Positions 1-64,000 of a stretch of DNA of 64,000 nt are shown here, one piece after another; position 1 is the stretch's first letter, and every line of letters begins with the position of its first letter. The stretch spans positions 1-64,000 of the forward strand of contig NZ_LXKA01000221.1 in assembly GCF_001645125.1 (NCBI RefSeq), written 5' to 3'. Below the pieces are notes generated by a model. That model was not told the DNA's origin. It did no database searches and saw only the letters and a program-made list of their open reading frames with translations. Origin of the DNA: Paraburkholderia ginsengiterrae (GTDB lineage Bacteria; Pseudomonadota; Gammaproteobacteria; Burkholderiales; Burkholderiaceae). A program made the position numbers and the translations under genes.

Positions 1-2
1 CC

Positions 3-530
3 GCCAACTTCAATCTGATCACGCCGAATCTGTGCGACGACGGTCACGACTCGCCGTGCGTGAACGGCCAGCCGGGCGGCCTGACGAGCGCGAACACGTT
101 CCTGCAGAAGTGGGTGCCGATTATCACCGCTTCGCCGGCGTTCCAGCAGGACGGCCTGCTGATCATCAACTTCGACGAAAGCAGTTACGCGTCAGTGAGC
201 CAGCCCGCAGCGGGTCAAACGCAACTGACTTTCGCGGGTACAACGTGCTGCAGCCAGCAGCCGGGTCCGAATCTGCCGGCTTTCCCGGAGACTTCGTCGC
301 TGACGTACAAGGGGGCGACGATCACCTTGACCAAGCAGAGCTTCGGCGGCGACCGCACCGGCGCGGTCATGATCTCGAAGTTCATCAAGCCGGGCACGGT
401 GTCGACGGTGCAGTACAACCACTACTCCATGCTCAAGAGCATTGAAGATATCTTCCAGCTCGACCATCTCGGTTACGCGGCGCAGGCAGGCCTCGTAGGG
501 TTCGGCAGCGACATCTTTACGAACCTCTAA
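3..530 (+). CDS. Phosphoesterase family protein, C-terminal part (cut by window edge)
   Basis: The reading frame is open from the left edge, so the start lies outside the window. The first residues include a segment reading NLCDDGHD, which resembles the metal-site region of the phosphoesterase family that contains acid phosphatases and phospholipase C-like enzymes. A later IINFDES segment matches the strand that carries another metal-ligand Asp in that family. The end (SMLKSIEDIFQLDHLGYA) is the usual C-terminal signature. The protein would act on phosphate esters, probably in the periplasm, but the signal peptide is not visible. The di-haem peroxidase gene begins 19 bases downstream and may be co-transcribed. 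The exact substrate cannot be read. Confidence 0.8.
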   Translation, partial: ANFNLITPNLCDDGHDSPCVNGQPGGLTSANTFLQKWVPIITASPAFQQDGLLIINFDESSYASVSQPAAGQTQLTFAGTTCCSQQPGPNLPAFPETSSLTYKGATITLTKQSFGGDRTGAVMISKFIKPGTVSTVQYNHYSMLKSIEDIFQLDHLGYAAQAGLVGFGSDIFTNL

Positions 531-549
531 GCCGATGAGGGTTTCCGCA

Positions 550-1755
550 ATGCGATTCGCAGTGCTCGTTGCGCTGGCGGGCGCTGTAATGCTGCCGATA
601 GCAGCGCATGCGGCGTCTGCCGACGCGAAGCCGGTCTATAGCGACGCCGCCGCGCTCGGCAAGCTGATGTTCTTCGATGCATCGTTATCGGCCTCGGGCA
701 AGATGTCGTGCGCGAGCTGTCATAGTCCGTCGCACGCGTACGGGCCGCCCAATGGCCTCGCAGCGCAACTGGGCGGGGCAGATATGCACTCGCAGGGCAC
801 GCGCGCTGTGCCGAGCTTGCGCTACGTTCTGAACCGCACGCCCATGTGGAGCCACGCGCAGGCGGCCAGCATGTCCGAGCGGCTGAGCGAAACGGACAAT
901 GCGCCGGTGGGCGGATTCGGCTGGGATGGACGCTTCAACCGCTTGCGGGATCAAGCGAGTTTCCCGCTGCTCAATCCGGATGAGATGGCGAACAGGGATC
1001 CGGCGGCAGTGCTCGTCAAACTCGAGCGCGCGCCGTACGCGGCACGCTTCAGGGAAGTGTTCGGCCAGAATATTTTTGCCGACCCGGCCAGGGCGTTCAC
1101 GCAGGCGATGTACGCCATCGAGCGCTTCGAACTTGAAGACCCGAGCTTTCATCCGTACACCAGTAAGTTCGATTACTACCTGGATGGAAAGGCGCAACTG
1201 ACGGCAAAAGAACTGAGAGGCAAAAAGCTGTTCGATGATCCGTCGGGCGGCAATTGCGCCTCCTGCCACATCGATCAGGCGGGTGTCGACGGTTCCCATC
1301 CGCTGTTCACCGATTTCAATTTCCAGGCGCTCGGTGTGCCACGCAATCCGGAGTTGCGGGCGAACGCCGATCCGAAGTACTTCGACATGGGTTTGTGCGG
1401 ACCACTACGCACCGATCAGTCCAGCGACACGAGCAACTGCGGCCTGTTCAAATCGGTCTCGCTGCGCAACACGGCGACGCGCCAGGTGTTCTTCCACAAC
1501 GGTCGCTTTCACACGCTAAAGGACGCGCTGCGTTTCTACGTTCAGCGCGACACCAATCCGGCGAAGTGGTATCCAAATGACGCCCACGGCAAGGTCGACA
1601 AATTCAACGACTTGCCGGTTGCGTTACGCGTGAACGTCGACACGACCGACGAACCGCTCACGCGCAAAGCAGGAGAGCGCCCCGTCTGGTCTGAGCAGGA
1701 CATCGACGACGTCGCCGCGTTTCTTTCGACGCTGAATGACGGGTACAGGCGATAG
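550..1755 (+). CDS. Di-haem cytochrome c peroxidase (MauG/CcpA-like)
   Basis: The protein has a cleavable signal peptide (hydrophobic run ending in AAHA) and two CASCH haem c motifs, near residues 54-58 and 236-240, as in bacterial di-haem peroxidases. These periplasmic enzymes reduce peroxide with electrons from small cytochromes, and some members oxidise protein side chains instead. At about 400 residues the length is normal. An in-frame ATG lies 15 bases upstream at 535, but the GAGG-containing sequence at about 536-541 is well placed as a ribosome site for the ATG at 550, so I chose 550. It follows a phosphoesterase gene closely. Peroxidase versus MauG-like activity cannot be decided here. 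Confidence 0.88.
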   Translation: MRFAVLVALAGAVMLPIAAHAASADAKPVYSDAAALGKLMFFDASLSASGKMSCASCHSPSHAYGPPNGLAAQLGGADMHSQGTRAVPSLRYVLNRTPMWSHAQAASMSERLSETDNAPVGGFGWDGRFNRLRDQASFPLLNPDEMANRDPAAVLVKLERAPYAARFREVFGQNIFADPARAFTQAMYAIERFELEDPSFHPYTSKFDYYLDGKAQLTAKELRGKKLFDDPSGGNCASCHIDQAGVDGSHPLFTDFNFQALGVPRNPELRANADPKYFDMGLCGPLRTDQSSDTSNCGLFKSVSLRNTATRQVFFHNGRFHTLKDALRFYVQRDTNPAKWYPNDAHGKVDKFNDLPVALRVNVDTTDEPLTRKAGERPVWSEQDIDDVAAFLSTLNDGYRR

Positions 1756-1820
1756 AGGGGGCACGGTCAAGTTGACGAGCGCCGCCTACATTTCTGACGC
1801 AACTTTCTGCGCGCGAAACC

Positions 1821-2223
1821 TCAGGCCGACGCGCGCTCGATCAGCGTAAAACCCACGTCGACCTTGGCGCGCTTGCTGGCGCCGGTCTCGATCTTTTCGA
1901 TCAGCATTGAAGCTGCGAGCTTGCCAATCCTTGTGCCGTCGATGCGGATCGTCGTCAGCGGTGGCTCCGTGTCGGCGGAGAAATTCTGGTCGCCATAGCC
2001 GATCACCTTGAGCCGTCCCGGCACCTCAAGCTTGCGCGCGTGTGCTTCCATGAGCACACCGAGCGCCATGATGTCAGCGCCGCAGAAAATCGCGTCGATC
2101 TGTGGATGTTCGTCGAGCAGCTTCGCGAGCGCGCGCCGTCCGTCGCCGAGATGGGCGGGCGAGGCCACGGCCGCCACGGGAATCTCGCGGTCGCTGCCGA
2201 ACGCGTCCGCAACGCCGCTGGAT
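1821..2223 (-). pseudogene. LacI-family regulator remnant (C-terminal effector-binding half only)
   Basis: The translation matches the second half of a LacI/PurR-type effector-binding domain: a segment IDAIFCGADIMALGVL followed by RLKVIGYGDQ and PPLTTIRIDGTRIG, then a normal C-terminus. The N-terminal helix-turn-helix and the first half of the sugar-binding domain are absent. Reading upstream, family-like sequence (DREIPVAAVASP) continues to about 2205 and the frame then meets a TGA at 2224-2226. A fragment of a different gene on the other strand begins at the same place (2219). The GTG at 2175-2177 could be used as a start, but the product could not bind DNA. I call it a pseudogene. Confidence 0.8.
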
Positions 2224-2494
2224 CATCGATTCGAACGTCGCCGCGCTCATCGCCGACAACGTGGCTGTCGAAATGTTGCCGGCCTCGCCGGGCAATGATG
2301 CGCGTTATCCCTCGCATCCGCTGCATGATTTGTGCTTGTTCCGTCTCGGTGTGCATCTCGGCGAGCTGTGGCATTTGAGCGGACTCGCCGACTGGCTGCA
2401 CGCCAACGGCCGCAACCGATTCCTGCTCATGGCGCCGCCATTGCGGCTGCCGCGCGCGGTCGGCTCGCCCGCGACGCCGGTCGCGACGGCCTGA
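2219..2494 (+). pseudogene. Cyclase-family (kynurenine formamidase-like) remnant, C-terminal part
   Basis: The frame ending at 2494 matches the C-terminal third of the metal-dependent cyclase/formamidase family. It shows ADNVAVEMLP, a HPLHDLCLFRLGVHLGE segment, and a terminal APPLRLPRAVGSP resembling the family's closing motif. The N-terminal two thirds, including the metal-binding HxGTHxDxP-type motif, are missing, and no start codon with a ribosome site is associated. It abuts the truncated LacI gene on the opposite strand, so both genes lost their 5' ends at one junction. This is best read as a scar left when the region between two divergent genes was deleted. Confidence 0.75.
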
Positions 2495-2924
2495 GTGCGC
2501 ACTGAGCTTGAGAGGAATTGTCCCGTACGGGTCATGCGTGCGAAACTGCAGCCAGGTCCGTCGTTAACAGACTGATCGCCCGATCTTGGCAATCCATAAG
2601 GAATGCTACGAGCCATTTTCATGGACCAAAATAGGCCGTGATGTCACCGGCTGCCGTGTTGACGGTCTTTGTTCAATCGGCCTTCGCGGCAACGCCCCAA
2701 GAAGAAGCGCGCTCGCTGTCCGGGCACTTCGTCGCAGCATAGAATAAATAGACGTAGGCGGATTGACGCCACGATCGTGTGAGAGAAGGGTATGGAGTTA
2801 CCGGCTGCCAGCGTCTATGCTTGTGTTACCCCTTGTCGGCCCATTGTGTCAAAGATCCCTGTCGCGCGAATCAAAAGCGACCGGGGCGTCATTAAAGGGG
2901 GAAACTCAACACGGAGAAAACCAA
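2495..2924. other. 430-bp intergenic region
   Basis: No convincing gene is present. A 33-codon frame at 2641-2742 reads like a short signal-peptide-like peptide (AVLTVFVQSAFAATPQ) but has no ribosome site. The promoter of the CHRD gene should lie near the right end; I could not identify clear -35 and -10 boxes. Confidence 0.4.
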
Positions 2925-3386
2925 ATGACTGTTTCGATCTCGCGACGTGCCCTGATGCTGTTCGCCGGTCTCGCACTATCGGGCACGATGACGCTCGCAC
3001 AAGCGGCACCGGTTTCTTTTACCGTACCGCTGACGGGCGACCAGGAGGTGCCTCCAGTGCAAACACCGGGCAGTGGCACCGCCAACCTCACTTATGACGC
3101 CAGTACGCACGTGGTGACGTGGAACATTACCTTTAGTGGCTTGACGGCTCCGGCGACCATGTCGCATTTCCACGGCCCAGCCCCGGTCGGAAAAAACGCC
3201 AACGTGAAAATCTGGCTGTCACAGAAAGGGTCGATGGAATTGACGAGTCCGTTCAGCGGTCAGGCCACGCTGTCAGCGGATGAAGCCCAGATGTTCGAAT
3301 CCGGCAATATGTACGTCAACGTCCACACCAAGACCAATCCGAATGGAGAGATTCGCGGCCAGGTCATGCCGCCGAAGGGCAACTGA
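2925..3386 (+). CDS. CHRD-domain secreted protein
   Basis: The protein has 153 residues with an N-terminal signal peptide (positively charged start, hydrophobic stretch, AQAA cleavage region) followed by one CHRD domain. Family hallmarks visible are GDQEVPPVQTPGSGTA, the MSHFHGPA segment and the terminal VNVHTKTNPNGEIRGQV. CHRD domains occur in chordin and in many bacterial secreted proteins; their bacterial role is unknown. The ATG at 2925 is preceded by a good GGAG site at about 2913. The frame is open further upstream, but that extension has no ribosome site and would bury the signal peptide. Confidence 0.9.
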   Translation: MTVSISRRALMLFAGLALSGTMTLAQAAPVSFTVPLTGDQEVPPVQTPGSGTANLTYDASTHVVTWNITFSGLTAPATMSHFHGPAPVGKNANVKIWLSQKGSMELTSPFSGQATLSADEAQMFESGNMYVNVHTKTNPNGEIRGQVMPPKGN

Positions 3387-3434
3387 CGAAACCACCGGCG
3401 CCCCGAGCCCGGTTATAGTCCAGTCGCGACAGGC

Positions 3435-4127
3435 TCAGAGATAAGCCGCGAGCAACAGCACCACAGCGGTACTGATCATGAGGAGCAGCAGCGCCAGCCA
3501 CGCTGGCGCCTGCCGCGGCGCGGACACGGAAGCAGGCAACGCCTTGTATCCGTTCAACATCGGACGCACCAGGTCGTGTCCCTTGACCACCGCGTAGAGC
3601 GCGATCACCAGCACGTGCAGCGCGACTGCCGCCAGCAGCAGATTCCACACCACCGCATGCAGCGTCGAGATCGCATTAGCAAACCAGGCGGGTACCCATT
3701 CGCTCAACGGCCCGTTGTCCGCCACCTCGTTGTTGACATAGAGGCCGCTTAGCGTCTCCAGCAACAATAACGTGAGCAGCAGCAGAACCATCCAGCCTCC
3801 CGCCGCGTTGTGGCCGACCTGCACATCCGGCTCACGGCGAAACAGGTGCGGCAAATGCCGCAACGCGGACACCGGCGAAGTCACGAAGCTTCTGAACCGC
3901 GCAGTCTCGCTACCGAAGCAGCCCCACAGCAACCTGAAGAGCAGCAGCACCAGCACCGCTTCGCCGCTGCGCACGTGCCAGTCGATCCAGTTCAGCTTCA
4001 GCGTCGTGTAAGCCACTGCGACCAGCACCACCAACAGCCAATGAAACAGCCGGGTCGGAGCATCCCAAACGAGCACGCGGCGATTGACCGGTCGCACCGC
4101 CGGAGTAACCGGTTCGTCAGCGTTCAT
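3435..4127 (-). CDS. Cytochrome b561-type membrane protein
   Basis: The 230-residue protein has four to five strongly hydrophobic segments. It opens with VLVWDAPTRLFHWLLV, the RxFHW motif of the Ni/Fe-hydrogenase b-type/b561 family in which the His binds haem. Further likely haem ligands occur in WHVRSGE and near ISTLHAVVWN. Such proteins carry electrons between the quinone pool and a partner cytochrome or oxidoreductase in the inner membrane. No partner gene is adjacent: it converges with the CHRD gene and is divergent from the reductase gene at 4473. The partner is therefore unknown. Confidence 0.85.
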   Translation of the reverse strand: MNADEPVTPAVRPVNRRVLVWDAPTRLFHWLLVVLVAVAYTTLKLNWIDWHVRSGEAVLVLLLFRLLWGCFGSETARFRSFVTSPVSALRHLPHLFRREPDVQVGHNAAGGWMVLLLLTLLLLETLSGLYVNNEVADNGPLSEWVPAWFANAISTLHAVVWNLLLAAVALHVLVIALYAVVKGHDLVRPMLNGYKALPASVSAPRQAPAWLALLLLMISTAVVLLLAAYL

Positions 4128-4472
4128 ACGTCACGCCTCCTCAAGCTTTGTCTGGGTGCACAGCGGATACTCCAATCGCTAGTCTCTTCAAGTGCTCCAT
4201 TCATGATATGACATGCAGGAAGGCACCACACGCGTGCAATGCGGGCGCCATGATCCTCGCGACGCATATCGAACACCTGGCAGTCGATGTTTGGCCGCTC
4301 GTCTATCGGTTGACAGCGCGGTTAGATTCGTAGGAGTATGTCGTGAAGTGCATACGCACATATTAACCACGTCGCAGCCCTTTTGCCTCGATAGCAGGTG
4401 AAATGGACAGATGAATTGGCGGCCGACGCTGCCAGCGAAAAAACGCAACGTAACAGAATTCGGAGAATCAAC
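4128..4472. other. 345-bp divergent intergenic region
   Basis: This lies between the leftward b561 gene and the rightward reductase gene, so it should hold both promoters. I see no clear sigma-70 boxes, palindrome or RNA gene. Short frames in this stretch look like chance. Confidence 0.35.
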
Positions 4473-5492
4473 ATGACCAGCGAAAGCGCACGAAGAATTG
4501 TCCTGGCGTCCCGCCCGAAGGGACAACCCACCGCAGACGATTTCCGCCTTGAGCCGTTTCCCGTTCCGAAGCCAGGCGCCCAGCAACTGCTGCTCAGAAC
4601 ACTCTATCTATCTCTCGATCCCTATATGCGGGGACGCATGGACAGCGCGAAATCCTATGCCTCGCCGGTTGCTATCGGCGATGTCATGACAGGCGAGTGC
4701 ATCGCGCAGGTCGTCGAGTCCAATCATGCGGGGTATGCCGTCGGAGATATCGTTCTCGCTCACGCTGGCTGGCAGACGCATGCCATTTCCGATGGCGCAG
4801 GCGTTCGAAAGATCGATTCCACCGACGCACCTTTGACAACCCGTCTCGGGGTACTCGGCATGCCGGGCTTTACGGCCTATTCCGGCATGCGCGTCATCGG
4901 CCAGCCCAAAGCGGGGGAAACGGTCGTTGTCGCGGCTGCCAGCGGCCCGGTCGGGGCCACTGTCGGGCAACTGGCCCGGCTCGCGGGCGCCCGCGCCGTC
5001 GGCATCGCGGGTGGGCCGGAGAAATGCGCTTTCGTGCAAGACGAACTCGGCTTCGACTCATGCATTGACCATCGGGCGCCTGACTTCGCGGAACGTCTTG
5101 CCAACGCATGCCCGAACGGCGTCGATGTCTACTTTGAAAATGTTGGGGGCGCCATCTGGCGCGCAGTGGCACCCTTGCTCAACAAGTTTGCAAGAGTGCC
5201 GGTATGTGGCCTTATCAGCCAATTCGGCGTGTCCGAATATCCTGGACCCGATCGGCTGCCCGGCACCATGCGTGACGTCCTGAGCAAAAGCCTCACCATC
5301 CGCGGATTCATCAACTACGATTTCGCCGAGTTGTATCCGGACTTCCTTCGCGAAGTCGGCGCCGGCATCAAGAGCGGCGCGATCAGGTACAAGGAAGACA
5401 TCGTCGATGGATTCGAGAACACGCCGACGGCCTTCATCGGCATGTTGAACGGTCGAAATTTCGGCAAGCTGCTGATCCGGGTTGCAAGCTGA
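4473..5492 (+). CDS. NADP-dependent MDR-family oxidoreductase (CurA/leukotriene B4 dehydrogenase-like)
   Basis: This is a zinc-free medium-chain dehydrogenase/reductase of 339 residues. Diagnostic features are SLDPYMRGRMD near residue 45, the MPGFTAYSGM loop, and the nucleotide-binding ASGPVGATVGQLAR segment. Members reduce alpha,beta-unsaturated ketones and aldehydes with NADPH in the cytoplasm. The ATG at 4473 has an upstream GGAG; an open extension to 4398 is probably not translated. It converges with an Old Yellow Enzyme gene 28 bases away, another ene-reductase, and the two may share a detoxification theme. Confidence 0.9.
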   Translation: MTSESARRIVLASRPKGQPTADDFRLEPFPVPKPGAQQLLLRTLYLSLDPYMRGRMDSAKSYASPVAIGDVMTGECIAQVVESNHAGYAVGDIVLAHAGWQTHAISDGAGVRKIDSTDAPLTTRLGVLGMPGFTAYSGMRVIGQPKAGETVVVAAASGPVGATVGQLARLAGARAVGIAGGPEKCAFVQDELGFDSCIDHRAPDFAERLANACPNGVDVYFENVGGAIWRAVAPLLNKFARVPVCGLISQFGVSEYPGPDRLPGTMRDVLSKSLTIRGFINYDFAELYPDFLREVGAGIKSGAIRYKEDIVDGFENTPTAFIGMLNGRNFGKLLIRVAS

Positions 5493-5520
5493 TAGGGAAC
5501 TGCTGCAACGTCTGCCCCGC

Positions 5521-6630
5521 TTATGCTGCCACCGTTTCGTCGCTATGGAACGGGTAGTCGGTGTAGCCGACGTCTGCGCCGCCGAAGAAGCTGTCCCGGT
5601 CGTACGGATTCAGTGGCAATTGAAGACGCAGGCGCTCGGGCAGATCCGGGTTGGCGATGAAGTCGCGGCCAAAAGCAACCAGGTCGGCGTCGCCTGCCTG
5701 CAGAATGGCTTCGGCCGTGTGACCCTTGAACCCGCCGGCAGCAATGATGATGCCTTTGTAGTGCTGACGGATCAGTTGCGCGGCGACCGGGTTCTGATCC
5801 TTGCTTTCATCATCCACGTTGCCCACTACGCGCGGCTCGATCAGGTGCAGGTACGCCAGATTCAGTTTGCCCAGTTCCTCCGCGACATAAGTGAAGAGTC
5901 CCGCTGGGTCGCTGTCGGACATATCGCCAAAACTGCCGCTCGGACCGAGGCGCACGGCCACTCGGTCGCTACCCCAAACCGAGATGACGGCCCGTGTGGC
6001 TTCCATCAGGAAACGGGCACGGTTCTCGAACGAGCCGCCGTAGATGTCGCTGCGCTTGTTGCTGCCGTCCTGCAGGAACTGATCGAACAGGTAGCCGTTG
6101 GCGGCGTGCAGTTCGACGCCGTCGAAACCGGCCTCTTTGCCCCGAATCGCGGCGGTGCGGAAGCGCTCGACCAACTCGGCGATTTCGGGGATCGTCAGTT
6201 CGCGGCTCGGCGTGTTCGGGATCCAGCCCGCTTCGGTATAGGCCACGCCGCCGTGTGGCACGGCGGACGGCGCCACCGGCTGCGCGCCGCCCGGCTGCAA
6301 CTGGCTGTTGGACTGGCGCCCGGCGTGATACAGCTGCAGGAAGATGCGGCCTCCCTTCGCGTGCACGGCGTGCGTTACCTGCTTCCAGCCGGCGATCTGG
6401 CTATCGTCGTAGAGACCAGGCGCGCCGAGGTAGCCGTTTCCATTGGGCGCTGCGATGGTGGCTTCGCCGATCAGGAAGCCGCCTTCCGACGCGCGCTGGG
6501 CGTAGTACTCGGCCATCAAGGGGCCGGGCCTTGCGCCTGCTTCAGCGCGCATGCGGGTGAGGGGCGCCAGCACCACGCGATGGGAAAGTTCGTACGGACC
6601 AATTCTGACTGCGGAATGAAGTTTGGACAT
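5521..6630 (-). CDS. nemA: Old Yellow Enzyme family ene-reductase (NemA-like)
   Basis: This is a flavin-dependent reductase of 369 residues. It shows the HAANGYLFDQFLQ active-site region, APLTRMRA near the start and the AAGGFKGHTAEAIL phosphate-binding segment of the FMN barrel. The family reduces N-ethylmaleimide, nitrate esters and other electrophilic alkenes. The ATG at 6630 fits family starts; the frame is open back to 6783, but that would overlap the divergent LysR promoter. The divergent LysR gene at 6783 is the likely regulator, with a palindrome between them at 6747-6760. The symbol is by similarity; xenobiotic reductase is an equivalent name. Confidence 0.9.
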   Translation of the reverse strand: MSKLHSAVRIGPYELSHRVVLAPLTRMRAEAGARPGPLMAEYYAQRASEGGFLIGEATIAAPNGNGYLGAPGLYDDSQIAGWKQVTHAVHAKGGRIFLQLYHAGRQSNSQLQPGGAQPVAPSAVPHGGVAYTEAGWIPNTPSRELTIPEIAELVERFRTAAIRGKEAGFDGVELHAANGYLFDQFLQDGSNKRSDIYGGSFENRARFLMEATRAVISVWGSDRVAVRLGPSGSFGDMSDSDPAGLFTYVAEELGKLNLAYLHLIEPRVVGNVDDESKDQNPVAAQLIRQHYKGIIIAAGGFKGHTAEAILQAGDADLVAFGRDFIANPDLPERLRLQLPLNPYDRDSFFGGADVGYTDYPFHSDETVAA

Positions 6631-6746
6631 GATTGCCTCGAGATTGAGTGGCTGGTGATGCTCGATCAACAGCGGGCTTTCGACCTTGAGGAGCAGTGTA
6701 TGGGTGGACGCGGATAAGAAAAATAGGCTAAGGTTCCAGACATATC

Positions 6747-6760
6747 GGACAAAAATGTCC
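6747..6760. promoter_or_regulatory. Candidate operator between nemA-like and LysR genes
   Basis: A 14-base inverted repeat, GGACA-N4-TGTCC, lies 23 bases before the LysR start and 116 bases before the nemA-like start. LysR proteins and other redox regulators often bind such dyads in divergent promoter regions. The binding protein is inferred from position only. Confidence 0.45.
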
Positions 6761-6782
6761 TTAATCGGCCTCGGATGCGGCA

Positions 6783-7667
6783 ATGGACAGTCTCAGTGGC
6801 ATGTCGGTGTTTGTGCAGGTGGCGGAGACTCGCAGCTTTACCGAGGCGGGACGGCTGCTCGGCGTGTCGTCGTCGGCGGTCGGCAAAAGCATTGCGCGTA
6901 CCGAGGAGCGCCTTGGCGTGCGGCTCTTTCACCGCAGCACGCGAAGCATCACCCTGACGGCTGAAGGGGCGTTATTCCTGGAGCGATGCCGGCGCATCCT
7001 CGGCGAGGTCGAAGCCGCCGAAGCCGAGTTGTCCGATGCCGCCGGCAGTCCACGGGGCAGACTGCGGATCAGCACGCCACAACTGTCCGAATTGATCGTG
7101 CCGGCGCTGGATGGCTTCATGACGGCCTACCCGGACATCGAACTCGATGTCGATCTCTCCGATCGCATGGTGGACATCATCGACGAAGGCTTCGATGCAG
7201 TGATACGCACGGGGGAGCAGCACGATTCGAGGCTGGTATCGCGGCGCCTCGGCTCCTGTGGTCAGGTTCTGGTCGCTTCGCCCGGCTATCTCGAGCGGCA
7301 CGGCATACCTGCGCATCCATCTGAACTCGTGCGGCACGCCTGCTTACTCCATAAGTTTCCCGCTAGTGGCAAGCTGGAACGCTGGCCGTTTCAGCTCGCT
7401 GCATCTGAAGCAGAGCCGGAGTTGCCGCAAACCTTCGTCAGCAACACCGTTGAAGTGCTGGCCTTTCTCGCGGTTCAGAACAAGGGGCTTGCCTTCCTGC
7501 CGACCTTCCTTGTGCGCGATGCGCTCGCGAGCGGTGCGTTACAGATCGTGCTCGACGATTTCATCGACCAGACCGTCACTTTCTGGATCCTGTGGCCGGC
7601 AAGCCGTTACGCGTCGCCGAAGCTGCGTGCCTTTATCGACTACGTCAGCCAGAATCTGCGGATCTAG
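6783..7667 (+). CDS. LysR-family transcriptional regulator
   Basis: The 294-residue protein begins with a typical LysR helix-turn-helix (SFTEAGRLLGVSSSAVGKSI, then LGVRLFHRSTRSITLT) and continues with a periplasmic-binding-protein-like effector domain. It belongs to the large subgroup commonly beside oxidoreductases. It is divergent from the nemA-like gene, which it probably controls. The effector is likely an electrophile or quinone, by analogy only. Confidence 0.9.
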   Translation: MDSLSGMSVFVQVAETRSFTEAGRLLGVSSSAVGKSIARTEERLGVRLFHRSTRSITLTAEGALFLERCRRILGEVEAAEAELSDAAGSPRGRLRISTPQLSELIVPALDGFMTAYPDIELDVDLSDRMVDIIDEGFDAVIRTGEQHDSRLVSRRLGSCGQVLVASPGYLERHGIPAHPSELVRHACLLHKFPASGKLERWPFQLAASEAEPELPQTFVSNTVEVLAFLAVQNKGLAFLPTFLVRDALASGALQIVLDDFIDQTVTFWILWPASRYASPKLRAFIDYVSQNLRI

Positions 7668-7836
7668 CTGCCCCTCAAACGCCGCACCACCTCAGCGCGT
7701 CAACCGCGAAACTTCGCGAGACGGCGGCGCCTGCAGCGCGGCGGGCTCGTTCGGGTCGGACATTTGACCGATACCGATGCGGCGGCCAGGCTGGGATCAT
7801 TGTCGCCAAGCCAATACCGTCGACAGTGAGGTCGTC

Positions 7837-8430
7837 TTGAGCCACGCAACCATCCATCCCGTATGGGTTCGCATTTTTCACTGGATCAATGCCGCGGCCG
7901 TCATCGCAATGTGCCTGAGCGGCTGGCAGGTGTACGACGCGTCCCCGATCTTCAAGGCTATTCGCTTTCCGGCGTCCGTTACGCTTGGCGGCTGGCTAGG
8001 CGGCGCGCTGCTTTGGCACTTCGCGGTCATGTGGATCCTCGTCGCAAACTTCGTCGCTTACGTGGTCTTGAACTTCGTCACCGGACGGCTGCGCAGGAAA
8101 CTCTTTCCCATCAGCATCCGCGCGATCGTTGGCGACCTCATTGCAGCGGTGAAAGGCAAGCTCAGTCACGGCGATCTCAGCCAATACAACGCCGTGCAGA
8201 AGTTTGCCTATCTCGCCGTGATAGCCGATATCGCGCTGCTGGTGGTGTCGGGCCTGGCTATCTGGAAGCCGGTGCAGTTCCCGGTTCTGCGAACGTTGAT
8301 GGGCGGCTTCGACAACGCGCGCATCGTCCACTTCGCCGCAATGAGCGGGCTCGTTGGCTTCTTCGTGGTGCACGTGGTGATGGTCGCGCTCGTTCCACGC
8401 TCTTTGCTCACCATGATTCGGGGCCGCTAA
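7837..8430 (+). CDS. Cytochrome b561-family membrane subunit
   Basis: The protein has about 197 residues and four predicted membrane segments. The opening HPVWVRIFHWINAAAVIAM holds the family's FHW haem-ligand motif, and WHFAVMWILV and RIVHFAAMSG supply the other likely haem histidines. I chose TTG at 7837, with GTGAGG just upstream, because the frame further upstream lacks a ribosome site. The next gene, two bases later, encodes a molybdopterin oxidoreductase. The pair resembles a membrane cytochrome passing electrons to or from a periplasmic molybdoenzyme. Confidence 0.85.
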   Translation: MSHATIHPVWVRIFHWINAAAVIAMCLSGWQVYDASPIFKAIRFPASVTLGGWLGGALLWHFAVMWILVANFVAYVVLNFVTGRLRRKLFPISIRAIVGDLIAAVKGKLSHGDLSQYNAVQKFAYLAVIADIALLVVSGLAIWKPVQFPVLRTLMGGFDNARIVHFAAMSGLVGFFVVHVVMVALVPRSLLTMIRGR

Positions 8431-8432
8431 CC

Positions 8433-9206
8433 ATGACTCCACGCAAACCTCTACAGACGCTCGACGCCGAGTCGATCATCAAGGATGCGCGACGCGAACT
8501 GCAATCGTCGTCACGGCGCCTCTTTGGCAAGCGAATCCTGACATTGGGCGGACTGGCGCTATTGTCAGGCTGCGATTTGACGAACGACAAGTCGGTCAAC
8601 ACCATGCTGCGCAGAATGTCATCCTTCAACGACGACGCGCAAGCGCTGCTATTCGATTCGCGCAAGCTGGCGCCGACCTATCCGGAATCGATGATCACCC
8701 GGCCGTTTCCGTTCAATGCCTTTTACGACATCGACCAGGTGCCCGACGTGGATGCGCAGACTTATCGTCTCGAACTCAGTGGACGTGTCAAAGGCAAACG
8801 CATCTGGACGCTCGATGAACTGCATGCGTTGCCCCAGCAGAGCCAGGTGACGCGGCATATCTGCATCGAAGGATGGAGCGCAATCGGCAAGTGGGGCGGG
8901 GTGCGATTTTCTGATTTCCTCCTGCAAGCCGGCGCCGATACCACCGCGAAATACGTCGCGCTGCACTGCGCCGACAACTACTGGACGAGCATCGACATGC
9001 CGACCGCGTTGCATCCGCAAACGCAGCTCACGCTCACCTACGACGGCAACATTCTGCCCGCGAAGTATGGATTCCCGATGAAGCTGCGCATGCCAACCAA
9101 GCTCGGCTACAAGAATCCAAAGCACATCGTTGCCATTACCGTAACCAATGAGTTTCCTGGTGGCTATTGGGAAAACCAGGGCTACAACTGGTTCGGTGGT
9201 TCCTGA
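8433..9206 (+). CDS. Sulfite-oxidase-family molybdopterin protein (YedY/MsrP-like fold)
   Basis: The 257-residue protein matches the oxidoreductase molybdopterin-binding domain. It contains RHICIEGWSAIGKWGG, in which the Cys is the expected molybdenum ligand, and later MKLRMPTKLGYKNPKH and GYWENQGYNWFGGS typical of the family end. The N-terminal part holds an LLSGC sequence that could be a lipobox, so it may be anchored in the periplasmic membrane; a long leader precedes it. It is cotranscribed with a b561 cytochrome, analogous to MsrP/MsrQ, but that partner is not MsrQ. The substrate is unknown. Confidence 0.85.
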   Translation: MTPRKPLQTLDAESIIKDARRELQSSSRRLFGKRILTLGGLALLSGCDLTNDKSVNTMLRRMSSFNDDAQALLFDSRKLAPTYPESMITRPFPFNAFYDIDQVPDVDAQTYRLELSGRVKGKRIWTLDELHALPQQSQVTRHICIEGWSAIGKWGGVRFSDFLLQAGADTTAKYVALHCADNYWTSIDMPTALHPQTQLTLTYDGNILPAKYGFPMKLRMPTKLGYKNPKHIVAITVTNEFPGGYWENQGYNWFGGS

Positions 9207-9256
9207 TCCACTCGCCGCAACTATCTCTTAACCGCAACAACCAATACGGAGTACTT

Positions 9257-9871
9257 ATGTCAATTAAACTCAAACTCGCTGCTTCCTTTGTCGCGTTGAC
9301 GTTCGCCGGCGCGGCTTTCGCTCAATCCTCCGCTGACAAGCCCGAACGGATCCGTGGCGACATCGTGTCTCTTTCGGGTACCACCCTGAAGGTGCATCGC
9401 CGCAGCGGCGACACCGTGACGATCGAAGTGAAGGACTCGACGGGCGTGAATGCCGTGAAGGCGATCCAGCTTGCCGATATCAAGCAGGGTTCTTATGTCG
9501 GCGCGGCGGCGATGCCCGGCGCTGACGGCAAGTTGACCGCGAAGGAAGTCGTGGTCTTTCCGGAGGCCGCACGCGGCACCGGCGAGGGGCATTACGCGTG
9601 GGATCTCGGCACAAACAGCACAATGACGAACGCAAACGTGGATACCGTTGTGCAAGGCACCAGCGGCCGCGATCTCAAGCTGTCGTACAAGGGCGGTAGC
9701 AACTCCATCAACGTGCCGGCCAATGTTCCGGTCGTGACGCTGATTCCCGCGACGCGCACCGACTTGACGACAGGCAAGAAGGTGTTCATCGTGGCAATTC
9801 CGGAGAAGGACGGCACCTACGACGGCAAAGTGGTCGTGGTCGAGAAGGACGGTGTAGTGCCGCCGATGTAA
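9257..9871 (+). CDS. Secreted DUF5666-like/OB-fold metal-binding-type protein
   Basis: The 204-residue protein has a clear signal peptide (hydrophobic stretch ending AFA-QSS). The mature part alternates short beta-rich motifs (RIRGDIVSLSGTTLKV, IKQGSYVGAAAM, KKVFIVAIPEKDG) like small periplasmic beta-barrel proteins. It sits 50 bases after the molybdoenzyme gene and could belong to the same unit. Its role is unknown; an accessory function to the neighbouring redox pair is only a guess. Confidence 0.7.
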   Translation: MSIKLKLAASFVALTFAGAAFAQSSADKPERIRGDIVSLSGTTLKVHRRSGDTVTIEVKDSTGVNAVKAIQLADIKQGSYVGAAAMPGADGKLTAKEVVVFPEAARGTGEGHYAWDLGTNSTMTNANVDTVVQGTSGRDLKLSYKGGSNSINVPANVPVVTLIPATRTDLTTGKKVFIVAIPEKDGTYDGKVVVVEKDGVVPPM

Positions 9872-9920
9872 ATCCGAGCGGGAGGGGCGGCTTCCAGTGG
9901 GTTGTCACGCTCCCTGGCGC

Positions 9921-10073
9921 CGCACTCCTGGTTACTTTCTGATTGCGGATAGGCTTGCGCTTCGCAGTGTCACGACAGTCGAGATCAACTCGAGCCACGT
10001 CGCCTATATCTCGCATCCGGCCGAAGTCGCGAAGCTGATCGAGCAGGCCGCAACAAAGTCCGGCAAGCAATGA
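9921..10073 (+). pseudogene. Alpha/beta-hydrolase remnant (C-terminal tail)
   Basis: The frame to the stop at 10071-10073 reads like the end of an alpha/beta-hydrolase. A GYFLIADR segment resembles the strand carrying the acidic catalytic residue, then INSSHVAYISHPAEVAKL provides the catalytic-His region, followed by a normal tail. Between these two parts about 20 residues seem to be missing, and the N-terminal 200 or so residues are absent. No start or ribosome site is present. I read it as a decayed gene. Confidence 0.65.
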
Positions 10074-10078
10074 TTGAA

Positions 10079-10126
10079 CGCGATACGCGGCCTGTGATTC
10101 GAGTGATTGCCCGGCGGCGTATCGCG
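10079..10126. terminator. Inverted repeat between convergent units
   Basis: A perfect 10-base inverted repeat (CGCGATACGC at 10079-10088 and its complement at 10117-10126) with a 28-base spacer lies between the hydrolase remnant and the end of the Nramp gene. No U-tract follows, so terminator function is uncertain. Confidence 0.35.
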
Positions 10127-10139
10127 CTAGCGCTTAAGG

Positions 10140-11453
10140 TCAGCCGCCAGCCGGAATTCCCGGCACCGCAACCCCAAAAGTCTGCAGCAACAGAATCACG
10201 TTGAGGACCAGAATCACCACGGTCCCCACTATCGCCGTGCCGGACACCAGCCGGCTGTTCACAAACACGCCCATGATCTCGCGCCGGCTAGTAAAGATCA
10301 CGAGCGCAATCATCGGCACCGGCAGGGCAAAGCTCAGTACGACCTGGCTGTAGACAAGCGCATCGGTTGCATTGACACCTAACGCCACGACAATGAACGC
10401 AGGCAGCATGGTCGCAAGACGGCGCAGCCAGACCGGAAGACGAAAACCCACGAAGCCTTGCATGATCATTTGCCCCGCCATCGTTCCGACCACCGAACTC
10501 GAAACGCCGGAGGCCAGCAGCGAAACCAGAAAAATCCCGGCCGCGCCGGCGCCGAGCAAAGGCGTCAATGTGTGATAGGCCGTCTCGATCTGTGCCACTT
10601 CAGGATGACCCGCGTGAAACGCCCCGGACGCCATGATGACCATCGCCATGTTGACGAGCCCGGCGAGCGTCAGCGCGATCACGACTTCGCGGTTCGAAAA
10701 GCGCACCAGCTTCCGGCGGGCGGCATCGGTGCGCGCGGGTGCGCGATTTTGCGTCAGGCCGGAGTGCAGGTAGATCGCGTGCGGCATCACCGTGGCACCA
10801 ATAATGCCGACCGCGACACCGAGTGCGCCGGAACCATGCAACTGCGGCACGAACGCTCCGTGTACCGCGGCTCCCCACGTTACATGGACAATCGCCAGTT
10901 CGATCACATAAGACAGGGCGATGGCACCGATGAGACCGCCGATAATCAGCTCGATCGGCCGGAAGCCCTGCTTCTCGGCCATCAGGATCGCGTAGGTAAC
11001 GAGTCCGGTCACCCCCATGTCGACGAGCAAGGGCAGGTGAAACAGTAGTGCCAGACCAATCGCGCCACCGAGAAATTCGGCGAGATCTGTCGCCATTGCC
11101 GCGATTTCGCTGATTCCCCACATCGCATAGACCACCGCAGCCGGAAAATGCTCGCGGGACATCTCGGCGAGATTGCGGTTCGTGACGATGCCCAGTCTTG
11201 CCGAAAGCGCCTGGAACAGCATGGCGATGACGTTGGCAGCCAGCACGACCCAAAGCAGCGAGTAGCCGTACTTGGCCCCCGCCTGAAGGTTCGTGGCGAA
11301 ATTGCCCGGATCCATGTAAGCGATGGAAGCCACGACGGCAGGGCCGGCAAACAGCAGAGCTGACCGGATGCCGAACTTGCGTCCAGCCACGACCTCGCCG
11401 ATGGCCAGGGTGGTTCGTTCGGTCATCCCCAGGCGTGCGGCTGGTGTACTCAT
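10140..11453 (-). CDS. mntH: Nramp-family divalent metal transporter (MntH-like)
   Basis: The 437-residue inner-membrane protein has about eleven hydrophobic segments. The family's metal-site motif DPGN appears in AYMDPGNFAT, and the second motif MPHAIYLHS is intact. Nramp proteins import Mn(II) and related ions with protons. The ATG at 11453 has GAGAGGA a few bases upstream. The gene stands alone, between a hydrolase remnant and the GlxA-type regulator. I saw no clear Mn riboswitch or MntR box in the roughly 200 bases upstream. Confidence 0.93.
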   Translation of the reverse strand: MSTPAARLGMTERTTLAIGEVVAGRKFGIRSALLFAGPAVVASIAYMDPGNFATNLQAGAKYGYSLLWVVLAANVIAMLFQALSARLGIVTNRNLAEMSREHFPAAVVYAMWGISEIAAMATDLAEFLGGAIGLALLFHLPLLVDMGVTGLVTYAILMAEKQGFRPIELIIGGLIGAIALSYVIELAIVHVTWGAAVHGAFVPQLHGSGALGVAVGIIGATVMPHAIYLHSGLTQNRAPARTDAARRKLVRFSNREVVIALTLAGLVNMAMVIMASGAFHAGHPEVAQIETAYHTLTPLLGAGAAGIFLVSLLASGVSSSVVGTMAGQMIMQGFVGFRLPVWLRRLATMLPAFIVVALGVNATDALVYSQVVLSFALPVPMIALVIFTSRREIMGVFVNSRLVSGTAIVGTVVILVLNVILLLQTFGVAVPGIPAGG

Positions 11454-11658
11454 CGCAGAAATCCTCTCGCGTGAAACAGGCTGTCGGTGCTATGGCGATA
11501 GCCGGGGCCACGGGACGGGTGCTGCACCCTGGACGACAATCCATGCCAGCCGCTTCGCACTACGTCTGCATAATGCGTCGAGGGGCAGGAAAAGACCAAT
11601 TGAACGTTCTCATCGCTTCGATAAGGAAGCCGCGAAGCGTGCTCAACCCTTTCAGGCC

Positions 11659-12624
11659 CTACTCCGGCGCGGACGCGTGGCGTTTGCGATATTCAGCGGG
11701 AGTGACGCCAACGTGCTTGGAAAATGTCCGCCTCAGTGTATCCACGCTGGTGTAGCCGCACTTCGCCGCGACCTGTTTGGGGGTGTCGTGGCCATTCTCC
11801 AGAAGTTTGCGGGCCGCGGAGATACGCGCCGCCTCGACCCACGCGGCAGGGGTCATACCGACTTCAGCATGAAAGAGCCGTGCGAAGTGGCGCGGGCTAA
11901 TCCCCGCATGTCGTGCCAGATCAGCTACGTTGTGATCGAGCTCCGGGTTGGCGGCGACCCAACGCTGTACCTCCTGTAGAACGGAGCGTCCAGCAGGACG
12001 TGCCTCGCCTTTCTGACTGAATTGCAACTGCCCGCCGGGGCGCTTGAAAAACATCACCAGCTGAGCTGCAACACGCCGTGCCACGTCGCGCCCGAGATCT
12101 TCTTCGACCAACGCCAAAGCAAGATCCAGCCCGGCCGTGACGCCCGCGGCGGTGCGCAGCTTGCCATCCCTCACGTACAGCGCGTCTTCGTCAATCGTCA
12201 GAGAGGGATGTGCCTCGGCTAAAGCCTCGGCCACGGCCCAATGAGTCGTGACATGACGTCCGTCCAGCAAGCCGGTCGACGCGAGAAAAAAGGCGCCCGT
12301 GCAGATTGAACCGTACCGCCGGCTGCGTAGGGCTGTTGAGCGCAACCACGCGACGATCCCGGTGGAAAGCGTGACCTGTCCGGCGCCAGGCGCACCTGCT
12401 ACCAGCAGTGTGTCGATGCGTTCGTCCACGTCTGGAGCGACCCAATCCGCGAGTAGCCGCGCGCCGGACGAGCTGCGGATCGGACCGGACTCACAGGAAA
12501 TGATACGCAGTGCGTAGAACTCCTTGCGCGCTTCAATATTGGCTTGTGCGAACACATCAAGCGGTCCGGAGACGTCAAGAAGCTGAACCCCTGGCAGGGC
12601 AAAAATAGCGATGATTCTGGACAT
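11659..12624 (-). CDS. GlxA-type AraC-family regulator with DJ-1/PfpI domain
   Basis: The roughly 321-residue protein has two domains. Residues 1-190 form a class I glutamine amidotransferase-like (DJ-1/PfpI) domain with the nucleophile-elbow sequence SICTGAFFLA. Residues 220-320 form an AraC DNA-binding domain with two helix-turn-helix units (VADLARHAGISPRHFARLF and KQVAAKCGYTSVDTLRRTF). I chose ATG 12624 over TTG 12630. It is divergent from the HD-domain gene at 12776, its most likely target. Confidence 0.92.
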   Translation of the reverse strand: MSRIIAIFALPGVQLLDVSGPLDVFAQANIEARKEFYALRIISCESGPIRSSSGARLLADWVAPDVDERIDTLLVAGAPGAGQVTLSTGIVAWLRSTALRSRRYGSICTGAFFLASTGLLDGRHVTTHWAVAEALAEAHPSLTIDEDALYVRDGKLRTAAGVTAGLDLALALVEEDLGRDVARRVAAQLVMFFKRPGGQLQFSQKGEARPAGRSVLQEVQRWVAANPELDHNVADLARHAGISPRHFARLFHAEVGMTPAAWVEAARISAARKLLENGHDTPKQVAAKCGYTSVDTLRRTFSKHVGVTPAEYRKRHASAPE

Positions 12625-12775
12625 GGCCAATTCTCACGTATGCACTCGGTCAAATACCGCATTCATGGCAGTGTGTCTGATAATCGCGCGAAATGGCAGA
12701 ATTTGTCGTGCTACGTCTATTGAAGACATCTATCGGGTTGAGGAGAATCGATCATGTTTTCTATGGAGATCAATC

Positions 12776-13417
12776 ATGACTTTGAACGTTGCCGGAATCG
12801 CCGTCCCCGATAGTCAACTGGCTCGCGAGATCACCGAACTCGTCCGCGATACTGCCTCGCCCTTGCTGTTTCATCACTCCAGCCGTGTGTACTACTTTGG
12901 AGCCCTGGCAGGCAAGCATCGCGGCCTGAAGTTCGACCCGGAACTGCTTTACTGCGGATGCATGTTCCACGACATGGGCCTGACACACAAGCATAGCAGC
13001 GCATGTGAGCGCTTCGAGGTGGACGGTGCAAATGCTGCGCGCGATTTTCTGAAGAGCCATGGAATCAATCAGCAGGACATCGACACCGTATGGACTGCAA
13101 TCGCGCTGCACACGACCCCGGGCATTCCGCAGCACATGCATCCGGTCGTCGCTCTTGTCACCGCGGGAGTGGAAATGGACGTCCTGGGGCTGACCTATCC
13201 CGACTATAGCGAGGTTGAACGGGAAGCGGTGGTCCACGCTCATCCGCGCACGCCGCACTTCAAGGAAGACATCATCCAGGCGTTCTACGACGGAATCAAG
13301 CATAAGCCGGATACGACTTTCGGTAACGTCAAGGCGGACGTGCTTGCCGACAAGGATCCGCATTTCCACGCCGGGAATTTCTGTAGCGTCATCAGGTCAT
13401 CGGCCTGGGGCGGTTGA
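12776..13417 (+). CDS. HD-domain metal-dependent hydrolase (cyanamide hydratase-like)
   Basis: The protein has 213 residues. It has the HD-superfamily pattern: HHSSRVYYFG supplies the first His, CMFHDMGLT the HD pair, and later IALHTTPGIP and HPVVALVTAGVEMD additional ligands. The HSxRVYYFG arrangement resembles fungal and yeast cyanamide hydratases and the bacterial proteins related to them; that is from memory. ATG 12776 has GGAG upstream, and an open extension to 12611 looks untranslated. The divergent GlxA-type regulator suggests substrate-induced expression. The true substrate, cyanamide, a nitrile or a phosphoester, is not known. Confidence 0.8.
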   Translation: MTLNVAGIAVPDSQLAREITELVRDTASPLLFHHSSRVYYFGALAGKHRGLKFDPELLYCGCMFHDMGLTHKHSSACERFEVDGANAARDFLKSHGINQQDIDTVWTAIALHTTPGIPQHMHPVVALVTAGVEMDVLGLTYPDYSEVEREAVVHAHPRTPHFKEDIIQAFYDGIKHKPDTTFGNVKADVLADKDPHFHAGNFCSVIRSSAWGG

Positions 13418-13506
13418 ACTGAGCAGCGCGAGGTCTGATCCTCGTGAGTCCATCGCGCTGTGCGTACCACGTCGGCGCTCGTCCGTCATTGTTTAGGATA
13501 ACTGTC

Positions 13507-14970
13507 ATGGCCGAAAATTCGTCCAATCGGAAATTGACCCACGCAACGGGGGCACCCGTCAGCGACAACGTCAACATTCAGACGGCCGGTCCGCGCGGTC
13601 CGGCGCTCTTGCAGGATGTCTGGCTGATCGAGAAGCTCGCGCATTTCGACCGCGAGGTGATTCCCGAGCGGCGCATGCACGCCAAGGGTGCCGGCGCGCA
13701 TGGAACGTTCACTGTGACGCACGACATCACGCGTTACACGCGAGCGAAGATCTTCTCCGAGATCGGCAAGCAGACACCGATGTTCGCACGGTTCTCGACG
13801 GTAGCCGGTGAACGTGGCGCGGCGGACGCCGAGCGCGACATCCGCGGTTTCGCGCTGAAGTTTTACACGGAGGAGGGCAATTGGGATGTCGTGGGCAACA
13901 ATACCCCCGTGTTTTTCTTCCGCGATCCGCTGCGTTTCCCCGATCTGAATCATGCCATCAAGCGCGATCCCCGCACGGGGATGCGCAGCGCCGACAGCAA
14001 CTGGGACTTCTGGTCTTTGCTGCCCGAGGCATTGCATCAGGTCACTGTCGTTATGAGTGAGCGCGGTATCCCGCGGAGCTTCCGGCACATGCACGGCTTC
14101 GGGAGCCACACCTACAGCTTCCTGAATGCCGCGAATGAGCGGACATGGGTGAAATTCCACTTCCGCACCAATCAGGGCATCGAGAACCTGACGGACGCGG
14201 AGGCGGAGGCCATGGTAGGCAAAGACCGCGAGACGCATCAACGTGATCTTTACAACAGTATCGAAGCAGGGGACTTCCCGCGGTGGACCTTGTCCGTTCA
14301 GGTCATGACGGATGCGCAGGCCAAGGCGTTCGCGTTCAACCCTTTCGATTTGACCAAGGTGTGGCCGAAGGCAGCTTTCCCACTGATGGAGGTCGGATAT
14401 TTCGAGCTGAACCGGAACCCCGACAACTTCTTCGCGGAAACGGAACAGTCGGCGTTCTCGCCGGCCAACATCGTGCCCGGGATCAGCTATTCGCCGGACA
14501 AGATGCTGCAGGCGAGATTGTTCTCCTATGCCGACGCTCAACGTTACCGCCTTGGGGTGAACTTCAACCATATTCCGGTGAATGCGCCGAAGTGTCCTTT
14601 CCACAGCTATCACCGTGACGGTGCGATGCGCGCGGATGGCAACCTCGGCGGCACGCCTTCGTACTGGCCAAACAGCAAGGGCATCTGGACCGATCAGCCG
14701 CAGCTCAACGAACCGCCGCTGGAAATTGATGGCGCGGCGGCGCATTGGGATCATCGGGTCGATGAGGATCACTACCAGCAGCCAGGCGATCTGTTCCGCA
14801 AGATGAGCGCGGCCCAGCGTCAGACGCTCTTCGACAACACGGCGCGCGCGATGGGCGATGCGAGGGATGAGGTGAAGCAGCGCCACATCGATAACTGTGC
14901 CAAGGCCGATCCGGCGTATGGCGCGGGTGTCGCCGCCGCGGTGGCGCGCTTTGCTGCTGGAGCGTTGTAG
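13507..14970 (+). CDS. katA: Monofunctional haem catalase
   Basis: This is a 487-residue small-subunit catalase. Visible hallmarks are the distal His region ([19 protein letters not shown]), the distal Asn in [14 protein letters not shown], and the proximal haem-ligand region [14 protein letters not shown]. It decomposes hydrogen peroxide in the cytoplasm. ATG 13507 follows an AGGA site; the frame is open 63 bases further upstream without a ribosome site. It follows the HD-domain gene by 89 bases and converges with the dehydrogenase gene; a strong hairpin separates them. I saw no definite OxyR site. Confidence 0.95.
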
Positions 14971-15029
14971 GGCACACCGTCAAGGCAATGAGGTGAGTGA
15001 CGGACAAGATTGCAAGCCGGGCGCCGGCC

Positions 15030-15054
15030 AGGTCAGCGGTGGTACCGCTGACCT
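15030..15054. terminator. Hairpin between catalase and dehydrogenase genes
   Basis: A perfect 11-base stem (AGGTCAGCGGT at 15030-15040, complement at 15044-15054) with a 3-base loop lies between two convergent genes. It is GC-rich and compact, as expected of a bidirectional terminator, although the flanking T-run is poor. Confidence 0.65.
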
Positions 15055-15066
15055 CGGCCACTCCAT

Positions 15067-16023
15067 TCAAACCACCATATTCCCCGGCTCGCCACCCACA
15101 AAGCGGTCAATGTTATCCATCAACTGATCCGCCAGCCGTTGCTGCGCTTCGTCGGAAGCCCAGGCTACATGCGGTGTCACGATCACGTTCGGCCGCTTCG
15201 CGATTCGCATCAGCGGATTGTCGTCATCGGGCGGCTCGCCTGAAAGCACATCAAAGCCGATGCCGCCAATCAGCCCCTCATCCAGTGCGCGTACCAGCGC
15301 CTCTTCATCGACAAGCCCGCCCCGCGCCGTATTGATGATGAGCGGCTTGCGCTTCATCGCACGGAACTCCGGCATCGCCAGCATGCCGCGCGTCTGAGGC
15401 GTCAGCGGGCTGTGTATCGTGATGACGTCGCTGGTCGCAAGAACTTCATCCCATGGCGTGTAGAGCGGCCCGAGCCCTTCGCGGCCCTTGTGCGCAGCGA
15501 AAAGCGGACGCATGCCGAAGGCTTTCGCGATCTCCGCGACACGTTGCCCAAGCACACCCTCGCCGATAATGCCGAGGGTCATCCCGCCCAGATCATGAAT
15601 CGCGTGATTGAAGAAGCAGAACTGGCCTGACTTCTGCCATTCGCCGTTGAGCACGTCGTCGCGATAGGCGATCAGATTGCGCCGCAATGCGAGCATCAAT
15701 GCGAAAGTATGCTCAGGCACCGTGTTCACCGCATAGCCACGAATATTCGACACACGGATGCCGTGCTGTTTGCACGCTTCCTTGTCGACGCAATCGGTAC
15801 CCGTCGCGGCAACGGCTATGAGCTTCAACGAAGGCAACTGCGCGATCACCTCCGCCGTCAGCGGCACCTTGTTGGTGATCGCGATGGTCGCGCCGTCCAG
15901 GCGCGCGGCGATCTGATCGGGGGATGTATGGTCGTACTCGATGAGCTGATGTTCGAATGCCGGACGCGAGAGCCTGATTTGCGGCGCGAGCGTCGCACGG
16001 TCGAGAAAGACGATCTTCTGCAT
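15067..16023 (-). CDS. D-2-hydroxyacid dehydrogenase (glycerate dehydrogenase/hydroxypyruvate reductase-like)
   Basis: The 318-residue protein has the NAD-binding motif in GIIGEGVLGQRVAEIAKAFG and the catalytic Arg, Glu and His regions NTARGGLVDEEAL, EPPDDDNPL and VTPHVAWAS. The family reduces 2-keto acids such as hydroxypyruvate or glyoxylate to D-2-hydroxyacids. It lies 30 bases after a full-length transketolase gene and is the last gene of the leftward unit. Because transketolases can use hydroxypyruvate as ketol donor, a link to that metabolite is plausible but inferred. Confidence 0.88.
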   Translation of the reverse strand: MQKIVFLDRATLAPQIRLSRPAFEHQLIEYDHTSPDQIAARLDGATIAITNKVPLTAEVIAQLPSLKLIAVAATGTDCVDKEACKQHGIRVSNIRGYAVNTVPEHTFALMLALRRNLIAYRDDVLNGEWQKSGQFCFFNHAIHDLGGMTLGIIGEGVLGQRVAEIAKAFGMRPLFAAHKGREGLGPLYTPWDEVLATSDVITIHSPLTPQTRGMLAMPEFRAMKRKPLIINTARGGLVDEEALVRALDEGLIGGIGFDVLSGEPPDDDNPLMRIAKRPNVIVTPHVAWASDEAQQRLADQLMDNIDRFVGGEPGNMVV

Positions 16024-16053
16024 GCCAAGTCCTGGTGAGCTGATGAAAGGGAA

Positions 16054-18054
16054 TTAAAGACGACGCTTCGCTTCAGCGGCGATATGCCCGGGTGTGATGC
16101 CGAAGCGCTCGTACAGCGCCTCGGCGGGGCCCGATGCGCCGAACCCGCTCATGCCGACAAAGCCGCCGCGCTCGCCGAGGTAACGGTCCCAGCCGAAACG
16201 CACGGCGGCTTCGACACCGATGCGCACCGTGTCAATGCCGAGCACTGCCTGGCGATACGTGGGGTCCTGTTCGTCGAACAGCTCCCAGCAGGGCAGCGAG
16301 ACGACCGCGGCCGGGATGCCTTCCTGCTGCAGACGTTCACGCGCTTCGACGGCGAGTGCGACCTCCGAGCCCGTTGCGAGCAACGTAACGAGACGCTTGC
16401 CGCCTTCGGCTTCGGCAAGCACATAGCCGCCGCGCGCGCAGAGGTTATCCATGCTGTAACGGTTGCGCACGAGTGGCAGGTTTTGACGCGCGAACACCAT
16501 CGTGCTTGGGCCTCGGCGATGTTCATAGGCGAGCGCCCAGCATTCGGCGGCTTCGACGGCATCGGCTGGGCGGAAAACCCGCATGTTCGGCATCGCGCGC
16601 AACGACGCGAGAATCTCGACGGGTTGGTGTGTCGGCCCATTCTTGCCAACGCCGATCGAATCGTGGCTGAACACGAATTTCACCGGCAGGCCCATCAGCG
16701 CCGCCATGCGCATGGCGGGCCGTTCGTAGTCCGAGAACGCGAGGTAGGTGACGGCGAGCGGTATCACGCCGCCGTGCGCGGCCATGCCGTTAGCCATCGC
16801 GCCCATCAGATGCTCGCGCACGCCGCAATGCACGTACGCGCCGCTGCGATCCTCTGCGGTGAATGCAAGCAGGCTGCGCTTGTGGCTCGTCGGCGCTTCG
16901 AGGTCCGCGCAGCCGACCATGCGCTCCGGCAACTGCGCGAGCAGATCGTTGATCTCTGCGGAGATCATGATGCCGGCCTGGGCTTCGCCTCGTTCGATGG
17001 TTTGCTTTTTATAGTCTTCGAGCACCCGTTGCCAGCCGTCCGGCAAACGGCCCGCCTGAATGCGCTCGAATTCCGCGCGCTCCTCGTCGGGCAGCGCGAC
17101 CAGCCGTTCGTGCCAGTTCAGGTATTCGCGTTCACTGCGTCGTCCGGCGGCGCGCCACGCATCGAGCGCGTCGTGCGGCATCTCGAACGGCGCGTGCGGC
17201 CAGCCAAGCTGCTTGCGTGCCGCATCGGCATCGGCAGCGAACAGTTTGCCGCTGTGCCCGCCACGCTGCCCCTGCAAACGCGCAAGGCCGCGTGCGATGA
17301 CCGTGCGGCATGCGAGCATCGAAGGGCGCGGATCGCATTTCGCTTCCGCGAGTGCTGCCGAGATGGCATCGATATCGTGTCCATCGACTTCGATCACGTG
17401 CCATCCGGCGACGCGAAACCGTGCGCTCACGTCTTCGCTGATCGACAGCGATGTGCTGCCGTCGTCGGTGATACGGTTGTCGTCCCAGCACAGAATCAGC
17501 TTGCCGAGTTGCAGATGCCCCGCGAGCGAGATCATTTCCTGGCCGACGCCTTCCTGCAGGCAGCCGTCGCCGACGAACGCATACGTGTAGTGGTTCACGA
17601 TGCCCTCGCCGAATTTCGCGTTCAGATACGCCTCGGCGACGGCCATGCCGAACGCGTTCGCGATGCCTTGTCCGAGCGGCCCCGTCGTCACTTCGATGCC
17701 TGATGCGGTATCGAGCTCCGGGTGGCCCTCGCAGTGCGAACCCATCTCGCGGAAACTCTTGATCTGGTCGATGCCGAACTGCGCGTATCCCGTCAGATGC
17801 AGCAAGGCATAGAGCAGCATCGAGCCGTGTCCGTTGGAGAGCACGAAGCGGTCGCGGTCGGGCCATTGTGGATCGGCCGGATTGAACTTCATATGCTGCG
17901 TGAAGAGCGCCGTCGCGATTTCGGCCATACCGAGCGGGACTCCCTGATGGCCTTCTCCGGCGCGCACGATGGCGTCGATGGCAAGAAAGCGGATCGCGTT
18001 GGCGAGCGGTCGCGTTTCGTGCAACGGCCCGTGTGCGGACATGAGTGCGGACAT
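16054..18054 (-). CDS. tkt: Transketolase, full length
   Basis: At 666 residues the length is typical. The thiamine diphosphate site is seen in FVGDGCLQEGVGQEM...DDN (GDG-X-N pattern), substrate histidines in SNGHGSMLLYALLH and GQRGGHSGKLF, and the catalytic Glu region in HCGVREHLMGAMANGMA. It transfers two-carbon ketol units between sugar phosphates. This is probably an accessory copy: it sits in a unit with a second, split transketolase (22039-23879) and a TRAP transporter rather than among Calvin or pentose phosphate genes. An in-frame ATG 12 bases downstream is an alternative start. Confidence 0.92.
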   Translation of the reverse strand: MSALMSAHGPLHETRPLANAIRFLAIDAIVRAGEGHQGVPLGMAEIATALFTQHMKFNPADPQWPDRDRFVLSNGHGSMLLYALLHLTGYAQFGIDQIKSFREMGSHCEGHPELDTASGIEVTTGPLGQGIANAFGMAVAEAYLNAKFGEGIVNHYTYAFVGDGCLQEGVGQEMISLAGHLQLGKLILCWDDNRITDDGSTSLSISEDVSARFRVAGWHVIEVDGHDIDAISAALAEAKCDPRPSMLACRTVIARGLARLQGQRGGHSGKLFAADADAARKQLGWPHAPFEMPHDALDAWRAAGRRSEREYLNWHERLVALPDEERAEFERIQAGRLPDGWQRVLEDYKKQTIERGEAQAGIMISAEINDLLAQLPERMVGCADLEAPTSHKRSLLAFTAEDRSGAYVHCGVREHLMGAMANGMAAHGGVIPLAVTYLAFSDYERPAMRMAALMGLPVKFVFSHDSIGVGKNGPTHQPVEILASLRAMPNMRVFRPADAVEAAECWALAYEHRRGPSTMVFARQNLPLVRNRYSMDNLCARGGYVLAEAEGGKRLVTLLATGSEVALAVEARERLQQEGIPAAVVSLPCWELFDEQDPTYRQAVLGIDTVRIGVEAAVRFGWDRYLGERGGFVGMSGFGASGPAEALYERFGITPGHIAAEAKRRL

Positions 18055-18149
18055 GACTTCTCCTTGCCGCAGCGCCCGTCAGGCGGCGGCGATTGCATGA
18101 GTGATAGAGGGAGGCGCGCTGCGTCCGTGAGAAGACGCAGCGCGATGCG

Positions 18150-20018
18150 TCAATGCAGGAACCCGATCGAGATCCAGGGCACCGCGGCGACCACGATCAG
18201 ACCGACCACGAGCGCCGCGATATAGCCGATGATCGGCTTCATGCCTTCGTCGGGATGGATGCGGCTCACCGCGCACGCCGAGTAGTAACCGACGCCGAAC
18301 GGCGGCGCAAAGAGGCCCACGCCCATCGACAGGATCACGACCATCGCGTAGTGCACCTCATGCACACCCATCTGCCGGGCGATCGGGAACATCAGCGGGC
18401 CGAACAGCACGATGGCGGGAATGCCTTCGAGCACGCTGCCGAGCACGACGAATACGAGTATCGACGCAGCCATGAACATGAAGGCGCCGCCGGGCAGTGC
18501 GCCCAGCGTCTGTGCCAGTTGCCCCGAGAAGCCGGACTGCGTGAGCGCCCATGCCATGCCCGTCGCCGCGCCGATAATCAGCAGGATCGAGCCGGACAAT
18601 GCGGCCGTGTCGATCAGCATCGGCTTCAGGCGCGCCCACTCGAAACGCCGGTAAATGAACAGGCCCGCAAACACCGCATACGCAATGCCGATCGTCGATA
18701 CCTCCGTCGCCGTCGCGACACCCTTGACCACCGCGAGGCGGATCACGAACGGCAGCGCGAGTGCGGGCAGCGCAATGGCCAGCTTGAGGACGATTTCACC
18801 GCGTGTCGCGCGGCGCACGCCCGACAGGTCGTCGCCGCGATAGCGCCACCAGACGACGGCGCATAGCGTGATCGCGAGCACGATGCCGGGCAGCATGCCG
18901 CCCGTGAAGAGCGCGGAGATCGACACGCCTGTCACCGAGCCGAGCGTGATCAGCACGAGGCTCGGCGGAATGGTCTCCGTCTGCGCGCCGGTGGCGGCGA
19001 GCAGCGCGACAAGATCGCCGGGCTTCGCGCCGCGCGCCTTCATCTCGGGGAACAGCACGGGCGCGATGGCGGCCATGTCGGCGGCCTTCGAGCCGGAGAT
19101 GCCCGACACCAGATACATCGCACCGACCAGCACATACGACAGACCGCCGCGCACGTGCCCGAGCAGGCTCGCGAGGAACGAGATCATCGCGTTCGCCATT
19201 CCCGTCATCTCGATCAGCTGGCCGAGAAACACGAAGAGCGGCACCGAGAGCAGGATCAGGTGCGACATGCCTTCGTCCATGCGGCCGACGACGACGCTGA
19301 GCGGCGTGCTCGTGGTGAGCGCCAGATAGCCGAAGGTCGCGAGTCCGAACGAAAAGGCGATCGGCACGCCGCCCAGCACGCACAGCGCCACCAGGCCGAC
19401 AAAGAAAATCAGCAGGTTCAGGTTGCCCAGATCGTGCAGCAGCGGACTCACTGCGACGAAGCCGCCGGCAATCGCCGCCACTAGCGCGAGCGCCGCGATT
19501 GTCATCTGCCAGGTCGCGGTGCGCAGCAGCCGCAGACAGGCGACGGCGAGCATCAGCGCGCAGCCGACGGGCAGTGCCGCGGCGCGCCAGGTGTTCGAGA
19601 TATCGAGCGCGGGCGTCGTGATGAAGCCTTCATCCTGTGCGAACTCGACGGCGGGCCCGATCACCAGCAGCAGAAAAGCAAGTGGCGCGGCGATCGCGAC
19701 GACATCGAGAAAAGCGCGCGCTTGAGGCGACGCCTTGCTGACCAGCGCCGTCATCCGCATATGCTCGCCGCGCCGCAAGGCGATCACGGCGCCGAGCATC
19801 GCGAGCCACAGGAACAGCATCGACGCCAGTTCATCGGACCAGACGAGCGGCGCATGCAGCAGATAGCGGCTCGTGACGCCCGCCAGCAGCACGAAAATCT
19901 CGGCGACGACCAGAAGCGCCGCCGGTATCTCGACAAGGTACGCGAGCATGGTGTCGAAGAAATCGACAATGCGGCGCGGCGACGGATGAGGGAAAGTGAT
20001 GGTGTGCATGGTGTTCAT
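18150..20018 (-). CDS. TRAP transporter fused small and large membrane subunits (DctQM)
   Basis: The roughly 622-residue protein joins a four-helix DctQ part (about residues 1-165, with PLVWSDELASMLFLWLAMLG) and a twelve-helix DctM part (starting near GNLNLLIFFVGLVALC, with LLSVPLFVFLGQLIE and GLFAPPFGVGYYSACAVSR). TRAP systems import carboxylates or related organic anions using a sodium gradient. Its ATG overlaps the stop of the binding-protein gene (ATGA at 20015-20018), so translation is coupled. A 95-base gap separates it from the transketolase gene downstream. Confidence 0.93.
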   Translation of the reverse strand: MNTMHTITFPHPSPRRIVDFFDTMLAYLVEIPAALLVVAEIFVLLAGVTSRYLLHAPLVWSDELASMLFLWLAMLGAVIALRRGEHMRMTALVSKASPQARAFLDVVAIAAPLAFLLLVIGPAVEFAQDEGFITTPALDISNTWRAAALPVGCALMLAVACLRLLRTATWQMTIAALALVAAIAGGFVAVSPLLHDLGNLNLLIFFVGLVALCVLGGVPIAFSFGLATFGYLALTTSTPLSVVVGRMDEGMSHLILLSVPLFVFLGQLIEMTGMANAMISFLASLLGHVRGGLSYVLVGAMYLVSGISGSKAADMAAIAPVLFPEMKARGAKPGDLVALLAATGAQTETIPPSLVLITLGSVTGVSISALFTGGMLPGIVLAITLCAVVWWRYRGDDLSGVRRATRGEIVLKLAIALPALALPFVIRLAVVKGVATATEVSTIGIAYAVFAGLFIYRRFEWARLKPMLIDTAALSGSILLIIGAATGMAWALTQSGFSGQLAQTLGALPGGAFMFMAASILVFVVLGSVLEGIPAIVLFGPLMFPIARQMGVHEVHYAMVVILSMGVGLFAPPFGVGYYSACAVSRIHPDEGMKPIIGYIAALVVGLIVVAAVPWISIGFLH

Positions 20019-21058
20019 ACCAGTTTTCCGGCGTATTTTTCGAGCAGGCTCCAGCCTTGGTCCCCATACTTGCTTTTCCAGTCGCCATAGAAGCTGGTTT
20101 TGCGCAACGCGTCGCGGAACGACTGGCGGTCCACGTCGACGATATTGACGCCCTTTGCCTTCAGGTCGTTGCGCAACGAGCCGTTGAGCTTCGCAATGTC
20201 GGCGCGTTGCAGCATCCCCGCCGCTTCGAATTCGCGAGTGACGATGGCGCGCATGTCGGCGGGCAGCTTCTCCCATGCACGGCGGTTGCCCAGTATCCAG
20301 TAGCCGTCCCACACGTGCGACGTGAGGCTGATCGACTTCTGCACTTCGTAGAGTTTCGCCGTCGCGATGATGGGCAGCGCGTTCTCCTGCCCTTCGACGA
20401 CACCCGTTTGCAGCGCCGAATACAGCTCGTTGAAATTGATCGGAGCAGGGCCCGCGTCCAGCGCCCTGAACAATGACGTCAGCATCGGCGCTTGCGGCAC
20501 GCGGATCTTGAAGCCCTTCAGGTCGCCAGGCTGCTTGATGACGCGCGTTGACGAACTCACTTGCCGGAAGCCGTTGTCCCACGGGCGCGACACGGTGACG
20601 ATGCCGGTCTTCTCGATCTGCGCGCGGATGTAGGCGCCGAGGTCGCCGTCCATCGCTTTCCAGACGGTGTCGTAGTCGGGGAAGGCAAAGCCCGTGTTGA
20701 CGATGCCCGCCGCGGGCGCAAGCGTCGCGAGAATCGACGACGCCTGGTTGAAGAATTCGACACCGCCGCTTCTCACCTGCGACAGCAGATCGGTATCGGA
20801 GCCGAGCTGGTTTGCGGGGAAAACCTTGATGTCGAGCTTGCCGGCTGTCGCGGTACGGATCTTGTCGCAGGCCTGCTGAGCCCGGATGTTGACCGGGTGC
20901 GTCGGGTCCTGTCCGGTCGCGAGCTTGTACGAGAAGTCGGCAGCCGAAGCACGGCTGATCGACAGGCCCCAGAGCGGCGCCGCCGCGGCGATGCTCGCGC
21001 CCGCTTTCAGAAACGTGCGCCGGTCGATGCCGCTACCAATGGTCGAGCGGTTGCTCAT
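20015..21058 (-). CDS. TRAP transporter substrate-binding protein (DctP-type)
   Basis: The 347-residue protein has a twin-arginine-like signal (GIDRRTFLKAG followed by a hydrophobic stretch). Mature-protein landmarks are YKLATGQDPTHPVNIRAQQA, FPANQLGSDTDLLSQVRSG and FKIRVPQAPM, where the conserved Arg binds the ligand carboxylate. It captures the solute in the periplasm and delivers it to DctQM, encoded next. ATG 21058 follows a strong GGAGGA. The ligand class (C4-dicarboxylate, sugar acid, hydroxyacid) cannot be read. Confidence 0.93.
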   Translation of the reverse strand: MSNRSTIGSGIDRRTFLKAGASIAAAAPLWGLSISRASAADFSYKLATGQDPTHPVNIRAQQACDKIRTATAGKLDIKVFPANQLGSDTDLLSQVRSGGVEFFNQASSILATLAPAAGIVNTGFAFPDYDTVWKAMDGDLGAYIRAQIEKTGIVTVSRPWDNGFRQVSSSTRVIKQPGDLKGFKIRVPQAPMLTSLFRALDAGPAPINFNELYSALQTGVVEGQENALPIIATAKLYEVQKSISLTSHVWDGYWILGNRRAWEKLPADMRAIVTREFEAAGMLQRADIAKLNGSLRNDLKAKGVNIVDVDRQSFRDALRKTSFYGDWKSKYGDQGWSLLEKYAGKLV

Positions 21059-21215
21059 GATGTGCTCCTCCAATACGGATAGGTATATATCGGGTTACAG
21101 GTTTTCCCTGCTCCCGGACAGCACGCTCTGCGGCGTTTGTGCCTGCTCCCGGCAACTGCATCGTCGCGCGCGGCTGGCCGGACCCTGCCACGCGCCGCGG
21201 ATGGCTGAACCGGCG

Positions 21216-21980
21216 TCAGCCGTGAATCAGCATGCCGCCGTTGACGTCGATGACGGCGCCGGTGATGTACGACGAAATCGGCGACGCGAGAAACAGGAAG
21301 GCGCCGGCCACGTCGTCGGGCACGCCCAGACGGTTCAGCGGAATGCCCGCGAGAATCTCGCCGCGCTTGTCGTCGGTGATCTTGCCCGCGTTGATGTCGG
21401 TCTGGATCAGGCCTGGCGTCACGCAGTTCACGCGAATGCCGTCGGGGCCGAGTTCACGCGCCATCGCTTTGGCGAGACCGAGCACGCCCGCTTTCGCGGC
21501 CGAATAATGCGGGCCGCCGAGAATGCCGCCGCCGCGCTGCGCCGATACCGACGACATGCAGCCGATCGAACCGCTTTTCTGCTTCTTCATTTGCGGCACG
21601 ACAGCCTGCGACAGATACAGCACGCCGCGCAGGTTCACATCGAGAATACGATCCCAGCTTTCGGAGTCGATGTCGAGCAGCTTGACCGCTTGCGTGACGC
21701 CCGCGTTGTTGATGAGCACGTCGATGGCGCCGAAGTCGGCGACGATCTGTTCGACGGCGGCCTGGCATGCTTGCCGGTCGGTGACGTTGCAGGCGTAGCC
21801 GCGATGTTCCGGGCCAATCGTTGCTGCCGCGTCGCGTGCCGCCGACGCGTCGAGATCGAGAATGGCGATCTTTGCGCCGTGGTTCGCGAACATGCGCGCG
21901 GTGGCCATGCCGATGCCTCGCAGCGAAGCTGCACCGGTAATGACGGCGACCTTGCCGTCGAGAAGGCGCGACTCTGACAT
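21216..21980 (-). CDS. SDR-family oxidoreductase
   Basis: The 254-residue classical SDR shows VAVITGAASLRGIGMA (nucleotide-binding; family pattern TGxxxGxG with an insertion), NNAG, the catalytic Ser in SSVSAQRGG and the YSAAK motif. Members oxidise secondary alcohols or reduce ketones with NAD(P). It lies between the TRAP genes (157 bases) and the split transketolase (58 bases) in one leftward unit, so it may oxidise an imported polyol or hydroxyacid to a transketolase substrate. Confidence 0.9.
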   Translation of the reverse strand: MSESRLLDGKVAVITGAASLRGIGMATARMFANHGAKIAILDLDASAARDAAATIGPEHRGYACNVTDRQACQAAVEQIVADFGAIDVLINNAGVTQAVKLLDIDSESWDRILDVNLRGVLYLSQAVVPQMKKQKSGSIGCMSSVSAQRGGGILGGPHYSAAKAGVLGLAKAMARELGPDGIRVNCVTPGLIQTDINAGKITDDKRGEILAGIPLNRLGVPDDVAGAFLFLASPISSYITGAVIDVNGGMLIHG

Positions 21981-22038
21981 AGTGGTGTTCTCCTGATAGT
22001 GAATTTGTAGGGGTTGTTGTGCCGGCTGGCCGATGGGT

Positions 22039-23037
22039 TTAGCCGAGCCAGCCCTTGATGGTGTCGCTCATGGTTTCTGTCGAGATGCCGTAGCGATCGT
22101 GCAGCGTCGGCAGCGCGCCGGCGTCGAGGAACGCGTCGGGCAGCGCGATCTGCCGGAACGGCGGCGTGACGCCTGCGCCGAGCAGCGTGCGGGCGACCGC
22201 TTCACCCAGGCCGCCGATCACCGTATGGTTCTCCGCGACGATCACCATGCGGCCCGTGCGCTTTGCTTCGCGCAGGATCGTGGCCGTATCGAGCGGCTTG
22301 ATGGTCGGAACGTGCAGCACGCCGACGCCGATGTTGTCCGCTGCCAGTGCTTTCGCGACTTCCAGCGAGCGCATCGTCATGATCCCGGACGAGATCAGCA
22401 GCACGTCGTTGCCGTCGCGCAGCAGCTTGGCTTTGCCGAGTTCGAAGCGGTAGTCGTATTCATCGAGCACGGCGGGCACGTTGCCGCGCAGGAGGCGCGC
22501 GTAGACCGGGCCCTTGTGCGCGGCAATCGCGGGCACCATCTGTTCGATATCGAGCGCGTCGCACGGATCGATCACGGTCATGTTCGGCATCGCCCGCATC
22601 AGCGCGAGGTCTTCGGCGGCCTGATGGCTCGGGCCGTAGCCGGTCGTGAGACCCGGCAGCGCGCAGACGATCTTCACGTCGAGGTTGTCTTCCGCGATCG
22701 TCTGATGGATGAAGTCATAAGCACGGCGCGTCGCGAACACGGCGTAGGTCGTGACGAACGGTTGCGCGCCTTCGTGGGCGAAGCCGGCCGCGGCGCCCAT
22801 CAGCAGTTGCTCGGCCATGCCCATCTGGTAGTAACGCTCGGGGAATTCCTTCGCGAAGAGGTGCAGGTCGGTGTATTTGCCGAGGTCGGCCGTCATGCCG
22901 ATCACGCTGCTCTTCGTCCGCGCAAGTTCACAAAGCGCGTGGCCGAATGGCGCGGAACGCGTGGCCTGCCCTTCGCCCGCGATCGAGGCGATCATCGCGG
23001 AGGTTTTCAGACGTGGCTTTTTCAAGGCGGTGCTCAT
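22039..23037 (-). CDS. Transketolase C-terminal subunit (split type)
   Basis: The 332-residue protein corresponds to the pyrimidine-binding and C-terminal domains of transketolase. The catalytic Glu region reads QMGMAEQLLMGAAAGFA, followed by TTGYGPSHQAAEDLALMRAMPNM, as in transketolase subunit B and DXP-synthase relatives. Its ATG overlaps the stop of the N-terminal subunit gene (23034-23037), giving coupled expression. Split transketolases are common in accessory sugar pathways. The partner is the next gene. Confidence 0.92.
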   Translation of the reverse strand: MSTALKKPRLKTSAMIASIAGEGQATRSAPFGHALCELARTKSSVIGMTADLGKYTDLHLFAKEFPERYYQMGMAEQLLMGAAAGFAHEGAQPFVTTYAVFATRRAYDFIHQTIAEDNLDVKIVCALPGLTTGYGPSHQAAEDLALMRAMPNMTVIDPCDALDIEQMVPAIAAHKGPVYARLLRGNVPAVLDEYDYRFELGKAKLLRDGNDVLLISSGIMTMRSLEVAKALAADNIGVGVLHVPTIKPLDTATILREAKRTGRMVIVAENHTVIGGLGEAVARTLLGAGVTPPFRQIALPDAFLDAGALPTLHDRYGISTETMSDTIKGWLG

Positions 23038-23879
23038 GCTTGTCTCCCGGCTTCGAGTGCTTCGAGCGCAAGCTTCCACTCGTGCGCATCGACGCGGATG
23101 AAATGGTTCTTCTCGCGTTCTTCGAGGAACGGCACGCCGCGGCCCATCTTCGTATCGCACACGATGATGCGCGGCTGCTTTTCGCTGTGCTGGCGTGCGT
23201 TGTCGAACGCTTGCGCGACGGCTGCGATGTCGTTGCCGTCCACACGCTGCACGTACCAGCCGAACGCTTCGAGCTTGTCGGCCAGCGGCTCGAACGCCAT
23301 GATCTGCGTCGACGGGCCATCGGCTTGCTGGTTGTTCACGTCGACCATGGCGATCAGGTTGTCGAGCTTCCAGTGCGCGGCGGACATGAGGCCTTCCCAG
23401 ATCGCGCCTTCGTCGAGTTCGCCATCGGAGAAGAGGGTGTAGACGAAGGCGTCCGAGCCTTTGCGCTTGAGGCCGAGGCAGCGGCCCACCGCGATCGTCA
23501 GGCCCTGGCCGAGCGAGCCGCCCGACATCTCCATGCCGGGCGTGTAGCTCGCCATGCCCGACATGGGCAGGCGGCTGTCGTCGCTGCCGTAGGTTTCGAG
23601 TTCGTCGGCGGGCAGGATGCCGGCTTCGAAGAGCGCCGCGTACAGCGCGATCGCGTAGTGGCCATTCGACAGCAGAAAGCGGTCGCGTCCTTCCCACTCG
23701 GGGTCTTCGGGGCGGTAACGCATCGCACCGAAGTAGGCCACGGCCAGTACGTCCGCTATGTCGAGCGCCTGGCCGATATAGCCCTGTCCCTGCACTTCGC
23801 CCATCAATAGCGCGTTGCGGCGGATGCGGTAGGCGTGTTCCGAGAGTTGGGCAATGCGCCCGGCGTCGCTCGTATTCAC
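23034..23879 (-). CDS. Transketolase N-terminal subunit (split type)
   Basis: The 281-residue protein carries the thiamine diphosphate domain. SNGHYAIALYAALFEAG gives the substrate-His region, and FSDGELDEGAIWEG...DVNN gives the GDG-like cofactor motif with Ser-Asp-Gly. I chose GTG at 23879, preceded by AAGGAG, because upstream residues look non-coding. It is the first gene of the leftward unit and lies opposite a divergent LysR gene. Confidence 0.9.
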   Translation of the reverse strand: MNTSDAGRIAQLSEHAYRIRRNALLMGEVQGQGYIGQALDIADVLAVAYFGAMRYRPEDPEWEGRDRFLLSNGHYAIALYAALFEAGILPADELETYGSDDSRLPMSGMASYTPGMEMSGGSLGQGLTIAVGRCLGLKRKGSDAFVYTLFSDGELDEGAIWEGLMSAAHWKLDNLIAMVDVNNQQADGPSTQIMAFEPLADKLEAFGWYVQRVDGNDIAAVAQAFDNARQHSEKQPRIIVCDTKMGRGVPFLEEREKNHFIRVDAHEWKLALEALEAGRQA

Positions 23880-24056
23880 ACGTGTCTCCTTCTTGCAGCC
23901 CCCGGGCCGGTTAAAGCCCGGAGGCCGATGATTCATGGCGGGATGATTCGTCCTGCTCACAGCTCCGGGTAATCCCTTGATTCAAAAGCGCTGCGAGTGA
24001 GTAACAGCGTATTCGCTTGGATGAATCGACTCAAACGAATTAAAGTGGCTTATTGC

Positions 24057-24069
24057 TGAATTGAATTCA
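24057..24069. promoter_or_regulatory. Candidate LysR operator in divergent region
   Basis: A 13-base palindrome TGAATT-G-AATTCA ends 13 bases before the LysR start and lies 178 bases from the first gene of the transketolase/TRAP unit. The position suits autoregulation. Assignment to the adjacent LysR protein is inference. Confidence 0.45.
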
Positions 24070-24082
24070 TGCTGATACTGCA

Positions 24083-24976
24083 ATGCACAATCGCGTCACA
24101 CTGAAGTCCATACAGGCTTTCGAGGCCGCCGCGCGGCTCGCTTCGTTCGCACTCGCAGCAGACGAACTGTTCGTGACGCCGTCCGCGGTCAGTCATCAGA
24201 TCAAGCTGCTCGAGGAGCAATTGGGCGTGCGGCTCTTTCATCGCGTGCATCGCGCGGTGATTCTTACGGACACGGGCCGTCAATATGCTGAGGAAATCGG
24301 CGCGGCGTTCGCGCGCATCGACAAGGCGACGCGCGATATCGGCCGCGTCGAGAAGAGCGACATCCTGACCGTGCACGCCACGCCGAGCATCGCGACGCAA
24401 TGGCTGATGCCGCGGCTCGCGCGTTTCAGCGCGCTGCATCCTGATATCGACGTGCGGCTCAATGCATCGTCGGCGCCGGTGGATCTGATCAAGGAGTCGG
24501 TCGATATCGACATTCGCTACGGCGCGCGGCGCTTGCAGCCGGCGGGCACGATGGTGCTCGACCTGCCGCTGGAAACGATCGTGCCGCTATGTTCGCCGCG
24601 CCTCGCGAACGGCGAGCATCCGATACGCACGGTAGCGGACCTGCGGCATCACGCGCTGATTCACAGCGAGGGTTGTCTGGTTGGATGGCGCGACTGGATG
24701 CGCCTGCATCGCAAGGTCGTGCTCGACATTACGCGCGGCCCGCGCTTCGATCGCTCGTTTATGGCGATCAGCGCGGCGGCGGATGGCATGGGCGTGTGTC
24801 TGGAGAGCCTGTTGCTCGTGCAGCGCGAACTGGAGACGGGCACGCTGGTGGCGCCGTTGGGCTTCGAGGGTTTGAGGGTGAATGGTTATACGCTCAACCT
24901 GCTGAAATCGCGCGCGGATTTGCCGAAATTGAAGAGCTTTCAGGATTGGCTGTTTGCGGAACTCGAGGCGCACTGA
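24083..24976 (+). CDS. LysR-family regulator (GcvA-like)
   Basis: The 297-residue protein begins with SIQAFEAAARLASFALAADE followed by SAVSHQIKLLEEQLGVRLFHR, the helix-turn-helix of the GcvA/AmpR-type branch. The effector domain follows. It is divergent from the transketolase/TRAP unit and is the natural candidate regulator of that unit. Confidence 0.92.
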   Translation: MHNRVTLKSIQAFEAAARLASFALAADELFVTPSAVSHQIKLLEEQLGVRLFHRVHRAVILTDTGRQYAEEIGAAFARIDKATRDIGRVEKSDILTVHATPSIATQWLMPRLARFSALHPDIDVRLNASSAPVDLIKESVDIDIRYGARRLQPAGTMVLDLPLETIVPLCSPRLANGEHPIRTVADLRHHALIHSEGCLVGWRDWMRLHRKVVLDITRGPRFDRSFMAISAAADGMGVCLESLLLVQRELETGTLVAPLGFEGLRVNGYTLNLLKSRADLPKLKSFQDWLFAELEAH

Positions 24977-25098
24977 CCAGGAGGCAGCGCGGCGGGCGGG
25001 GTTGAAGAACAGCTGTATGGAGGCTTGATGTGGGGGTTAGGGCATGCGACAGCGCATCGCGTCGATAGTCGCATGGATGTGCTCTGTCGACCAGGCGC

Positions 25099-25536
25099 TC
25101 AAACGCTCGCCGAGGGCTCGACAGTCGTGACGCGCGCGGCTTTTCTGTTTCGGATCCATGCCGCCACCGCGGTGTGGATCCACACATCGAGCATCCCCAT
25201 TCCGACACCCGCCAGCAACGCCACGACGAGCCCGAGGAAGGCGAAGCTCGAGTCGAGCGCGCCGAAGTGCTTCATGCCGAGCGTGAACACGATCCATAGC
25301 GCGGTGGTGTGCAACAAATAGATCCCGTACGAGTATTCGCCGGCCCGATTCAGTAGCCGCACGAGAATGTTCTTCGACGAGTCCGATCCTACGGTGGACG
25401 TCGCAAGCAGAATTCCGACGCACAACGCCGCGAACACCGAGAACTTTTCCTGCTCGAAAGAGCGAATGCGTTCGAGGAACGGGTCTACGATTTCAATCGC
25501 CCCGGTTATGGGCGGCCAGCCGCGGTCTGATCGGCC
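25099..25536 (-). pseudogene. Acyltransferase-3 family remnant (C-terminal membrane segments)
   Basis: The frame ending at 25099 shows the last part of an OafA/YrhL-type membrane acyltransferase: a hydrophobic helix, then NRAGEYSYGIYLLHTTALW, then two further helices and a basic tail. The N-terminal catalytic part, including the active-site histidines, is missing. Upstream the frame meets a TGA at 25537-25539, and a truncated esterase begins on the opposite strand about 20 bases later. No ribosome site is associated. It is a remnant. Confidence 0.7.
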
Positions 25537-25557
25537 TCAATCTCAATCATCGGATGG

Positions 25558-25797
25558 CGCCGCAGAACGCCTGGCCTGCGGGCACCGCTGCCGCTGATGG
25601 TCGCAACTGCGGAACTGGATCCCGTCGCCGTCGAGCGCCAGGCGTTGCAACTCCACGACGCACTTTGCGAAGCGAACCGCTGTCCGACATCCGTGCGCTT
25701 TGCGCAACAGAACCACTTCTCCGAGGTTTTCTCAATCTACAGCCCGGACGATGCGGTAGGCGCGGCAATACTGGCGTTCATTCGCGGCGTTCGATAA
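25558..25797 (+). pseudogene. Alpha/beta-hydrolase/esterase remnant (C-terminal part)
   Basis: The translation reads PLPLMVATAELDPVAVE, resembling the strand with the catalytic Asp of an esterase, then QQNHFSEVFSIYSPDD with the catalytic His, and ends normally at ILAFIRGVR. About 200 N-terminal residues, including the nucleophilic Ser, are absent. The start is placed where family-like sequence begins; there is no real start codon. It abuts the truncated acyltransferase on the other strand. Confidence 0.7.
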
Positions 25798-25885
25798 CGA
25801 CTTTGCCCGCGCTTGCCTCATACGCCAATCTGCCGGCCCACGCAGTAGATGGCGACAGCACGGCGGCCATCGCACTATCAACTCC

Positions 25886-26761
25886 CTAAGAGCCAACCCT
25901 AATGAGTAGCGTGATGTCTTTGGCGATGATCGTCCGCTCGGATCCGAACACACCCGCCGGAATGACAAACTTCCCACCATAGCGAATCGTGTGCAACCCT
26001 GCGGGGAACGGCTGCAGCAGCAAGTAGTAGCCGTCTGCGATGGAAGTCCCTTTGCCGCCCGTATTGCTAAAGATCCAGGGGCTCGGAGCAGAAAACGAGA
26101 ATACGTCTGTCTTCGTGCGATAAGCCGTGATATTGGCTACGGGAACACCGTCGATGGTGCAGAACGGATCCTTGATGTCGTTTGCGAAGGCGCTGACGAT
26201 TCTCAGTTGGTCCCCAGTGAATGTCCGGATCGGCGGTTTGTTCAGTGACGTTGCCCCATCGAACACGGGCAGGAAGATGGACGAGCCGTCGAGTATCACC
26301 AGGAGGATAGATGTCCCCGCAGGGATTGTTGTCGCCCTCTGATTGCAGGTCAATTGCGCTGAAATGGGCGCGTCCCAATACCATACGCTTCCCGTTTGCG
26401 CCGCTGAGATCGGTCGGCGATTGCAGTCGTCGAACGGATGAGGAAAGGGGCTGAGCGGCAATTCCAGTGCCCATTGCCAGAAGGAGACCACCCACTGCCT
26501 GGGTGTTTTTCCCCGGTACTGCGCGTCTTGCGGCACGACATGGGGATTTACGACCCATTCCGGCGTTTTGGCGCTAATGGCGACCGCCGAGTTGGGTGCT
26601 CCCCTGCTGCCGCCACGTCCATCGCTCCCTTCGCCGCCTTCTCCTCCGCCACATCCCGTCAATGGCATCGCAGCTGCCATCAACACTGCTGAATTCCGCA
26701 GTATGCTTCCCGCAAAAGAGAAGATCGCGGTCCGCTCTCGCGTTGCGACATGGAGGCTCAT
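25886..26761 (-). CDS. Putative lipoprotein of unknown function
   Basis: The 291-residue protein has a lipobox-like LTGC after a hydrophobic stretch, then a glycine-rich linker (GGGEGGEGSDGRGG). The body contains YRGKTPRQWVVSFWQWALELPLSP, a Trp-rich segment seen in conserved hypothetical secreted proteins of proteobacteria, followed by a Cys-containing GSVWYWDAPISAQLTC. It is probably anchored in the outer membrane or secreted. It stands alone beside the acyltransferase/esterase scar. I cannot assign a function. Confidence 0.7.
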   Translation of the reverse strand: MSLHVATRERTAIFSFAGSILRNSAVLMAAAMPLTGCGGGEGGEGSDGRGGSRGAPNSAVAISAKTPEWVVNPHVVPQDAQYRGKTPRQWVVSFWQWALELPLSPFPHPFDDCNRRPISAAQTGSVWYWDAPISAQLTCNQRATTIPAGTSILLVILDGSSIFLPVFDGATSLNKPPIRTFTGDQLRIVSAFANDIKDPFCTIDGVPVANITAYRTKTDVFSFSAPSPWIFSNTGGKGTSIADGYYLLLQPFPAGLHTIRYGGKFVIPAGVFGSERTIIAKDITLLIRVGS

Positions 26762-27109
26762 GCTGCTCTCCGCAGGGTTTAGCTTTGTTCGCTGCTACCC
26801 AACACTTGGCCGAGGGTGCCTATCTTGAAGACGATTGTCGCGGGCATAACTCAATCGTCATGTCGCCATTCGGTCCAGTGCGCTGTCTCAAGATAAAAGC
26901 ATAGGCGAGCGCCTGTTGGTCCGCGTCCGCAGAAACCATGAATACGCGTGAGAGCACCCGGTGCGTTCTGTTTTGTGCCGCGCAGCGGCGCACGGTTTGC
27001 CTGCGATGGGCAGCGTTCTTTAAGTAGCCCGCGAATGAGGCGATGCTCCATGTTCGCAGGCTTTGCTTCACCGGCCGAGTTGGGTGTGCGCCGTAGAAAG
27101 AAACATGGA
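26762..27109. other. 348-bp intergenic region
   Basis: I see no gene, RNA or strong dyad here. The region lies between the start of the leftward lipoprotein gene and the end of the leftward LysR gene; short frames on both strands lack ribosome sites and family features. Confidence 0.35.
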
Positions 27110-28018
27110 TCAATGTGGACGCAGCGTCTCCACGAGTAATTGCCGGAACCACCGATTTCCCTCGTCGTTGTCGAACGTCGAATGCCAATACACGGTCGAG
27201 GCGATGTGAGGCAGCTCGACCGGCAGCGGATAGATCTGAAACTGCCCGGATTCGTTGAGCAAATACGCCACACCTCGAGGTAACGTCACCATCCAGTCCG
27301 TGCGCTGGAGAATTTGCGGAATGACCGTGAAATGCGGCACGCGCAACGCAATACGCCGGTGGAGTCCGCTCGCGCGCAATGACTCGTCGATCTCCACGTA
27401 ACTGCTGTCGGTGGAGGTCACGGCCACATGCGAAAACTCCATAAACTTTTGCTGCGACAATTTTCGAGCGGGTAGTCCGGGCCGCTTGCGTGTCATGCAC
27501 GCATACTCGTCATGAAAAAGAAGTGCCGAGTTCATCACCGGCTTGAGTGCCGATATATTGCCAATCGCGAAATCGAGTTGTCCGAGTCGTAGCTTCTCCT
27601 CGATCTCGGGCAAGGGAACGCGTTCGGCGGCGATCCGCATTAACGGTGCCAACTGCTGCACCTTCTCACAGATGCTCGGTAGAAACGTCTGTATTCCAAC
27701 GTCGGACATCGACAGGCGAAACTCTCGCGAGCTTGTTGCCGCGTCGAACCGTTCCAGATGACGCAGCGTTTCTCGAATCGACGCGATCGCGTTGCCGAGC
27801 GGCGCAGCCAATTGCTCGGCCTTCGGGGTCGGCAACATTCCATCTGGAGTCCGTATAAACAGAGGGTCGTCAAACAACGCGCGCAAGCGTCCCAGCGAAT
27901 AGCTGACGGCCGGCTGCGACAGCCCGAGTTGTTGGCCGGCACGCGTCAGGCTCCGCTCTTCGAGGATCACCTGGAATACGCGCAGCAGGTTCAAATCGAT
28001 TTTATGAAAATCAGCCAT
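27110..28018 (-). CDS. LysR-family regulator (NodD/NahR-like branch)
   Basis: The 302-residue protein opens with KIDLNLLRVFQVILEERSLT and the helix-turn-helix RAGQQLGLSQPAVSYSLGRL, typical of the NodD/NahR/LinR branch that controls aromatic and acid catabolism. The frame is open further upstream but ATG 28018 matches the family start. It is divergent from the CoA ligase gene, with a promoter in the 87-base gap. Confidence 0.92.
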   Translation of the reverse strand: MADFHKIDLNLLRVFQVILEERSLTRAGQQLGLSQPAVSYSLGRLRALFDDPLFIRTPDGMLPTPKAEQLAAPLGNAIASIRETLRHLERFDAATSSREFRLSMSDVGIQTFLPSICEKVQQLAPLMRIAAERVPLPEIEEKLRLGQLDFAIGNISALKPVMNSALLFHDEYACMTRKRPGLPARKLSQQKFMEFSHVAVTSTDSSYVEIDESLRASGLHRRIALRVPHFTVIPQILQRTDWMVTLPRGVAYLLNESGQFQIYPLPVELPHIASTVYWHSTFDNDEGNRWFRQLLVETLRPH

Positions 28019-28046
28019 GCTTATGGGCGAAAGAAAATTGATTAAT

Positions 28047-28075
28047 TTGACGGATATACTACCCGATCCTAGACT
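28047..28075 (+). promoter_or_regulatory. Candidate promoter of the CoA-ligase cassette
   Basis: TTGACG (28047-28052), a 17-base spacer and TAGACT (28070-28075) form a plausible sigma-70-type promoter 31 bases before the CoA ligase start. An AT-rich patch just upstream could hold the LysR box. Confidence 0.5.
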
Positions 28076-28105
28076 CGGCCTCATACATAGCAGAGGCACG
28101 AGCAC

Positions 28106-29734
28106 ATGAGACTTTTCGAAACCCTCGTCGAACCGAGCATTTGTCTGGAGGATGGGCTCGATGCGCGGCGCACGTTGCCGGCACTGTTGGCCGCACGCGC
28201 AGCCCGAAACGGCGCAGCACCGTTGTTCTCTGATCGGACGACGACGTGGACCGCTTCGGAGGCAGTCGACATCGCCGCACGCCGCGCGGGAGCGCTCGCT
28301 GCGCAAGGCGTCGGACGCGGCGACCACGTTGCGCTGCTGTGCGGCAATCGCAGCGAATTCATGGAAATAGTGCTCGGCTGTGGCTGGCTCGGCGCGGTGG
28401 TCGTGCCGATCAATACCGCGTCGCGCGGGCTGCAACTGGAACATATCCTGCGCAACTGCGGTGCGCGCCTGCTCGTAGCGGAGGCGCATCTTGTCGACGC
28501 CGTGCATGCACTAGACGCCCAGGATCTGCCCCTGGAAACGATCTGGCTGATTGGCGAACCCACGATGAATGCGCCGGAGTCTTCGACTTATGCCACGGCT
28601 CCGCTGCCGCCGGCGCGCGAGCCGGCAGCACCGGCCAGACTCACTGATGGCGATCCATTCGCGGTGCTCTACACGTCCGGGACCTCGGGACTGTCGAAGG
28701 GGGTGATATGCCCGCACGCGCAGTTCTATTGGTGGGGCCACTACACCGCGCGCGATCTCGGCGTAACGGCGGGCGACGTGCTCTACACATGCCTGCCTTT
28801 ATTTCACACGAATGCGCTCAACAGTTTTTTTCAGGCGTTGATTCACGACGCGGAACTGGTGGTCGATCGGCGTTTCTCCGCGAGGGGATTTTTTGACGCG
28901 CTGGTTGAAACACGCGCGACGGTGACCTACGTGCTCGGTGCGATGGTGCCGATCCTGCTCGGCCGTCCGGTCACCGCGAACGAGCGCGAGCACCGTGTGC
29001 GTGTTGCGCTGGCGCCGGGCGTGCCAGAGAATTTCCAGCAGGACTTCACAACGCGCTGCGGCATCGCACTGGTCGACGGCTACGGCTCGACGGAGACCAA
29101 CTGCGTGATCAGCGGTGCACTCGGGGCGCAGCGTCCCGGCTACATGGGCAAACTCGCGCCGGGCTTTGATGCCCGCGTCGTCGATGAACAAGACCAGGCT
29201 GTTCCGGATGGCGAGGCGGGTGAACTGATCCTGCGTGCCGATATGCCTTTCGCGTTCGCAAGTGGCTACCTGGGCATGCCGGAGAAAACGGTAGAAGCCT
29301 GGCGCAACCTCTGGTTTCATACAGGCGATCGAGTGGTGCGCGACGCCGACGGTTATTACCGTTTCATCGACCGCCTGAAGGACACGATTCGCCGCCGCGG
29401 CGAGAACGTGTCCTCGTTTGAAGTCGAGCAAGTCCTGCTGAGCCATCCGTCAGTCGAGACTGCGGCCGTGTTCGCGGTGAAATCGGCGCTTGCCGAAGAC
29501 GAAGTGATGGCCGCGATCGTGCTGCGCGAAGGCAAGACGCTGGAACCTCTCGAGCTGACTCGCTACTGCGAACCGCGCTTGCCGTATTTCGCCGTGCCAC
29601 GTTACCTCGATTTCGTGCGAGACCTCCCAAAGACGGAGAACGGCAAGATCCAGAAGTTCAAGTTGCGGGAAACCGGCGTCACCGCGAAGACCTGGGATCT
29701 CGACGCCTCGGGATACCGGCTCAGACGTTCATGA
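28106..29734 (+). CDS. Acyl-CoA ligase (AMP-forming, CaiC/long-chain-type)
   Basis: The 542-residue adenylate-forming enzyme has the P-loop-like YTSGTSGLSKGV, the VDGYGSTETN adenine motif, a hinge in TGDRVVRDADGYYRFIDRLKD and the C-terminal Lys in PKTENGKIQK. It activates a carboxylic acid to its CoA thioester in the cytoplasm. It starts a rightward cassette with a transporter, a thiolase-like protein and an SDR, so the imported acid is probably processed as a CoA ester. The acid cannot be identified. Confidence 0.92.
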   Translation: MRLFETLVEPSICLEDGLDARRTLPALLAARAARNGAAPLFSDRTTTWTASEAVDIAARRAGALAAQGVGRGDHVALLCGNRSEFMEIVLGCGWLGAVVVPINTASRGLQLEHILRNCGARLLVAEAHLVDAVHALDAQDLPLETIWLIGEPTMNAPESSTYATAPLPPAREPAAPARLTDGDPFAVLYTSGTSGLSKGVICPHAQFYWWGHYTARDLGVTAGDVLYTCLPLFHTNALNSFFQALIHDAELVVDRRFSARGFFDALVETRATVTYVLGAMVPILLGRPVTANEREHRVRVALAPGVPENFQQDFTTRCGIALVDGYGSTETNCVISGALGAQRPGYMGKLAPGFDARVVDEQDQAVPDGEAGELILRADMPFAFASGYLGMPEKTVEAWRNLWFHTGDRVVRDADGYYRFIDRLKDTIRRRGENVSSFEVEQVLLSHPSVETAAVFAVKSALAEDEVMAAIVLREGKTLEPLELTRYCEPRLPYFAVPRYLDFVRDLPKTENGKIQKFKLRETGVTAKTWDLDASGYRLRRS

Positions 29735-29838
29735 CTTCAACCCGGCCCGTCGTACTCTAAACGCACCCGACCCGAGCACGGTGCGCAGAAACTACAGCAC
29801 TATTGAGTGCGTCGACAGACGCACGCCAGGAGACACAG

Positions 29839-31182
29839 ATGGCTAGCACGCGAACGTTTTCTGCCGCAGGCAACCACCACGACGAAGTGGCCGAGGTGCC
29901 AACCGGCTCGGTCGACAACAAGTCGCTGCGACGTATCGTCTTCGCATCGGTTGTGGGCAATGCGCTCGAATGGTACGACTTCTTCCTATACAGCACGGCT
30001 GCGGCGCTCGTGTTCGGCGCGCTATTTTTCCCGAAGGGCACGGATCCGCTCCTCGGAACACTCGCCGCATTCGCCGGCTTTGCGGTCGGCTTCGCGGCGC
30101 GGCCGCTCGGCGGCGTGCTGTTCGGTCATATCGGCGATCGCTACGGGCGCAAGGGCGCGCTGGTCTGGACGCTGTCGATCATGGGCGGTGCGACGTTCCT
30201 GATCGGTTTGCTGCCAACGTATGCGCAGGTCGGGATGTGGGCGCCCATGCTGCTGCTGGTGCTGCGTCTGTTGCAAGGCGCCGCGGCGGGCGGCGAATGG
30301 GGCGGTGGGGTGCTGATGATCAGCGAGTCGGCGCCGCCCGAGAAGCGCGGCTATTACGCGGCGTGGAGCCAGATCGGCGTGGGCGGCGGTTTTGTACTCT
30401 CGGCGGCTGTGTTCTTTCTCGTGCAGATGCTGCCGAAGGACGCGTTCATGAGCTGGGGATGGCGCATCCCGTTCCTGTTGTCGATTGTCATTTTCGGCGT
30501 CGGAGTCTACGTTCGCTCGAGATTGCCGGAGAGCGCCGAGTTCGCGAAGGCCGAAGCCGCGGGCAAGAAAGCGCGCATGCCGGTGTTCGAAGTGATCCGC
30601 AAACACCCGAAGGAGATCCTGATGGCGATGGGTCTGCGAGTTGCGGAGAACGGCGGTTCGTACATCGTGCTGGCCTTTTCGCTCGTGTACGGCAAGTTTA
30701 TCGGTGTGCCCAATCAGATCATGCTGGCCGGCGTGATCGTGTCGATGAGTGTCGAACTCGGCACGATGCTGCTGTGGGGGCGGCTCTCCGACCGCATCGG
30801 CCGCAAGCCGGTGTACATGATTGGTGCGGCGGGTTTCGTGGTCATCGCGTTTCCGTTCTTCTGGCTGATCGGTACCCAGGTGCCCGCGCTGATCTGGCTG
30901 GCTTTCCTGCTGGGCAACGCGGTTTGCCACGGCGCCATGATCGGCACGCAGCCGAGCTTGATGGGCGAATTGTTCAGCACGGAGGTGCGTTACTCAGGCA
31001 TGGCGCTGGGGCACGAAGTTGCCTCGGTATTTGCGGGCGGTCTGTCGCCGCTGCTTGCGACCGCGTTGCTCGCGCACTATCACGCGGCCTGGCCGGTGGC
31101 GCTGTTGTTGATCGCGATGGGCATGATCACGGTGATCTCCCTCCTGTTCACTCACGAGACCGCGCGTCCGCGCGCGCCTTGA
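29839..31182 (+). CDS. MFS transporter, metabolite:H+ symporter (MHS) family
   Basis: The 447-residue protein has twelve membrane segments. The first helix reads VGNALEWYDFFLYSTAAALVF, and the loop motif GGVLFGHIGDRYGRKGAL is characteristic of the MHS family, which imports organic acids with protons. ATG 29839 follows AGGAGA. It lies between the CoA ligase and thiolase-like genes and probably brings in their substrate. Confidence 0.92.
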   Translation: MASTRTFSAAGNHHDEVAEVPTGSVDNKSLRRIVFASVVGNALEWYDFFLYSTAAALVFGALFFPKGTDPLLGTLAAFAGFAVGFAARPLGGVLFGHIGDRYGRKGALVWTLSIMGGATFLIGLLPTYAQVGMWAPMLLLVLRLLQGAAAGGEWGGGVLMISESAPPEKRGYYAAWSQIGVGGGFVLSAAVFFLVQMLPKDAFMSWGWRIPFLLSIVIFGVGVYVRSRLPESAEFAKAEAAGKKARMPVFEVIRKHPKEILMAMGLRVAENGGSYIVLAFSLVYGKFIGVPNQIMLAGVIVSMSVELGTMLLWGRLSDRIGRKPVYMIGAAGFVVIAFPFFWLIGTQVPALIWLAFLLGNAVCHGAMIGTQPSLMGELFSTEVRYSGMALGHEVASVFAGGLSPLLATALLAHYHAAWPVALLLIAMGMITVISLLFTHETARPRAP

Positions 31183-31208
31183 TCCTCCCTGCGCCAAGGA
31201 CTCCACCT

Positions 31209-32375
31209 ATGCAACGCAGTCCATTTGCCGACGTTGTCCTGACGGCCGGCGTAGAAGTGCCGTACCGGCGCCAGGCGGGCGCCGCTGCCACGGGCGATCT
31301 GCTTGATCAGGCGTTTGCCGCGGCACTCGCTGAATCGGGATTCACGGCGATAGACATCGACGGTTTGGGTGTTGCGTCGTTCACGCTCGCACCCGATCAC
31401 GCGATCGACCTGGCGTGGCGGCTCGGCTTGAGCCCACGCTGGTGCATGGACGATTGTCACGGCGGCGCGAGTGCGATCAACATGCTGCAGCACGCGATCC
31501 GCGCGATCCAGCACGGCGACGCGAATGTGATCGCACTCGTGTCCGGAGACCGCTTCGAGCCGGCCGATTTCAAGCAACTGGTCGAACACTACAACCTGAC
31601 GACTCGCACCTGGCTGCGTCCGCTCGAGAACGGTGGCCCGAACAGCCTGTTTGCGATGCTCACGCAGCGTCACGCGCAACAACACGGCCTGACGCGCCGC
31701 GACTATGGGGCGCTCTGTGTGGCGCAGCGCGCGTGGGCCGCGCTCAATCCGCGCGCCGTCTACCGGACGCCGTTGACCATCGACGACTACCTCGAGGCGC
31801 CGCTCGTCGCAGACCCGCTGGGCCGCTTCGATTGCGTGCCGGTCGTGTGCGGCGCGAATGCGGTGATCATCGCCCGCGCGGACCTCGTCCGCCACGCGGA
31901 GAATGTGCGCGTGCGTGCCTTGCAATGCCGCTACAACCTCGACCATCAGGCGGGCGATGGATTGCGGACTTCGCTGGCAACGATTGCCGGTGACTTGTGG
32001 CGACAGGCCGGCACAACGCCTGAGGATATCGACGTGGTGTCCGTCTACGACGACTACCCCGTCATGGCGCTGGTGCAGCTCGCCGATCTCGGCTTCGCAC
32101 CGGACGGCGATCTGCGCGGGCTGATATCTCGCGTCGCTGCGCGCGAGCTTGCCGTTAACACCTCGGGTGGGCAACTGTCCGCGGGACAGGCCGGCGCCGC
32201 GGGCGGCATGCATGGCCTCGTCGAAGCAATCACGCAATTGCGCGGCGGCGCGGGCGAGCGGCAGGTGGAGGCCGCGCGCCTCGCGGTGGTGAGCGGCTAC
32301 GGCATGGTCGAGTATCGCTACGGAATGTGCGCGAACGCCGTTGTACTTGAAAGCGATCCGCGAGGTGCGCAATGA
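31209..32375 (+). CDS. Thiolase-like protein (SCP-x/Ltp2 type)
   Basis: The 388-residue protein has the thiolase fold. The N-terminal half has MDDCHGGASAINMLQHAI at the usual nucleophile region, and the C-terminal half has VNTSGGQLSAGQAGAAGGMHG and VEAITQLRG, as in the SCP-x/lipid-transfer branch rather than classical acetyl-CoA acetyltransferases. Members with a DUF35 partner catalyse thiolysis or retro-aldol cleavage of CoA esters. The DUF35 gene overlaps the stop by four bases, so the two proteins likely form a complex. Confidence 0.88.
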   Translation: MQRSPFADVVLTAGVEVPYRRQAGAAATGDLLDQAFAAALAESGFTAIDIDGLGVASFTLAPDHAIDLAWRLGLSPRWCMDDCHGGASAINMLQHAIRAIQHGDANVIALVSGDRFEPADFKQLVEHYNLTTRTWLRPLENGGPNSLFAMLTQRHAQQHGLTRRDYGALCVAQRAWAALNPRAVYRTPLTIDDYLEAPLVADPLGRFDCVPVVCGANAVIIARADLVRHAENVRVRALQCRYNLDHQAGDGLRTSLATIAGDLWRQAGTTPEDIDVVSVYDDYPVMALVQLADLGFAPDGDLRGLISRVAARELAVNTSGGQLSAGQAGAAGGMHGLVEAITQLRGGAGERQVEAARLAVVSGYGMVEYRYGMCANAVVLESDPRGAQ

Positions 32376-32674
32376 CACTCAAGGTTTTTCAATGCACGCA
32401 GTGCGGGCTCGCGTTGTTTCCGGCTCGCTATTTTTGCCCCGCATGCGGCGGCGGCCAATGGCGCGATTGCGCCGTGGAGCACGGCACGGTCGCGGAGTCG
32501 ACTGTTGTGAGGCATCGCGTCGGCACGCACGGTGATGGCGACGTGCGTCTCGCGAGCGTGGTGACGAGCGCAGGCCCCATCGTGATCGCGCGGCTCGAGG
32601 ACGCCTTGCGATCCGGGGATGCGGTGAGTCTCGATGTCGACGACACCGGTCGTGTGATCGGCCGCGCGTTTTGA
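32372..32674 (+). CDS. DUF35 OB-fold protein with zinc ribbon
   Basis: The 100-residue protein starts with a zinc ribbon (FQCTQCGLALFPARYFCPAC, four Cys) followed by an OB-fold part. Such DUF35 proteins are partners of thiolase-like or Ltp2 aldolases and supply part of the acyl-CoA site. Its ATG overlaps the thiolase-like gene's TGA. Confidence 0.9.
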   Translation: MTLKVFQCTQCGLALFPARYFCPACGGGQWRDCAVEHGTVAESTVVRHRVGTHGDGDVRLASVVTSAGPIVIARLEDALRSGDAVSLDVDDTGRVIGRAF

Positions 32675-32701
32675 GCCAATATAAGCTATTCGGAGATCGA
32701 G

Positions 32702-33418
32702 ATGCAGATTGAGGGCTGTGTAGCGTTTGTGAGCGGAGCGAATCGCGGCGTCGGTGCATGCTTCGTGGAGAAACTGCTGGAGCAGGGCGCGCGGAAGGTG
32801 TACGCAGGCGCACGCGATATCAGAGCGCTGGGCAGCCACGACCCTCGAATGGTGCCGGTCGAACTCGACATCACCAACGCGGAGCACGTAGCGCGCGCAG
32901 CTGCTTTCGCGGAGGATGCAAACCTCCTTGTGAACAACGCAGGAATCAACCGTCTCGAGCCTGCGCTTGCGGCAACCGACCCGAGCGCCGCGCGCGAGGA
33001 GATGGAGGTCAATTACTTCGGCACGCTGAACATGATCCGCGCATTTGCTCCGTCGTTACGACTGAGTGGCGGCGCGATCATCAATGTGTCGTCGATTCTT
33101 GCGCGGATTGCGTTGCCGTCCATGGCGTCGCTCTGCGCGTCGAAAGCAGCCGCGTTGAGGATGACCGAAGGGGTGCGCGCGGAACTCGCGCCACATGGCG
33201 TGCGCGTGCTGTCGATTCTCCCCGGAGCAATCGATACGGACATGAGCCGCGATTTTCCTCCACCGAAGATTCCGGCCGCCGAAGTCGTTCAGGCGGTTTT
33301 TGCGGCGCTGAGGGAAGAAGGCGACGAAGTCTACGTCGGCACGATGGCCCAACAGATCGCGGCGGACCTGGCAGCAGACCGTCGGGCGATCCAGACGATC
33401 CTGGCAGGCGGCGTGTGA
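32702..33418 (+). CDS. SDR-family protein lacking the catalytic Tyr
   Basis: The 238-residue short-chain dehydrogenase-like protein has SGANRGVGACFVEKL for nucleotide binding, NNAGINR, and SSILARIALPSMASLCASKAA. In a normal SDR the last segment would be YxxxK; here position 144 is Leu (codon at 33131-33133) while Lys148 remains. The preceding Ser is present. It may be inactive, act on an unusual substrate or serve as a binding protein. It lies in the CoA-ligase/thiolase cassette. Confidence 0.85.
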   Translation: MQIEGCVAFVSGANRGVGACFVEKLLEQGARKVYAGARDIRALGSHDPRMVPVELDITNAEHVARAAAFAEDANLLVNNAGINRLEPALAATDPSAAREEMEVNYFGTLNMIRAFAPSLRLSGGAIINVSSILARIALPSMASLCASKAAALRMTEGVRAELAPHGVRVLSILPGAIDTDMSRDFPPPKIPAAEVVQAVFAALREEGDEVYVGTMAQQIAADLAADRRAIQTILAGGV

Positions 33419-33469
33419 ACAGCGGACAAATAGATTGCACCAACACTTCTAGACGGAAAGGAACAGATC

Positions 33470-34708
33470 ATGAGCGGCGAGTTCATCCAGATCGATGCAG
33501 GCCATGGGCAGGCGTTTTCGGCATATATGGCGAAACCCAGGCAGGGCTCGGGGCCGGGGCTGATCCTGTTGCAGGAGATCTTCGGCATCAACGGGTACAT
33601 GAAAGCGATGGCCGACCGTTTTGCAGAGGAAGGCTACGTGGTGCTGGTGCCGGATCTGTTCTGGCGCATGCAGCCGCGCGTCGAACTTGGGTATGGCGAA
33701 GCAGACTTTGCGGCCGCGCTCGATTACAACGCGCGGCTTGATCTGGGGCTTGCAGTCGAAGACGTCGCTGCGACGCTCAAGGCACTGCGCGCGCTGCCGC
33801 AGCAGGCAGGCAAGGTGGGCGCGCTGGGATACTGCCTCGGCGGCAAGCTCGCGATGCTGGCTGCGGCCCGGACGGATGTCGATTGCGCAGTGAGTTACTA
33901 CGGTGTGGGCCTCGACGCATTTCTGGATGAAATGCCCTCGATCCAATGCCCGATGGTGTTCCATTTTGCCGGCCGTGACGCGCTGTGCCCGCCTGAGACA
34001 CGCGAAAAGATCCAGGCGGCACTCGGGAAAAATCCGCGGATCGAACAATATACCTACGCTGATTGCGATCACGCGTTCGCGACCCCGGAGCGCGACCATT
34101 TCGACAAGCCGGCCGCCATGATGGCTTACTCACGCTCGCTTGCGATGTTGCGCAAGGTGCTGGGCCCGGTCTACGACCTGAATGCACTTTGGGATTTGCA
34201 CTGCTACTACGAATTCGCCACGCGCGACGTGAACGCTGTCATGCCCACCATGGTTGCCGAGCCGTATGTCAACCACGTTCCAACGATGACGGGTGGCGTC
34301 GGCCATGACGAACTCAAGCGCTTTTATAAATACCACTTCGTTCATGCGAATCCCGACGACACGCGACTGATTCCGTTGTCTCGCACAGTTGGCGCAGATC
34401 GGATCGTCGACGAGTTTGTTTTCTGTGCCACCCACGATCGCGAAATCGACTGGCTACTGCCGGGATTGGCGCCCACCGGGAAGTACATTGAAATCCCCAT
34501 GCTTGCGGTCGTCTGCTTTCGGGGCGACAAGCTGTACAACGAGCATATCTATTGGGACCAGGCGTCGGTGCTCGTGCAGATTGGTGTGCTCGACCCAACG
34601 GGACTGCCGATTGCCGGAATTGCCACTGCAAAGAAAATGGTCGATGAGAGCTTGCCGAGCAATACGCTGATGCGGAATTGGGAGTCCAGTGAGGGTAAGC
34701 CGATCTGA
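33470..34708 (+). CDS. Dienelactone hydrolase fused to an NTF2-like domain
   Basis: The 412-residue protein is longer than a normal dienelactone hydrolase (about 235). The first 220 or so residues form the hydrolase with catalytic Cys in GYCLGGKLAML, Asp in AGRDALCPP and His in DCDHAFATPERDHF. The rest (from about residue 235, YDLNALWDLHCYYEFATRDV to the end) resembles a SnoaL/NTF2-type domain. Dienelactone hydrolase opens lactones from chloro- or methylcatechol breakdown. The fusion suggests a second step on the same intermediate. A strong hairpin follows. Confidence 0.85.
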   Translation: MSGEFIQIDAGHGQAFSAYMAKPRQGSGPGLILLQEIFGINGYMKAMADRFAEEGYVVLVPDLFWRMQPRVELGYGEADFAAALDYNARLDLGLAVEDVAATLKALRALPQQAGKVGALGYCLGGKLAMLAAARTDVDCAVSYYGVGLDAFLDEMPSIQCPMVFHFAGRDALCPPETREKIQAALGKNPRIEQYTYADCDHAFATPERDHFDKPAAMMAYSRSLAMLRKVLGPVYDLNALWDLHCYYEFATRDVNAVMPTMVAEPYVNHVPTMTGGVGHDELKRFYKYHFVHANPDDTRLIPLSRTVGADRIVDEFVFCATHDREIDWLLPGLAPTGKYIEIPMLAVVCFRGDKLYNEHIYWDQASVLVQIGVLDPTGLPIAGIATAKKMVDESLPSNTLMRNWESSEGKPI

Positions 34709-34721
34709 TCGGAGAGCAGGG

Positions 34722-34750
34722 CCCGCCTGCTAGCAACGAGAGCAGGCGGG
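34722..34750. terminator. Hairpin after dienelactone hydrolase fusion gene
   Basis: A perfect 10-base stem (CCCGCCTGCT at 34722-34731, complement at 34741-34750) with a 9-base loop begins 14 bases after the stop codon. It is a likely terminator or transcript-stabilising stem before the porin gene. Confidence 0.6.
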
Positions 34751-34848
34751 AGCAGTTCGGCAATAGAGCGGTTCGTTGTGCCATTCGAGTTTTGCATTTA
34801 TTTCGGTATGCATATTAAAAATGCGATAGTTTACAAGGGAAATCCTTC

Positions 34849-35970
34849 ATGAAAAAGCTGCTCGTCGTCTTTCCCGCAATGCTATTCATCAGCCATGAGG
34901 CGTACGCCCAGAGCAGCGTGACGATCTACGGCATCATCGACGACGGTCTGACCTGGTCGAGCAATCAGGGCGGCAAGAGCGCCTTCCAGATGCAAGGCAG
35001 CATTTCGCAGGGCAATCGCTGGGGGCTTAAGGGCGCGGAAGACCTCGGCGGCGGCACAACCGCTATTTTCCGGCTCGAAAGCGGCTTTAACGTCAACACG
35101 GGCGCATTCAGCCAGGGCGGTCGGGAGTTTGGCCGGCTCGCCTATGTGGGCCTGTCCAGCAACAGCTATGGCACGTTGACGCTGGGGCGGCAGGGCGAAG
35201 CGGTGGGCGACTATATTGGCTCACTGTCCGCCAATGGCACCCTGCCGGGCGGCATCCTGTTTCCGCATCCTGGAGACCTGGACAACAACGGCATCGATTT
35301 TCGCCTCAACAATGCCGTCAAGTACGTTACGCCGACCATTGCCGGTTTAACCGGTGTCGCGATCTATAGCCTTGGCGGGGTCGCCGGCAATTTTGCGCAG
35401 AACAGCGCCAAATCCTTCGCTCTTCAATACGTGAATGGAAACTTGCATCTGGTAGGCGCGTATACATCGATCGATCACCCGGCAACTTCTGTACCGGAAG
35501 GCGTGTGGACGGCTGCCAACACCGTTGACGGCAACTACGGACTCGCTGCCGGCGGCTACAAGGTGTTTGGCCTCGCCGCAGCCTACGCTTTCGGTGCGAT
35601 GAAGATCAGCGCCGATTGGACGCACACGCAGTTTGGCGACCTCGATCCCGCTCTGGGCGCGAAGATCCGCGGACACGTGACCTTCAATATCGGCGAAGTC
35701 GTGGCGAGCTACATGGTGACGCCGGCGCTACAGCTTGGCGCTGCGTACAGCTATACGGAGGGCAATGTGTCGGCAACCGGGCAGGAGCCTCGATACCACG
35801 AGGTTGACGCGAGCGCTGACTACTTCCTGTCGAAAGCGACCGACGTCTATGCCAGCGCGACTTATATGCGAGCGGGCGGCGGCGCGGTCGCCGACCTCGC
35901 GCCTGTACTGGCGGCGTCCAGTTCGGCCAATCAGGTGGCGTTGCGTATCGGGATCCGGAAGAAGTTTTGA
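34849..35970 (+). CDS. Gram-negative trimeric porin (Burkholderia type)
   Basis: The 373-residue protein has a signal peptide ending in AYA and the family opening SSVTIYGIIDDGLTW, then GAEDLGGGTTAIFRLESGF (the loop 1 region) and a C-terminal Phe in IGIRKKF, needed for outer-membrane insertion. Such 16-strand porins let small anionic or neutral solutes in. It follows the CoA cassette and may supply its substrate. The 140 bases upstream hold a possible promoter (TTGCAT near 34793 and TATTAA near 34813). Confidence 0.93.
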   Translation: MKKLLVVFPAMLFISHEAYAQSSVTIYGIIDDGLTWSSNQGGKSAFQMQGSISQGNRWGLKGAEDLGGGTTAIFRLESGFNVNTGAFSQGGREFGRLAYVGLSSNSYGTLTLGRQGEAVGDYIGSLSANGTLPGGILFPHPGDLDNNGIDFRLNNAVKYVTPTIAGLTGVAIYSLGGVAGNFAQNSAKSFALQYVNGNLHLVGAYTSIDHPATSVPEGVWTAANTVDGNYGLAAGGYKVFGLAAAYAFGAMKISADWTHTQFGDLDPALGAKIRGHVTFNIGEVVASYMVTPALQLGAAYSYTEGNVSATGQEPRYHEVDASADYFLSKATDVYASATYMRAGGGAVADLAPVLAASSSANQVALRIGIRKKF

Positions 35971-36055
35971 GGCGGCGCATCAACATGACAGCTGAGACTT
36001 TCGATCAGATTCGTGAAGGCAAGCCGCTCTGACGTGCGCCTTGCCGCAGTGCCAA

Positions 36056-36814
36056 TCATGCTTGCAAAGTCGTGGCGCGCGCATTGGCCGGCACCGGTTG
36101 GTGGGAGAGGGTCCGTGCGAGAAGTGACCCGTAGCGCGTGGGTCGCTCGACAATTCCGAACTGGCAAAGGCAATGCCACAGCAATGCGGCATTGCTCGTG
36201 ACAACGGGAACGCCGATCTCTTTCTCAAGCGCCTCGATCACTGGGCTGACATGAATCCCCGCACAACTTATCAATAAGGCGTCAAAGCTGCTTGCAATTC
36301 CTGCCGCAAGATCGAGCCAGGATTGTGGTGGGATGGCCGCCTGCTCCAGGGGCGTCTGGCATGGCTGGCTTGCGTGGTCGACGACCTCGATCCCATGTTC
36401 ACGCAGAAAGCCGATTTCCTTCAGTACAACCTCCTGCCGATAAGGTGTCAGCAACGCAATTCTTGGGGCCGACAGTGCTTCCAAAGCAGCGAGTACCGCG
36501 TCGATCGTTGTCACGGCGGCGATACCCGTCGCGTCTGTGATTCGCCGCCTGATCGCCTCGGGGCCATTGACCACGCCTGCCGCCGTGCAATTCAACGCGA
36601 TCAGATCGACTTTCGCGTCGGCGAGCAAGCCGGCATGGTATTCGAGGTCATCAATGATCTTCGTGTCGGATTCGAGTGACGTATCGCGGAACGGCAAGCG
36701 CGTTGTCACGAACTGCACCCCTTCGGGCGCCATCAACTGAACCTCGAAATCGCAGAGCCCTCCGGACGGATAGAGATGACCGATCCGGGCCAAGGTGCCT
36801 AAGCCGATGCTCAT
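36056..36814 (-). CDS. Asp/Glu racemase superfamily protein (arylmalonate decarboxylase/maleate isomerase-like)
   Basis: The 252-residue protein has the two Cys sites of the superfamily, in IALNCTAAGVVNG and ALLISCAGIHV. The opening IGHLYPSGGLCDFEVQLMAP resembles arylmalonate decarboxylase and maleate isomerase more than glutamate racemase. Members racemise, isomerise or decarboxylate small acids without cofactors. The frame is open to 37108 but ATG 36814 is the better start. It is downstream of the AAHS carrier gene and probably cotranscribed. Confidence 0.82.
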   Translation of the reverse strand: MSIGLGTLARIGHLYPSGGLCDFEVQLMAPEGVQFVTTRLPFRDTSLESDTKIIDDLEYHAGLLADAKVDLIALNCTAAGVVNGPEAIRRRITDATGIAAVTTIDAVLAALEALSAPRIALLTPYRQEVVLKEIGFLREHGIEVVDHASQPCQTPLEQAAIPPQSWLDLAAGIASSFDALLISCAGIHVSPVIEALEKEIGVPVVTSNAALLWHCLCQFGIVERPTRYGSLLARTLSHQPVPANARATTLQA

Positions 36815-36903
36815 CGCTTTGCCTCGGTGGTGTGTTGTTGGGAACGTGAGCGGCGTGGCAATGCTGAACGTTGCGCGATCTGCGTGTCCTCTTGCCAATC
36901 CAT

Positions 36904-38253
36904 TCAGCCTTCCAGAGGAACACTCGACGAGTCGACACGTGCCACGCGTGAGCGCGGCTTGCCGGTCAAAGCAATCGCCAGCGCCGCAACGAGCGCGGAG
37001 GTGGCAAACGCGTAGAAATTCCATTGGATCTCGACGTTGTGCGCGGCAAGATAGGCACCGACCATCGGACCGCCCATCGCGCCAAAACGTCCGATGCCAA
37101 CGGCCCATCCGGTCGCGCTTGCACGCGCATGCGCGCGATAGAAATTGGCGATGAAGCCCAGCTGAACCATCGCGACGCCAATGCTGCCAAAACCGGCGAG
37201 TGCGACGAGCGCATAGTTAAAGACGAGGCTTCCCTTGAGGGTGAGGCAGCACACGGAGAGCGCGCCGATGATATAGCCCCCGACGATGGTCTTGCGCGCG
37301 CCCAATCGGTCGCTGATCTGGCCAATGAGGATGCCGCCCAACGCGGATGACAGCATGAACACCGCGAGAAACGACAGGCTCGAACCAAGGTCATAACCGA
37401 GCTTGCGCATGAGTTGCGGCAACCACGTGCCCAACCCGTAAATCACCAGGACGGCGGCAACCTGCGCAACCCACAGACAAACCGTTGCCCAGAAATTCTG
37501 CGGCGAGAACACTTCGCGGAACACCGCGCCAAGCGAGGGTTTCGGTGCCGCGCCGTGGCTTGCACGTTGAAACATGGATGAATCGATACCCAGGCGTTGG
37601 GCCAAAGTCTTCGCCTGAGTCTCTTTGCCCTTCGCAAGCAGAAAGTCGAGTGATTCGGGCAGAAACCACAGGAGAAAAGGAAGCGCCAGCAGCGGACTCG
37701 CCCCTAGCGCAACGACGAAGCGCCACCCGTGCGACTGCACAAAGAAAATACCGATGACCGCAGATAGCAGCGCACCGAGCGAGTAGCCCGAGTACATCAG
37801 CGCGAAATTCAGATTGCGCTTGTCAGAGGGCGAATATTCGACGGTTAGCGCGGCTGCCGCTGAAATGACTCCGCCAAGGCCGAGCCCGCCGATGAACCGG
37901 CTAACGGAGAACACGAACGGCGTCGGCGCCCACGCCGCGCCGAGCATGGACAGGGAGAAGAGGGCGACACAACTGATCAGCAGCAGTTTTCTGCCGACCA
38001 GGTCGCTGATCACGCTGATGAAATACGACCCAAACAAGGTGCCGAACAGAGCGGCGCTACCCATGGCGCCGATTTCCATCGGGGTGAGCTTCCAGACGGG
38101 ATCGCTTAGCAGGGACGGGACGATCGTTCCCATCACGCCGATGTCGTAACCCTCGGCGACGATCGTCAGAAAACACAGGACCAGGACCCGATACGTGGTT
38201 GCGGACGGCGGGTTGAACGAACGTAATTGCGCGTTTTCGGAGATTGCGGCCAT
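36904..38253 (-). CDS. MFS transporter, aromatic acid:H+ symporter (AAHS) family
   Basis: The 449-residue protein has twelve membrane segments. The first loop reads VAEGYDIGVMGTIVPSLL (the GYD motif of AAHS carriers such as PcaK), and FGSYFISVISDLVGRKLLL is the MFS loop motif. It imports an aromatic or related acid. An upstream palindrome at 38423-38435 overlaps its probable promoter. It is followed 89 bases on by the racemase-like gene. Confidence 0.92.
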   Translation of the reverse strand: MAAISENAQLRSFNPPSATTYRVLVLCFLTIVAEGYDIGVMGTIVPSLLSDPVWKLTPMEIGAMGSAALFGTLFGSYFISVISDLVGRKLLLISCVALFSLSMLGAAWAPTPFVFSVSRFIGGLGLGGVISAAAALTVEYSPSDKRNLNFALMYSGYSLGALLSAVIGIFFVQSHGWRFVVALGASPLLALPFLLWFLPESLDFLLAKGKETQAKTLAQRLGIDSSMFQRASHGAAPKPSLGAVFREVFSPQNFWATVCLWVAQVAAVLVIYGLGTWLPQLMRKLGYDLGSSLSFLAVFMLSSALGGILIGQISDRLGARKTIVGGYIIGALSVCCLTLKGSLVFNYALVALAGFGSIGVAMVQLGFIANFYRAHARASATGWAVGIGRFGAMGGPMVGAYLAAHNVEIQWNFYAFATSALVAALAIALTGKPRSRVARVDSSSVPLEG

Positions 38254-38422
38254 GCCAGCACCTCAGGCAAAGAGTAACGCCATTGATTGCCCGACCACCT
38301 GATTGTCCGGCAGGTTCGGTCCGCGCTCCAGCGCTGTTTCAATGTGCGCCGCAGCGAGGGATTCCGCCGTGAATGATCAGAGGATTAGGGATTAAGGCCG
38401 CTCAAGACAGCAGCCTAAATAC

Positions 38423-38435
38423 AGAATGACATTCT
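38423..38435. promoter_or_regulatory. TetR-type operator, copy 1 (upstream of the AAHS carrier)
   Basis: This is a perfect 13-base palindrome AGAATG-A-CATTCT. It lies 170 bases upstream of the carrier gene and next to TTGACA (on the minus strand, 38447-38452). An almost identical copy lies before the Rieske oxygenase gene. The TetR gene between them is the obvious binder. Confidence 0.65.
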
Positions 38436-38487
38436 TTTTTGCGTGCTGTCAAAGTTTTCAAAATTCCGCTTCGTCGCGGATCAACGG

Positions 38488-39120
38488 CTAGCGCGTTTCC
38501 GGCTCCTGCTCGCCGAGCAGCAGGTCGGCCATCATGCAGGAGATTTTGTCGATGTCGCGATCGTCGCCGATACGGTGATTGATGACGAATCCATCGAACG
38601 CCATCCAGATGAGGTGCGACAGCAAATCGCCGTGCACCACGCCGGCTCGTTCCGGCGGAAGCGAGTCGAGCAACAGCTGCGTCACGAACACCTCAACGGG
38701 TTGCAACAGATTGACCGGCTTGCGAAGGTCTGCCGGCGCGGTCGCCAGTGCGTCGATGAGCGAGTTCGCAAAGGCATGATCGGCCGCCGGAATATCCGCC
38801 CAGATTCCGCTGATGATACGGCGGATCTTGCTGCGCGGATTCGACAGCAGCATGACCTCGGCACGCAGCGCGTGCAGCTTCTGGGTCAGCCACGGCTGAT
38901 AAATCTCGTACAGGATGATCAGCTTCGAATCGAAGTACACGTACAGGTTCGCCACGGTGGTCCCCGCCTCGCGCGCGATCTCTGTCATCGTGGTCGCCGA
39001 ATAGCCTTTGCGGCTGAATGCCGCGAAGGCCGACGCCAGAATTGCCTCGCGAATTTCTGCTTTTTTTACCTGCGGCACCACGCCTCCTGCGGTAGGTGAT
39101 TCAACGAATTGACTCGCCAT
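38488..39120 (-). CDS. TetR-family transcriptional regulator
   Basis: The 210-residue protein has the TetR helix-turn-helix near residues 25-60 (AFSRKGYSATTMTEIAREAGTTVANLYVYF split across that stretch) and a helical ligand domain. It lies between an AAHS carrier (same strand, downstream) and a divergent Rieske oxygenase operon, with palindromes on both sides. It probably represses both units until a substrate-derived ligand binds. Confidence 0.92.
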   Translation of the reverse strand: MASQFVESPTAGGVVPQVKKAEIREAILASAFAAFSRKGYSATTMTEIAREAGTTVANLYVYFDSKLIILYEIYQPWLTQKLHALRAEVMLLSNPRSKIRRIISGIWADIPAADHAFANSLIDALATAPADLRKPVNLLQPVEVFVTQLLLDSLPPERAGVVHGDLLSHLIWMAFDGFVINHRIGDDRDIDKISCMMADLLLGEQEPETR

Positions 39121-39187
39121 TCTAGCAATCGTCCGCGCGCTGAACGCCTCGCGATCGGCGGCGCTTCAAAAAGTTTTCACAAAGCGC

Positions 39188-39216
39188 TTGACAGCGATTT
39201 TGGTTGAAAACAGAAT
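39188..39216 (+). promoter_or_regulatory. Promoter of the Rieske oxygenase operon
   Basis: TTGACA (39188-39193, consensus), a 17-base spacer and CAGAAT (39211-39216, four of six matches) lie 51 bases before the first start codon. The -10 box overlaps the palindrome at 39212-39224, which fits repression by steric block. Confidence 0.65.
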
Positions 39217-39224
39217 GACATTCA
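39212..39224. promoter_or_regulatory. TetR-type operator, copy 2 (Rieske oxygenase promoter)
   Basis: The sequence AGAATGACATTCA matches copy 1 at 12 of 13 bases (a 14-base identical core counting flanking AC). It overlaps the -10 box of the Rieske operon promoter. Confidence 0.65.
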
Positions 39225-39266
39225 TTATTCAGCGATTCAGCTTTCACCTTACGAAGGACGCCGTTC

Positions 39267-40556
39267 ATGAATGCGATTCCCGCCCCGGAGGGCACGTTGA
39301 CCGCGCGCTACGCGGAGTTGGGCTCTGGACTGATTCCCGTCGAGCCCTATATTTCGCCTGAGTACTACGAGCGCGAGAAGGCGCATATCTTCAGGAAGAC
39401 CTGGCTGCAGGTCGGCCGTGTCGAGGAAATCCCCGAGGCGGGCGACTATTTCGTCAAGAAACTCGACGCTTGCGACACGGAGATCATCGTTGTGCGCAAC
39501 AAGCGCGGTGAGATTCGCGCGATGCACAATGTCTGCTCGCATCGGCTGAATCAGATTGCGTATGACAAAACCGGACATGCGCGCAAGTTCTTCTGCAAGT
39601 TCCACGGCTGGGCGTACGACCTGGACGGCAATCTCACCGGCGTGCCAGACGAGCAATGTTTTTTTGGGCTCGATTTCAAGGACTACGCACTGACACGCGT
39701 TGCATGCGACGTATGGCAAGGATTCATTTTCGTGAACATGGATCCGCAGCCCAGGCTCTCGCTCGCGGACTTTCTCAGGCCGATGTACGCAGAAGTCGAA
39801 GGCTATCCGTTCGACAAGCTGAAAGTGGGCTTCGCGTGGGAAACGGTGGTCGACTGCAACTGGAAGCTCGCACTCGACGCGTTCCAGGAGGCCTATCACG
39901 TCGCGTATGTGCATGGCAATTCGATTGCCGACGCGATCGACAAGAGCGCGGGTGGCAGCATGCCGCCGCTCGACGCGCTGTGTGGCGAGTTCCATCGGCG
40001 TCTGTCGCTGGCGGGCAACCAGAAATCGGTCTATGGCAACCCGAAAGCGGTGACCTCGGGCGGCGCAGCCGCAGCCGAAGCGTTGTCGGATGCGGGCTCG
40101 AAGCGCCCGATTGCCGCCTCGGCGTTGCGTGCGGGTATCGGCAGCGCGCGTCATGAGTTCCCTCTCGATGCGTTGCCCAAGGGCGTCAACTGGACGAAAA
40201 GCGAGAACTGGCTGTTCGACATCAACGTGATGTTTCCGGACTTCTATCTGTCGCTGCGTCCCAACTACTGCCAAGCCTACAACTTCCGTCCGATCGCGCA
40301 TAACAAAACGCTTTTTGAAGCGCGCGTGTACTACCCGGAAATGACGACGCCCGGCGGCCGCTTTTTCCTCGAGTACATGAAAGTGGCTTTGCGCGACGTG
40401 CTGCTCGAAGACCTCAGCACGCTCGAGCGTACGCAACGGGCGGCGGAAACCGGCGTGAAGAAATTCATGGTGTTGCAGGACAACGAATTGCTGGTACGGC
40501 ACAGCTATCACGTCATCGAACGCCTGTTGGCGCAAGCCGAAGCCACTGTGGAGTAA
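39267..40556 (+). CDS. Rieske non-haem iron oxygenase, large (alpha) subunit
   Basis: The 429-residue protein has the Rieske cluster ligands Cys90-x-His92 (NVCSHRLN) and Cys110-x2-His113 (CKFHGW), and the mononuclear iron site with His211 and His216 in DAFQEAYHVAYVH. It hydroxylates an aromatic or heteroaromatic ring, or demethylates, using two electrons per turnover. A reductase (41799) and a Rieske ferredoxin (45527) in the same operon can supply these. A typical small subunit is absent, but 43058 encodes an NTF2-fold protein that could serve. First gene of the operon. Confidence 0.92.
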   Translation: MNAIPAPEGTLTARYAELGSGLIPVEPYISPEYYEREKAHIFRKTWLQVGRVEEIPEAGDYFVKKLDACDTEIIVVRNKRGEIRAMHNVCSHRLNQIAYDKTGHARKFFCKFHGWAYDLDGNLTGVPDEQCFFGLDFKDYALTRVACDVWQGFIFVNMDPQPRLSLADFLRPMYAEVEGYPFDKLKVGFAWETVVDCNWKLALDAFQEAYHVAYVHGNSIADAIDKSAGGSMPPLDALCGEFHRRLSLAGNQKSVYGNPKAVTSGGAAAAEALSDAGSKRPIAASALRAGIGSARHEFPLDALPKGVNWTKSENWLFDINVMFPDFYLSLRPNYCQAYNFRPIAHNKTLFEARVYYPEMTTPGGRFFLEYMKVALRDVLLEDLSTLERTQRAAETGVKKFMVLQDNELLVRHSYHVIERLLAQAEATVE

Positions 40557-40561
40557 AGGTC

Positions 40562-40966
40562 ATGGAACAGAAAGTCATCGTCGTCACCCAGCGCACGAAT
40601 CACACGAAGGACGCGCCGTCACCCGCTCCGCTGCCTGCCGCCTTCGATGAACTGAGCCGGTTTGTCGACACATGGGCGTTGCCGACCGAAACCGGACGCA
40701 TGACGCAGCGTCATACGGTGGGCATGGCCGCCATTGTCGAATTCAAGGACGCGATGCTCGCCAGGGTCGACGACATCGTGGCATGGCTCAACCAGTTCGA
40801 ACTGCACAGGCTGCCCGAAGACGCAAAGACGCTGATGTATCTGCTTCTCTCGCTGGCAGAAGTCGCACCAGCTGTCGAGTTCTATCAGCAGCCTTTCGTG
40901 ATCGACGGATACGATCCGTTCCGCTTCGTGGCGGACGAAACGTTTTCCATGCGCCCCGCCATCTGA
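40562..40966 (+). CDS. Conserved-looking small protein of unknown function
   Basis: The 134-residue acidic protein follows the Rieske alpha gene by five bases. No family is recognised. The first 25 residues are low complexity (Pro/Ala rich); the rest is helical-looking (ARVDDIVAWLNQFELHRLPE, then LLLSLAEVAP) and ends FRFVADETFSMRPAI. There is no signal peptide or membrane segment. Tight packing with the oxygenase suggests a subunit or accessory role. Confidence 0.7.
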   Translation: MEQKVIVVTQRTNHTKDAPSPAPLPAAFDELSRFVDTWALPTETGRMTQRHTVGMAAIVEFKDAMLARVDDIVAWLNQFELHRLPEDAKTLMYLLLSLAEVAPAVEFYQQPFVIDGYDPFRFVADETFSMRPAI

Positions 40967-40999
40967 CGCTCACGCGTTCGATCAGTCAAGGATCAGATC

Positions 41000-41431
41000 A
41001 TGCCCAAGTGCCGCATTTTTGGTGTTGACCATGCGCTCAAGGAGGTTGTCGCCAACGGCCTCTACATGAAGACGATGATCGGCGAGACGATGAGCGTCGC
41101 GGTCATCAAGTTTGTCGAAACAGCGGGCCACGGGCTGCCCGCGAAAGCGCACAGCCACGGAGAAGAGGCGTCGTTGCAGATCAGGGGCGGCTGTTCGATT
41201 TTCGAGGTGCACGGCAACGGCGAGGAGATCGAGCGGCGCCTGAACACGGGCGAGGGCATGATCATTCCCGCCGGCTTGAGTCACTACGGCGTCAACACCT
41301 ACGAGGGCGCCGGCGTGAGCATGCGTCTGAACGTGGTGACGCCGCCGCGTGCCGAATATCGCAGCGATGACGAAGCTCCCTATTACCCGCTGGCCAATCG
41401 GGAGAACGAATCGCGGGGGAACGCATCGTGA
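41000..41431 (+). CDS. Cupin-domain protein with metal ligands
   Basis: The 143-residue single cupin has first-motif ligands in KAHSHGEEASLQIRGG (HxHxxE) and second-motif residues in GEGMIIPAGLSHYGVNTYEG (a His about 40 residues later). It could bind Fe or Mn and act as a dioxygenase, isomerase or ligand sensor. Its stop overlaps the next cupin gene (GTGA). Confidence 0.8.
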   Translation: MPKCRIFGVDHALKEVVANGLYMKTMIGETMSVAVIKFVETAGHGLPAKAHSHGEEASLQIRGGCSIFEVHGNGEEIERRLNTGEGMIIPAGLSHYGVNTYEGAGVSMRLNVVTPPRAEYRSDDEAPYYPLANRENESRGNAS

Positions 41432-41802
41432 GTGAAGCGATTCCGTCGAATGCCGGCGCCGCGCATTGCACGCTGTTGCCGGCCATTCCTTCTGAAGGAG
41501 CGGCGGCGGCCCTGCCGGTCCAGCGAAATATCGCTGATGGCGCGGCGCTTTCAGCGTCGACTCAACGGATGCAATGCGACGAGCTGGTCGAACTCGCAGC
41601 GGGCCTTCTTGGTGAAGAGCTTGCCGCCGTGCTGGAAGGGCGCGTCGACATCGTCGCAGCGGATGAACACTACATCCTCTCGGCGGGCGAGGCGATCCTG
41701 ATCCCGCCGCGGGAAGCGCGCCGCTATCGTTGCGTCACGCCAAGCTGCGTGCTGTATCGCGTGACGTGCAACGCAGAAGCAAACAAGGAGCCGCAGGTAT
41801 GA
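41428..41802 (+). CDS. Cupin-like protein without metal ligands
   Basis: The 124-residue protein reads GEELAAVLEGRVDIVAADEHYILSAGEAILIPPREARRY in sections, the beta-barrel rhythm of a cupin. The motif-one His residues are replaced, so it probably does not bind metal. GTG 41428 overlaps the previous stop, and the next gene's ATG overlaps its stop at 41799-41802. It may pair with the metal-binding cupin upstream. Confidence 0.75.
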   Translation: MSEAIPSNAGAAHCTLLPAIPSEGAAAALPVQRNIADGAALSASTQRMQCDELVELAAGLLGEELAAVLEGRVDIVAADEHYILSAGEAILIPPREARRYRCVTPSCVLYRVTCNAEANKEPQV

Positions 41803-43058
41803 ACTCGCCACATGTCGCGATAGTCGGCGCGGGCCATGCCGGCGGACGCGTCGCACAGCATCTGAGGGCACTTGGCCATGCCGGGCAAGTCACGCTGATC
41901 GGCGACGAGCCGCATGCGCCTTACGAGCGTCCCGCACTCTCGAAAGAGCTGCTGCTGGGTACGAAGACGCAAGACAGCCTTGTGCTGACCTCGTCCGGCT
42001 ATTGGACCAGCGAGTCGCTGACGCAAACCGGCATCGAGCGCGTGTGCGCGAGTGCGCGGAAACTCGACGTCGATTCACGGCGCCTGCATCTCGACAGCGG
42101 CGCAGTCGTGGACTTCGACTTGCTGGTCGTTGCGACGGGCGGCATGGCGAGGCGTCCGCATTGGCTCGCTCGACCCATTGAAGGCGTGCATGTGCTGCGT
42201 ACGGTGGACGATTGTCTCGCATTGCGCGCGTCGCTTGAGGGTTGCCGCAAGCTGGCGATCATCGGCGCGGGCGTGATTGGAATGGAGGTGGCGTCGACAG
42301 CGATGTCGCTCGGCGTACCGGTGACGGTGCTGGAGGCGGGTGACGGCATTATGGGGCGTTGTCTGCCGCCGCTGGTCGCCAGCTGGCTTGCGCAGGAGCA
42401 TGCCGCGAAGGGCGTCGATTTGCGAACACGTGTCCACGTCACGGACGTCGTGCGCGCGGGCAGCACGGATGGCAGCGCGTTGGCGTTGCGCATCGAAGCC
42501 CGGCAGGACGGCGCGCCGGTGAGTATCGAGGCCGACTGCGTGTTGATCGCGATCGGCGTCGACTGCAATCCGGCCTTCCTGCGCGGCACAGGACTTTCGG
42601 ACGAGCGTGGCGTACTGGTCGACGAATTCTGCCGCAGCCCTCGCGCGCCCTGGCTGTACGCCGCCGGAGACGCGGCATGCACATTGGACAGCGCTTCCAG
42701 CCGCCACTTCAGGCAGGAAACGTGGCGCAACGCCGAGAATCAGGCGCGTGCCGTAGCCGGAATCATCAGCGGCAAAGAAGAACCCTATGCCGAGATTCAG
42801 TGGATGTGGACCGATCAACTCGGCCACGCCATTCAGGTGACGGGCGTGCATGAGCCCGGCGATGAGATCGTCGTGCGCGGTTCGCTGTCTTCGGCGGATG
42901 CAACGGTCATTTCTCTGCGCGACGGTTGCGTGAGCGCGGGTGTGACGGTCAACCAGAGCCGTGAAAGGCGGCATCTGGAACGTCTCGTGGGCACGCGCAG
43001 GCGGATCGACGCGGGCCAATTGGCCGACACGTCGATTCCGTTGAAGGAGCTGGTGTGA
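41799..43058 (+). CDS. FAD-dependent ferredoxin reductase of a Rieske oxygenase system
   Basis: The 419-residue two-nucleotide-site reductase has FAD motif IVGAGHAGGRVAQHL near residue 8, EPHAPYERPALSKELL, and NAD motif AIIGAGVIGMEVASTA near residue 150, then YAAGDAACT. It passes electrons from NAD(P)H to a ferredoxin; the Rieske ferredoxin at 45527 is the likely acceptor. ATGA overlaps link it to its upstream neighbour, and TGATG to the next. Confidence 0.92.
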   Translation: MNSPHVAIVGAGHAGGRVAQHLRALGHAGQVTLIGDEPHAPYERPALSKELLLGTKTQDSLVLTSSGYWTSESLTQTGIERVCASARKLDVDSRRLHLDSGAVVDFDLLVVATGGMARRPHWLARPIEGVHVLRTVDDCLALRASLEGCRKLAIIGAGVIGMEVASTAMSLGVPVTVLEAGDGIMGRCLPPLVASWLAQEHAAKGVDLRTRVHVTDVVRAGSTDGSALALRIEARQDGAPVSIEADCVLIAIGVDCNPAFLRGTGLSDERGVLVDEFCRSPRAPWLYAAGDAACTLDSASSRHFRQETWRNAENQARAVAGIISGKEEPYAEIQWMWTDQLGHAIQVTGVHEPGDEIVVRGSLSSADATVISLRDGCVSAGVTVNQSRERRHLERLVGTRRRIDAGQLADTSIPLKELV

Positions 43059-43642
43059 TGGCAGAACGTGATACGCCGGTACTGTCGCTCGAGGCGCGCG
43101 TCGCCCGGCTCGAAGCGGTCGACGCGATCCGCTCGCTGAAGGCACGCTATGGCGCGCTCGCCGATGCGAAATACACGAGTGACTACCAACGGCAGCCGCC
43201 GCATGTGATGCGCGAAATCGCGTTGCAACAGGCCGCATGCTTCACCGAGCGCGCAGTGTGGATCGGCGGCGCGGGATTTGGCAACGACCTCACCGGGCGT
43301 GCCGCGCTCGGCGAATGGTTTCAGCGCTCGCCGTGGCGTTTCGCGATGCATTACTACGTGAGTGAAGAACTCGAGGTTACCGACGCCACTCACGCAACCG
43401 GCACCTGGAGGCTCTGGCAGCTTGCGTTGCGTGATGATGACGCGCATGCGGTATTGCTTGGGGCGGTCACCAACGAGAAATATGAGCGCACGCCCACCGG
43501 CACGTGGCTGATCAGTGAAATGCGCTTCACGCAGCTTCACATGATGGAGCCCGACGACAGGATGTTGCCGCTAGCCAGTGATTTCGCTTCGCTCACCGCA
43601 TTGCGCAAGTCCGCATGCAGCGAAATGACCCGAACCGTTTGA
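43058..43642 (+). CDS. SnoaL/NTF2-fold protein, possible oxygenase small subunit
   Basis: The 194-residue protein begins with the SnoaL-4-type helix (SLEARVARLEAVDAIRSLKA, then RYGALADAKY) and shows GFGNDLTGRAALGEWFQ and TGTWRLWQLALRDD. Rieske oxygenase beta subunits share the NTF2 fold, so it could be the small subunit, but sequence alone does not prove that. ATG 43058 overlaps the previous stop; GTG 43055 is an alternative. Confidence 0.78.
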   Translation: MAERDTPVLSLEARVARLEAVDAIRSLKARYGALADAKYTSDYQRQPPHVMREIALQQAACFTERAVWIGGAGFGNDLTGRAALGEWFQRSPWRFAMHYYVSEELEVTDATHATGTWRLWQLALRDDDAHAVLLGAVTNEKYERTPTGTWLISEMRFTQLHMMEPDDRMLPLASDFASLTALRKSACSEMTRTV

Positions 43643-44598
43643 TGGATGGAATGCTCATGAACACACTTACGACAGGCCCGAATGCGGCGCGAAGCGACAC
43701 GGCCGCGGATCACGCCACCGCGCGCGTGATTGCGTTATGTCCGGATCACGCGAACGCGGATGCCGCTCACACCTGCCGGAATACGGCGACGATCGCGGAG
43801 AACGAATGCCAGGTGCGCTCGAACGCGTGGGTCAACGCGGAGTACAAGCATCTCGTGCTGACGGCGCCTGACCTCGCGCTGACGGCGCGCGCCGGGCAGT
43901 TCTTTCATCTCGCGTGTCCGGCTTCGAACGACGACACGCCCTATCTGCGCCGGCCAATGAGCATCTACTGTGTGGCCGCCGAAGACAGCCGCATCGAGTT
44001 TCTCTACAAGGTGCAAGGCGCGGGAACACGTGGCCTCGCCCAGCTTCAGCCGGGCGATACGCTCGACGCGCTGGGTCCGCTCGGAAACGGCTTCGCGCTT
44101 CCCGTGTCGGCGGAACCGGCGCACGTTCTGCTGCTTGGCCGCGGCGTCGGGCTCGCGACGATGGCGCCGCTCGCGCAGCAGGCGATCGCGGCGAGGGCGC
44201 ACGTCACCGCTATTCTCAGCGCGCGCAGTGAGGCGCTGATGATGTCGGCGGACTATCTGAGAGCCGCGGGCGCCGATGTCATCACCGTCACCGATAGCGA
44301 GCAGACCAGCGACGTGGTCCAGGTCGAGAGCCTGATCCGGAAGATTCACGCGCAACGGCGCATTACATTCGTCAGCACGTGCGGGTCGAACCGCCTGCTC
44401 GTCATGTTGCAGCGCGTGGCCGCGCAGTTGAGCATTGCTGGCCAGGTCGCGCTCGAACAGCGCATGGGCTGCGGTTATGGAGCGTGCTACGCATGCGTGC
44501 GGCCATTTCGAAAGGAGGCGGGCTCACAGGAGCTCAGTTATCGCCGCGTGTGCTGGGAAGGCCCGGTCTTCGATCTTCAGGAAACGACATCATGGTAG
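43642..44598 (+). CDS. PyrK-like iron-sulfur flavoprotein (dihydroorotate dehydrogenase electron-transfer subunit-like)
   Basis: The protein has about 318 residues (start ATG 43642 or 43657). A ferredoxin-reductase-type FAD/NAD module (YLRRPMSIYCVAAED, LLLGRGVGLATMAPLA) precedes a 2Fe-2S cluster of PyrK type: CGYGACYACVRP and a final Cys in RVCWEGPVF. The N-terminal 55 or so residues are an extension. In pyrimidine synthesis PyrK joins PyrD of class 1B; here its partner is the next gene, with 7 bases overlap, inside a Rieske oxygenase operon. Confidence 0.88.
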   Translation: MDGMLMNTLTTGPNAARSDTAADHATARVIALCPDHANADAAHTCRNTATIAENECQVRSNAWVNAEYKHLVLTAPDLALTARAGQFFHLACPASNDDTPYLRRPMSIYCVAAEDSRIEFLYKVQGAGTRGLAQLQPGDTLDALGPLGNGFALPVSAEPAHVLLLGRGVGLATMAPLAQQAIAARAHVTAILSARSEALMMSADYLRAAGADVITVTDSEQTSDVVQVESLIRKIHAQRRITFVSTCGSNRLLVMLQRVAAQLSIAGQVALEQRMGCGYGACYACVRPFRKEAGSQELSYRRVCWEGPVFDLQETTSW

Positions 44599-45530
44599 AT
44601 CTCAGTGTCAATATCGGTTCGCTCAAGCTCGCCAATCCGGTGATGCCCGCGTCGGGTACGTTCGCCGAAGGCACAGCGCAGATTTTCGACCTCAATTGTC
44701 TCGGCGCAATCGTTACCAAGACCATTACTCATGACGTGCGCGAAGGCGTGCCGCCGCCGCGCGTCGCCGAGTTTCGCGACGCCACGCTCTTTTCGATCGG
44801 CATTCCCAGCAAGGGCAGCGACTATTACGTCGAACACACCGTGCCGTACTACCGGCGCTACAGTCCGCCGCTCGTCGCGAGCATTTCGGCCAACACGATC
44901 GAGGAGTTCGGCAGGCTCGCGGAAAAAATCAGTGTGCCGGGTGTCGCGGCGATCGAAGCGAATGTCTCCTGTCCCAACCTGAAGAAGAATGGTCAGGCGT
45001 TCGGCATGGATCCGGAAGCCACCTGGCAGGTGGTCAGGGCGATGAAGTCCGCAACCTCGCTGCCCGTCTGGCCGAAGATGACGCCCAATGCGGGCAACGT
45101 CGTCGAGGTTGCGCTGGCGGCTCAGGACGCGGGTGCGGATGCGCTCGTGGTGAGCAATGCGATTCTTGCCATGGCGATCGATGTCGAGACATTCCGGCCA
45201 CGTGTGGCGAATGTCATGGGTGGCCTGACGGGTGCCGCCACGAGGCCGATCATGCTGCGGATCGCCTATCAATGTGTCCAGGCCGTCGAGATTCCCGTCA
45301 TCGGATGCGGCGGCATAGCCACGGCCGCGGATGCGCTCGAATTTCTTCTTGCGGGCTGCTGCGCGGTGCAGGTCGGCACCGCCAACTTCGTTTCACCGAC
45401 AGCGATGCCGCGCCTGATCGACGATCTGACAGAGTGGTGCAAGCGGCACGGAGTGTCAAAACTCACCGACCTGATCGGCGCGGTGAAGATGCATGAACCT
45501 GTCGATCTCCAGCAACGGGTGGCGCTATGA
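44592..45530 (+). CDS. PyrD class 1B-like flavoenzyme, divergent substrate site
   Basis: The 312-residue FMN barrel has GAIVTKTIT (Lys43), EANVSCPNLKKNGQAFGMD (Cys127, the usual class 1 base), PKMTPN (Lys162), SNAILAM (Asn189) and VIGCGGI...VQVGTANF phosphate motifs. The loop usually reading NAIGLQNPG in class 1B enzymes is FSIGIPSKG (residues 67-75), so the orotate-contacting Asn residues are lost. I infer another substrate, an N-heterocycle or an enone-like intermediate. It is paired with the PyrK-like gene, not with pyrimidine genes. Confidence 0.88.
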   Translation: MVDLSVNIGSLKLANPVMPASGTFAEGTAQIFDLNCLGAIVTKTITHDVREGVPPPRVAEFRDATLFSIGIPSKGSDYYVEHTVPYYRRYSPPLVASISANTIEEFGRLAEKISVPGVAAIEANVSCPNLKKNGQAFGMDPEATWQVVRAMKSATSLPVWPKMTPNAGNVVEVALAAQDAGADALVVSNAILAMAIDVETFRPRVANVMGGLTGAATRPIMLRIAYQCVQAVEIPVIGCGGIATAADALEFLLAGCCAVQVGTANFVSPTAMPRLIDDLTEWCKRHGVSKLTDLIGAVKMHEPVDLQQRVAL

Positions 45531-45898
45531 ACGCAGTGATTCAGATAAATTCCGCCGACGCGCGCGAGTACGTGCGTGGCGACGACGGCTGGTTTGCAAT
45601 CGGATCGCTTGACGAGGTGTTCGGCGCGCGCGCATGCCGTGGCATCGACATCGAGGGCGTCAAGATCGGACTGTTCCGTGTCGACGACGAGATTCACGCG
45701 CTTGACGACATCTGCACGCACGGTGCGGCTTTGCTCAGCGATGGCGAATTCGAGGGGCACGAAGTGGAATGTCCGCTGCATGCCGGTCTGGTGGATGTGA
45801 GAACGGGCCGTGCGCTTGCCGCGCCCGTGTCGCGCGACACCCGACATCATGAGACCAGGGTCGAAGCCGATGTGCTGTTCGTGAGGGTGCAACCATGA
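45527..45898 (+). CDS. Rieske-type ferredoxin
   Basis: The 123-residue protein holds the Rieske cluster motifs CTHGAALLSDGEFEG and CPLHAGLVDVRTGRAL (C-x-H and C-x2-H). It carries electrons from the FAD reductase (41799) to the oxygenase (39267). Both ends overlap neighbouring genes by four bases (ATGA), placing it firmly in the operon. Confidence 0.93.
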   Translation: MNAVIQINSADAREYVRGDDGWFAIGSLDEVFGARACRGIDIEGVKIGLFRVDDEIHALDDICTHGAALLSDGEFEGHEVECPLHAGLVDVRTGRALAAPVSRDTRHHETRVEADVLFVRVQP

Positions 45899-47025
45899 GC
45901 GGCGCTCAAGTGGCTGAACCAGTGGCTCCTGCCGTGTCGGCGTTGGTTGACGAAAACGCTGCGCCTGCAAAGCGTCCTCGCATCGCCGTGATCGGTACCG
46001 GCGGCACGTTCGCGATGCACGGCCGTCATCGGTTCGACTGGATCGAGTACGCCGACAGCGGCGTCATCCATCCAATCGACGATCTGCTGGAACGCCTGGG
46101 CGAACTGGTTCCGCATGTCGAGATCGTGCCTGTGCCGTTTCGCGCTTTGGGAAGCGTGTCCATCGGTCCGGGCGACTGGCTGGAGCTTGCCACGCTGATC
46201 CGCGACACCGCCGCGAGCGATGCCACGCTGACGGGTTTCGTGATCACCCACGGCACGGCGACGCTCGAGGAGACCGCCTGGTTTCTCGACCTCGTGCTGG
46301 AACTCGATCAACCCGTCGTGCTGACGGGCGCTCAGCGCCCCGCAAACACGGATGGCAGTGACGCCGCGGCGAATTTGCGCGGCGCGGTTGCTCTCGCCGC
46401 CGCCCAGGACTCGCGCGGTTCGGGCGTGCTCGTTGCGATGGGCGGCCTCTTCTTTGCTGCGCGCGACGTGACCAAGGCGGCCAGCTTCGAACTGGCGGCA
46501 TTCGAGGCCGCGCCGTATGGACCGCTCGGCAGGATCGATGCGGACGCCGGCGTGGTCTGGCGACGCCGCGTGTTTCGTGATGAGAGGCCGGCGCGGCGGG
46601 CCTCGCGTTTTGCACCGATACTGGATGCGGCAACGCGCAGCGGATTGCCGCGCGTCGACATTGCCCTATCGTATGCGGGTGCGGACGGCGCGGCAATCGA
46701 CGCGTTTGTCGCGGCGGGTGCGCGCGGCATCGTCTGCGCGGGGCTTGCGCCTGGGCGCCCCGCATCTGGAGAACGCGAGGCGCTGTGTTGCGCCGCCGGG
46801 GCCGGCGTGGTGGTCGTGCAGGCCACGCGCGCACCTCGCGGCACGGTGCCGAAGCAGCGTTTCCTCGCTGCCGACGGATTCGTTGCGGGGGGCGATCTCT
46901 CGCCGCAGAAGTTGCGCATCGCTCTTATGCTGATACTCGCGAGCTTCGGCACGAGCAATGTGGCCCCGCATGATCGCGCGCAAACGGAGCGCGATACCGT
47001 GCAACGCATTTTGCTCGAACTTTGA
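45895..47025 (+). CDS. Asparaginase/glutaminase-family protein with Asp-to-Ala change
   Basis: The 376-residue protein has VIGTGGTFAM (Thr38 at the first Thr site) and VITHGTATLEETAWFLDL. Canonical asparaginases read THGTDT (or, in some, GTNT) there; this one has Ala122 (codon GCG at 46258-46260), removing the Asp of the catalytic relay. The Lys region ARDVTKAASFEL and the PYGPLG segment are kept. The N-terminal 27 residues are an extension. It may hydrolyse or bind another amide, or be inactive. No signal peptide: likely cytoplasmic. Confidence 0.88.
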   Translation: MSGAQVAEPVAPAVSALVDENAAPAKRPRIAVIGTGGTFAMHGRHRFDWIEYADSGVIHPIDDLLERLGELVPHVEIVPVPFRALGSVSIGPGDWLELATLIRDTAASDATLTGFVITHGTATLEETAWFLDLVLELDQPVVLTGAQRPANTDGSDAAANLRGAVALAAAQDSRGSGVLVAMGGLFFAARDVTKAASFELAAFEAAPYGPLGRIDADAGVVWRRRVFRDERPARRASRFAPILDAATRSGLPRVDIALSYAGADGAAIDAFVAAGARGIVCAGLAPGRPASGEREALCCAAGAGVVVVQATRAPRGTVPKQRFLAADGFVAGGDLSPQKLRIALMLILASFGTSNVAPHDRAQTERDTVQRILLEL

Positions 47026-47081
47026 AGTGAATTGCCCGCCTCGCGCCGTCAATCCATTTGCTTGATTCACTCGGACCGAAC

Positions 47082-47789
47082 ATGCAATTCTCCTATCTGG
47101 TCACCTTCCAGCACCCCGACCCGAGCGCGCGCATCAGCGACGAAGATCGGCAGCGTATCCGCGCGTGCGTGGAGGATACGCCCGCGTTGAGCCGCGCGCG
47201 CCTGTACACGCCGTCCGCGGCGAAAGACTATTACACGAACGACGGACCATCGCCGATCTTCGCCATGCAACTCGATTTCGAAAGGCTCGCCGATCTGGAG
47301 TCGGCGATTGCCTCCGGCGGACATCTGCTGCAACTCGCAACGGGCGACTACTCAAGCCTCGCGACATGTGCGGTCGAGCAGCAGGTTATGGCAAGGCGGC
47401 CTTTTCCGGTGCTCGATTCGCACGCGCAGGTGCCGCAAGGCGCGTTGCCCTGTCAGTTTCTCGTTCACTATCCGGGCCGCGCCGAGAACTTCGACGATTG
47501 GCTTGCGTATTACCTGTCGCATCACCCGCAGATCATGAAGTTCTTCGACGGCGTGCGCGAGATCGAAATCTTCACGCGGGTCGATTGGGTTGATGCGATG
47601 CCGTGGAAGCGGGTGCACTACATGCAGCGCAACAAGCTGATGTTCGACAGCGCCGACGCAATCACGCGCGCGATGAACTCGCCGATTCGACACGAGATGC
47701 GCGCGGATTTCGAAAAATTCCCGCCGTTTGAAGGCAGCAACATCCATCACCCGATGTGGGCGGAAACGCTCTTCGCACCGACGCCCTAG
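47082..47789 (+). CDS. Uncharacterised protein of an M20-associated family (copy 1), EthD/dimeric barrel-like
   Basis: The 235-residue protein closely resembles the product at 52805. Conserved blocks in both are HYPG (129-132), SHHPQIM (146-152), DWVDAMPW (168-175) and YMQRN (180-184). The alternation of strands and helices suggests two ferredoxin-like (EthD-type) halves; this is a guess from pattern. It follows the asparaginase-like gene by 56 bases and precedes a deleted porin. Soluble, with no signal peptide. Confidence 0.75.
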   Translation: MQFSYLVTFQHPDPSARISDEDRQRIRACVEDTPALSRARLYTPSAAKDYYTNDGPSPIFAMQLDFERLADLESAIASGGHLLQLATGDYSSLATCAVEQQVMARRPFPVLDSHAQVPQGALPCQFLVHYPGRAENFDDWLAYYLSHHPQIMKFFDGVREIEIFTRVDWVDAMPWKRVHYMQRNKLMFDSADAITRAMNSPIRHEMRADFEKFPPFEGSNIHHPMWAETLFAPTP

Positions 47790-47855
47790 TCGGCCCTGTC
47801 ACGGCCGTCGTCATACAGGGGCAGGAAGCGGTGGTCTCTTCCACACCACCCAACA

Positions 47856-48215
47856 ATGAACCTGAATAGAGCAGGCACGCTCGTGATCGCGAGCGTCCTC
47901 GCGTCCGCGTCCGCGTGCGCGGACGCAAACGCACAATCGAGCTATACGCTTTACGGCAGCATCGACGAGAGCATTGGGTATGTGACCAACACGAAGGGCG
48001 GCCGCGCAGCGGTGATGGGGCCGATAGCCGTACCGGACCAGTTCGGTTTCAAGGGAAGCGAAGACCTGGGCGGCGGCACGAACGCGATTTTCCGGCTTAA
48101 GAACGGCTATTTTTCGAATACCGGCAGTTTTACGACGGCGGCCCTGCCGTCGCTCGCTCCTTCGTCGACGAGTTCGCAGGCCTCGCTGCGCTTCGGAGTG
48201 CAGCACTTCTTCTGA
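47856..48215 (+). pseudogene. Internally deleted trimeric porin
   Basis: The 119-residue frame has a signal peptide, the porin opening SSYTLYGSIDESIGYVTNTK and GSEDLGGGTNAIFRLKNGYF, then switches near residue 92 to the C-terminal strand ALPSLAPSSTSSQASLRFGVQHFF (given in two parts in porins). Full porins are about 370 residues, so roughly 250 residues were lost without breaking frame. It may still be secreted but could not form a 16-strand barrel. A full-length porin occurs later at 53569. Confidence 0.8.
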
Positions 48216-48578
48216 TAGGGTGCGAGCACGTTGGCCCTGAGGACACGGGCCGTTCCGTTCGCGGCGTCTTCGTTGCGGCGTGCATCTGCGCCTCGCGCGC
48301 TACTCTGTCTGTTCGCCCTCATGCCATTCCTTCCGTGCGTCGTGCGGCCTGCCCATCCGGCAGGGTCGCGCTTTTCCCTTTATTGACGCGGCGGACTGCA
48401 TTACCTTGGCACTATGTTCCACCACGTGCTCGGATTTCCACAGGCGAATTCGCCCATCGGCACACAAGGGAGCCGCACCCGTTCGCAAGCGCACCAGGCG
48501 AGAAGGGCTGCGGCTGGCATTAATGAAAGTAAGCACGTTCACTTTTAGTTGCGAACTGGATGTGGAGACACCACCCTC
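48216..48578. other. 363-bp intergenic region
   Basis: I see no gene or clear dyad. It should contain the promoter of the LysR gene at 48579, since the preceding porin fragment ends upstream, but I could not fix -35/-10 boxes. Confidence 0.35.
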
Positions 48579-49532
48579 ATGAAGATCCATCAACTGCGCA
48601 CACTCGTCGCAATTTCCGATACTGGAAGCATTCGCAACGCGGCGAAGGCGCTCGAACTTTCACCTGCGGCGGTCACCAAGGCGATGCGCGAACTCGAAGC
48701 CCAGGTTGGCGTGGCATTGATCGTCCGCGAGGCCTCCGGGATCATTCTGACCGACGCCGGGCAGGCTTTGCTGGCGCATGCCCGTCTGATGATTCAGCAG
48801 TTGCGACGCGCGCAAGACGAGATGGACCGCTTCTCCGGAGCGGGCAGGGAGCGGCTGACAGTCGCATTGCCGACCTGGATCGCCATCGCGCTGCTTGGCG
48901 GCATCATGAAGCGCTTCGAGCAGGAGATGCCCGATACGCGGCTTGTCTTCTACGAGAGCCTGCTGAGCGTCGCCGTGCCGAAATTGCGTGACGGTACGCT
49001 CGACCTCTCGGTGAATCGCGCCTGTCCGCCGTCATGCCGGGACGAATTCCAGCAAGTGCCGCTCTTCCTGGTGAGTTACGCGGTAGTGGGGCGTGCGGGA
49101 CATCCGCTTGCGAAATGCCGCACGCTGTCGCAACTGAAGGGCGCGAGCTGGGTGTTGAACCGTGACTTCACGGAAAACGACGTTGAAGGTGACGGCCCAT
49201 TCGGCGAGTACTTTCGCCGCCACAAGCCGCGCGTGCACGTCGCGCATTCCTCGTCGATGATGATCGGGCTGATTTGCAACACCGACGTCCTTTCGATCAT
49301 GCCCTGGCCACTCGCGGAACTGCTCGTCGCGAAAGAGGGGTTGTGCGTGCTGCCCGTCACCGAGAGCATCCCTGAAGTGGAAGTGAACCTGATGTACCGG
49401 CGCGGCACCCCGCTAAGCGCTGCGGCAAAGGTCTTCATTCAAAGCCTTAAGGACACCATACTCGACGCGGCCAATTCGCCCGACCCAATGAGCAGGCGTG
49501 TCTTTCATGCGGTCGAATGCGTGTTGAGCTAA
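48579..49532 (+). CDS. LysR-family regulator (CbbR/aminobenzoate-operon-like)
   Basis: The 317-residue protein starts at ATG 48579 with KIHQLRTLVAISDTGSI and the helix-turn-helix AKALELSPAAVTKAMRELE, then a regulatory domain. A TTG ten codons upstream is less likely. It precedes the M20 hydrolase operon on the same strand by 320 bases and is its likely regulator. Confidence 0.9.
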   Translation: MKIHQLRTLVAISDTGSIRNAAKALELSPAAVTKAMRELEAQVGVALIVREASGIILTDAGQALLAHARLMIQQLRRAQDEMDRFSGAGRERLTVALPTWIAIALLGGIMKRFEQEMPDTRLVFYESLLSVAVPKLRDGTLDLSVNRACPPSCRDEFQQVPLFLVSYAVVGRAGHPLAKCRTLSQLKGASWVLNRDFTENDVEGDGPFGEYFRRHKPRVHVAHSSSMMIGLICNTDVLSIMPWPLAELLVAKEGLCVLPVTESIPEVEVNLMYRRGTPLSAAAKVFIQSLKDTILDAANSPDPMSRRVFHAVECVLS

Positions 49533-49852
49533 TCCTGGCAATGTACTGAGCGCGGGACAAAGCAAAACGCAAAGCAAAACGCAAAGCAAAACGCGGGCCA
49601 CAGCAATTTGACACGCGTTTTACGCGCATCTTTTTTTTCGCGGTTTGACCCGTCAACGAATAAACATAACCATTTCTCACGCCGATGACAGTGCTCCGGC
49701 GTTTGATATGAAGTGACGGTGCGTCGCGATCTTTTTTCTCGCCTCGAGCGAAGTGTCCACCGCGCTGATTCTTCATACCGCGCCAGTCATCGAGCGTCGA
49801 TCCTGCCGCGCAATCTCGCGCTGCACCGAAACACCTTTCGATCAGTCACATT
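49533..49852. other. 320-bp intergenic region with tandem repeat and M20 promoter region
   Basis: It contains three tandem 12-base repeats at 49558-49593, a T-run near 49631, and an imperfect TTGAC-CC-GTCAA dyad at 49645-49656 that could be a regulator site. The promoter of the M20 operon should be here. No gene is evident. Confidence 0.4.
49558..49593. repeat. Three tandem 12-base repeats (CAAAGCAAAACG)
   Basis: The unit CAAAGCAAAACG occurs three times without change, 26 to 61 bases after the LysR stop. This is an A-rich island in GC-rich DNA. It may be a slippage product or a protein-binding array; no spacer is present, so it is not CRISPR. Confidence 0.85.
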
Positions 49853-51346
49853 ATGTTGAAGCTCAACGAAGCAGAACGGGACGTGGTCGCTCGCATCGAG
49901 CCTCATCGCGCGCTGTGCACGCACCTGAGCGACAGGCTCTGGGATCTTGCTGAGACCGCTTACTCGGAACACGTGTCCGCCGACCTTCAGATAAGGGAGT
50001 TGACGCGCGAAGGCTTTCGGGTGACGCAAGGCCTTGCGGGCATTCCGACAGCGTTCGTTGCGCAATGGGGCGAGGACGGACCGGTGATCGGTTTGCTGGG
50101 CGAGTACGATGCATTGCCCCAGTTGAGTCAGGTGGCGGGTTCCGCGACGCGCGCGCCGGTCGTGAATGCAGGCAACGGTCATGGTTGCGGTCACAATCTG
50201 CTGGGCGGTGCCGCATTGCTCGCCGCGCTGGCGGTGCGCGATCATTTGCGTGACAGGGGTGTCGCCGGCCGGATCCGCTACTACGGTTGCCCCGCGGAGG
50301 AAGGTGGCGCGGGCAAGACGTTCATGACGCGTGCCGGTGTGTTCGACGACCTCGACGCCGCGCTGACATGGCACCCGTCCAGCATCTATGCGATCGACGC
50401 AATGTCGACGCTCGCCACACTGCATGCGCGCTTCACATTTGCCGGCCGGGCCGCTCATGCGGCCGCCGCGCCGCATCTCGGCCGCAGCGCGCTCGACGCG
50501 GTCGCGTTGATGAACGTGGCGGCCAATTACCTGCGCGAGCACATTCCGTCCGACGCGCGCCTGCACTACGCGATTCACGATACGGGCGGTCGCGCGCCGA
50601 ACGTCGTGCAGGCTCGCGCGGAGGTCGTCTACCAGATACGCGCGCCCGAGCTTGAAGTCGTGCGTTCGCTTCATGCGCGTCTGCTACGGATCGCCGAGGG
50701 CGCCGCGATGATGACCGAGACGGCGATGCACGCACGCGTTGAGAAGGCGATGTCGAATATGCGCCCGAATCCCGTGCTCTCGGATCTGATGCATGCGCGC
50801 ATGCAGGCGCTCGGCCCCGTCCCGTTCGACGATGAAGACCGGGCTTTCGCGCGTGTGATGCAGCAAGCCATTTCGAAGGAAGAAGCGCGTGCGAGCCTCG
50901 CCATATTCGGTGCCGCGCATCTAGAGGGCGAACTCCACGACGCTGTTTTGCCGGCGGAGCGGATTCCGGCCGTTCTGGCCGCTTCGACCGACGTCGGCGA
51001 TGTCAGCTGGGTGGTGCCGACGGCCCGCTGCCTCGTGCCATGCTTCGCGCTCGGCACGCCGTTCCATTCATGGCAACTGGTCGCGCAGGGCAAGTCGTCG
51101 CTGGCCCACAAGGGGATGACGCATACCGCCAAGGCGCTGGCCGTCACGGCGGCGGCGCTGTATCGCGATCCGGCTACGCTCGCAGCCGCGAAACGGGCGC
51201 TGCGGGAGCAGTCGGCCGATGCGGCGTACCAGTGTCCCATTCCGTCCGACGTCGAACCGCCCGTCGCCGCTGCCACCGGCGATGCGCGCCGGCGCAGCAC
51301 GTTGCGTGGCGCGTTTCCGTCGCAGTATGCAGGAGTGCAATCGTGA
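49853..51346 (+). CDS. M20-family amidohydrolase, AbgB-like (copy 1)
   Basis: The 497-residue enzyme has GHGCGHNLLGG, YYGCPAEEGGAGKT (catalytic Glu) and the C-terminal metal region HSWQLVAQG, as in AbgB (p-aminobenzoyl-glutamate hydrolase subunit B) and related aminoacylase-like enzymes. The dimerisation domain lies at about residues 190-310. The tail ends with YQCPIPSDVEPP, shared with two paralogues here. It cleaves an acyl/aroyl-amino acid amide bond in the cytoplasm. GTGA overlap couples it to copy 2. Confidence 0.9.
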   Translation: MLKLNEAERDVVARIEPHRALCTHLSDRLWDLAETAYSEHVSADLQIRELTREGFRVTQGLAGIPTAFVAQWGEDGPVIGLLGEYDALPQLSQVAGSATRAPVVNAGNGHGCGHNLLGGAALLAALAVRDHLRDRGVAGRIRYYGCPAEEGGAGKTFMTRAGVFDDLDAALTWHPSSIYAIDAMSTLATLHARFTFAGRAAHAAAAPHLGRSALDAVALMNVAANYLREHIPSDARLHYAIHDTGGRAPNVVQARAEVVYQIRAPELEVVRSLHARLLRIAEGAAMMTETAMHARVEKAMSNMRPNPVLSDLMHARMQALGPVPFDDEDRAFARVMQQAISKEEARASLAIFGAAHLEGELHDAVLPAERIPAVLAASTDVGDVSWVVPTARCLVPCFALGTPFHSWQLVAQGKSSLAHKGMTHTAKALAVTAAALYRDPATLAAAKRALREQSADAAYQCPIPSDVEPPVAAATGDARRRSTLRGAFPSQYAGVQS

Positions 51347-52803
51347 GTCAGTTGTGCAATGAGCGCATGGTCGAAATCGCGGCTCTCGTCGATGCGAAGA
51401 AGGACGGCTTGATCCGGCTTTCCGACGAGATATGGGGGTTCGCCGAAACGCGCTGGCAGGAGTTTCAATCCGTTGAAGCGCAGCTTGCCGTGCTCGAGCG
51501 CGAAGGATTCCATGTGACGCGCAACGTCGGCGGTATTCCGACCGCGTTCAGCGCGCAGTGTGGAGAGAGTGGCCCCGTCATCGGCTTTCTCGGTGAATAC
51601 GATGCGCTTTCGGAAATGAGCCAGCTCGCGGGAGCGGTCGAGCCGATGCCGGCGTGCGAGGGCGCGAATGGTCACGGGTGCGGCCACCATCTGCTCGGTG
51701 CCGGCGCACTGCTGGCGGCGATCGCCATGCGCGACTATCTCGCGCGCCATCAGCTTGCGGGCATCGTGCGTTATTACGGTTGCCCTGCGGAAGAGGGCGG
51801 CGCGGGCAAGACCTACATGGCGCGCGCAAATGCATTCGATGACCTCGACGCGGCGTTGGCCTGGCATCCAGGCCCTTATTCGGGCGTGTTCAAGTACAAG
51901 TCACTCGCCGTCATTCAGATGGCGTTCCGTTTCGCGGGAATCGCGTCTCACGCGGCCGCGTCGCCGCAGCTCGGGCGCAGTGCGCTGGACGCCGTCGAGC
52001 TCATGAACGTCGGCGCGAACTTCATGCGCGAGCACATGCCGTCGGATGCACGGGTGCATTACGCAATCACCGATGCCGGCGGATATGCGCCGAATGTGGT
52101 GCAGGCCAATGCCGAAGTGTTGTACGTCGTGCGCTCCCCCAATCTCGACGACGCCCGCCAACTGGCGGCCCGCGTCGAGCAGATTGGACGTGCCGCGGCG
52201 CTGATGACGGATACGCAGGTCAGCATCGAATTCGATCGCGCATGCTCGAACGTACTGCGCAACGGCGTGATCGAGCAGTTGATGATGGACGCGCTCGCGA
52301 CGCTCGGCGCACCGCCCTTCGATGAAGTCGATCAGGCATTCGCAACCGAACTGACGCGGCATATGGCCGACGCCGATCTGCGCGAGTGCATCGAATCGTA
52401 TCGCGGCGATCCGGGCGAACGCGGCCTGAGCGTGCGCGCACTTGTGCTGCACGATGAGCCGGGCACGCTGACGGGTTCCAGCGACGTCGGCGACGTGAGC
52501 TGGATCGCGCCGACGGCGCAGTATCTCGGCGCGTGCTACGCGATCGGCACAAACATGCACACGTGGCAGCTCGTCGCGCAGGGAAAGCTGCCGGCCGCGC
52601 ACAAGGGCATGGTGCACGCCGCCAAAGTCATGGCCGGCACGGCGGTCCAGTTGTGCCTCGACCCCGCGCATCTCGAGGCCGCGAAGGCCGAGCACGCACT
52701 TCATTCGGGCGGACGTCCTTACGTCAGCCCGATTCCTCCCGACGTGCAGGCGCCACCCGTGCGAAAGGCGAAGCAACCCTCAATCGAACAGGAGAAGGCC
52801 TGA
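51343..52803 (+). CDS. M20-family amidohydrolase, AbgB-like (copy 2)
   Basis: The 486-residue paralogue of the previous gene has GHGCGHHLLGAG, YYGCPAEEGGAGKTYM and HTWQLVAQGKLPAAHKGM. The tail reads YVSPIPPDVQAPP. The GTG at 51343 overlaps the stop of copy 1; ATG 51367 is an alternative. Two neighbouring paralogues might form a heteromer, as AbgA and AbgB do, or act on different conjugates. Confidence 0.9.
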   Translation: MSQLCNERMVEIAALVDAKKDGLIRLSDEIWGFAETRWQEFQSVEAQLAVLEREGFHVTRNVGGIPTAFSAQCGESGPVIGFLGEYDALSEMSQLAGAVEPMPACEGANGHGCGHHLLGAGALLAAIAMRDYLARHQLAGIVRYYGCPAEEGGAGKTYMARANAFDDLDAALAWHPGPYSGVFKYKSLAVIQMAFRFAGIASHAAASPQLGRSALDAVELMNVGANFMREHMPSDARVHYAITDAGGYAPNVVQANAEVLYVVRSPNLDDARQLAARVEQIGRAAALMTDTQVSIEFDRACSNVLRNGVIEQLMMDALATLGAPPFDEVDQAFATELTRHMADADLRECIESYRGDPGERGLSVRALVLHDEPGTLTGSSDVGDVSWIAPTAQYLGACYAIGTNMHTWQLVAQGKLPAAHKGMVHAAKVMAGTAVQLCLDPAHLEAAKAEHALHSGGRPYVSPIPPDVQAPPVRKAKQPSIEQEKA

Positions 52804-52804
52804 C

Positions 52805-53503
52805 GTGACAATGATTTCTTACTTCCTGACTGCTCGGGAGCCCACACGGCCGGCGGAGACCGACGCTTTTGCCGAATTCCGTACGGAACTCGCGCGGATT
52901 CCGCATCTGCGCCACGCCGATTTGCACAGACCGGCGGATGTCGAAACTTATCATCGCGACGGCGCCGCTCCACGTGCCGCGATGAGACTCGTATTCGATT
53001 CGATCGAGGCGCTGGAGTCGCAATTGATGCCCGGGGGCCGACTGCTCGAACTTGCCGGCTCAGCGTTGTGGCGGCATGTTGCCGGCGAGCAGATGACGCA
53101 GCAGGCCATGCTCACGCGGAGCTTCCTGTCGTCCGGCCACCCGCCGGCAGGCGCGGATGACACGCAAGCATGCAGCTACCTCGTGCATTACCCCGGACAG
53201 GCGGAGGACTTCAACGCGTGGCTGCGCCACTACGTCAGCCACCATCCGCAAATCATGCTCGACTATCCCGACGTGATGCAGGTGCAGGTATTCACCCGTC
53301 TTGACTGGTGCGACGCGATGCCTTTCGAGCGTGTCTCGTACATGCAGCGCAACCAGCTGACCTTCCCTTCGATCGACGCGCTGATGCACGCGCTCGAGTC
53401 GCCCGTACGCGCGCGGATGCGGAAGGATAACCAGAACTTCCCCGCGTTCTCCGGCGGCGCCAGGCACTTTGCGATGCGCACGTCATTCGTGAACGGAATC
53501 TGA
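52805..53503 (+). CDS. Uncharacterised protein of an M20-associated family (copy 2)
   Basis: The 232-residue protein is a paralogue of the product at 47082. HYPG, SHHPQIM, DWCDAMPF and YMQRN blocks are conserved in the same order, and the N-terminal halves are weakly alike. It starts one base after the copy 2 hydrolase gene; GTG 52805 and ATG 52811 are both possible. Its repeated presence beside M20 genes suggests a role on the hydrolysis products or as an EthD-like enzyme. Confidence 0.75.
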   Translation: MTMISYFLTAREPTRPAETDAFAEFRTELARIPHLRHADLHRPADVETYHRDGAAPRAAMRLVFDSIEALESQLMPGGRLLELAGSALWRHVAGEQMTQQAMLTRSFLSSGHPPAGADDTQACSYLVHYPGQAEDFNAWLRHYVSHHPQIMLDYPDVMQVQVFTRLDWCDAMPFERVSYMQRNQLTFPSIDALMHALESPVRARMRKDNQNFPAFSGGARHFAMRTSFVNGI

Positions 53504-53542
53504 CAGGCTGCAGGCGGATGTGTTCTAAATAACTATTAATCG

Positions 53543-53552
53543 ACCAATTGGT
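53543..53552. promoter_or_regulatory. Palindrome in porin leader
   Basis: A perfect 10-base palindrome ACCAATTGGT lies 16 bases before the porin start codon, in an AT-rich leader. It may be a regulator site; no binder is identified. Confidence 0.35.
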
Positions 53553-53568
53553 TTGGAGTACATATAAA

Positions 53569-54684
53569 ATGACAAAGTGTGGGAAGACCGTCGTCGCATT
53601 AGCGGTCGCAGAACTGCTTTGCGCATCATCTGCATGGGCCGGTGAGTCGTTTCAGATTCTGGTGCCGGATGCATTCGTGGGGACGAGTGGAACGATCCTG
53701 TATGGCGTCGCCGATGCCGGTCTGCAGTACAGCCACGCCGGCAGCAAAGAGGTGCTGGGCATGGAAAGCGGCGCGGGAGCGACCTCGCGGTTCGGTTTTC
53801 TGGGCGTTGAGCAACTGGGCGGCGGCTTTTACGTGCGCTTTAACCTGGAGTCGGCCCTCAAGCTGACGAACGGCACGGCAGGCAGCACCACGGCGCAGGG
53901 CGAGAGCACGTTTTTCAGCCGGGAAGCGAATATCTCACTTATTTCGAACGACTGGGGGCGGATCAAAATGGGCCGCCAGTATCCGACCGAGCTCTCCCTT
54001 TCGCTCGACCCGTTCTATGGCGTCGGCGCCTTTTCTCCGTACGGCTCGCTGGCGGCGCTCAGCCTGGATCTGGGCAAGGCGGCGACGATCGGCGACTCCC
54101 GGATCAGCAATGCGGTCGCGTATATGACGCCGGTCATCGGCGGGTTTCAGTTCGAGGTGATGGGCGCACCGCGCGGTGTTACGACTCCTGGCTATCCGGA
54201 AAGCTACTTTCAGGGCGCCCAGCTGGAATACCTGAATGGTCCGCTATATCTCGGCGCGTTCTACGATGTCATCCGCACGGACCCGACGGCGGCATTGCCT
54301 TCAGTCAAGAACAAGTGGCTGGGCGCGGGCGCAATGTACGACTTCGGCGGCGTCAGGCTGTCGTACGAGTTCAACATGACGGTGCCGGATTACCCGCAGT
54401 ATTGCATTGCCACGACGCACATGATCGGCGTGAATGCGCGGCAAGGGACCAACGACATCAAGTTCTCCGCCGTCTATCGCAATGTTGCGGGCAAACCAGC
54501 GGCGAACTCATTGGCGTTTGGACTTGGATACGACTACAACCTCTCCAAAGTGACGGCTCTCTATGTGCGCCTCGGTTACGTCGTCAATCAGAAGAATGCA
54601 ATCGCGACGCTGGCGAACGGCTCGTTGAGCCAACCGGGCGACGATCAAAGCGTGGTTGCAATCGGTATCCGCAAGCGCTTCTAA
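53569..54684 (+). CDS. Gram-negative trimeric porin
   Basis: The 371-residue protein has a signal peptide ending AWA, then TILYGVADAGLQY, VEQLGGGFYVRFNLESA and WGRIKMGRQYPTELSL, and a C-terminal Phe (IGIRKRF). These are 16-strand porin features. ATG 53569 follows GGAG. It lies between two M20 hydrolase units and could admit their substrate. It converges with copy 3 of the hydrolase; a hairpin separates them. Confidence 0.92.
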   Translation: MTKCGKTVVALAVAELLCASSAWAGESFQILVPDAFVGTSGTILYGVADAGLQYSHAGSKEVLGMESGAGATSRFGFLGVEQLGGGFYVRFNLESALKLTNGTAGSTTAQGESTFFSREANISLISNDWGRIKMGRQYPTELSLSLDPFYGVGAFSPYGSLAALSLDLGKAATIGDSRISNAVAYMTPVIGGFQFEVMGAPRGVTTPGYPESYFQGAQLEYLNGPLYLGAFYDVIRTDPTAALPSVKNKWLGAGAMYDFGGVRLSYEFNMTVPDYPQYCIATTHMIGVNARQGTNDIKFSAVYRNVAGKPAANSLAFGLGYDYNLSKVTALYVRLGYVVNQKNAIATLANGSLSQPGDDQSVVAIGIRKRF

Positions 54685-54711
54685 TCGAGCCGCAAGCGTC
54701 CAGAACGAGCT

Positions 54712-54738
54712 TCGCCGCACGCGTTGGGCGTGCGGCGA
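54712..54738. terminator. Hairpin between convergent porin and M20 genes
   Basis: A perfect 11-base stem (TCGCCGCACGC at 54712-54722, complement at 54728-54738) with loop GTTGG lies 28 bases after the porin stop. Position between convergent genes fits a bidirectional terminator. Confidence 0.65.
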
Positions 54739-54770
54739 GCCATGCAACCGCGATTGAACGTGGAGTGACC

Positions 54771-56234
54771 TTAGGCCGTCACGGCTTGCGACGCAGGTGC
54801 GGGTGTGCCCGCAGCGCGTGCCGGCGGCGGCGTGACGTCGCCGGGGATCGGGCATTGATACGGCTTCATGCCGCGTTTGCGATGCAGTTCTTCGCGAGCG
54901 GCGCGCAAGGTTTCGGGTTGTCCCGCGAGGTCGATGCCGGTGGCGGCGAGGGTCTTGGCGGCGAGCAGCATGCCCTTGTGAGCCAGCGAAAGCTTGCCTT
55001 GCGAGACCATCTGCCATGAATGAAAACCCGTGCCCCATGCATAACAGGCTGTCAGGCATTGGGTCGTCGGCGCTGCCCAGCTCACGTCGCCGACGTCCGT
55101 CGACCCCGTAACGGGCCGCTCCACCTCCGGGCGATACGGCAGGATCTCGGGAATGATGGGGCGGGGATCGCGCAGCGCCGCTGCGAAATGCCGCGACGCG
55201 TTCGCGAGATCGTCAGGGTTGATGGTCTTCTGAATCTCCGTGGCGAAAGCGACTTCGTCCGCCGTCACGTTCATGCTGCCGATGGCTTGCATGTTCCGAT
55301 CCAGCACCGTGTCGAGCGTGTCGTTGTGCAGCACGTTGGAGCAGGCCTTGTCGAACACCATCTCGACGCGCGTGCCGGTCATCAGGGCGGCGCCCTCGGC
55401 GATCTGCTTCACGCGCTCGAACAGTTCGATCGCTTCCGGGCTGCTTCGAGCGCGAATCGTATAGAGCGTTTCGGCGAGAGCCGGCACGACATTCGTCGAT
55501 ATGCCGCCGGAGTTGATGTAGGCGAAATGGACGCGAGCCTGATCGGGCATGTGCTCGCGCAGATAATTGACGCCGATGTTCATGAGCTCGGCTGCGTCGA
55601 GCGCGCTGCGGCCCAGGTGCGGTGCGAGCGCGGCATGCGACGCTTTGCCGTGAAAGCGGAAATACGCCTGAACGTTGGCCAGCGTCGCGTTCATGAAGAC
55701 GGAGTTGGCCACCGATGGATGCCAGCACAGCGCGACATCCAGATCGTCGAAGAGACCGGCGCGAGCCATGAAGGTCTTGCCCGCCGCGGCCTCTTCCGCA
55801 GGGCAACCGTAAAAGCGCACGGTGGCCTCGATGCCGTGCGCCACGAAATAGTCGCGCGCTACGACGGCGGCCAGATGCGAGGCGGTGCCGAGCAGGTGGT
55901 GGCCGCAGCCGTGACCGTTGCCGTTCGCCTCGCCCGTGGCGGGCCGGCACGCCGTGGCACCGCTCTCCTGGTTTAGGCCCGCGAGTGCGTCGTATTCGCC
56001 GAGAAAACCGATCACGGGGCCGCCGCTGCCGGCTTGCGCCATGAACGCCGTCGGCATGCCGGCGACGCCGCGCGTCACGGTAAAGCCGGCCGCCTCGATC
56101 GCTGACGCGTGCCGTTCAGCCGATTCGAATTCGGCATAACGCATTTCAGCCAGTGACCAGATATCGTTGGCCAGCGCGATGTAGCCGTCTTTTTTCGACT
56201 CGACGAGTTCCACCACCTTTGCAATATGTTTCAC
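54771..56234 (-). CDS. M20-family amidohydrolase, AbgB-like (copy 3)
   Basis: The 487-residue paralogue has GHGCGHHLLGTA, FYGCPAEEAAAGKTFM and HSWQMVSQGKLSLAHKGM, and the tail YQCPIPGDVTPPP. I chose GTG 56234, which has CAGGAG upstream, instead of the open frame to 56270. It is transcribed opposite to copies 1 and 2 and converges with the porin. It is divergent from an MHS carrier that may import its substrate. Confidence 0.9.
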   Translation of the reverse strand: MKHIAKVVELVESKKDGYIALANDIWSLAEMRYAEFESAERHASAIEAAGFTVTRGVAGMPTAFMAQAGSGGPVIGFLGEYDALAGLNQESGATACRPATGEANGNGHGCGHHLLGTASHLAAVVARDYFVAHGIEATVRFYGCPAEEAAAGKTFMARAGLFDDLDVALCWHPSVANSVFMNATLANVQAYFRFHGKASHAALAPHLGRSALDAAELMNIGVNYLREHMPDQARVHFAYINSGGISTNVVPALAETLYTIRARSSPEAIELFERVKQIAEGAALMTGTRVEMVFDKACSNVLHNDTLDTVLDRNMQAIGSMNVTADEVAFATEIQKTINPDDLANASRHFAAALRDPRPIIPEILPYRPEVERPVTGSTDVGDVSWAAPTTQCLTACYAWGTGFHSWQMVSQGKLSLAHKGMLLAAKTLAATGIDLAGQPETLRAAREELHRKRGMKPYQCPIPGDVTPPPARAAGTPAPASQAVTA

Positions 56235-56608
56235 TACGACTCCTGGCGTTGTTGCACGCGCCTGCAGCACATGCGATGAGGGAAACGGGCGGTATGTCGG
56301 TGCCGCCTCTTTTTTAGCGTATTGCGTGATGATGACAAGTGGAAGGAGGGTTCAGGTGGCGTTGTTCACTTTTGGTTGCGCATGGATCGATTGCCTCGTG
56401 ACATGCTTGGCATGACGTATCGGCAGGGCGCGCAGGAGCGTTATTCACGATCTGAGGCATCGCGTGAGTGACGGTGCAAGAGTTGCGCCATCGTTTCCTT
56501 TTTATGAGGATTTTTGGCGTTGCGTTGACAGTCTTAATGTGGAAAGTCACTATTTTTTCAAGCGGACGGCAGGGGTCGTCGGCACCTCGAATAAACGGGA
56601 GACAGTTT
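56235..56608. other. 374-bp divergent intergenic region
   Basis: It lies between divergent M20 and MHS carrier genes and should hold both promoters. I see a possible -35 TTGACA at about 56524, but no matching -10 I trust. Frames here look like chance. Confidence 0.35.
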
Positions 56609-57946
56609 GTGTCGCAACTTTCCGCTGGTACCCAGGCAACGTCCGTGGGGCGATCCGAAGGTCGCGCTTCGCCATCCATGCGCGACGTCGTGGCAGTTGT
56701 CGCCGGCAACGCGCTAGAGTTTTACGATTTCACTGTCTACGCATTCTTTTCGGTATTCATCGGCCGTGCGTTCTTTCCGTCGTTCTCGCCGGCGACGCAG
56801 ATTATCGGCGCGGTGGCCGTGTTCGGCGTCGGCTTCGTCGCGCGTCCGCTTGGCGGGGTGGTTATCGGCGCGTATGCCGATCGGCGGGGGCGCAAGGCGG
56901 CGCTGACGTTGACGTTTGGCCTGATGGCTCTGGGCACCGCGATCATCGCGTTCACGCCGACCTATGCGCATATCGGCATCTTCGCACCGTTGCTGGTCGT
57001 TATTGGGCGTCTGCTGCAAGGACTGTCCGCCGGGGGCGAAGCCGGACCCGCCACGTCGTATCTGCTCGAAACCGCAGCGGCGGGCCGCCGCGGCCTCTAT
57101 ACGAGCTGGCAACTTGCGACGCAAGGCATCGCCGCGCTGATGGGCGGACTGGTCGGCTATACCGTGTCGTCGGTGCTTTCTGTTGAAGCACTGGGGGCGT
57201 GGGGCTGGCGCATTCCGTTCATGCTCGGCCTGTTGATTGCGCCACTCGGCATCTACATCCGCAGCCGGTTGCGCGAGACGCTCAACGCCGAACACGCGGT
57301 GAAGAGCAATCGCGAACTGCTGCGCGGCATCGTCGATACGCACCTGTCCGAACTCGTGCTCTCCAGTTGTGTGCTGATCGGTCCGACCATCACCGTGTAT
57401 GTGGTCGGCCATTACATGACCACGTATGGCATCCGCGTGCTGCATCTGCCGACTTCGACGTCCATGCTCGTGGGGCTTGTCACGGGCGGGGTCGGCATTG
57501 TCGCGTCGCTTGGCGCGGGCATTTATTTCGACCGCTTTCCGCGCAGCCGCTTGCTGGTCGTGCCGCAGTTCCTGTCGATTCTCGCGGTGCTGCCCATGTT
57601 CGCGTGGGCGTTGCACGCGGGCACAGGCAGTGTCTTTCTCGGCATGGTCGCGCTGCTGACTTTGCTGCGCGTGCTGATGTCGCCATTTCACCTGTGCGTC
57701 ATTCCTGAGCTTTTCCCGCAGGCCGTGCGCAGCACGTGCGTGTCGATCTGCTACAGCGTGCCGACGACGATTTTCGGCGGCACGGCGCAACTGGTGGTGG
57801 CCTGGCTGGCGACGGTCACGCCCAACCCAATGGCGCCTGCATGGTATCTGCTAGGGGCCAACGTGATCTCGTTCGCCGCAGTGTTTGTACTCGATCGGCG
57901 CCGCCGTGCGCGGCTCACCGACCAAGAAAATCGGATCAATCGGTAA
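56609..57946 (+). CDS. MFS transporter, MHS family
   Basis: The protein has about 445 residues and twelve membrane segments: VAGNALEFYDFTVYAFFSVF opens the first helix and GGVVIGAYADRRGRKAAL is the loop motif of MHS symporters such as citrate carriers. I chose GTG 56609, with GGGAG upstream; the frame is open 141 bases further but that part does not resemble the family. It is divergent from M20 copy 3 and probably imports its substrate or product. Confidence 0.88.
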   Translation: MSQLSAGTQATSVGRSEGRASPSMRDVVAVVAGNALEFYDFTVYAFFSVFIGRAFFPSFSPATQIIGAVAVFGVGFVARPLGGVVIGAYADRRGRKAALTLTFGLMALGTAIIAFTPTYAHIGIFAPLLVVIGRLLQGLSAGGEAGPATSYLLETAAAGRRGLYTSWQLATQGIAALMGGLVGYTVSSVLSVEALGAWGWRIPFMLGLLIAPLGIYIRSRLRETLNAEHAVKSNRELLRGIVDTHLSELVLSSCVLIGPTITVYVVGHYMTTYGIRVLHLPTSTSMLVGLVTGGVGIVASLGAGIYFDRFPRSRLLVVPQFLSILAVLPMFAWALHAGTGSVFLGMVALLTLLRVLMSPFHLCVIPELFPQAVRSTCVSICYSVPTTIFGGTAQLVVAWLATVTPNPMAPAWYLLGANVISFAAVFVLDRRRRARLTDQENRINR

Positions 57947-58054
57947 ATCACAGGACGCGTAGCGCATCCAGCGACACCGCAGGCGATCGATACTGCATGA
58001 ATTTCCCGGCCATTACATACCGAAACTGGCCGACTTTAATAGGAACTGGAAATC

Positions 58055-58333
58055 ATGCATTGGATCGTTTTCTGCACCGACAAGCCTGGTGCCCTGGCAC
58101 TTCGCGAAACCAACACCCCGAAACATCGCGCCTATCTGGAGAGTGGCCCAATCACGCTCGTCACGTCCGGACCATTGGTGGATGACGCCGGCGAGACCAA
58201 GATCGGCAGTTTCTTTCTCGTTGAGGCGCAAACACGCGCTGAAGTCGAGACATTCAATCGCAATGACCCACTCTTCGCCGCGGGCGTCTGGGACGACATC
58301 AGAATTCACCGGTTTCATCGCAAGGTCGGTTAA
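58055..58333 (+). CDS. YciI-like protein
   Basis: The 92-residue protein has the YciI signature: HWIVFCTDKPGAL at the start, RAYLE-type helix (KHRAYLESGPI), then DDAGETKIGSFFLVEA and FNRNDPLFAAGVWDDIRIHRF at the end with catalytic-type His and Asp. YciI proteins are dimeric ferredoxin-like enzymes; some act as dehydrochlorinase-like enzymes in aromatic breakdown. It lies just before a dioxygenase operon with its own promoter, so linkage is likely by function. Confidence 0.9.
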   Translation: MHWIVFCTDKPGALALRETNTPKHRAYLESGPITLVTSGPLVDDAGETKIGSFFLVEAQTRAEVETFNRNDPLFAAGVWDDIRIHRFHRKVG

Positions 58334-58409
58334 ACGCCTGGCAGCCGGCGCTCCGCGCGTCCCGGCTGTGCGTCCAGACAGTCAGGGTTAACCGGGGCAT
58401 CTTTAGTCT

Positions 58410-58438
58410 TTGACATCGGCATTCTTGCAAATTATTAT
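58410..58438 (+). promoter_or_regulatory. Promoter of the dioxygenase/BKACE operon
   Basis: TTGACA (58410-58415, consensus), a 17-base spacer and TATTAT (58433-58438, five of six) lie 29 bases before the GTG start at 58468. This is one of the best sigma-70-like promoters in the window. Confidence 0.75.
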
Positions 58439-58451
58439 GCAAACGATTGCA
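58438..58451. promoter_or_regulatory. LacI-family operator
   Basis: TGCAAACGATTGCA is a 14-base near-palindrome with central CG, the classic layout of LacI/GalR operators. It begins at the end of the -10 box and covers the likely transcription start, so a repressor there would block transcription. A third TTGCA half-site lies at 58425-58429. The LacI gene at 63268 is the candidate binder. Confidence 0.65.
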
Positions 58452-58467
58452 CAGACGGAGACACCCC

Positions 58468-59382
58468 GTGGAAAATTCGAACCATCTGAAGAACATCGTC
58501 GACGATGCCGCGTCGATAACCGCGGTTGTCAAGGCGGCCATGAGCCAGACCGACAATCCCCGCCTCAAGGAGATCCTCGACGCGCTAGTGGATCATGGCC
58601 ACGCGTTCCTGAAGCAGGTCAAGCTGACCGACGAGGAGTTCGAGAAGGGCCTGGATTTCGTGAGGGCGGTCGGTCTGGCTTGCAACGACAAGCACAATGA
58701 AGTCGTTCTGCTTGCCGACGTGCTGGGTCTCTCGACGCTCGTCACCTTGCTGAATAATTCGGACGCCAGTGGCCGCACGCCGGGCGCCCTGCTGGGGCCG
58801 TTCTACCGGGGCGACTCGCCGAAGTATGCAAATGGCGAATGCATTGCGTGCGCGAACTCGCCCGGCTCCCCGCTCTTCGTGAACGGCCGCGTGCTCAACA
58901 CCAAAGGCGAGCCGGTTGCCAACGCGAAAGTCGACGTCTGGCAGGCCTCGCCAGTGGGTCTGTATGAAAACCAGGACTCGAGCCAGCCCGACAAGAACCT
59001 GCGCGGTCACTTCTACACCGACAGCGAGGGACGGTTCACCTGCAAGAGCGTACGCCCCGCGGGCTACCCAGTGCCCACAGACGGGCCGGTAGGCGTGCTG
59101 CTTGAAAGTCAGAACCGGCACCCGTTCCGGCCGGCGCATCTGCACTTCGTCATCATCGCGGAAGGCTATGCGACCCTGGTCTCGCAAGTATTCGCCGATG
59201 ACTCGGAGCACCTGCATTCCGACGTGGTGTTCGGTGTCAACCGCCGTCTCGTCGGCACGTTCGAGCGTCACGATCACGGCACGGGTCCGCGGCAGGAGGT
59301 AGACAGGCCGTACTACACACTGGACTACGACTTCGTGCTTGCCGAAGGAACGCCGACCTATCCCACTCCCCCGATCAAGTAA
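58468..59382 (+). CDS. Intradiol ring-cleavage dioxygenase (hydroxyquinol 1,2-dioxygenase-like)
   Basis: The 304-residue protein has the intradiol N-terminal helical part, LLGPFYRGDSP, and the Fe(III) ligands: Tyr in GLYENQD and in PAGYPVP, His in RPAHLHF (two). It opens catechol-type rings between the hydroxyls. GTG 58468 follows GGAG. It resembles hydroxyquinol/chlorocatechol dioxygenases in length. It is first of an operon with SDR, BKACE, MDR and cupin genes. Confidence 0.9.
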   Translation: MENSNHLKNIVDDAASITAVVKAAMSQTDNPRLKEILDALVDHGHAFLKQVKLTDEEFEKGLDFVRAVGLACNDKHNEVVLLADVLGLSTLVTLLNNSDASGRTPGALLGPFYRGDSPKYANGECIACANSPGSPLFVNGRVLNTKGEPVANAKVDVWQASPVGLYENQDSSQPDKNLRGHFYTDSEGRFTCKSVRPAGYPVPTDGPVGVLLESQNRHPFRPAHLHFVIIAEGYATLVSQVFADDSEHLHSDVVFGVNRRLVGTFERHDHGTGPRQEVDRPYYTLDYDFVLAEGTPTYPTPPIK

Positions 59383-59396
59383 CGAAGAGGTCTCAC

Positions 59397-60146
59397 GTGT
59401 CCAACACACTTTCAGGGAAGGTCGCGGTCATCCTGGGCGGAACCGGCGGTATCGGCGCCGCGGCAGCACGCCGCCTTGGGCAAGCCGGCGCCAGTGTCGT
59501 CGTTGTCGGTCAGCGTGATCTGGCGCGAGCGCAACGCGTGGCCGACGACTTGCCGGGCGAGGGCCACAGCGCGGCGCTTGCATCCATCACCGCGAGCGAA
59601 AGTCTGAACGCGCTGGCCGCTCTGGTGCGCGACCGGTATGGCCGCGCGGATATTCTGGTGAACACAGCGGGCTTCACCCAGCCCGTCAAGCATGCCGATC
59701 TGAACGCGCTCACCGACGAATTGATCGATGAGATTCTGAAGGTCAACTGGCGCGGCCAATTCGCGGCCATTCGCGCGTTCCGCGAACTGCTCGATGAATC
59801 GGGAGACGGCCTGGTCGTCAACGTTTCCTCGATATCCGGCACCACGGGCGTGGGCAGCAACATCGCTTACTGCGCGGCCAAAGCCGGGCTTGATGTGATG
59901 GCGGTCTCGCTTGGCCGTGCGCTTGCCCCTCGCATTCGTGTCCTGAACGTGTCCCCGGGAGTGGTCGATACGACTTTCGTGCCCGGCCGCGGCGACGACT
60001 TCAACGACAAGGTTGCCGCCACCACGCCGCTAGGGCGCATCGGGACGCCGGACGATATCGCGGCGGCCATCGAAACCTGCGCCACTCATCTGAAATTCAG
60101 CACCGGGGTGACCATCGTCGTCGACGGTGGACGTCGCCTGAACTAG
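59397..60146 (+). CDS. SDR-family oxidoreductase
   Basis: The 249-residue classical SDR has LGGTGGIGAAAARRLG, NTAGF, SSISGTTG and the active-site YCAAK. It starts with GTG 59397, 14 bases after the dioxygenase stop. It may dehydrogenate or reduce an intermediate of the pathway. Confidence 0.88.
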   Translation: MSNTLSGKVAVILGGTGGIGAAAARRLGQAGASVVVVGQRDLARAQRVADDLPGEGHSAALASITASESLNALAALVRDRYGRADILVNTAGFTQPVKHADLNALTDELIDEILKVNWRGQFAAIRAFRELLDESGDGLVVNVSSISGTTGVGSNIAYCAAKAGLDVMAVSLGRALAPRIRVLNVSPGVVDTTFVPGRGDDFNDKVAATTPLGRIGTPDDIAAAIETCATHLKFSTGVTIVVDGGRRLN

Positions 60147-60163
60147 TTGCAGCGAGGACCAGC

Positions 60164-61045
60164 ATGCATTCCCGCAAGACCATCATTACTTGCGCTGTCA
60201 CAGGCAATATCACCAAACCGGAGCAACATCCGGGGCTGCCGATCACACCCGGGCAGATCGCGACCGCGTCGCTCGAGGCCGCACAGGCCGGCGCGGCTGT
60301 CGTTCACATCCACGTGCGCGATCCCGAAACCGGGCGGCCCTCGATGGACGTGGCGCTTTACCGGGAAGTCATCGAGCGCATCCGCGCGGTGAATACCGAT
60401 CTCATCATCAATCTGACGACAGGCCCTGGTGGCCGCTTTATCCCCAGCGATGATAATCCCCGAGTCGCGGCGCCAGGCACTACGTTGCTGCCGCCGGAAA
60501 AGCGCGTCGAGCATATTCTCGAACTCAGGCCGGACATTTGCAGTCTCGACCTGAACACGATGAACTCCGGCGGTGATGTTGTCATCAATACGCCTAAGAA
60601 TGTCACGCGCATGGCGAACGTTATCCGCGAGGCGGGCGTCAAGCCTGAACTCGAGATATTCGACTCCGGTGACCTGCACCTCGCGCTGGATCTGATCAAG
60701 GAGGGCGTTCTTGACGGTCCGGGGCTCTGGACCCTGGTGATGGGCGTCAAATACGGCTTCTCGGCCAGTCCCGAAACTCTTCTCTACGCGCGTAACCTGT
60801 TGCCGCATGGCGCCGTCTGGTCGGCGTTCGGTGTCGGCCGGTCCGAATTCCCGATCGTGGCCCAAGCCTGGTTGGCGGGCGGCCATGTGCGAGTCGGACT
60901 TGAAGACAACATTTATATCGCCAAAGGCGTGCTCGCCGAAAGCAATGCCGCGCTGGTCACTCGTGCCCGCGACATTGTGCATTCGCTGGGCGGCGAATTG
61001 GCGACCTGCCAGGAAGCACGCGAGCTTCTGGGGCTGAACCGATAA
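60164..61045 (+). CDS. BKACE (3-keto-5-aminohexanoate cleavage-type, DUF849) enzyme
   Basis: The 293-residue protein has the BKACE motif HIHVRDPETG (Zn ligands HxH), GNITKPEQHPGLPITPGQIA and LNTMNSGGD. These Zn enzymes condense a beta-keto acid with acetyl-CoA, giving acetoacetate and a new acyl-CoA. The substrate range is broad, so this one may act on the beta-keto acid made after ring cleavage. Confidence 0.92.
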   Translation: MHSRKTIITCAVTGNITKPEQHPGLPITPGQIATASLEAAQAGAAVVHIHVRDPETGRPSMDVALYREVIERIRAVNTDLIINLTTGPGGRFIPSDDNPRVAAPGTTLLPPEKRVEHILELRPDICSLDLNTMNSGGDVVINTPKNVTRMANVIREAGVKPELEIFDSGDLHLALDLIKEGVLDGPGLWTLVMGVKYGFSASPETLLYARNLLPHGAVWSAFGVGRSEFPIVAQAWLAGGHVRVGLEDNIYIAKGVLAESNAALVTRARDIVHSLGGELATCQEARELLGLNR

Positions 61046-61097
61046 GCGCGGTTCGGAACAGCTCGGCCTGTCATCTTGACCTATTAGGAAATAAATA

Positions 61098-62075
61098 ATG
61101 AAAACGGTTCGTGTACTGGAAAAGAGCGCCGGCATCGACTCGCTCGATCTGCATATTGGCGCGCAGGACGCACCAGACGTCGACTTTGCCGAGTGTCTCG
61201 TGCGCGTGGTGAGTGCCGCGGTGAATCCGAGCGACGTGAAGGCGGTGCTGGGCTTCATGCCGCATGCGGTGTGGCCGCGTACGCCGGGCCGCGATTACGC
61301 CGGCGTTGTTGTCGAGGGGCCGCAGGAAATGCTCGGCAAGGAAGTGTGGGGCAGCGGCGGCGAACTGGGCATTCGTCGCGACGGCTCGCATGCCGGCTAT
61401 CTTGCCGTGCCTGTGGGCAGTGTGCGCGCCAAGCCCGCCAATCTGACCATGGAGGAAGCGGGCGCGATCGGCGTCCCCTTCGTGACTGCTTTCGAAGGAC
61501 TGCAACGGGCCGGGGGCGTGGAAGAAGGCGACGTCGTCCTCGTGCTGGGGGCCAACGGCAAGGTGGGGCAGGCGGCGATACAGCTTGCGACTCAGGCTGG
61601 GGCCAAGGTGATCGGCGTTGATCGCAAGAATGCATCGTACATCGGCCACGCGAACGCCGACGTGACCATGATCGACGCCTCGTCGCAGAACTTCGATGAG
61701 GTGGTTCGTGAAATGACAGACGGCCATGGCGCTGACATCGTGTACAACACGGTTGGCAGTCCATACTTTGAGAAAGCCAACAAGGCCATGGCGGTGCGAG
61801 GGACACAGATCTTCATTTCCACCATTGAACGTCCGGTGCCATTTGACATCTTCACGTTCTATCGAGGGCAGCACACCTATGTCGGCATCGATACGCTCGC
61901 ACTCGACAGCACGGAGGGCGCGCACATTCTCGACGCGCTGTTGCCGGCTTTCGAGCGTGGCACGTTAAAGCCCTTTCCGATTGTCGAGGGTTTTGTCTTC
62001 GATCTCGCCGACGCGGCGCATGCGTATCAGGCTGTTTTCCGTGGCGCGGCTAACCGGGTTCTGCTCAAGCCATGA
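61098..62075 (+). CDS. MDR-family quinone/enone reductase
   Basis: The 325-residue zinc-free MDR protein has TPGRDYAGVVVEGPQE, GVPFVTAFEGLQRAGG and the nucleotide site VLVLGANGKVGQAAIQLA. It probably reduces an alpha,beta-unsaturated intermediate with NADPH. Its stop overlaps the cupin gene (ATGA). Confidence 0.9.
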   Translation: MKTVRVLEKSAGIDSLDLHIGAQDAPDVDFAECLVRVVSAAVNPSDVKAVLGFMPHAVWPRTPGRDYAGVVVEGPQEMLGKEVWGSGGELGIRRDGSHAGYLAVPVGSVRAKPANLTMEEAGAIGVPFVTAFEGLQRAGGVEEGDVVLVLGANGKVGQAAIQLATQAGAKVIGVDRKNASYIGHANADVTMIDASSQNFDEVVREMTDGHGADIVYNTVGSPYFEKANKAMAVRGTQIFISTIERPVPFDIFTFYRGQHTYVGIDTLALDSTEGAHILDALLPAFERGTLKPFPIVEGFVFDLADAAHAYQAVFRGAANRVLLKP

Positions 62076-62425
62076 ACGTCACCCGCTTCGAAGAGGCGCC
62101 TGAGTATTTTCCGCCCAACCACTTTTCGATGCGGTGTGTCCGGCTTCAAGGACATGAGGCCGGACCGGCGGAGTCGCTGTGGCTGGGTGTGTCGGCGATC
62201 GAGCCGGGCGGCTACACCACATTGGATGCGTCGCCGGTTGAAAAGCACTATGTGGTGCTGGAAGGTCAGGTCACCGTCGTGACCGGCGAGGGCGAGGTTG
62301 CTCTGTCGGCATTCGATTCATGCCGTCTCGCGCCTGGAGAGCGGCGTGCATTGCAGAACCGCTCCGGGCGACCGGCGAAGATTCTGCTGGCGATGCCGTT
62401 TCCGCAGCCCGGGCACGGCCGATGA
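62072..62425 (+). CDS. Cupin-domain protein
   Basis: The 117-residue single cupin has GGYTTLDASPVEKHYVVLEGQ and FDSCRLAPGERRALQNRSG. The usual HxH of motif one is partly replaced (EKHY keeps one His), so metal binding is uncertain. It is the last gene of the operon and overlaps the MDR gene by four bases. Confidence 0.82.
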   Translation: MNVTRFEEAPEYFPPNHFSMRCVRLQGHEAGPAESLWLGVSAIEPGGYTTLDASPVEKHYVVLEGQVTVVTGEGEVALSAFDSCRLAPGERRALQNRSGRPAKILLAMPFPQPGHGR

Positions 62426-62482
62426 GGCGGCTGTTGTGACAGGCGCACGCGAGCTTGCCATGGCGACCTGCAAGGGTTGCGC

Positions 62483-63235
62483 ATGATGGTCACCACGAGT
62501 GTCGTGACGGATGTGCGGCTTGGCGCGGGTGAATATCGGCACGCCGAAACCGCCGCGGTCGGATGCTTTCTCTATGCGCGGCAGGGCGGTGCGTGGATAA
62601 CAGCGGGACGGCGCGCATTCTGTGTGACGCAGGGCAATGGCATCTGGCTTCCGCCGGCCCACACACACAGCGTCTGCGCGGTGTATGGAGCCGACCTTTG
62701 CGCGCTTCGAATCGATACCGCTCTGTGCGCCGGTTTCGCACCGGCGGCCCGCGTTCTGAATTGTTCCGACGTATTGATCGCGATCTTCTCGGCGGCGCAG
62801 CGGTCGGTTGTCGAACGTTCGTATGCGGCAGTAGTGGCGCTGTTAGCCGATGAACTGCGTGTGGCGTCCGAAATTAGCGGAATGTTTTCTGTCCGCATGC
62901 CCTCGCCGGGAAGCCGCGTCGCGACGTTATGCGAGGCGCTGCTCATGCATCCAACCAAGGATCTGGCGATCGAGGACGCGGCAAGCCGGGCGGGAGTCAG
63001 TTGCCGCACGTTGAGCCGGATCTTCACGAAGGAACTGGACGCCAGTGTCGGCCGTTGGCGCCGGGAGGCGCAGGCAGGGGTGGCGATGTGCGCGCTGGTG
63101 CACGGAATCTCAGTGGCCGGGACGGCCCGTGCTCTTGGATTCACATCGAGCGCGTTTTCGACGTTCTTTAAATCGCGGATCGGCAATGCGCCGCGCGAAT
63201 GGCTCGCGCGTCAGCGCATCAGGCCACCCGCATGA
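62483..63235 (+). CDS. AraC-family transcriptional regulator
   Basis: The 250-residue protein has an N-terminal cupin-like sensor (residues 1-120) and a C-terminal AraC DNA-binding domain: IEDAASRAGVSCRTLSRIFT and VAGTARALGFTSSAFSTFF. ATG 62483 and 62486 are both possible. It follows the BKACE operon and may sense its substrate together with the LacI regulator downstream. Confidence 0.9.
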   Translation: MMVTTSVVTDVRLGAGEYRHAETAAVGCFLYARQGGAWITAGRRAFCVTQGNGIWLPPAHTHSVCAVYGADLCALRIDTALCAGFAPAARVLNCSDVLIAIFSAAQRSVVERSYAAVVALLADELRVASEISGMFSVRMPSPGSRVATLCEALLMHPTKDLAIEDAASRAGVSCRTLSRIFTKELDASVGRWRREAQAGVAMCALVHGISVAGTARALGFTSSAFSTFFKSRIGNAPREWLARQRIRPPA

Positions 63236-63267
63236 AGCGCGTCAGGTCGAACGTGGCCCTTATGTGA

Positions 63268-64000
63268 TCAATCCGCCGAAGCAGATGCGGCTTTCGGTGC
63301 TCTCGCGCGCAGCGGTGTGCTGCGCGGTACGGCGGTCGAGCCGCGCACCATCAGTTCGGGAGGAAGCGTAATACGGTGTGGCGCTGCGCCCGGGTTCGCG
63401 ATCATCCCGAGCAGGAGTTTCGCGGCCTGGCGCCCCATTTCGCGGTGCTGGATGCGCAGCGTGGTCAAGGGCGGATGGAGCATGTCGAGAAGCGGCATGT
63501 CGTTGTGACCGATGAGCGAAATATCTTTCGGGCACACCAGACGTTGTTCGGCGAAAACGTCATAGCATCCCAGCGCGATCAGGTCGTTCGCCGCAATGAC
63601 CGCCGTCACGCTCTTGTGCTCCTTCAGCAGTTGGTCGCACGCCACCCGGCCCGCTTCGCGCGTGAATTCCGCGGCCTCGAGGATCACCGTTCCCGTCAGC
63701 CGATGCTGCTGCGTCGCCATCTGAAAGCCCTGGATGCGCGAGAGCCCGGTTGCCAGACGCTCAGGACCGGCGAGATGCGCAATCCGCTTGTGCCCCAGCT
63801 CCACCAGGTGATCGACCGCGAGCTTCATGGAGAGGAAGTCATCGTTGATCACTTCCGGCACCTGTCCGCCTTCCTCCGCGCGATTCACCAGCACGACGGG
63901 TATGCCGTCGATAATGCAACGGCGTACTAACGGGTCGTGACGGGCAGCGGTAGCGAGCACGAGGCCGTCGACCTGGCGCTCGAGCATCTGCTCGAGCATG
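63268..64000 (-). CDS. LacI-family regulator, partial (N-terminus off the window)
   Basis: The open frame continues to the right edge, so the helix-turn-helix is not seen. The visible part is the effector-binding domain: VDGLVLATAARHDP, INDDFLSMKLAVDHLVELGHKRIAHLAGP, VIAANDLIALGCYDVF and PPLTTLRIQHREMGRQAA. The gene converges with the AraC gene 32 bases away. It is the likely repressor for the operator at 58438-58451. Confidence 0.9.
   Translation of the reverse strand, partial: MLEQMLERQVDGLVLATAARHDPLVRRCIIDGIPVVLVNRAEEGGQVPEVINDDFLSMKLAVDHLVELGHKRIAHLAGPERLATGLSRIQGFQMATQQHRLTGTVILEAAEFTREAGRVACDQLLKEHKSVTAVIAANDLIALGCYDVFAEQRLVCPKDISLIGHNDMPLLDMLHPPLTTLRIQHREMGRQAAKLLLGMIANPGAAPHRITLPPELMVRGSTAVPRSTPLRARAPKAASASAD

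Follow-up and report, generated by a model that had tools for sequence, protein, structure and literature searches.

What would an operon do that sets a Rieske oxygenase among genes named for dihydroorotate dehydrogenase and asparaginase? An operon of this kind, with eleven genes, lies on the plus strand at positions 39267-47789 of a 64,000-nucleotide stretch of Paraburkholderia ginsengiterrae DNA (hereafter the window). Its probable role, as the present study suggests, is to degrade an aromatic acid that contains nitrogen, perhaps an oxidized form of the plant hormone auxin, to catechol. Literature searches returned no description of this operon, and the gene set, for which the earlier note knew of no pathway, is apparently undescribed in bacteria.

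Gene content and conservation of the operon

All eleven genes are present on one strand. Pfam supports the oxygenase alpha subunit (Rieske and Ring_hydroxyl_A; 39267-40556), a ferredoxin reductase (FAD, HcaD/AndAa type; 41799-43058), a SnoaL/NTF2-fold protein (SnoaL_4, PF13577, 1e-12; 43058-43642), the FeS domain of a PyrK-like NAD/FAD/2Fe-2S subunit with a conserved cluster-Cys region (43642-44598), a PyrD-like FMN subunit (DHO_dh; 44592-45530), a Rieske-type ferredoxin (45527-45898), and an asparaginase-like amidohydrolase (45895-47025). One cupin is above the cut-off (cup2, 41428-41802), the single-domain cup1 (41000-41431) matches Cupin_2 weakly, and the last gene (47082-47789) matches EthD weakly (PF07110, below the cut-off). 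The second gene, U134 (134 aa, 40562-40966), has no Pfam, NCBIfam, PDB, or PHROG match. The gene content proposed earlier is borne out. Four-base overlaps join cup1/cup2, cup2/reductase, PyrD/ferredoxin, and ferredoxin/asparaginase-like, and further overlaps, dependent on the choice of start, join reductase/SnoaL, SnoaL/PyrK, and PyrK/PyrD; the remaining three junctions are gaps of 5, 33, and 56 bases. The genes therefore mostly overlap, as had been claimed, but "mostly four-base" holds only roughly.

Among 399 family genomes, 35 (the source genome included) match at E<=1e-60. Besides the window, the operon occurs at 19 places in 18 other genomes of this set, with 76-98% identity, and at 32 named proteobacterial loci, a set that overlaps with the former. 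Gene set and order are alike across these relatives. The operon is conserved far beyond chance.

Active sites of the oxygenase and of two probably misnamed enzymes

The alpha subunit has the features of a Rieske non-heme iron oxygenase, namely the CxH...CxxH cluster, the 2-His-1-carboxylate iron site, and a bridging acid. E208, H211, H216, and D382 occur in 41/41 sequences aligned; the bridging acid (Glu208) is Glu, not Asp. The U134 family is found with nearly all alpha relatives examined and appears to be a partner family of the alpha subunit, one that matches neither Pfam nor PDB.

The PyrK/PyrD-like pair has the two-subunit architecture of class 1B dihydroorotate dehydrogenase, and the PyrD-like protein keeps the catalytic Cys (Cys127) and several orotate Asn residues. 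In contrast to that enzyme, it carries Phe and Ala for the Asn67 and Ser194 equivalents in 29/29 sequences, positions that we take to be orotate-binding. By score, the gene nevertheless passes the cut-off at which the name dihydroorotate dehydrogenase is assigned. A separate class-2 PyrD (441 bits, cut-off 200) is encoded elsewhere in the genome, so that a pyrimidine role for the PyrD-like protein would be superfluous. This supports the view that the pair probably does not serve pyrimidine synthesis.

A similar picture holds for the asparaginase-like protein, which is labeled asparaginase in plasmid records. It shares the domains of type II asparaginase and, in 38/38 sequences, the equivalents of Thr12, Tyr25, Thr89, and Lys162 (presumably catalytic) and of Ser58 (presumably carboxylate-binding). 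All three residues that we assume to bind the alpha-amino group (Gln59, Asp90, and Glu283) are, in contrast, replaced in 38/38. Judged by their residues, the active sites of both proteins argue against the annotated reactions, and a widely spread operon carries two probably misleading names.

Shared operator and neighboring genes

A TetR-family regulator (38488-39120, minus strand; TetR_N 2e-13; conserved) is flanked by two exact copies of the palindrome CAGAATGACATTC, one between the MFS and TetR genes (38422-38434) and the other shortly 5' of the alpha gene (39211-39223). This putative operator is common to the operon and to the divergent genes for an AAHS-type aromatic acid carrier (36904-38253, minus strand; TIGR00895 280 bits, below the cut-off of 418.55) and for AMD, a member of the Asp/Glu-racemase superfamily (36056-36817, minus strand; 253 aa from the conserved Met). 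In Cupriavidus, the same operator is also found at a separate PyrK/PyrD module. The sharing ties the operon to the carrier, to AMD, and to the Cupriavidus module.

Downstream lies a module with a LysR regulator (48579-49532), two M20 amidohydrolases (49853-51346 and 51343-52803; TIGR01891, above the cut-off), a second EthD-like protein (52805-53503; 39-45% to homologues of the first), and a porin (53548-54684), all on the plus strand. A third M20 gene follows on the minus strand (54771-56270; TIGR01891); the P. sediminicola island holds a relative at 76%. The racemase-like gene, the AAHS-type carrier, and the M20 amidohydrolases are where the earlier note had placed them. Its reading as a catabolic operon for an aromatic or heteroaromatic compound, linked with amidohydrolases and an aromatic-acid carrier, is supported. 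That note did not list the TetR gene, the two operators, the third M20 gene, an intradiol dioxygenase of uncertain role (58447-59382, plus strand; 43-44% to CatA of Azospirillum, whose gene adjoins the operon in that genome), or a run of acyl-CoA ligase, MFS, thiolase, SDR, and DLH-SnoaL fusion genes (iad/iif-like; 28106-34708, plus strand) that is putatively associated with the operon.

Pfam confirms that the operon holds no SDR. Catechol-cleaving genes adjoin it in five lineages, at 9 of 39 distinct places; they were not found at the other 30, the flanks examined being of unequal length throughout, and the intradiol gene of the window is left out of the 9. These are catA in four Cupriavidus-type genomes, C23O (above the cut-off) in two Pandoraea-type genomes, catABC in Azospirillum, and catA/catB in Pseudooceanicola and in Novosphingobium lindaniclasticum, the last with pcaD, pcaF, and a CoA transferase recognized by eye. 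These linked catechol 1,2- or 2,3-dioxygenase genes offer a simpler explanation for the absence of a ring-cleavage enzyme, if at those 9 places only.

Other neighbors resemble auxin-catabolic loci. The ligase/thiolase/SDR/DLH-SnoaL run has relatives on Caballeronia plasmids carrying iac-like genes, though its DLH-SnoaL gene is linked in the window and P. haematera only. An iac-like island of Caballeronia encodes an EthD-family protein to which the EthD-like protein of the operon is 44% identical. The P. sediminicola island carries IorA/IorB and a cyclase, and Pinisolibacter has genes for an iacA-like flavin oxygenase (57-58%) and a flavin reductase (45%) beside AMD and EthD. Because of this resemblance, an oxidized auxin (2-oxindole-3-acetate or dioxindole-3-acetate) is the leading candidate substrate.

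Proposed pathway and its alternatives

We infer that the substrate would be an aromatic acid in which a C4-type dicarboxylic chain acylates the ring nitrogen, so as to form a lactam or anilide. A three-component oxygenase (alpha with U134, the FAD reductase, and the Rieske ferredoxin, probably also the SnoaL protein) would attack the ring carbon carrying the N-acyl group. Re-aromatization would then expel the substituents to yield catechol with no need of a cis-diol dehydrogenase, as occurs with anthranilate 1,2-dioxygenase. The chain would come free as a primary amide resembling succinamate or oxaloamate, which the asparaginase-like enzyme would hydrolyze, and catechol would pass to CatA or C23O. 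PyrK/PyrD, together with EthD and AMD, may form an accessory NAD-linked module that oxidizes or configures a precursor. This module would be fed by the M20 amidohydrolases or, in other lineages, by a Mo-hydroxylase; a gene for such an enzyme is linked in both Herbaspirillum genomes whose flanks were followed further, at one locus of Caballeronia, and at four of Rhodobacterales. The upper pathway would be under TetR control. As a whole, the conversion of an N-acylated or lactam aromatic acid, foremost an oxidized auxin, to catechol and an amino-free dicarboxylic monoamide is the reading that we tentatively prefer, leaning slightly toward doubt. Its bolder form is doubtful: a third way of degrading auxin aerobically, which starts from the products of its inactivation by the plant. 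There, M20 enzymes would release 2-oxindole-3-acetate from its conjugates with amino acids, or else a Mo-hydroxylase would make it from IAA. The two-Cys racemase and the DHODH-like flavoenzyme would prepare it, and the Rieske oxygenase with its hitherto unnamed partner subunit would split the oxindole into catechol and a C4 monoamide, finished by a deamino-asparagine hydrolase.

The amidase of the known iac locus is IacH. That locus (iacHABICDEFG-mfs-pcaIJD-catBCA) converts indole-3-acetate to catechol; dioxindole-3-acetate is turned into catechol via iacCDF, possibly with the SnoaL-type iacI, through intermediates that are open in the literature. Both systems have a Rieske oxygenase, a SnoaL protein, a small uncharacterized protein, a dehydrogenase, an MFS carrier, and cat genes, with catechol as the end product, putatively so for the operon. 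In contrast, none of the Caballeronia proteins used as queries (iacA-like, flavin reductase, beta subunit, 121-aa, and iacH-type amidase) is matched in the window at E<=1e-12, and in the operon the amidase is asparaginase-like, the dehydrogenase PyrK/PyrD-like, and the regulator TetR. U134 and the 121-aa gene of the Caballeronia island do not match, and the two alphas are only distantly alike (31.6% over ~200 residues). The iad loci of Variovorax, Achromobacter, and Bradyrhizobium, to which iorA/iorB and ligase/thiolase genes belong, find a parallel in the nearby CoA ligase and thiolase and, in P. sediminicola, in IorA/IorB and the cyclase. In these loci, however, the iadCDE oxygenase converts IAA and the end product is anthranilate, and a term search of two iad papers found no mention of cupin, dihydroorotate, or asparaginase. 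If the model is true, it would describe a general, diol-dehydrogenase-free removal of N-acyl groups from aromatic rings and offer testable chemistry for the dioxindole-3-acetate step. Bacterial removal of oxidized auxins or their conjugates would matter to plant-microbe signaling.

The same oxygenase and amidase logic might instead serve acyclic N-acyl anthranilates or anilides, of plant or xenobiotic origin, with no auxin connection. Amide hydrolases of the acetamidase/formamidase type adjoin distant alpha/U134 pairs on Acinetobacter (there also with catABC) and Novosphingobium plasmids, and sphingomonad relatives have M20/M28- and S15-type hydrolases nearby; the amide hydrolases on the two sets of plasmids count for the preferred reading as well. 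We consider this alternative unlikely, since auxin-type neighbors occur in Pinisolibacter and P. sediminicola as well as in the window.

A hydroxypyridine/picolinate-type pathway appears rather unlikely. Here, an N-heteroaromatic acid would be hydroxylated by the Rieske enzyme and its ring opened, be it by cup1 or by some other enzyme; the asparaginase-like enzyme would act on maleamate, and AMD would convert maleate to fumarate. AMD is a relative of EutA, arylmalonate decarboxylase, and maleate isomerase and keeps both Cys in 23/23 sequences, which we take to be the catalytic pair of two-Cys racemases/isomerases; Mo-hydroxylases are linked as described. In a Variovorax WDL1 cluster, an alpha relative (33.7%) stands with a member of the U134 family, a SnoaL-type protein, and a ferredoxin, next to genes for 2,5-dihydroxypyridine dioxygenase, isochorismatase (maleamate hydrolase), an amidohydrolase, and a Mo-hydroxylase. 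Because this relative sits in a picolinate-type cluster, the alpha clade is not confined to benzo rings, which counts against the preferred reading. The cluster resembles the pic gene set, including picB1-B4, described in PMC10142695. However, a search at E<=1e-12 of the window, of the core loci, and of their extensions turned up relatives of neither the dihydroxypyridine dioxygenase nor the isochorismatase of Variovorax, and catechol genes are linked in the five lineages instead. Furthermore, AMD scores higher for EutA (117 bits) than for arylmalonate decarboxylase (93), both below the cut-off, and the profile search named no maleate-isomerase family.

The version of the earlier note, an ordinary aromatic dioxygenase pathway with PyrK/PyrD as cis-diol dehydrogenase and a cupin as ring-cleaving enzyme, would account for the missing SDR but is quite improbable, since no close PyrD relative exists in five genomes whose core is otherwise intact, we know of no precedent for a class 1-type DHODH oxidizing a diol, and several lineages have dedicated catechol dioxygenases linked to the operon. 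For the six named loci where the stretch retrieved held no PyrD, the genomes were checked: four genomes had no PyrD match at E<=1e-20, one had a 35% partial match only, and one had a 78% relative ~18 kb away. The Azospirillum plasmid likewise has no PyrD. As for the cupins, the HxH ligands are absent from cup2 in all 16 aligned sequences; cup1, with its expected metal site (HxH...E...H) complete in 38/38, may have a role in ring cleavage.

Composition and conservation of the operon

Gene calls and domain searches place eleven consecutive genes at 39267-47789 on the + strand of the window, which covers 64 kb of the 8.53-Mb genome. In order, they encode a Rieske oxygenase alpha subunit (alpha), a 134-aa protein (U134, 40562-40966), two cupins (cup1 and cup2), an FAD ferredoxin reductase, a SnoaL-fold protein, PyrK-like and PyrD-like proteins, a Rieske ferredoxin, an asparaginase-like protein, and an EthD-like protein. 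Divergent to the operon lie a TetR regulator gene, an AAHS-type carrier gene (MFS, 36904-38253, - strand), and AMD, which encodes an Asp/Glu-racemase-superfamily protein (36056-36817, - strand). On the 3′ side are a LysR gene, two M20 amidohydrolase genes, a second EthD-like gene, and a porin gene, with a third M20 gene (opposite strand) and an MFS gene beyond the porin. The 119-aa porin-like ORF at 47856-48215 has, by eye, a porin-like start and C-terminal end with the middle mostly missing, and looks like an internally shortened porin.

The earlier note's claim of an eleven-gene operon is borne out, as the genes are present and the set is kept across 32 named loci. Among 399 family genomes, 35 (own included) gave matches at E ≤ 1e-60. 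Outside the window, these comprised 19 places in 18 genomes at 76-98% identity, and the next matches reached at most 42%. Alpha shares 98% identity with a gene of Paraburkholderia haematera. Alpha identity was 59-98% in 32 of the 33 named loci and 39% in the other, L088. All 32 loci carry alpha, U134, cup1, and SnoaL together and in order; the ferredoxin and asparaginase-like genes are present as well, except in L059, whose contig ends inside PyrK. The reductase gene lies upstream on the opposite strand in four alphaproteobacterial loci (L081-L084). Two plasmids, from Azospirillum and Paroceanicella, also bear the gene set.

The search for conserved neighborhoods that the same note had proposed found the alpha set widely kept, with PyrK/PyrD inside the operon in most loci. 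The pair is separate from the operon in Cupriavidus, where it is accompanied by a second TetR gene, and in Pandoraea; in six named loci (L067, L072, L073, and L076-L078), the sequence fetched does not include it. When 11 genomes or records were searched for PyrD at E ≤ 1e-20, four genomes bearing the conserved operon set (core) and the Azospirillum plasmid gave no match, a fifth core-bearing genome gave a partial match of 35%, and each of the remaining five has a relative of 71-79% identity some 6 to 19 kb from alpha, on the same contig. A close EthD is likewise missing from the five genomes that lack a close PyrD (a 43% partial match in one, none in four); in the other nine genomes of the EthD search, a relative was present in five and absent from four. 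Because close copies are missing from core-bearing genomes, PyrK/PyrD and EthD are, on sequence comparison, accessory modules. For the same reason, the proposal that PyrK/PyrD serves as the cis-diol dehydrogenase is not supported as an obligatory role, five core-bearing genomes being without a close PyrD. A function of the pair in pyrimidine synthesis was set aside, since an ordinary class-2 PyrD is encoded elsewhere in the genome.

Several loci show variations of their own. A second PyrD relative (52-54%) lies away from the operon in two Pandoraea-type genomes and one Cupriavidus (L101, L102, and L103). In Pandoraea captiosa (L068, 4228-5093), PyrK shows up in two overlapping reading frames, possibly because the gene itself, or its assembled sequence, is frameshifted. 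A Cupriavidus necator C39 plasmid (L110, 11844-12737) retains an operon remnant consisting of U134 (54%) and cup1 (61%), preceded by the C-terminal residues of alpha; no other operon gene was matched on that plasmid. M20/M28-type peptidase and S15-type hydrolase genes adjoin EthD in the sphingomonad versions (L079, L080, and L089), and a tandem pair of same-family TetR genes lies 5′ of the operon in L064, L065, and L066 (about 8600-9870).

A predicted operator and the U134 family

The palindrome CAGAATGACATTC occurs in exact copies at 38422 and 39211. Counted at ≤1 mismatch over ten scored positions, it precedes alpha in 26 of 40 loci (22/25 in one set and 4/15 in an added set). It was not found before alpha in the other 14, namely L085, L086, L088, the Pandoraea-type L068 and L049, and nine alphaproteobacterial loci (L079-L084 and L089-L091). 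Between MFS and TetR, the site is present in 12 of 17 loci and absent in L067, L068, and L071-L073. In Cupriavidus L071, a motif of this type with one mismatch precedes the separate PyrK gene. Within the own genome, the two window places are the only extended sites with zero mismatches. Four further extended sites, all at other places, differ at two positions, and a control search with the reversed pattern returned two matches. The operon and the divergent MFS/TetR genes are thus predicted to be one regulon, with CAGAATGACATTC as its putative operator.

U134 gave no match in Pfam (E ≤ 5), NCBIfam (E ≤ 1e-3), or PHROGs (E ≤ 0.01), and a chance-level match alone in the PDB (E 0.62). A search of 398 phylum genomes returned the own genome as the sole match and hence no wider context. 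A U134 profile detected it next to an alpha relative (alpha identity about 34-42%) in every one of 16 additional loci, of which 15 are distinct. It also accompanies alpha on plasmids of Novosphingobium (three alphas) and of Variovorax, Sphingobium RSMS, and Burkholderia arboris (one alpha each), and lies 5′ or 3′ of alpha depending on the locus. No U134 was found within 3 kb of alpha on two Sphingobium plasmids (TKS and MI1205; L146 and L147), where the alpha copy, cut by IS6100, begins at residue 86 and has SDR and EthD-domain genes after it. We read U134 as a probable subunit partner of the oxygenases in this clade, or else as a factor in their assembly. The Variovorax WDL1 plasmid (L109) holds an apparent picolinate cluster whose alpha, U, SnoaL-type, and ferredoxin genes may be picB1-B4; if so, U134 would be grouped with the fast-evolving PicB2.

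Catalytic residues

Sequences entered the family alignments if they matched over at least 60% of the query at E 1e-15 or better, each identical sequence being used once; for cup2, this filter left only 16 sequences. The asparaginase-like protein retains the equivalents of AnsB Thr12, Tyr25, Ser58, Thr89, and Lys162 in all 38 distinct sequences, and in the same 38, Gln59 is replaced by Val/Thr, Asp90 by Ala, and Glu283 by Phe/Tyr/Trp. In asparaginase, Gln59, Asp90, and Glu283 contact the alpha-amino group, and Ser58 contacts a carboxylate. Because the former are lost and the latter is kept, the predicted substrate is an amino-free dicarboxylic monoamide.

In the PyrD-like protein, Asn67 is changed to Phe and Ser194 to Ala (29/29), with the catalytic Cys and several orotate Asn kept. 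NCBIfam names this protein dihydroorotate dehydrogenase, above cut-off, despite the Phe/Ala changes. Both Cys of AMD are present in 23/23 sequences. In alpha, the bridging residue is Glu and the iron site is complete (41/41), cup1 has all metal ligands (38/38), and cup2 lacks an HxH motif in the 16 aligned sequences.

Catechol linkage, a proposed route, and the auxin-type neighborhood

Catechol-cleaving genes stand beside the operon in 9 of 39 distinct places and not in 30, a linkage noticed post hoc. In four Cupriavidus-type genomes, catA adjoins the operon, and in two Pandoraea-type genomes, a C23O gene (438 bits, cut-off 320) lies between AMD and PyrK. Azospirillum has catABC, Pseudooceanicola catA and catB, and Novosphingobium lindaniclasticum catA and catB together with pcaD, pcaF, and a CoA transferase recognized by eye. 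The CatA proteins of Cupriavidus (367) and Novosphingobium (336) score under the TIGR02439 cut-off of 392, and that of Pseudooceanicola is less typical (150). The own genome has eight intradiol-type matches in 8.5 Mb; at that density, an intradiol-type gene would be expected by chance in roughly 2% of 21-kb stretches, extradiol genes not being counted.

Anthranilate 1,2-dioxygenase carries out ipso-dioxygenation in which the substituents are lost. A similar attack by the Rieske oxygenase would yield catechol without a diol dehydrogenase, and would release an amide as the substrate of the altered asparaginase. Such a reaction would account for the altered asparaginase as well as for the absence of an SDR from the operon. 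Acetamidase/formamidase genes lie next to distant members of the oxygenase clade. One Variovorax member sits in a picolinate-type cluster and therefore counts against a benzo-only rule for the clade. This catechol-plus-monoamide model is put forward tentatively, as we rate it somewhat below an even chance.

The neighboring genes hint at auxin, by guilt by association. Beside the operon, 28106-34708 encodes a CoA ligase, an MFS carrier, a thiolase, an SDR, and a 412-aa DLH-SnoaL fusion of the IifA type (33470-34708). A Caballeronia Sq4a plasmid carries relatives of the entire run (68-84%) beside iacA-like and flavin reductase genes. An SBC2 plasmid has thiolase, SDR, and DLH-SnoaL relatives at 66-78% and a ligase at only 34%, next to Rieske alpha/beta, 121-aa, SnoaL-type, amidase, SDR, EthD, iacA-like, and flavin reductase genes; from this gene content we call the island iac-like. 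P. sediminicola has ligase, MFS, and thiolase relatives (76-82%) about 30 kb or less from alpha, in company with cyclase and IorA/IorB-like genes; iad loci include iorA/iorB and ligase/thiolase genes. Next to AMD and EthD in Pinisolibacter are genes for a protein resembling iacA (57-58%) and for a flavin reductase (45%). Mo-hydroxylase genes are linked in Caballeronia L085, in four Rhodobacterales loci, and in the two Herbaspirillum genomes for which more flanking sequence was read. Anaerobic IAA degradation starts with a Mo-hydroxylase that makes oxindole-acetate.

IacH of the iac system is an amidase. Searched as a whole, the window gave no match (E ≤ 1e-12) to an iacA-like protein, a beta subunit, or an amidase of the iac type. 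An oxidized-auxin version of the catechol-plus-monoamide model is an unlikely, though not negligible, reading. Identity with the iad operon was considered and set aside. In published accounts, the iac pathway converts dioxindole-3-acetate to catechol with the participation of iacCDF, and possibly of iacI, through intermediates not determined at the time (PMC7225977, PMC9613470, PMC8383072).

The operon appears to be undescribed so far. Consistent with the earlier note, no pathway with this gene set and no description of the operon was found in the open-access literature searched, outside which most subscription journals fall; the comparison literature, on auxin, indole, picolinate, and pyridine pathways, was PMC10374108, PMC12633357, PMC9613470, PMC7225977, PMC8383072, PMC12538310, PMC10974035, PMC10142695, and PMC10293998. 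A role like that of IifA was considered for the small SnoaL gene and set aside, since IifA is a DLH-SnoaL fusion and that architecture is found at 33470-34708. Relatives of this fusion at 60-79% occur on many plasmids (38 records, E ≤ 1e-40), and pCAR1 holds one near its antABC genes.
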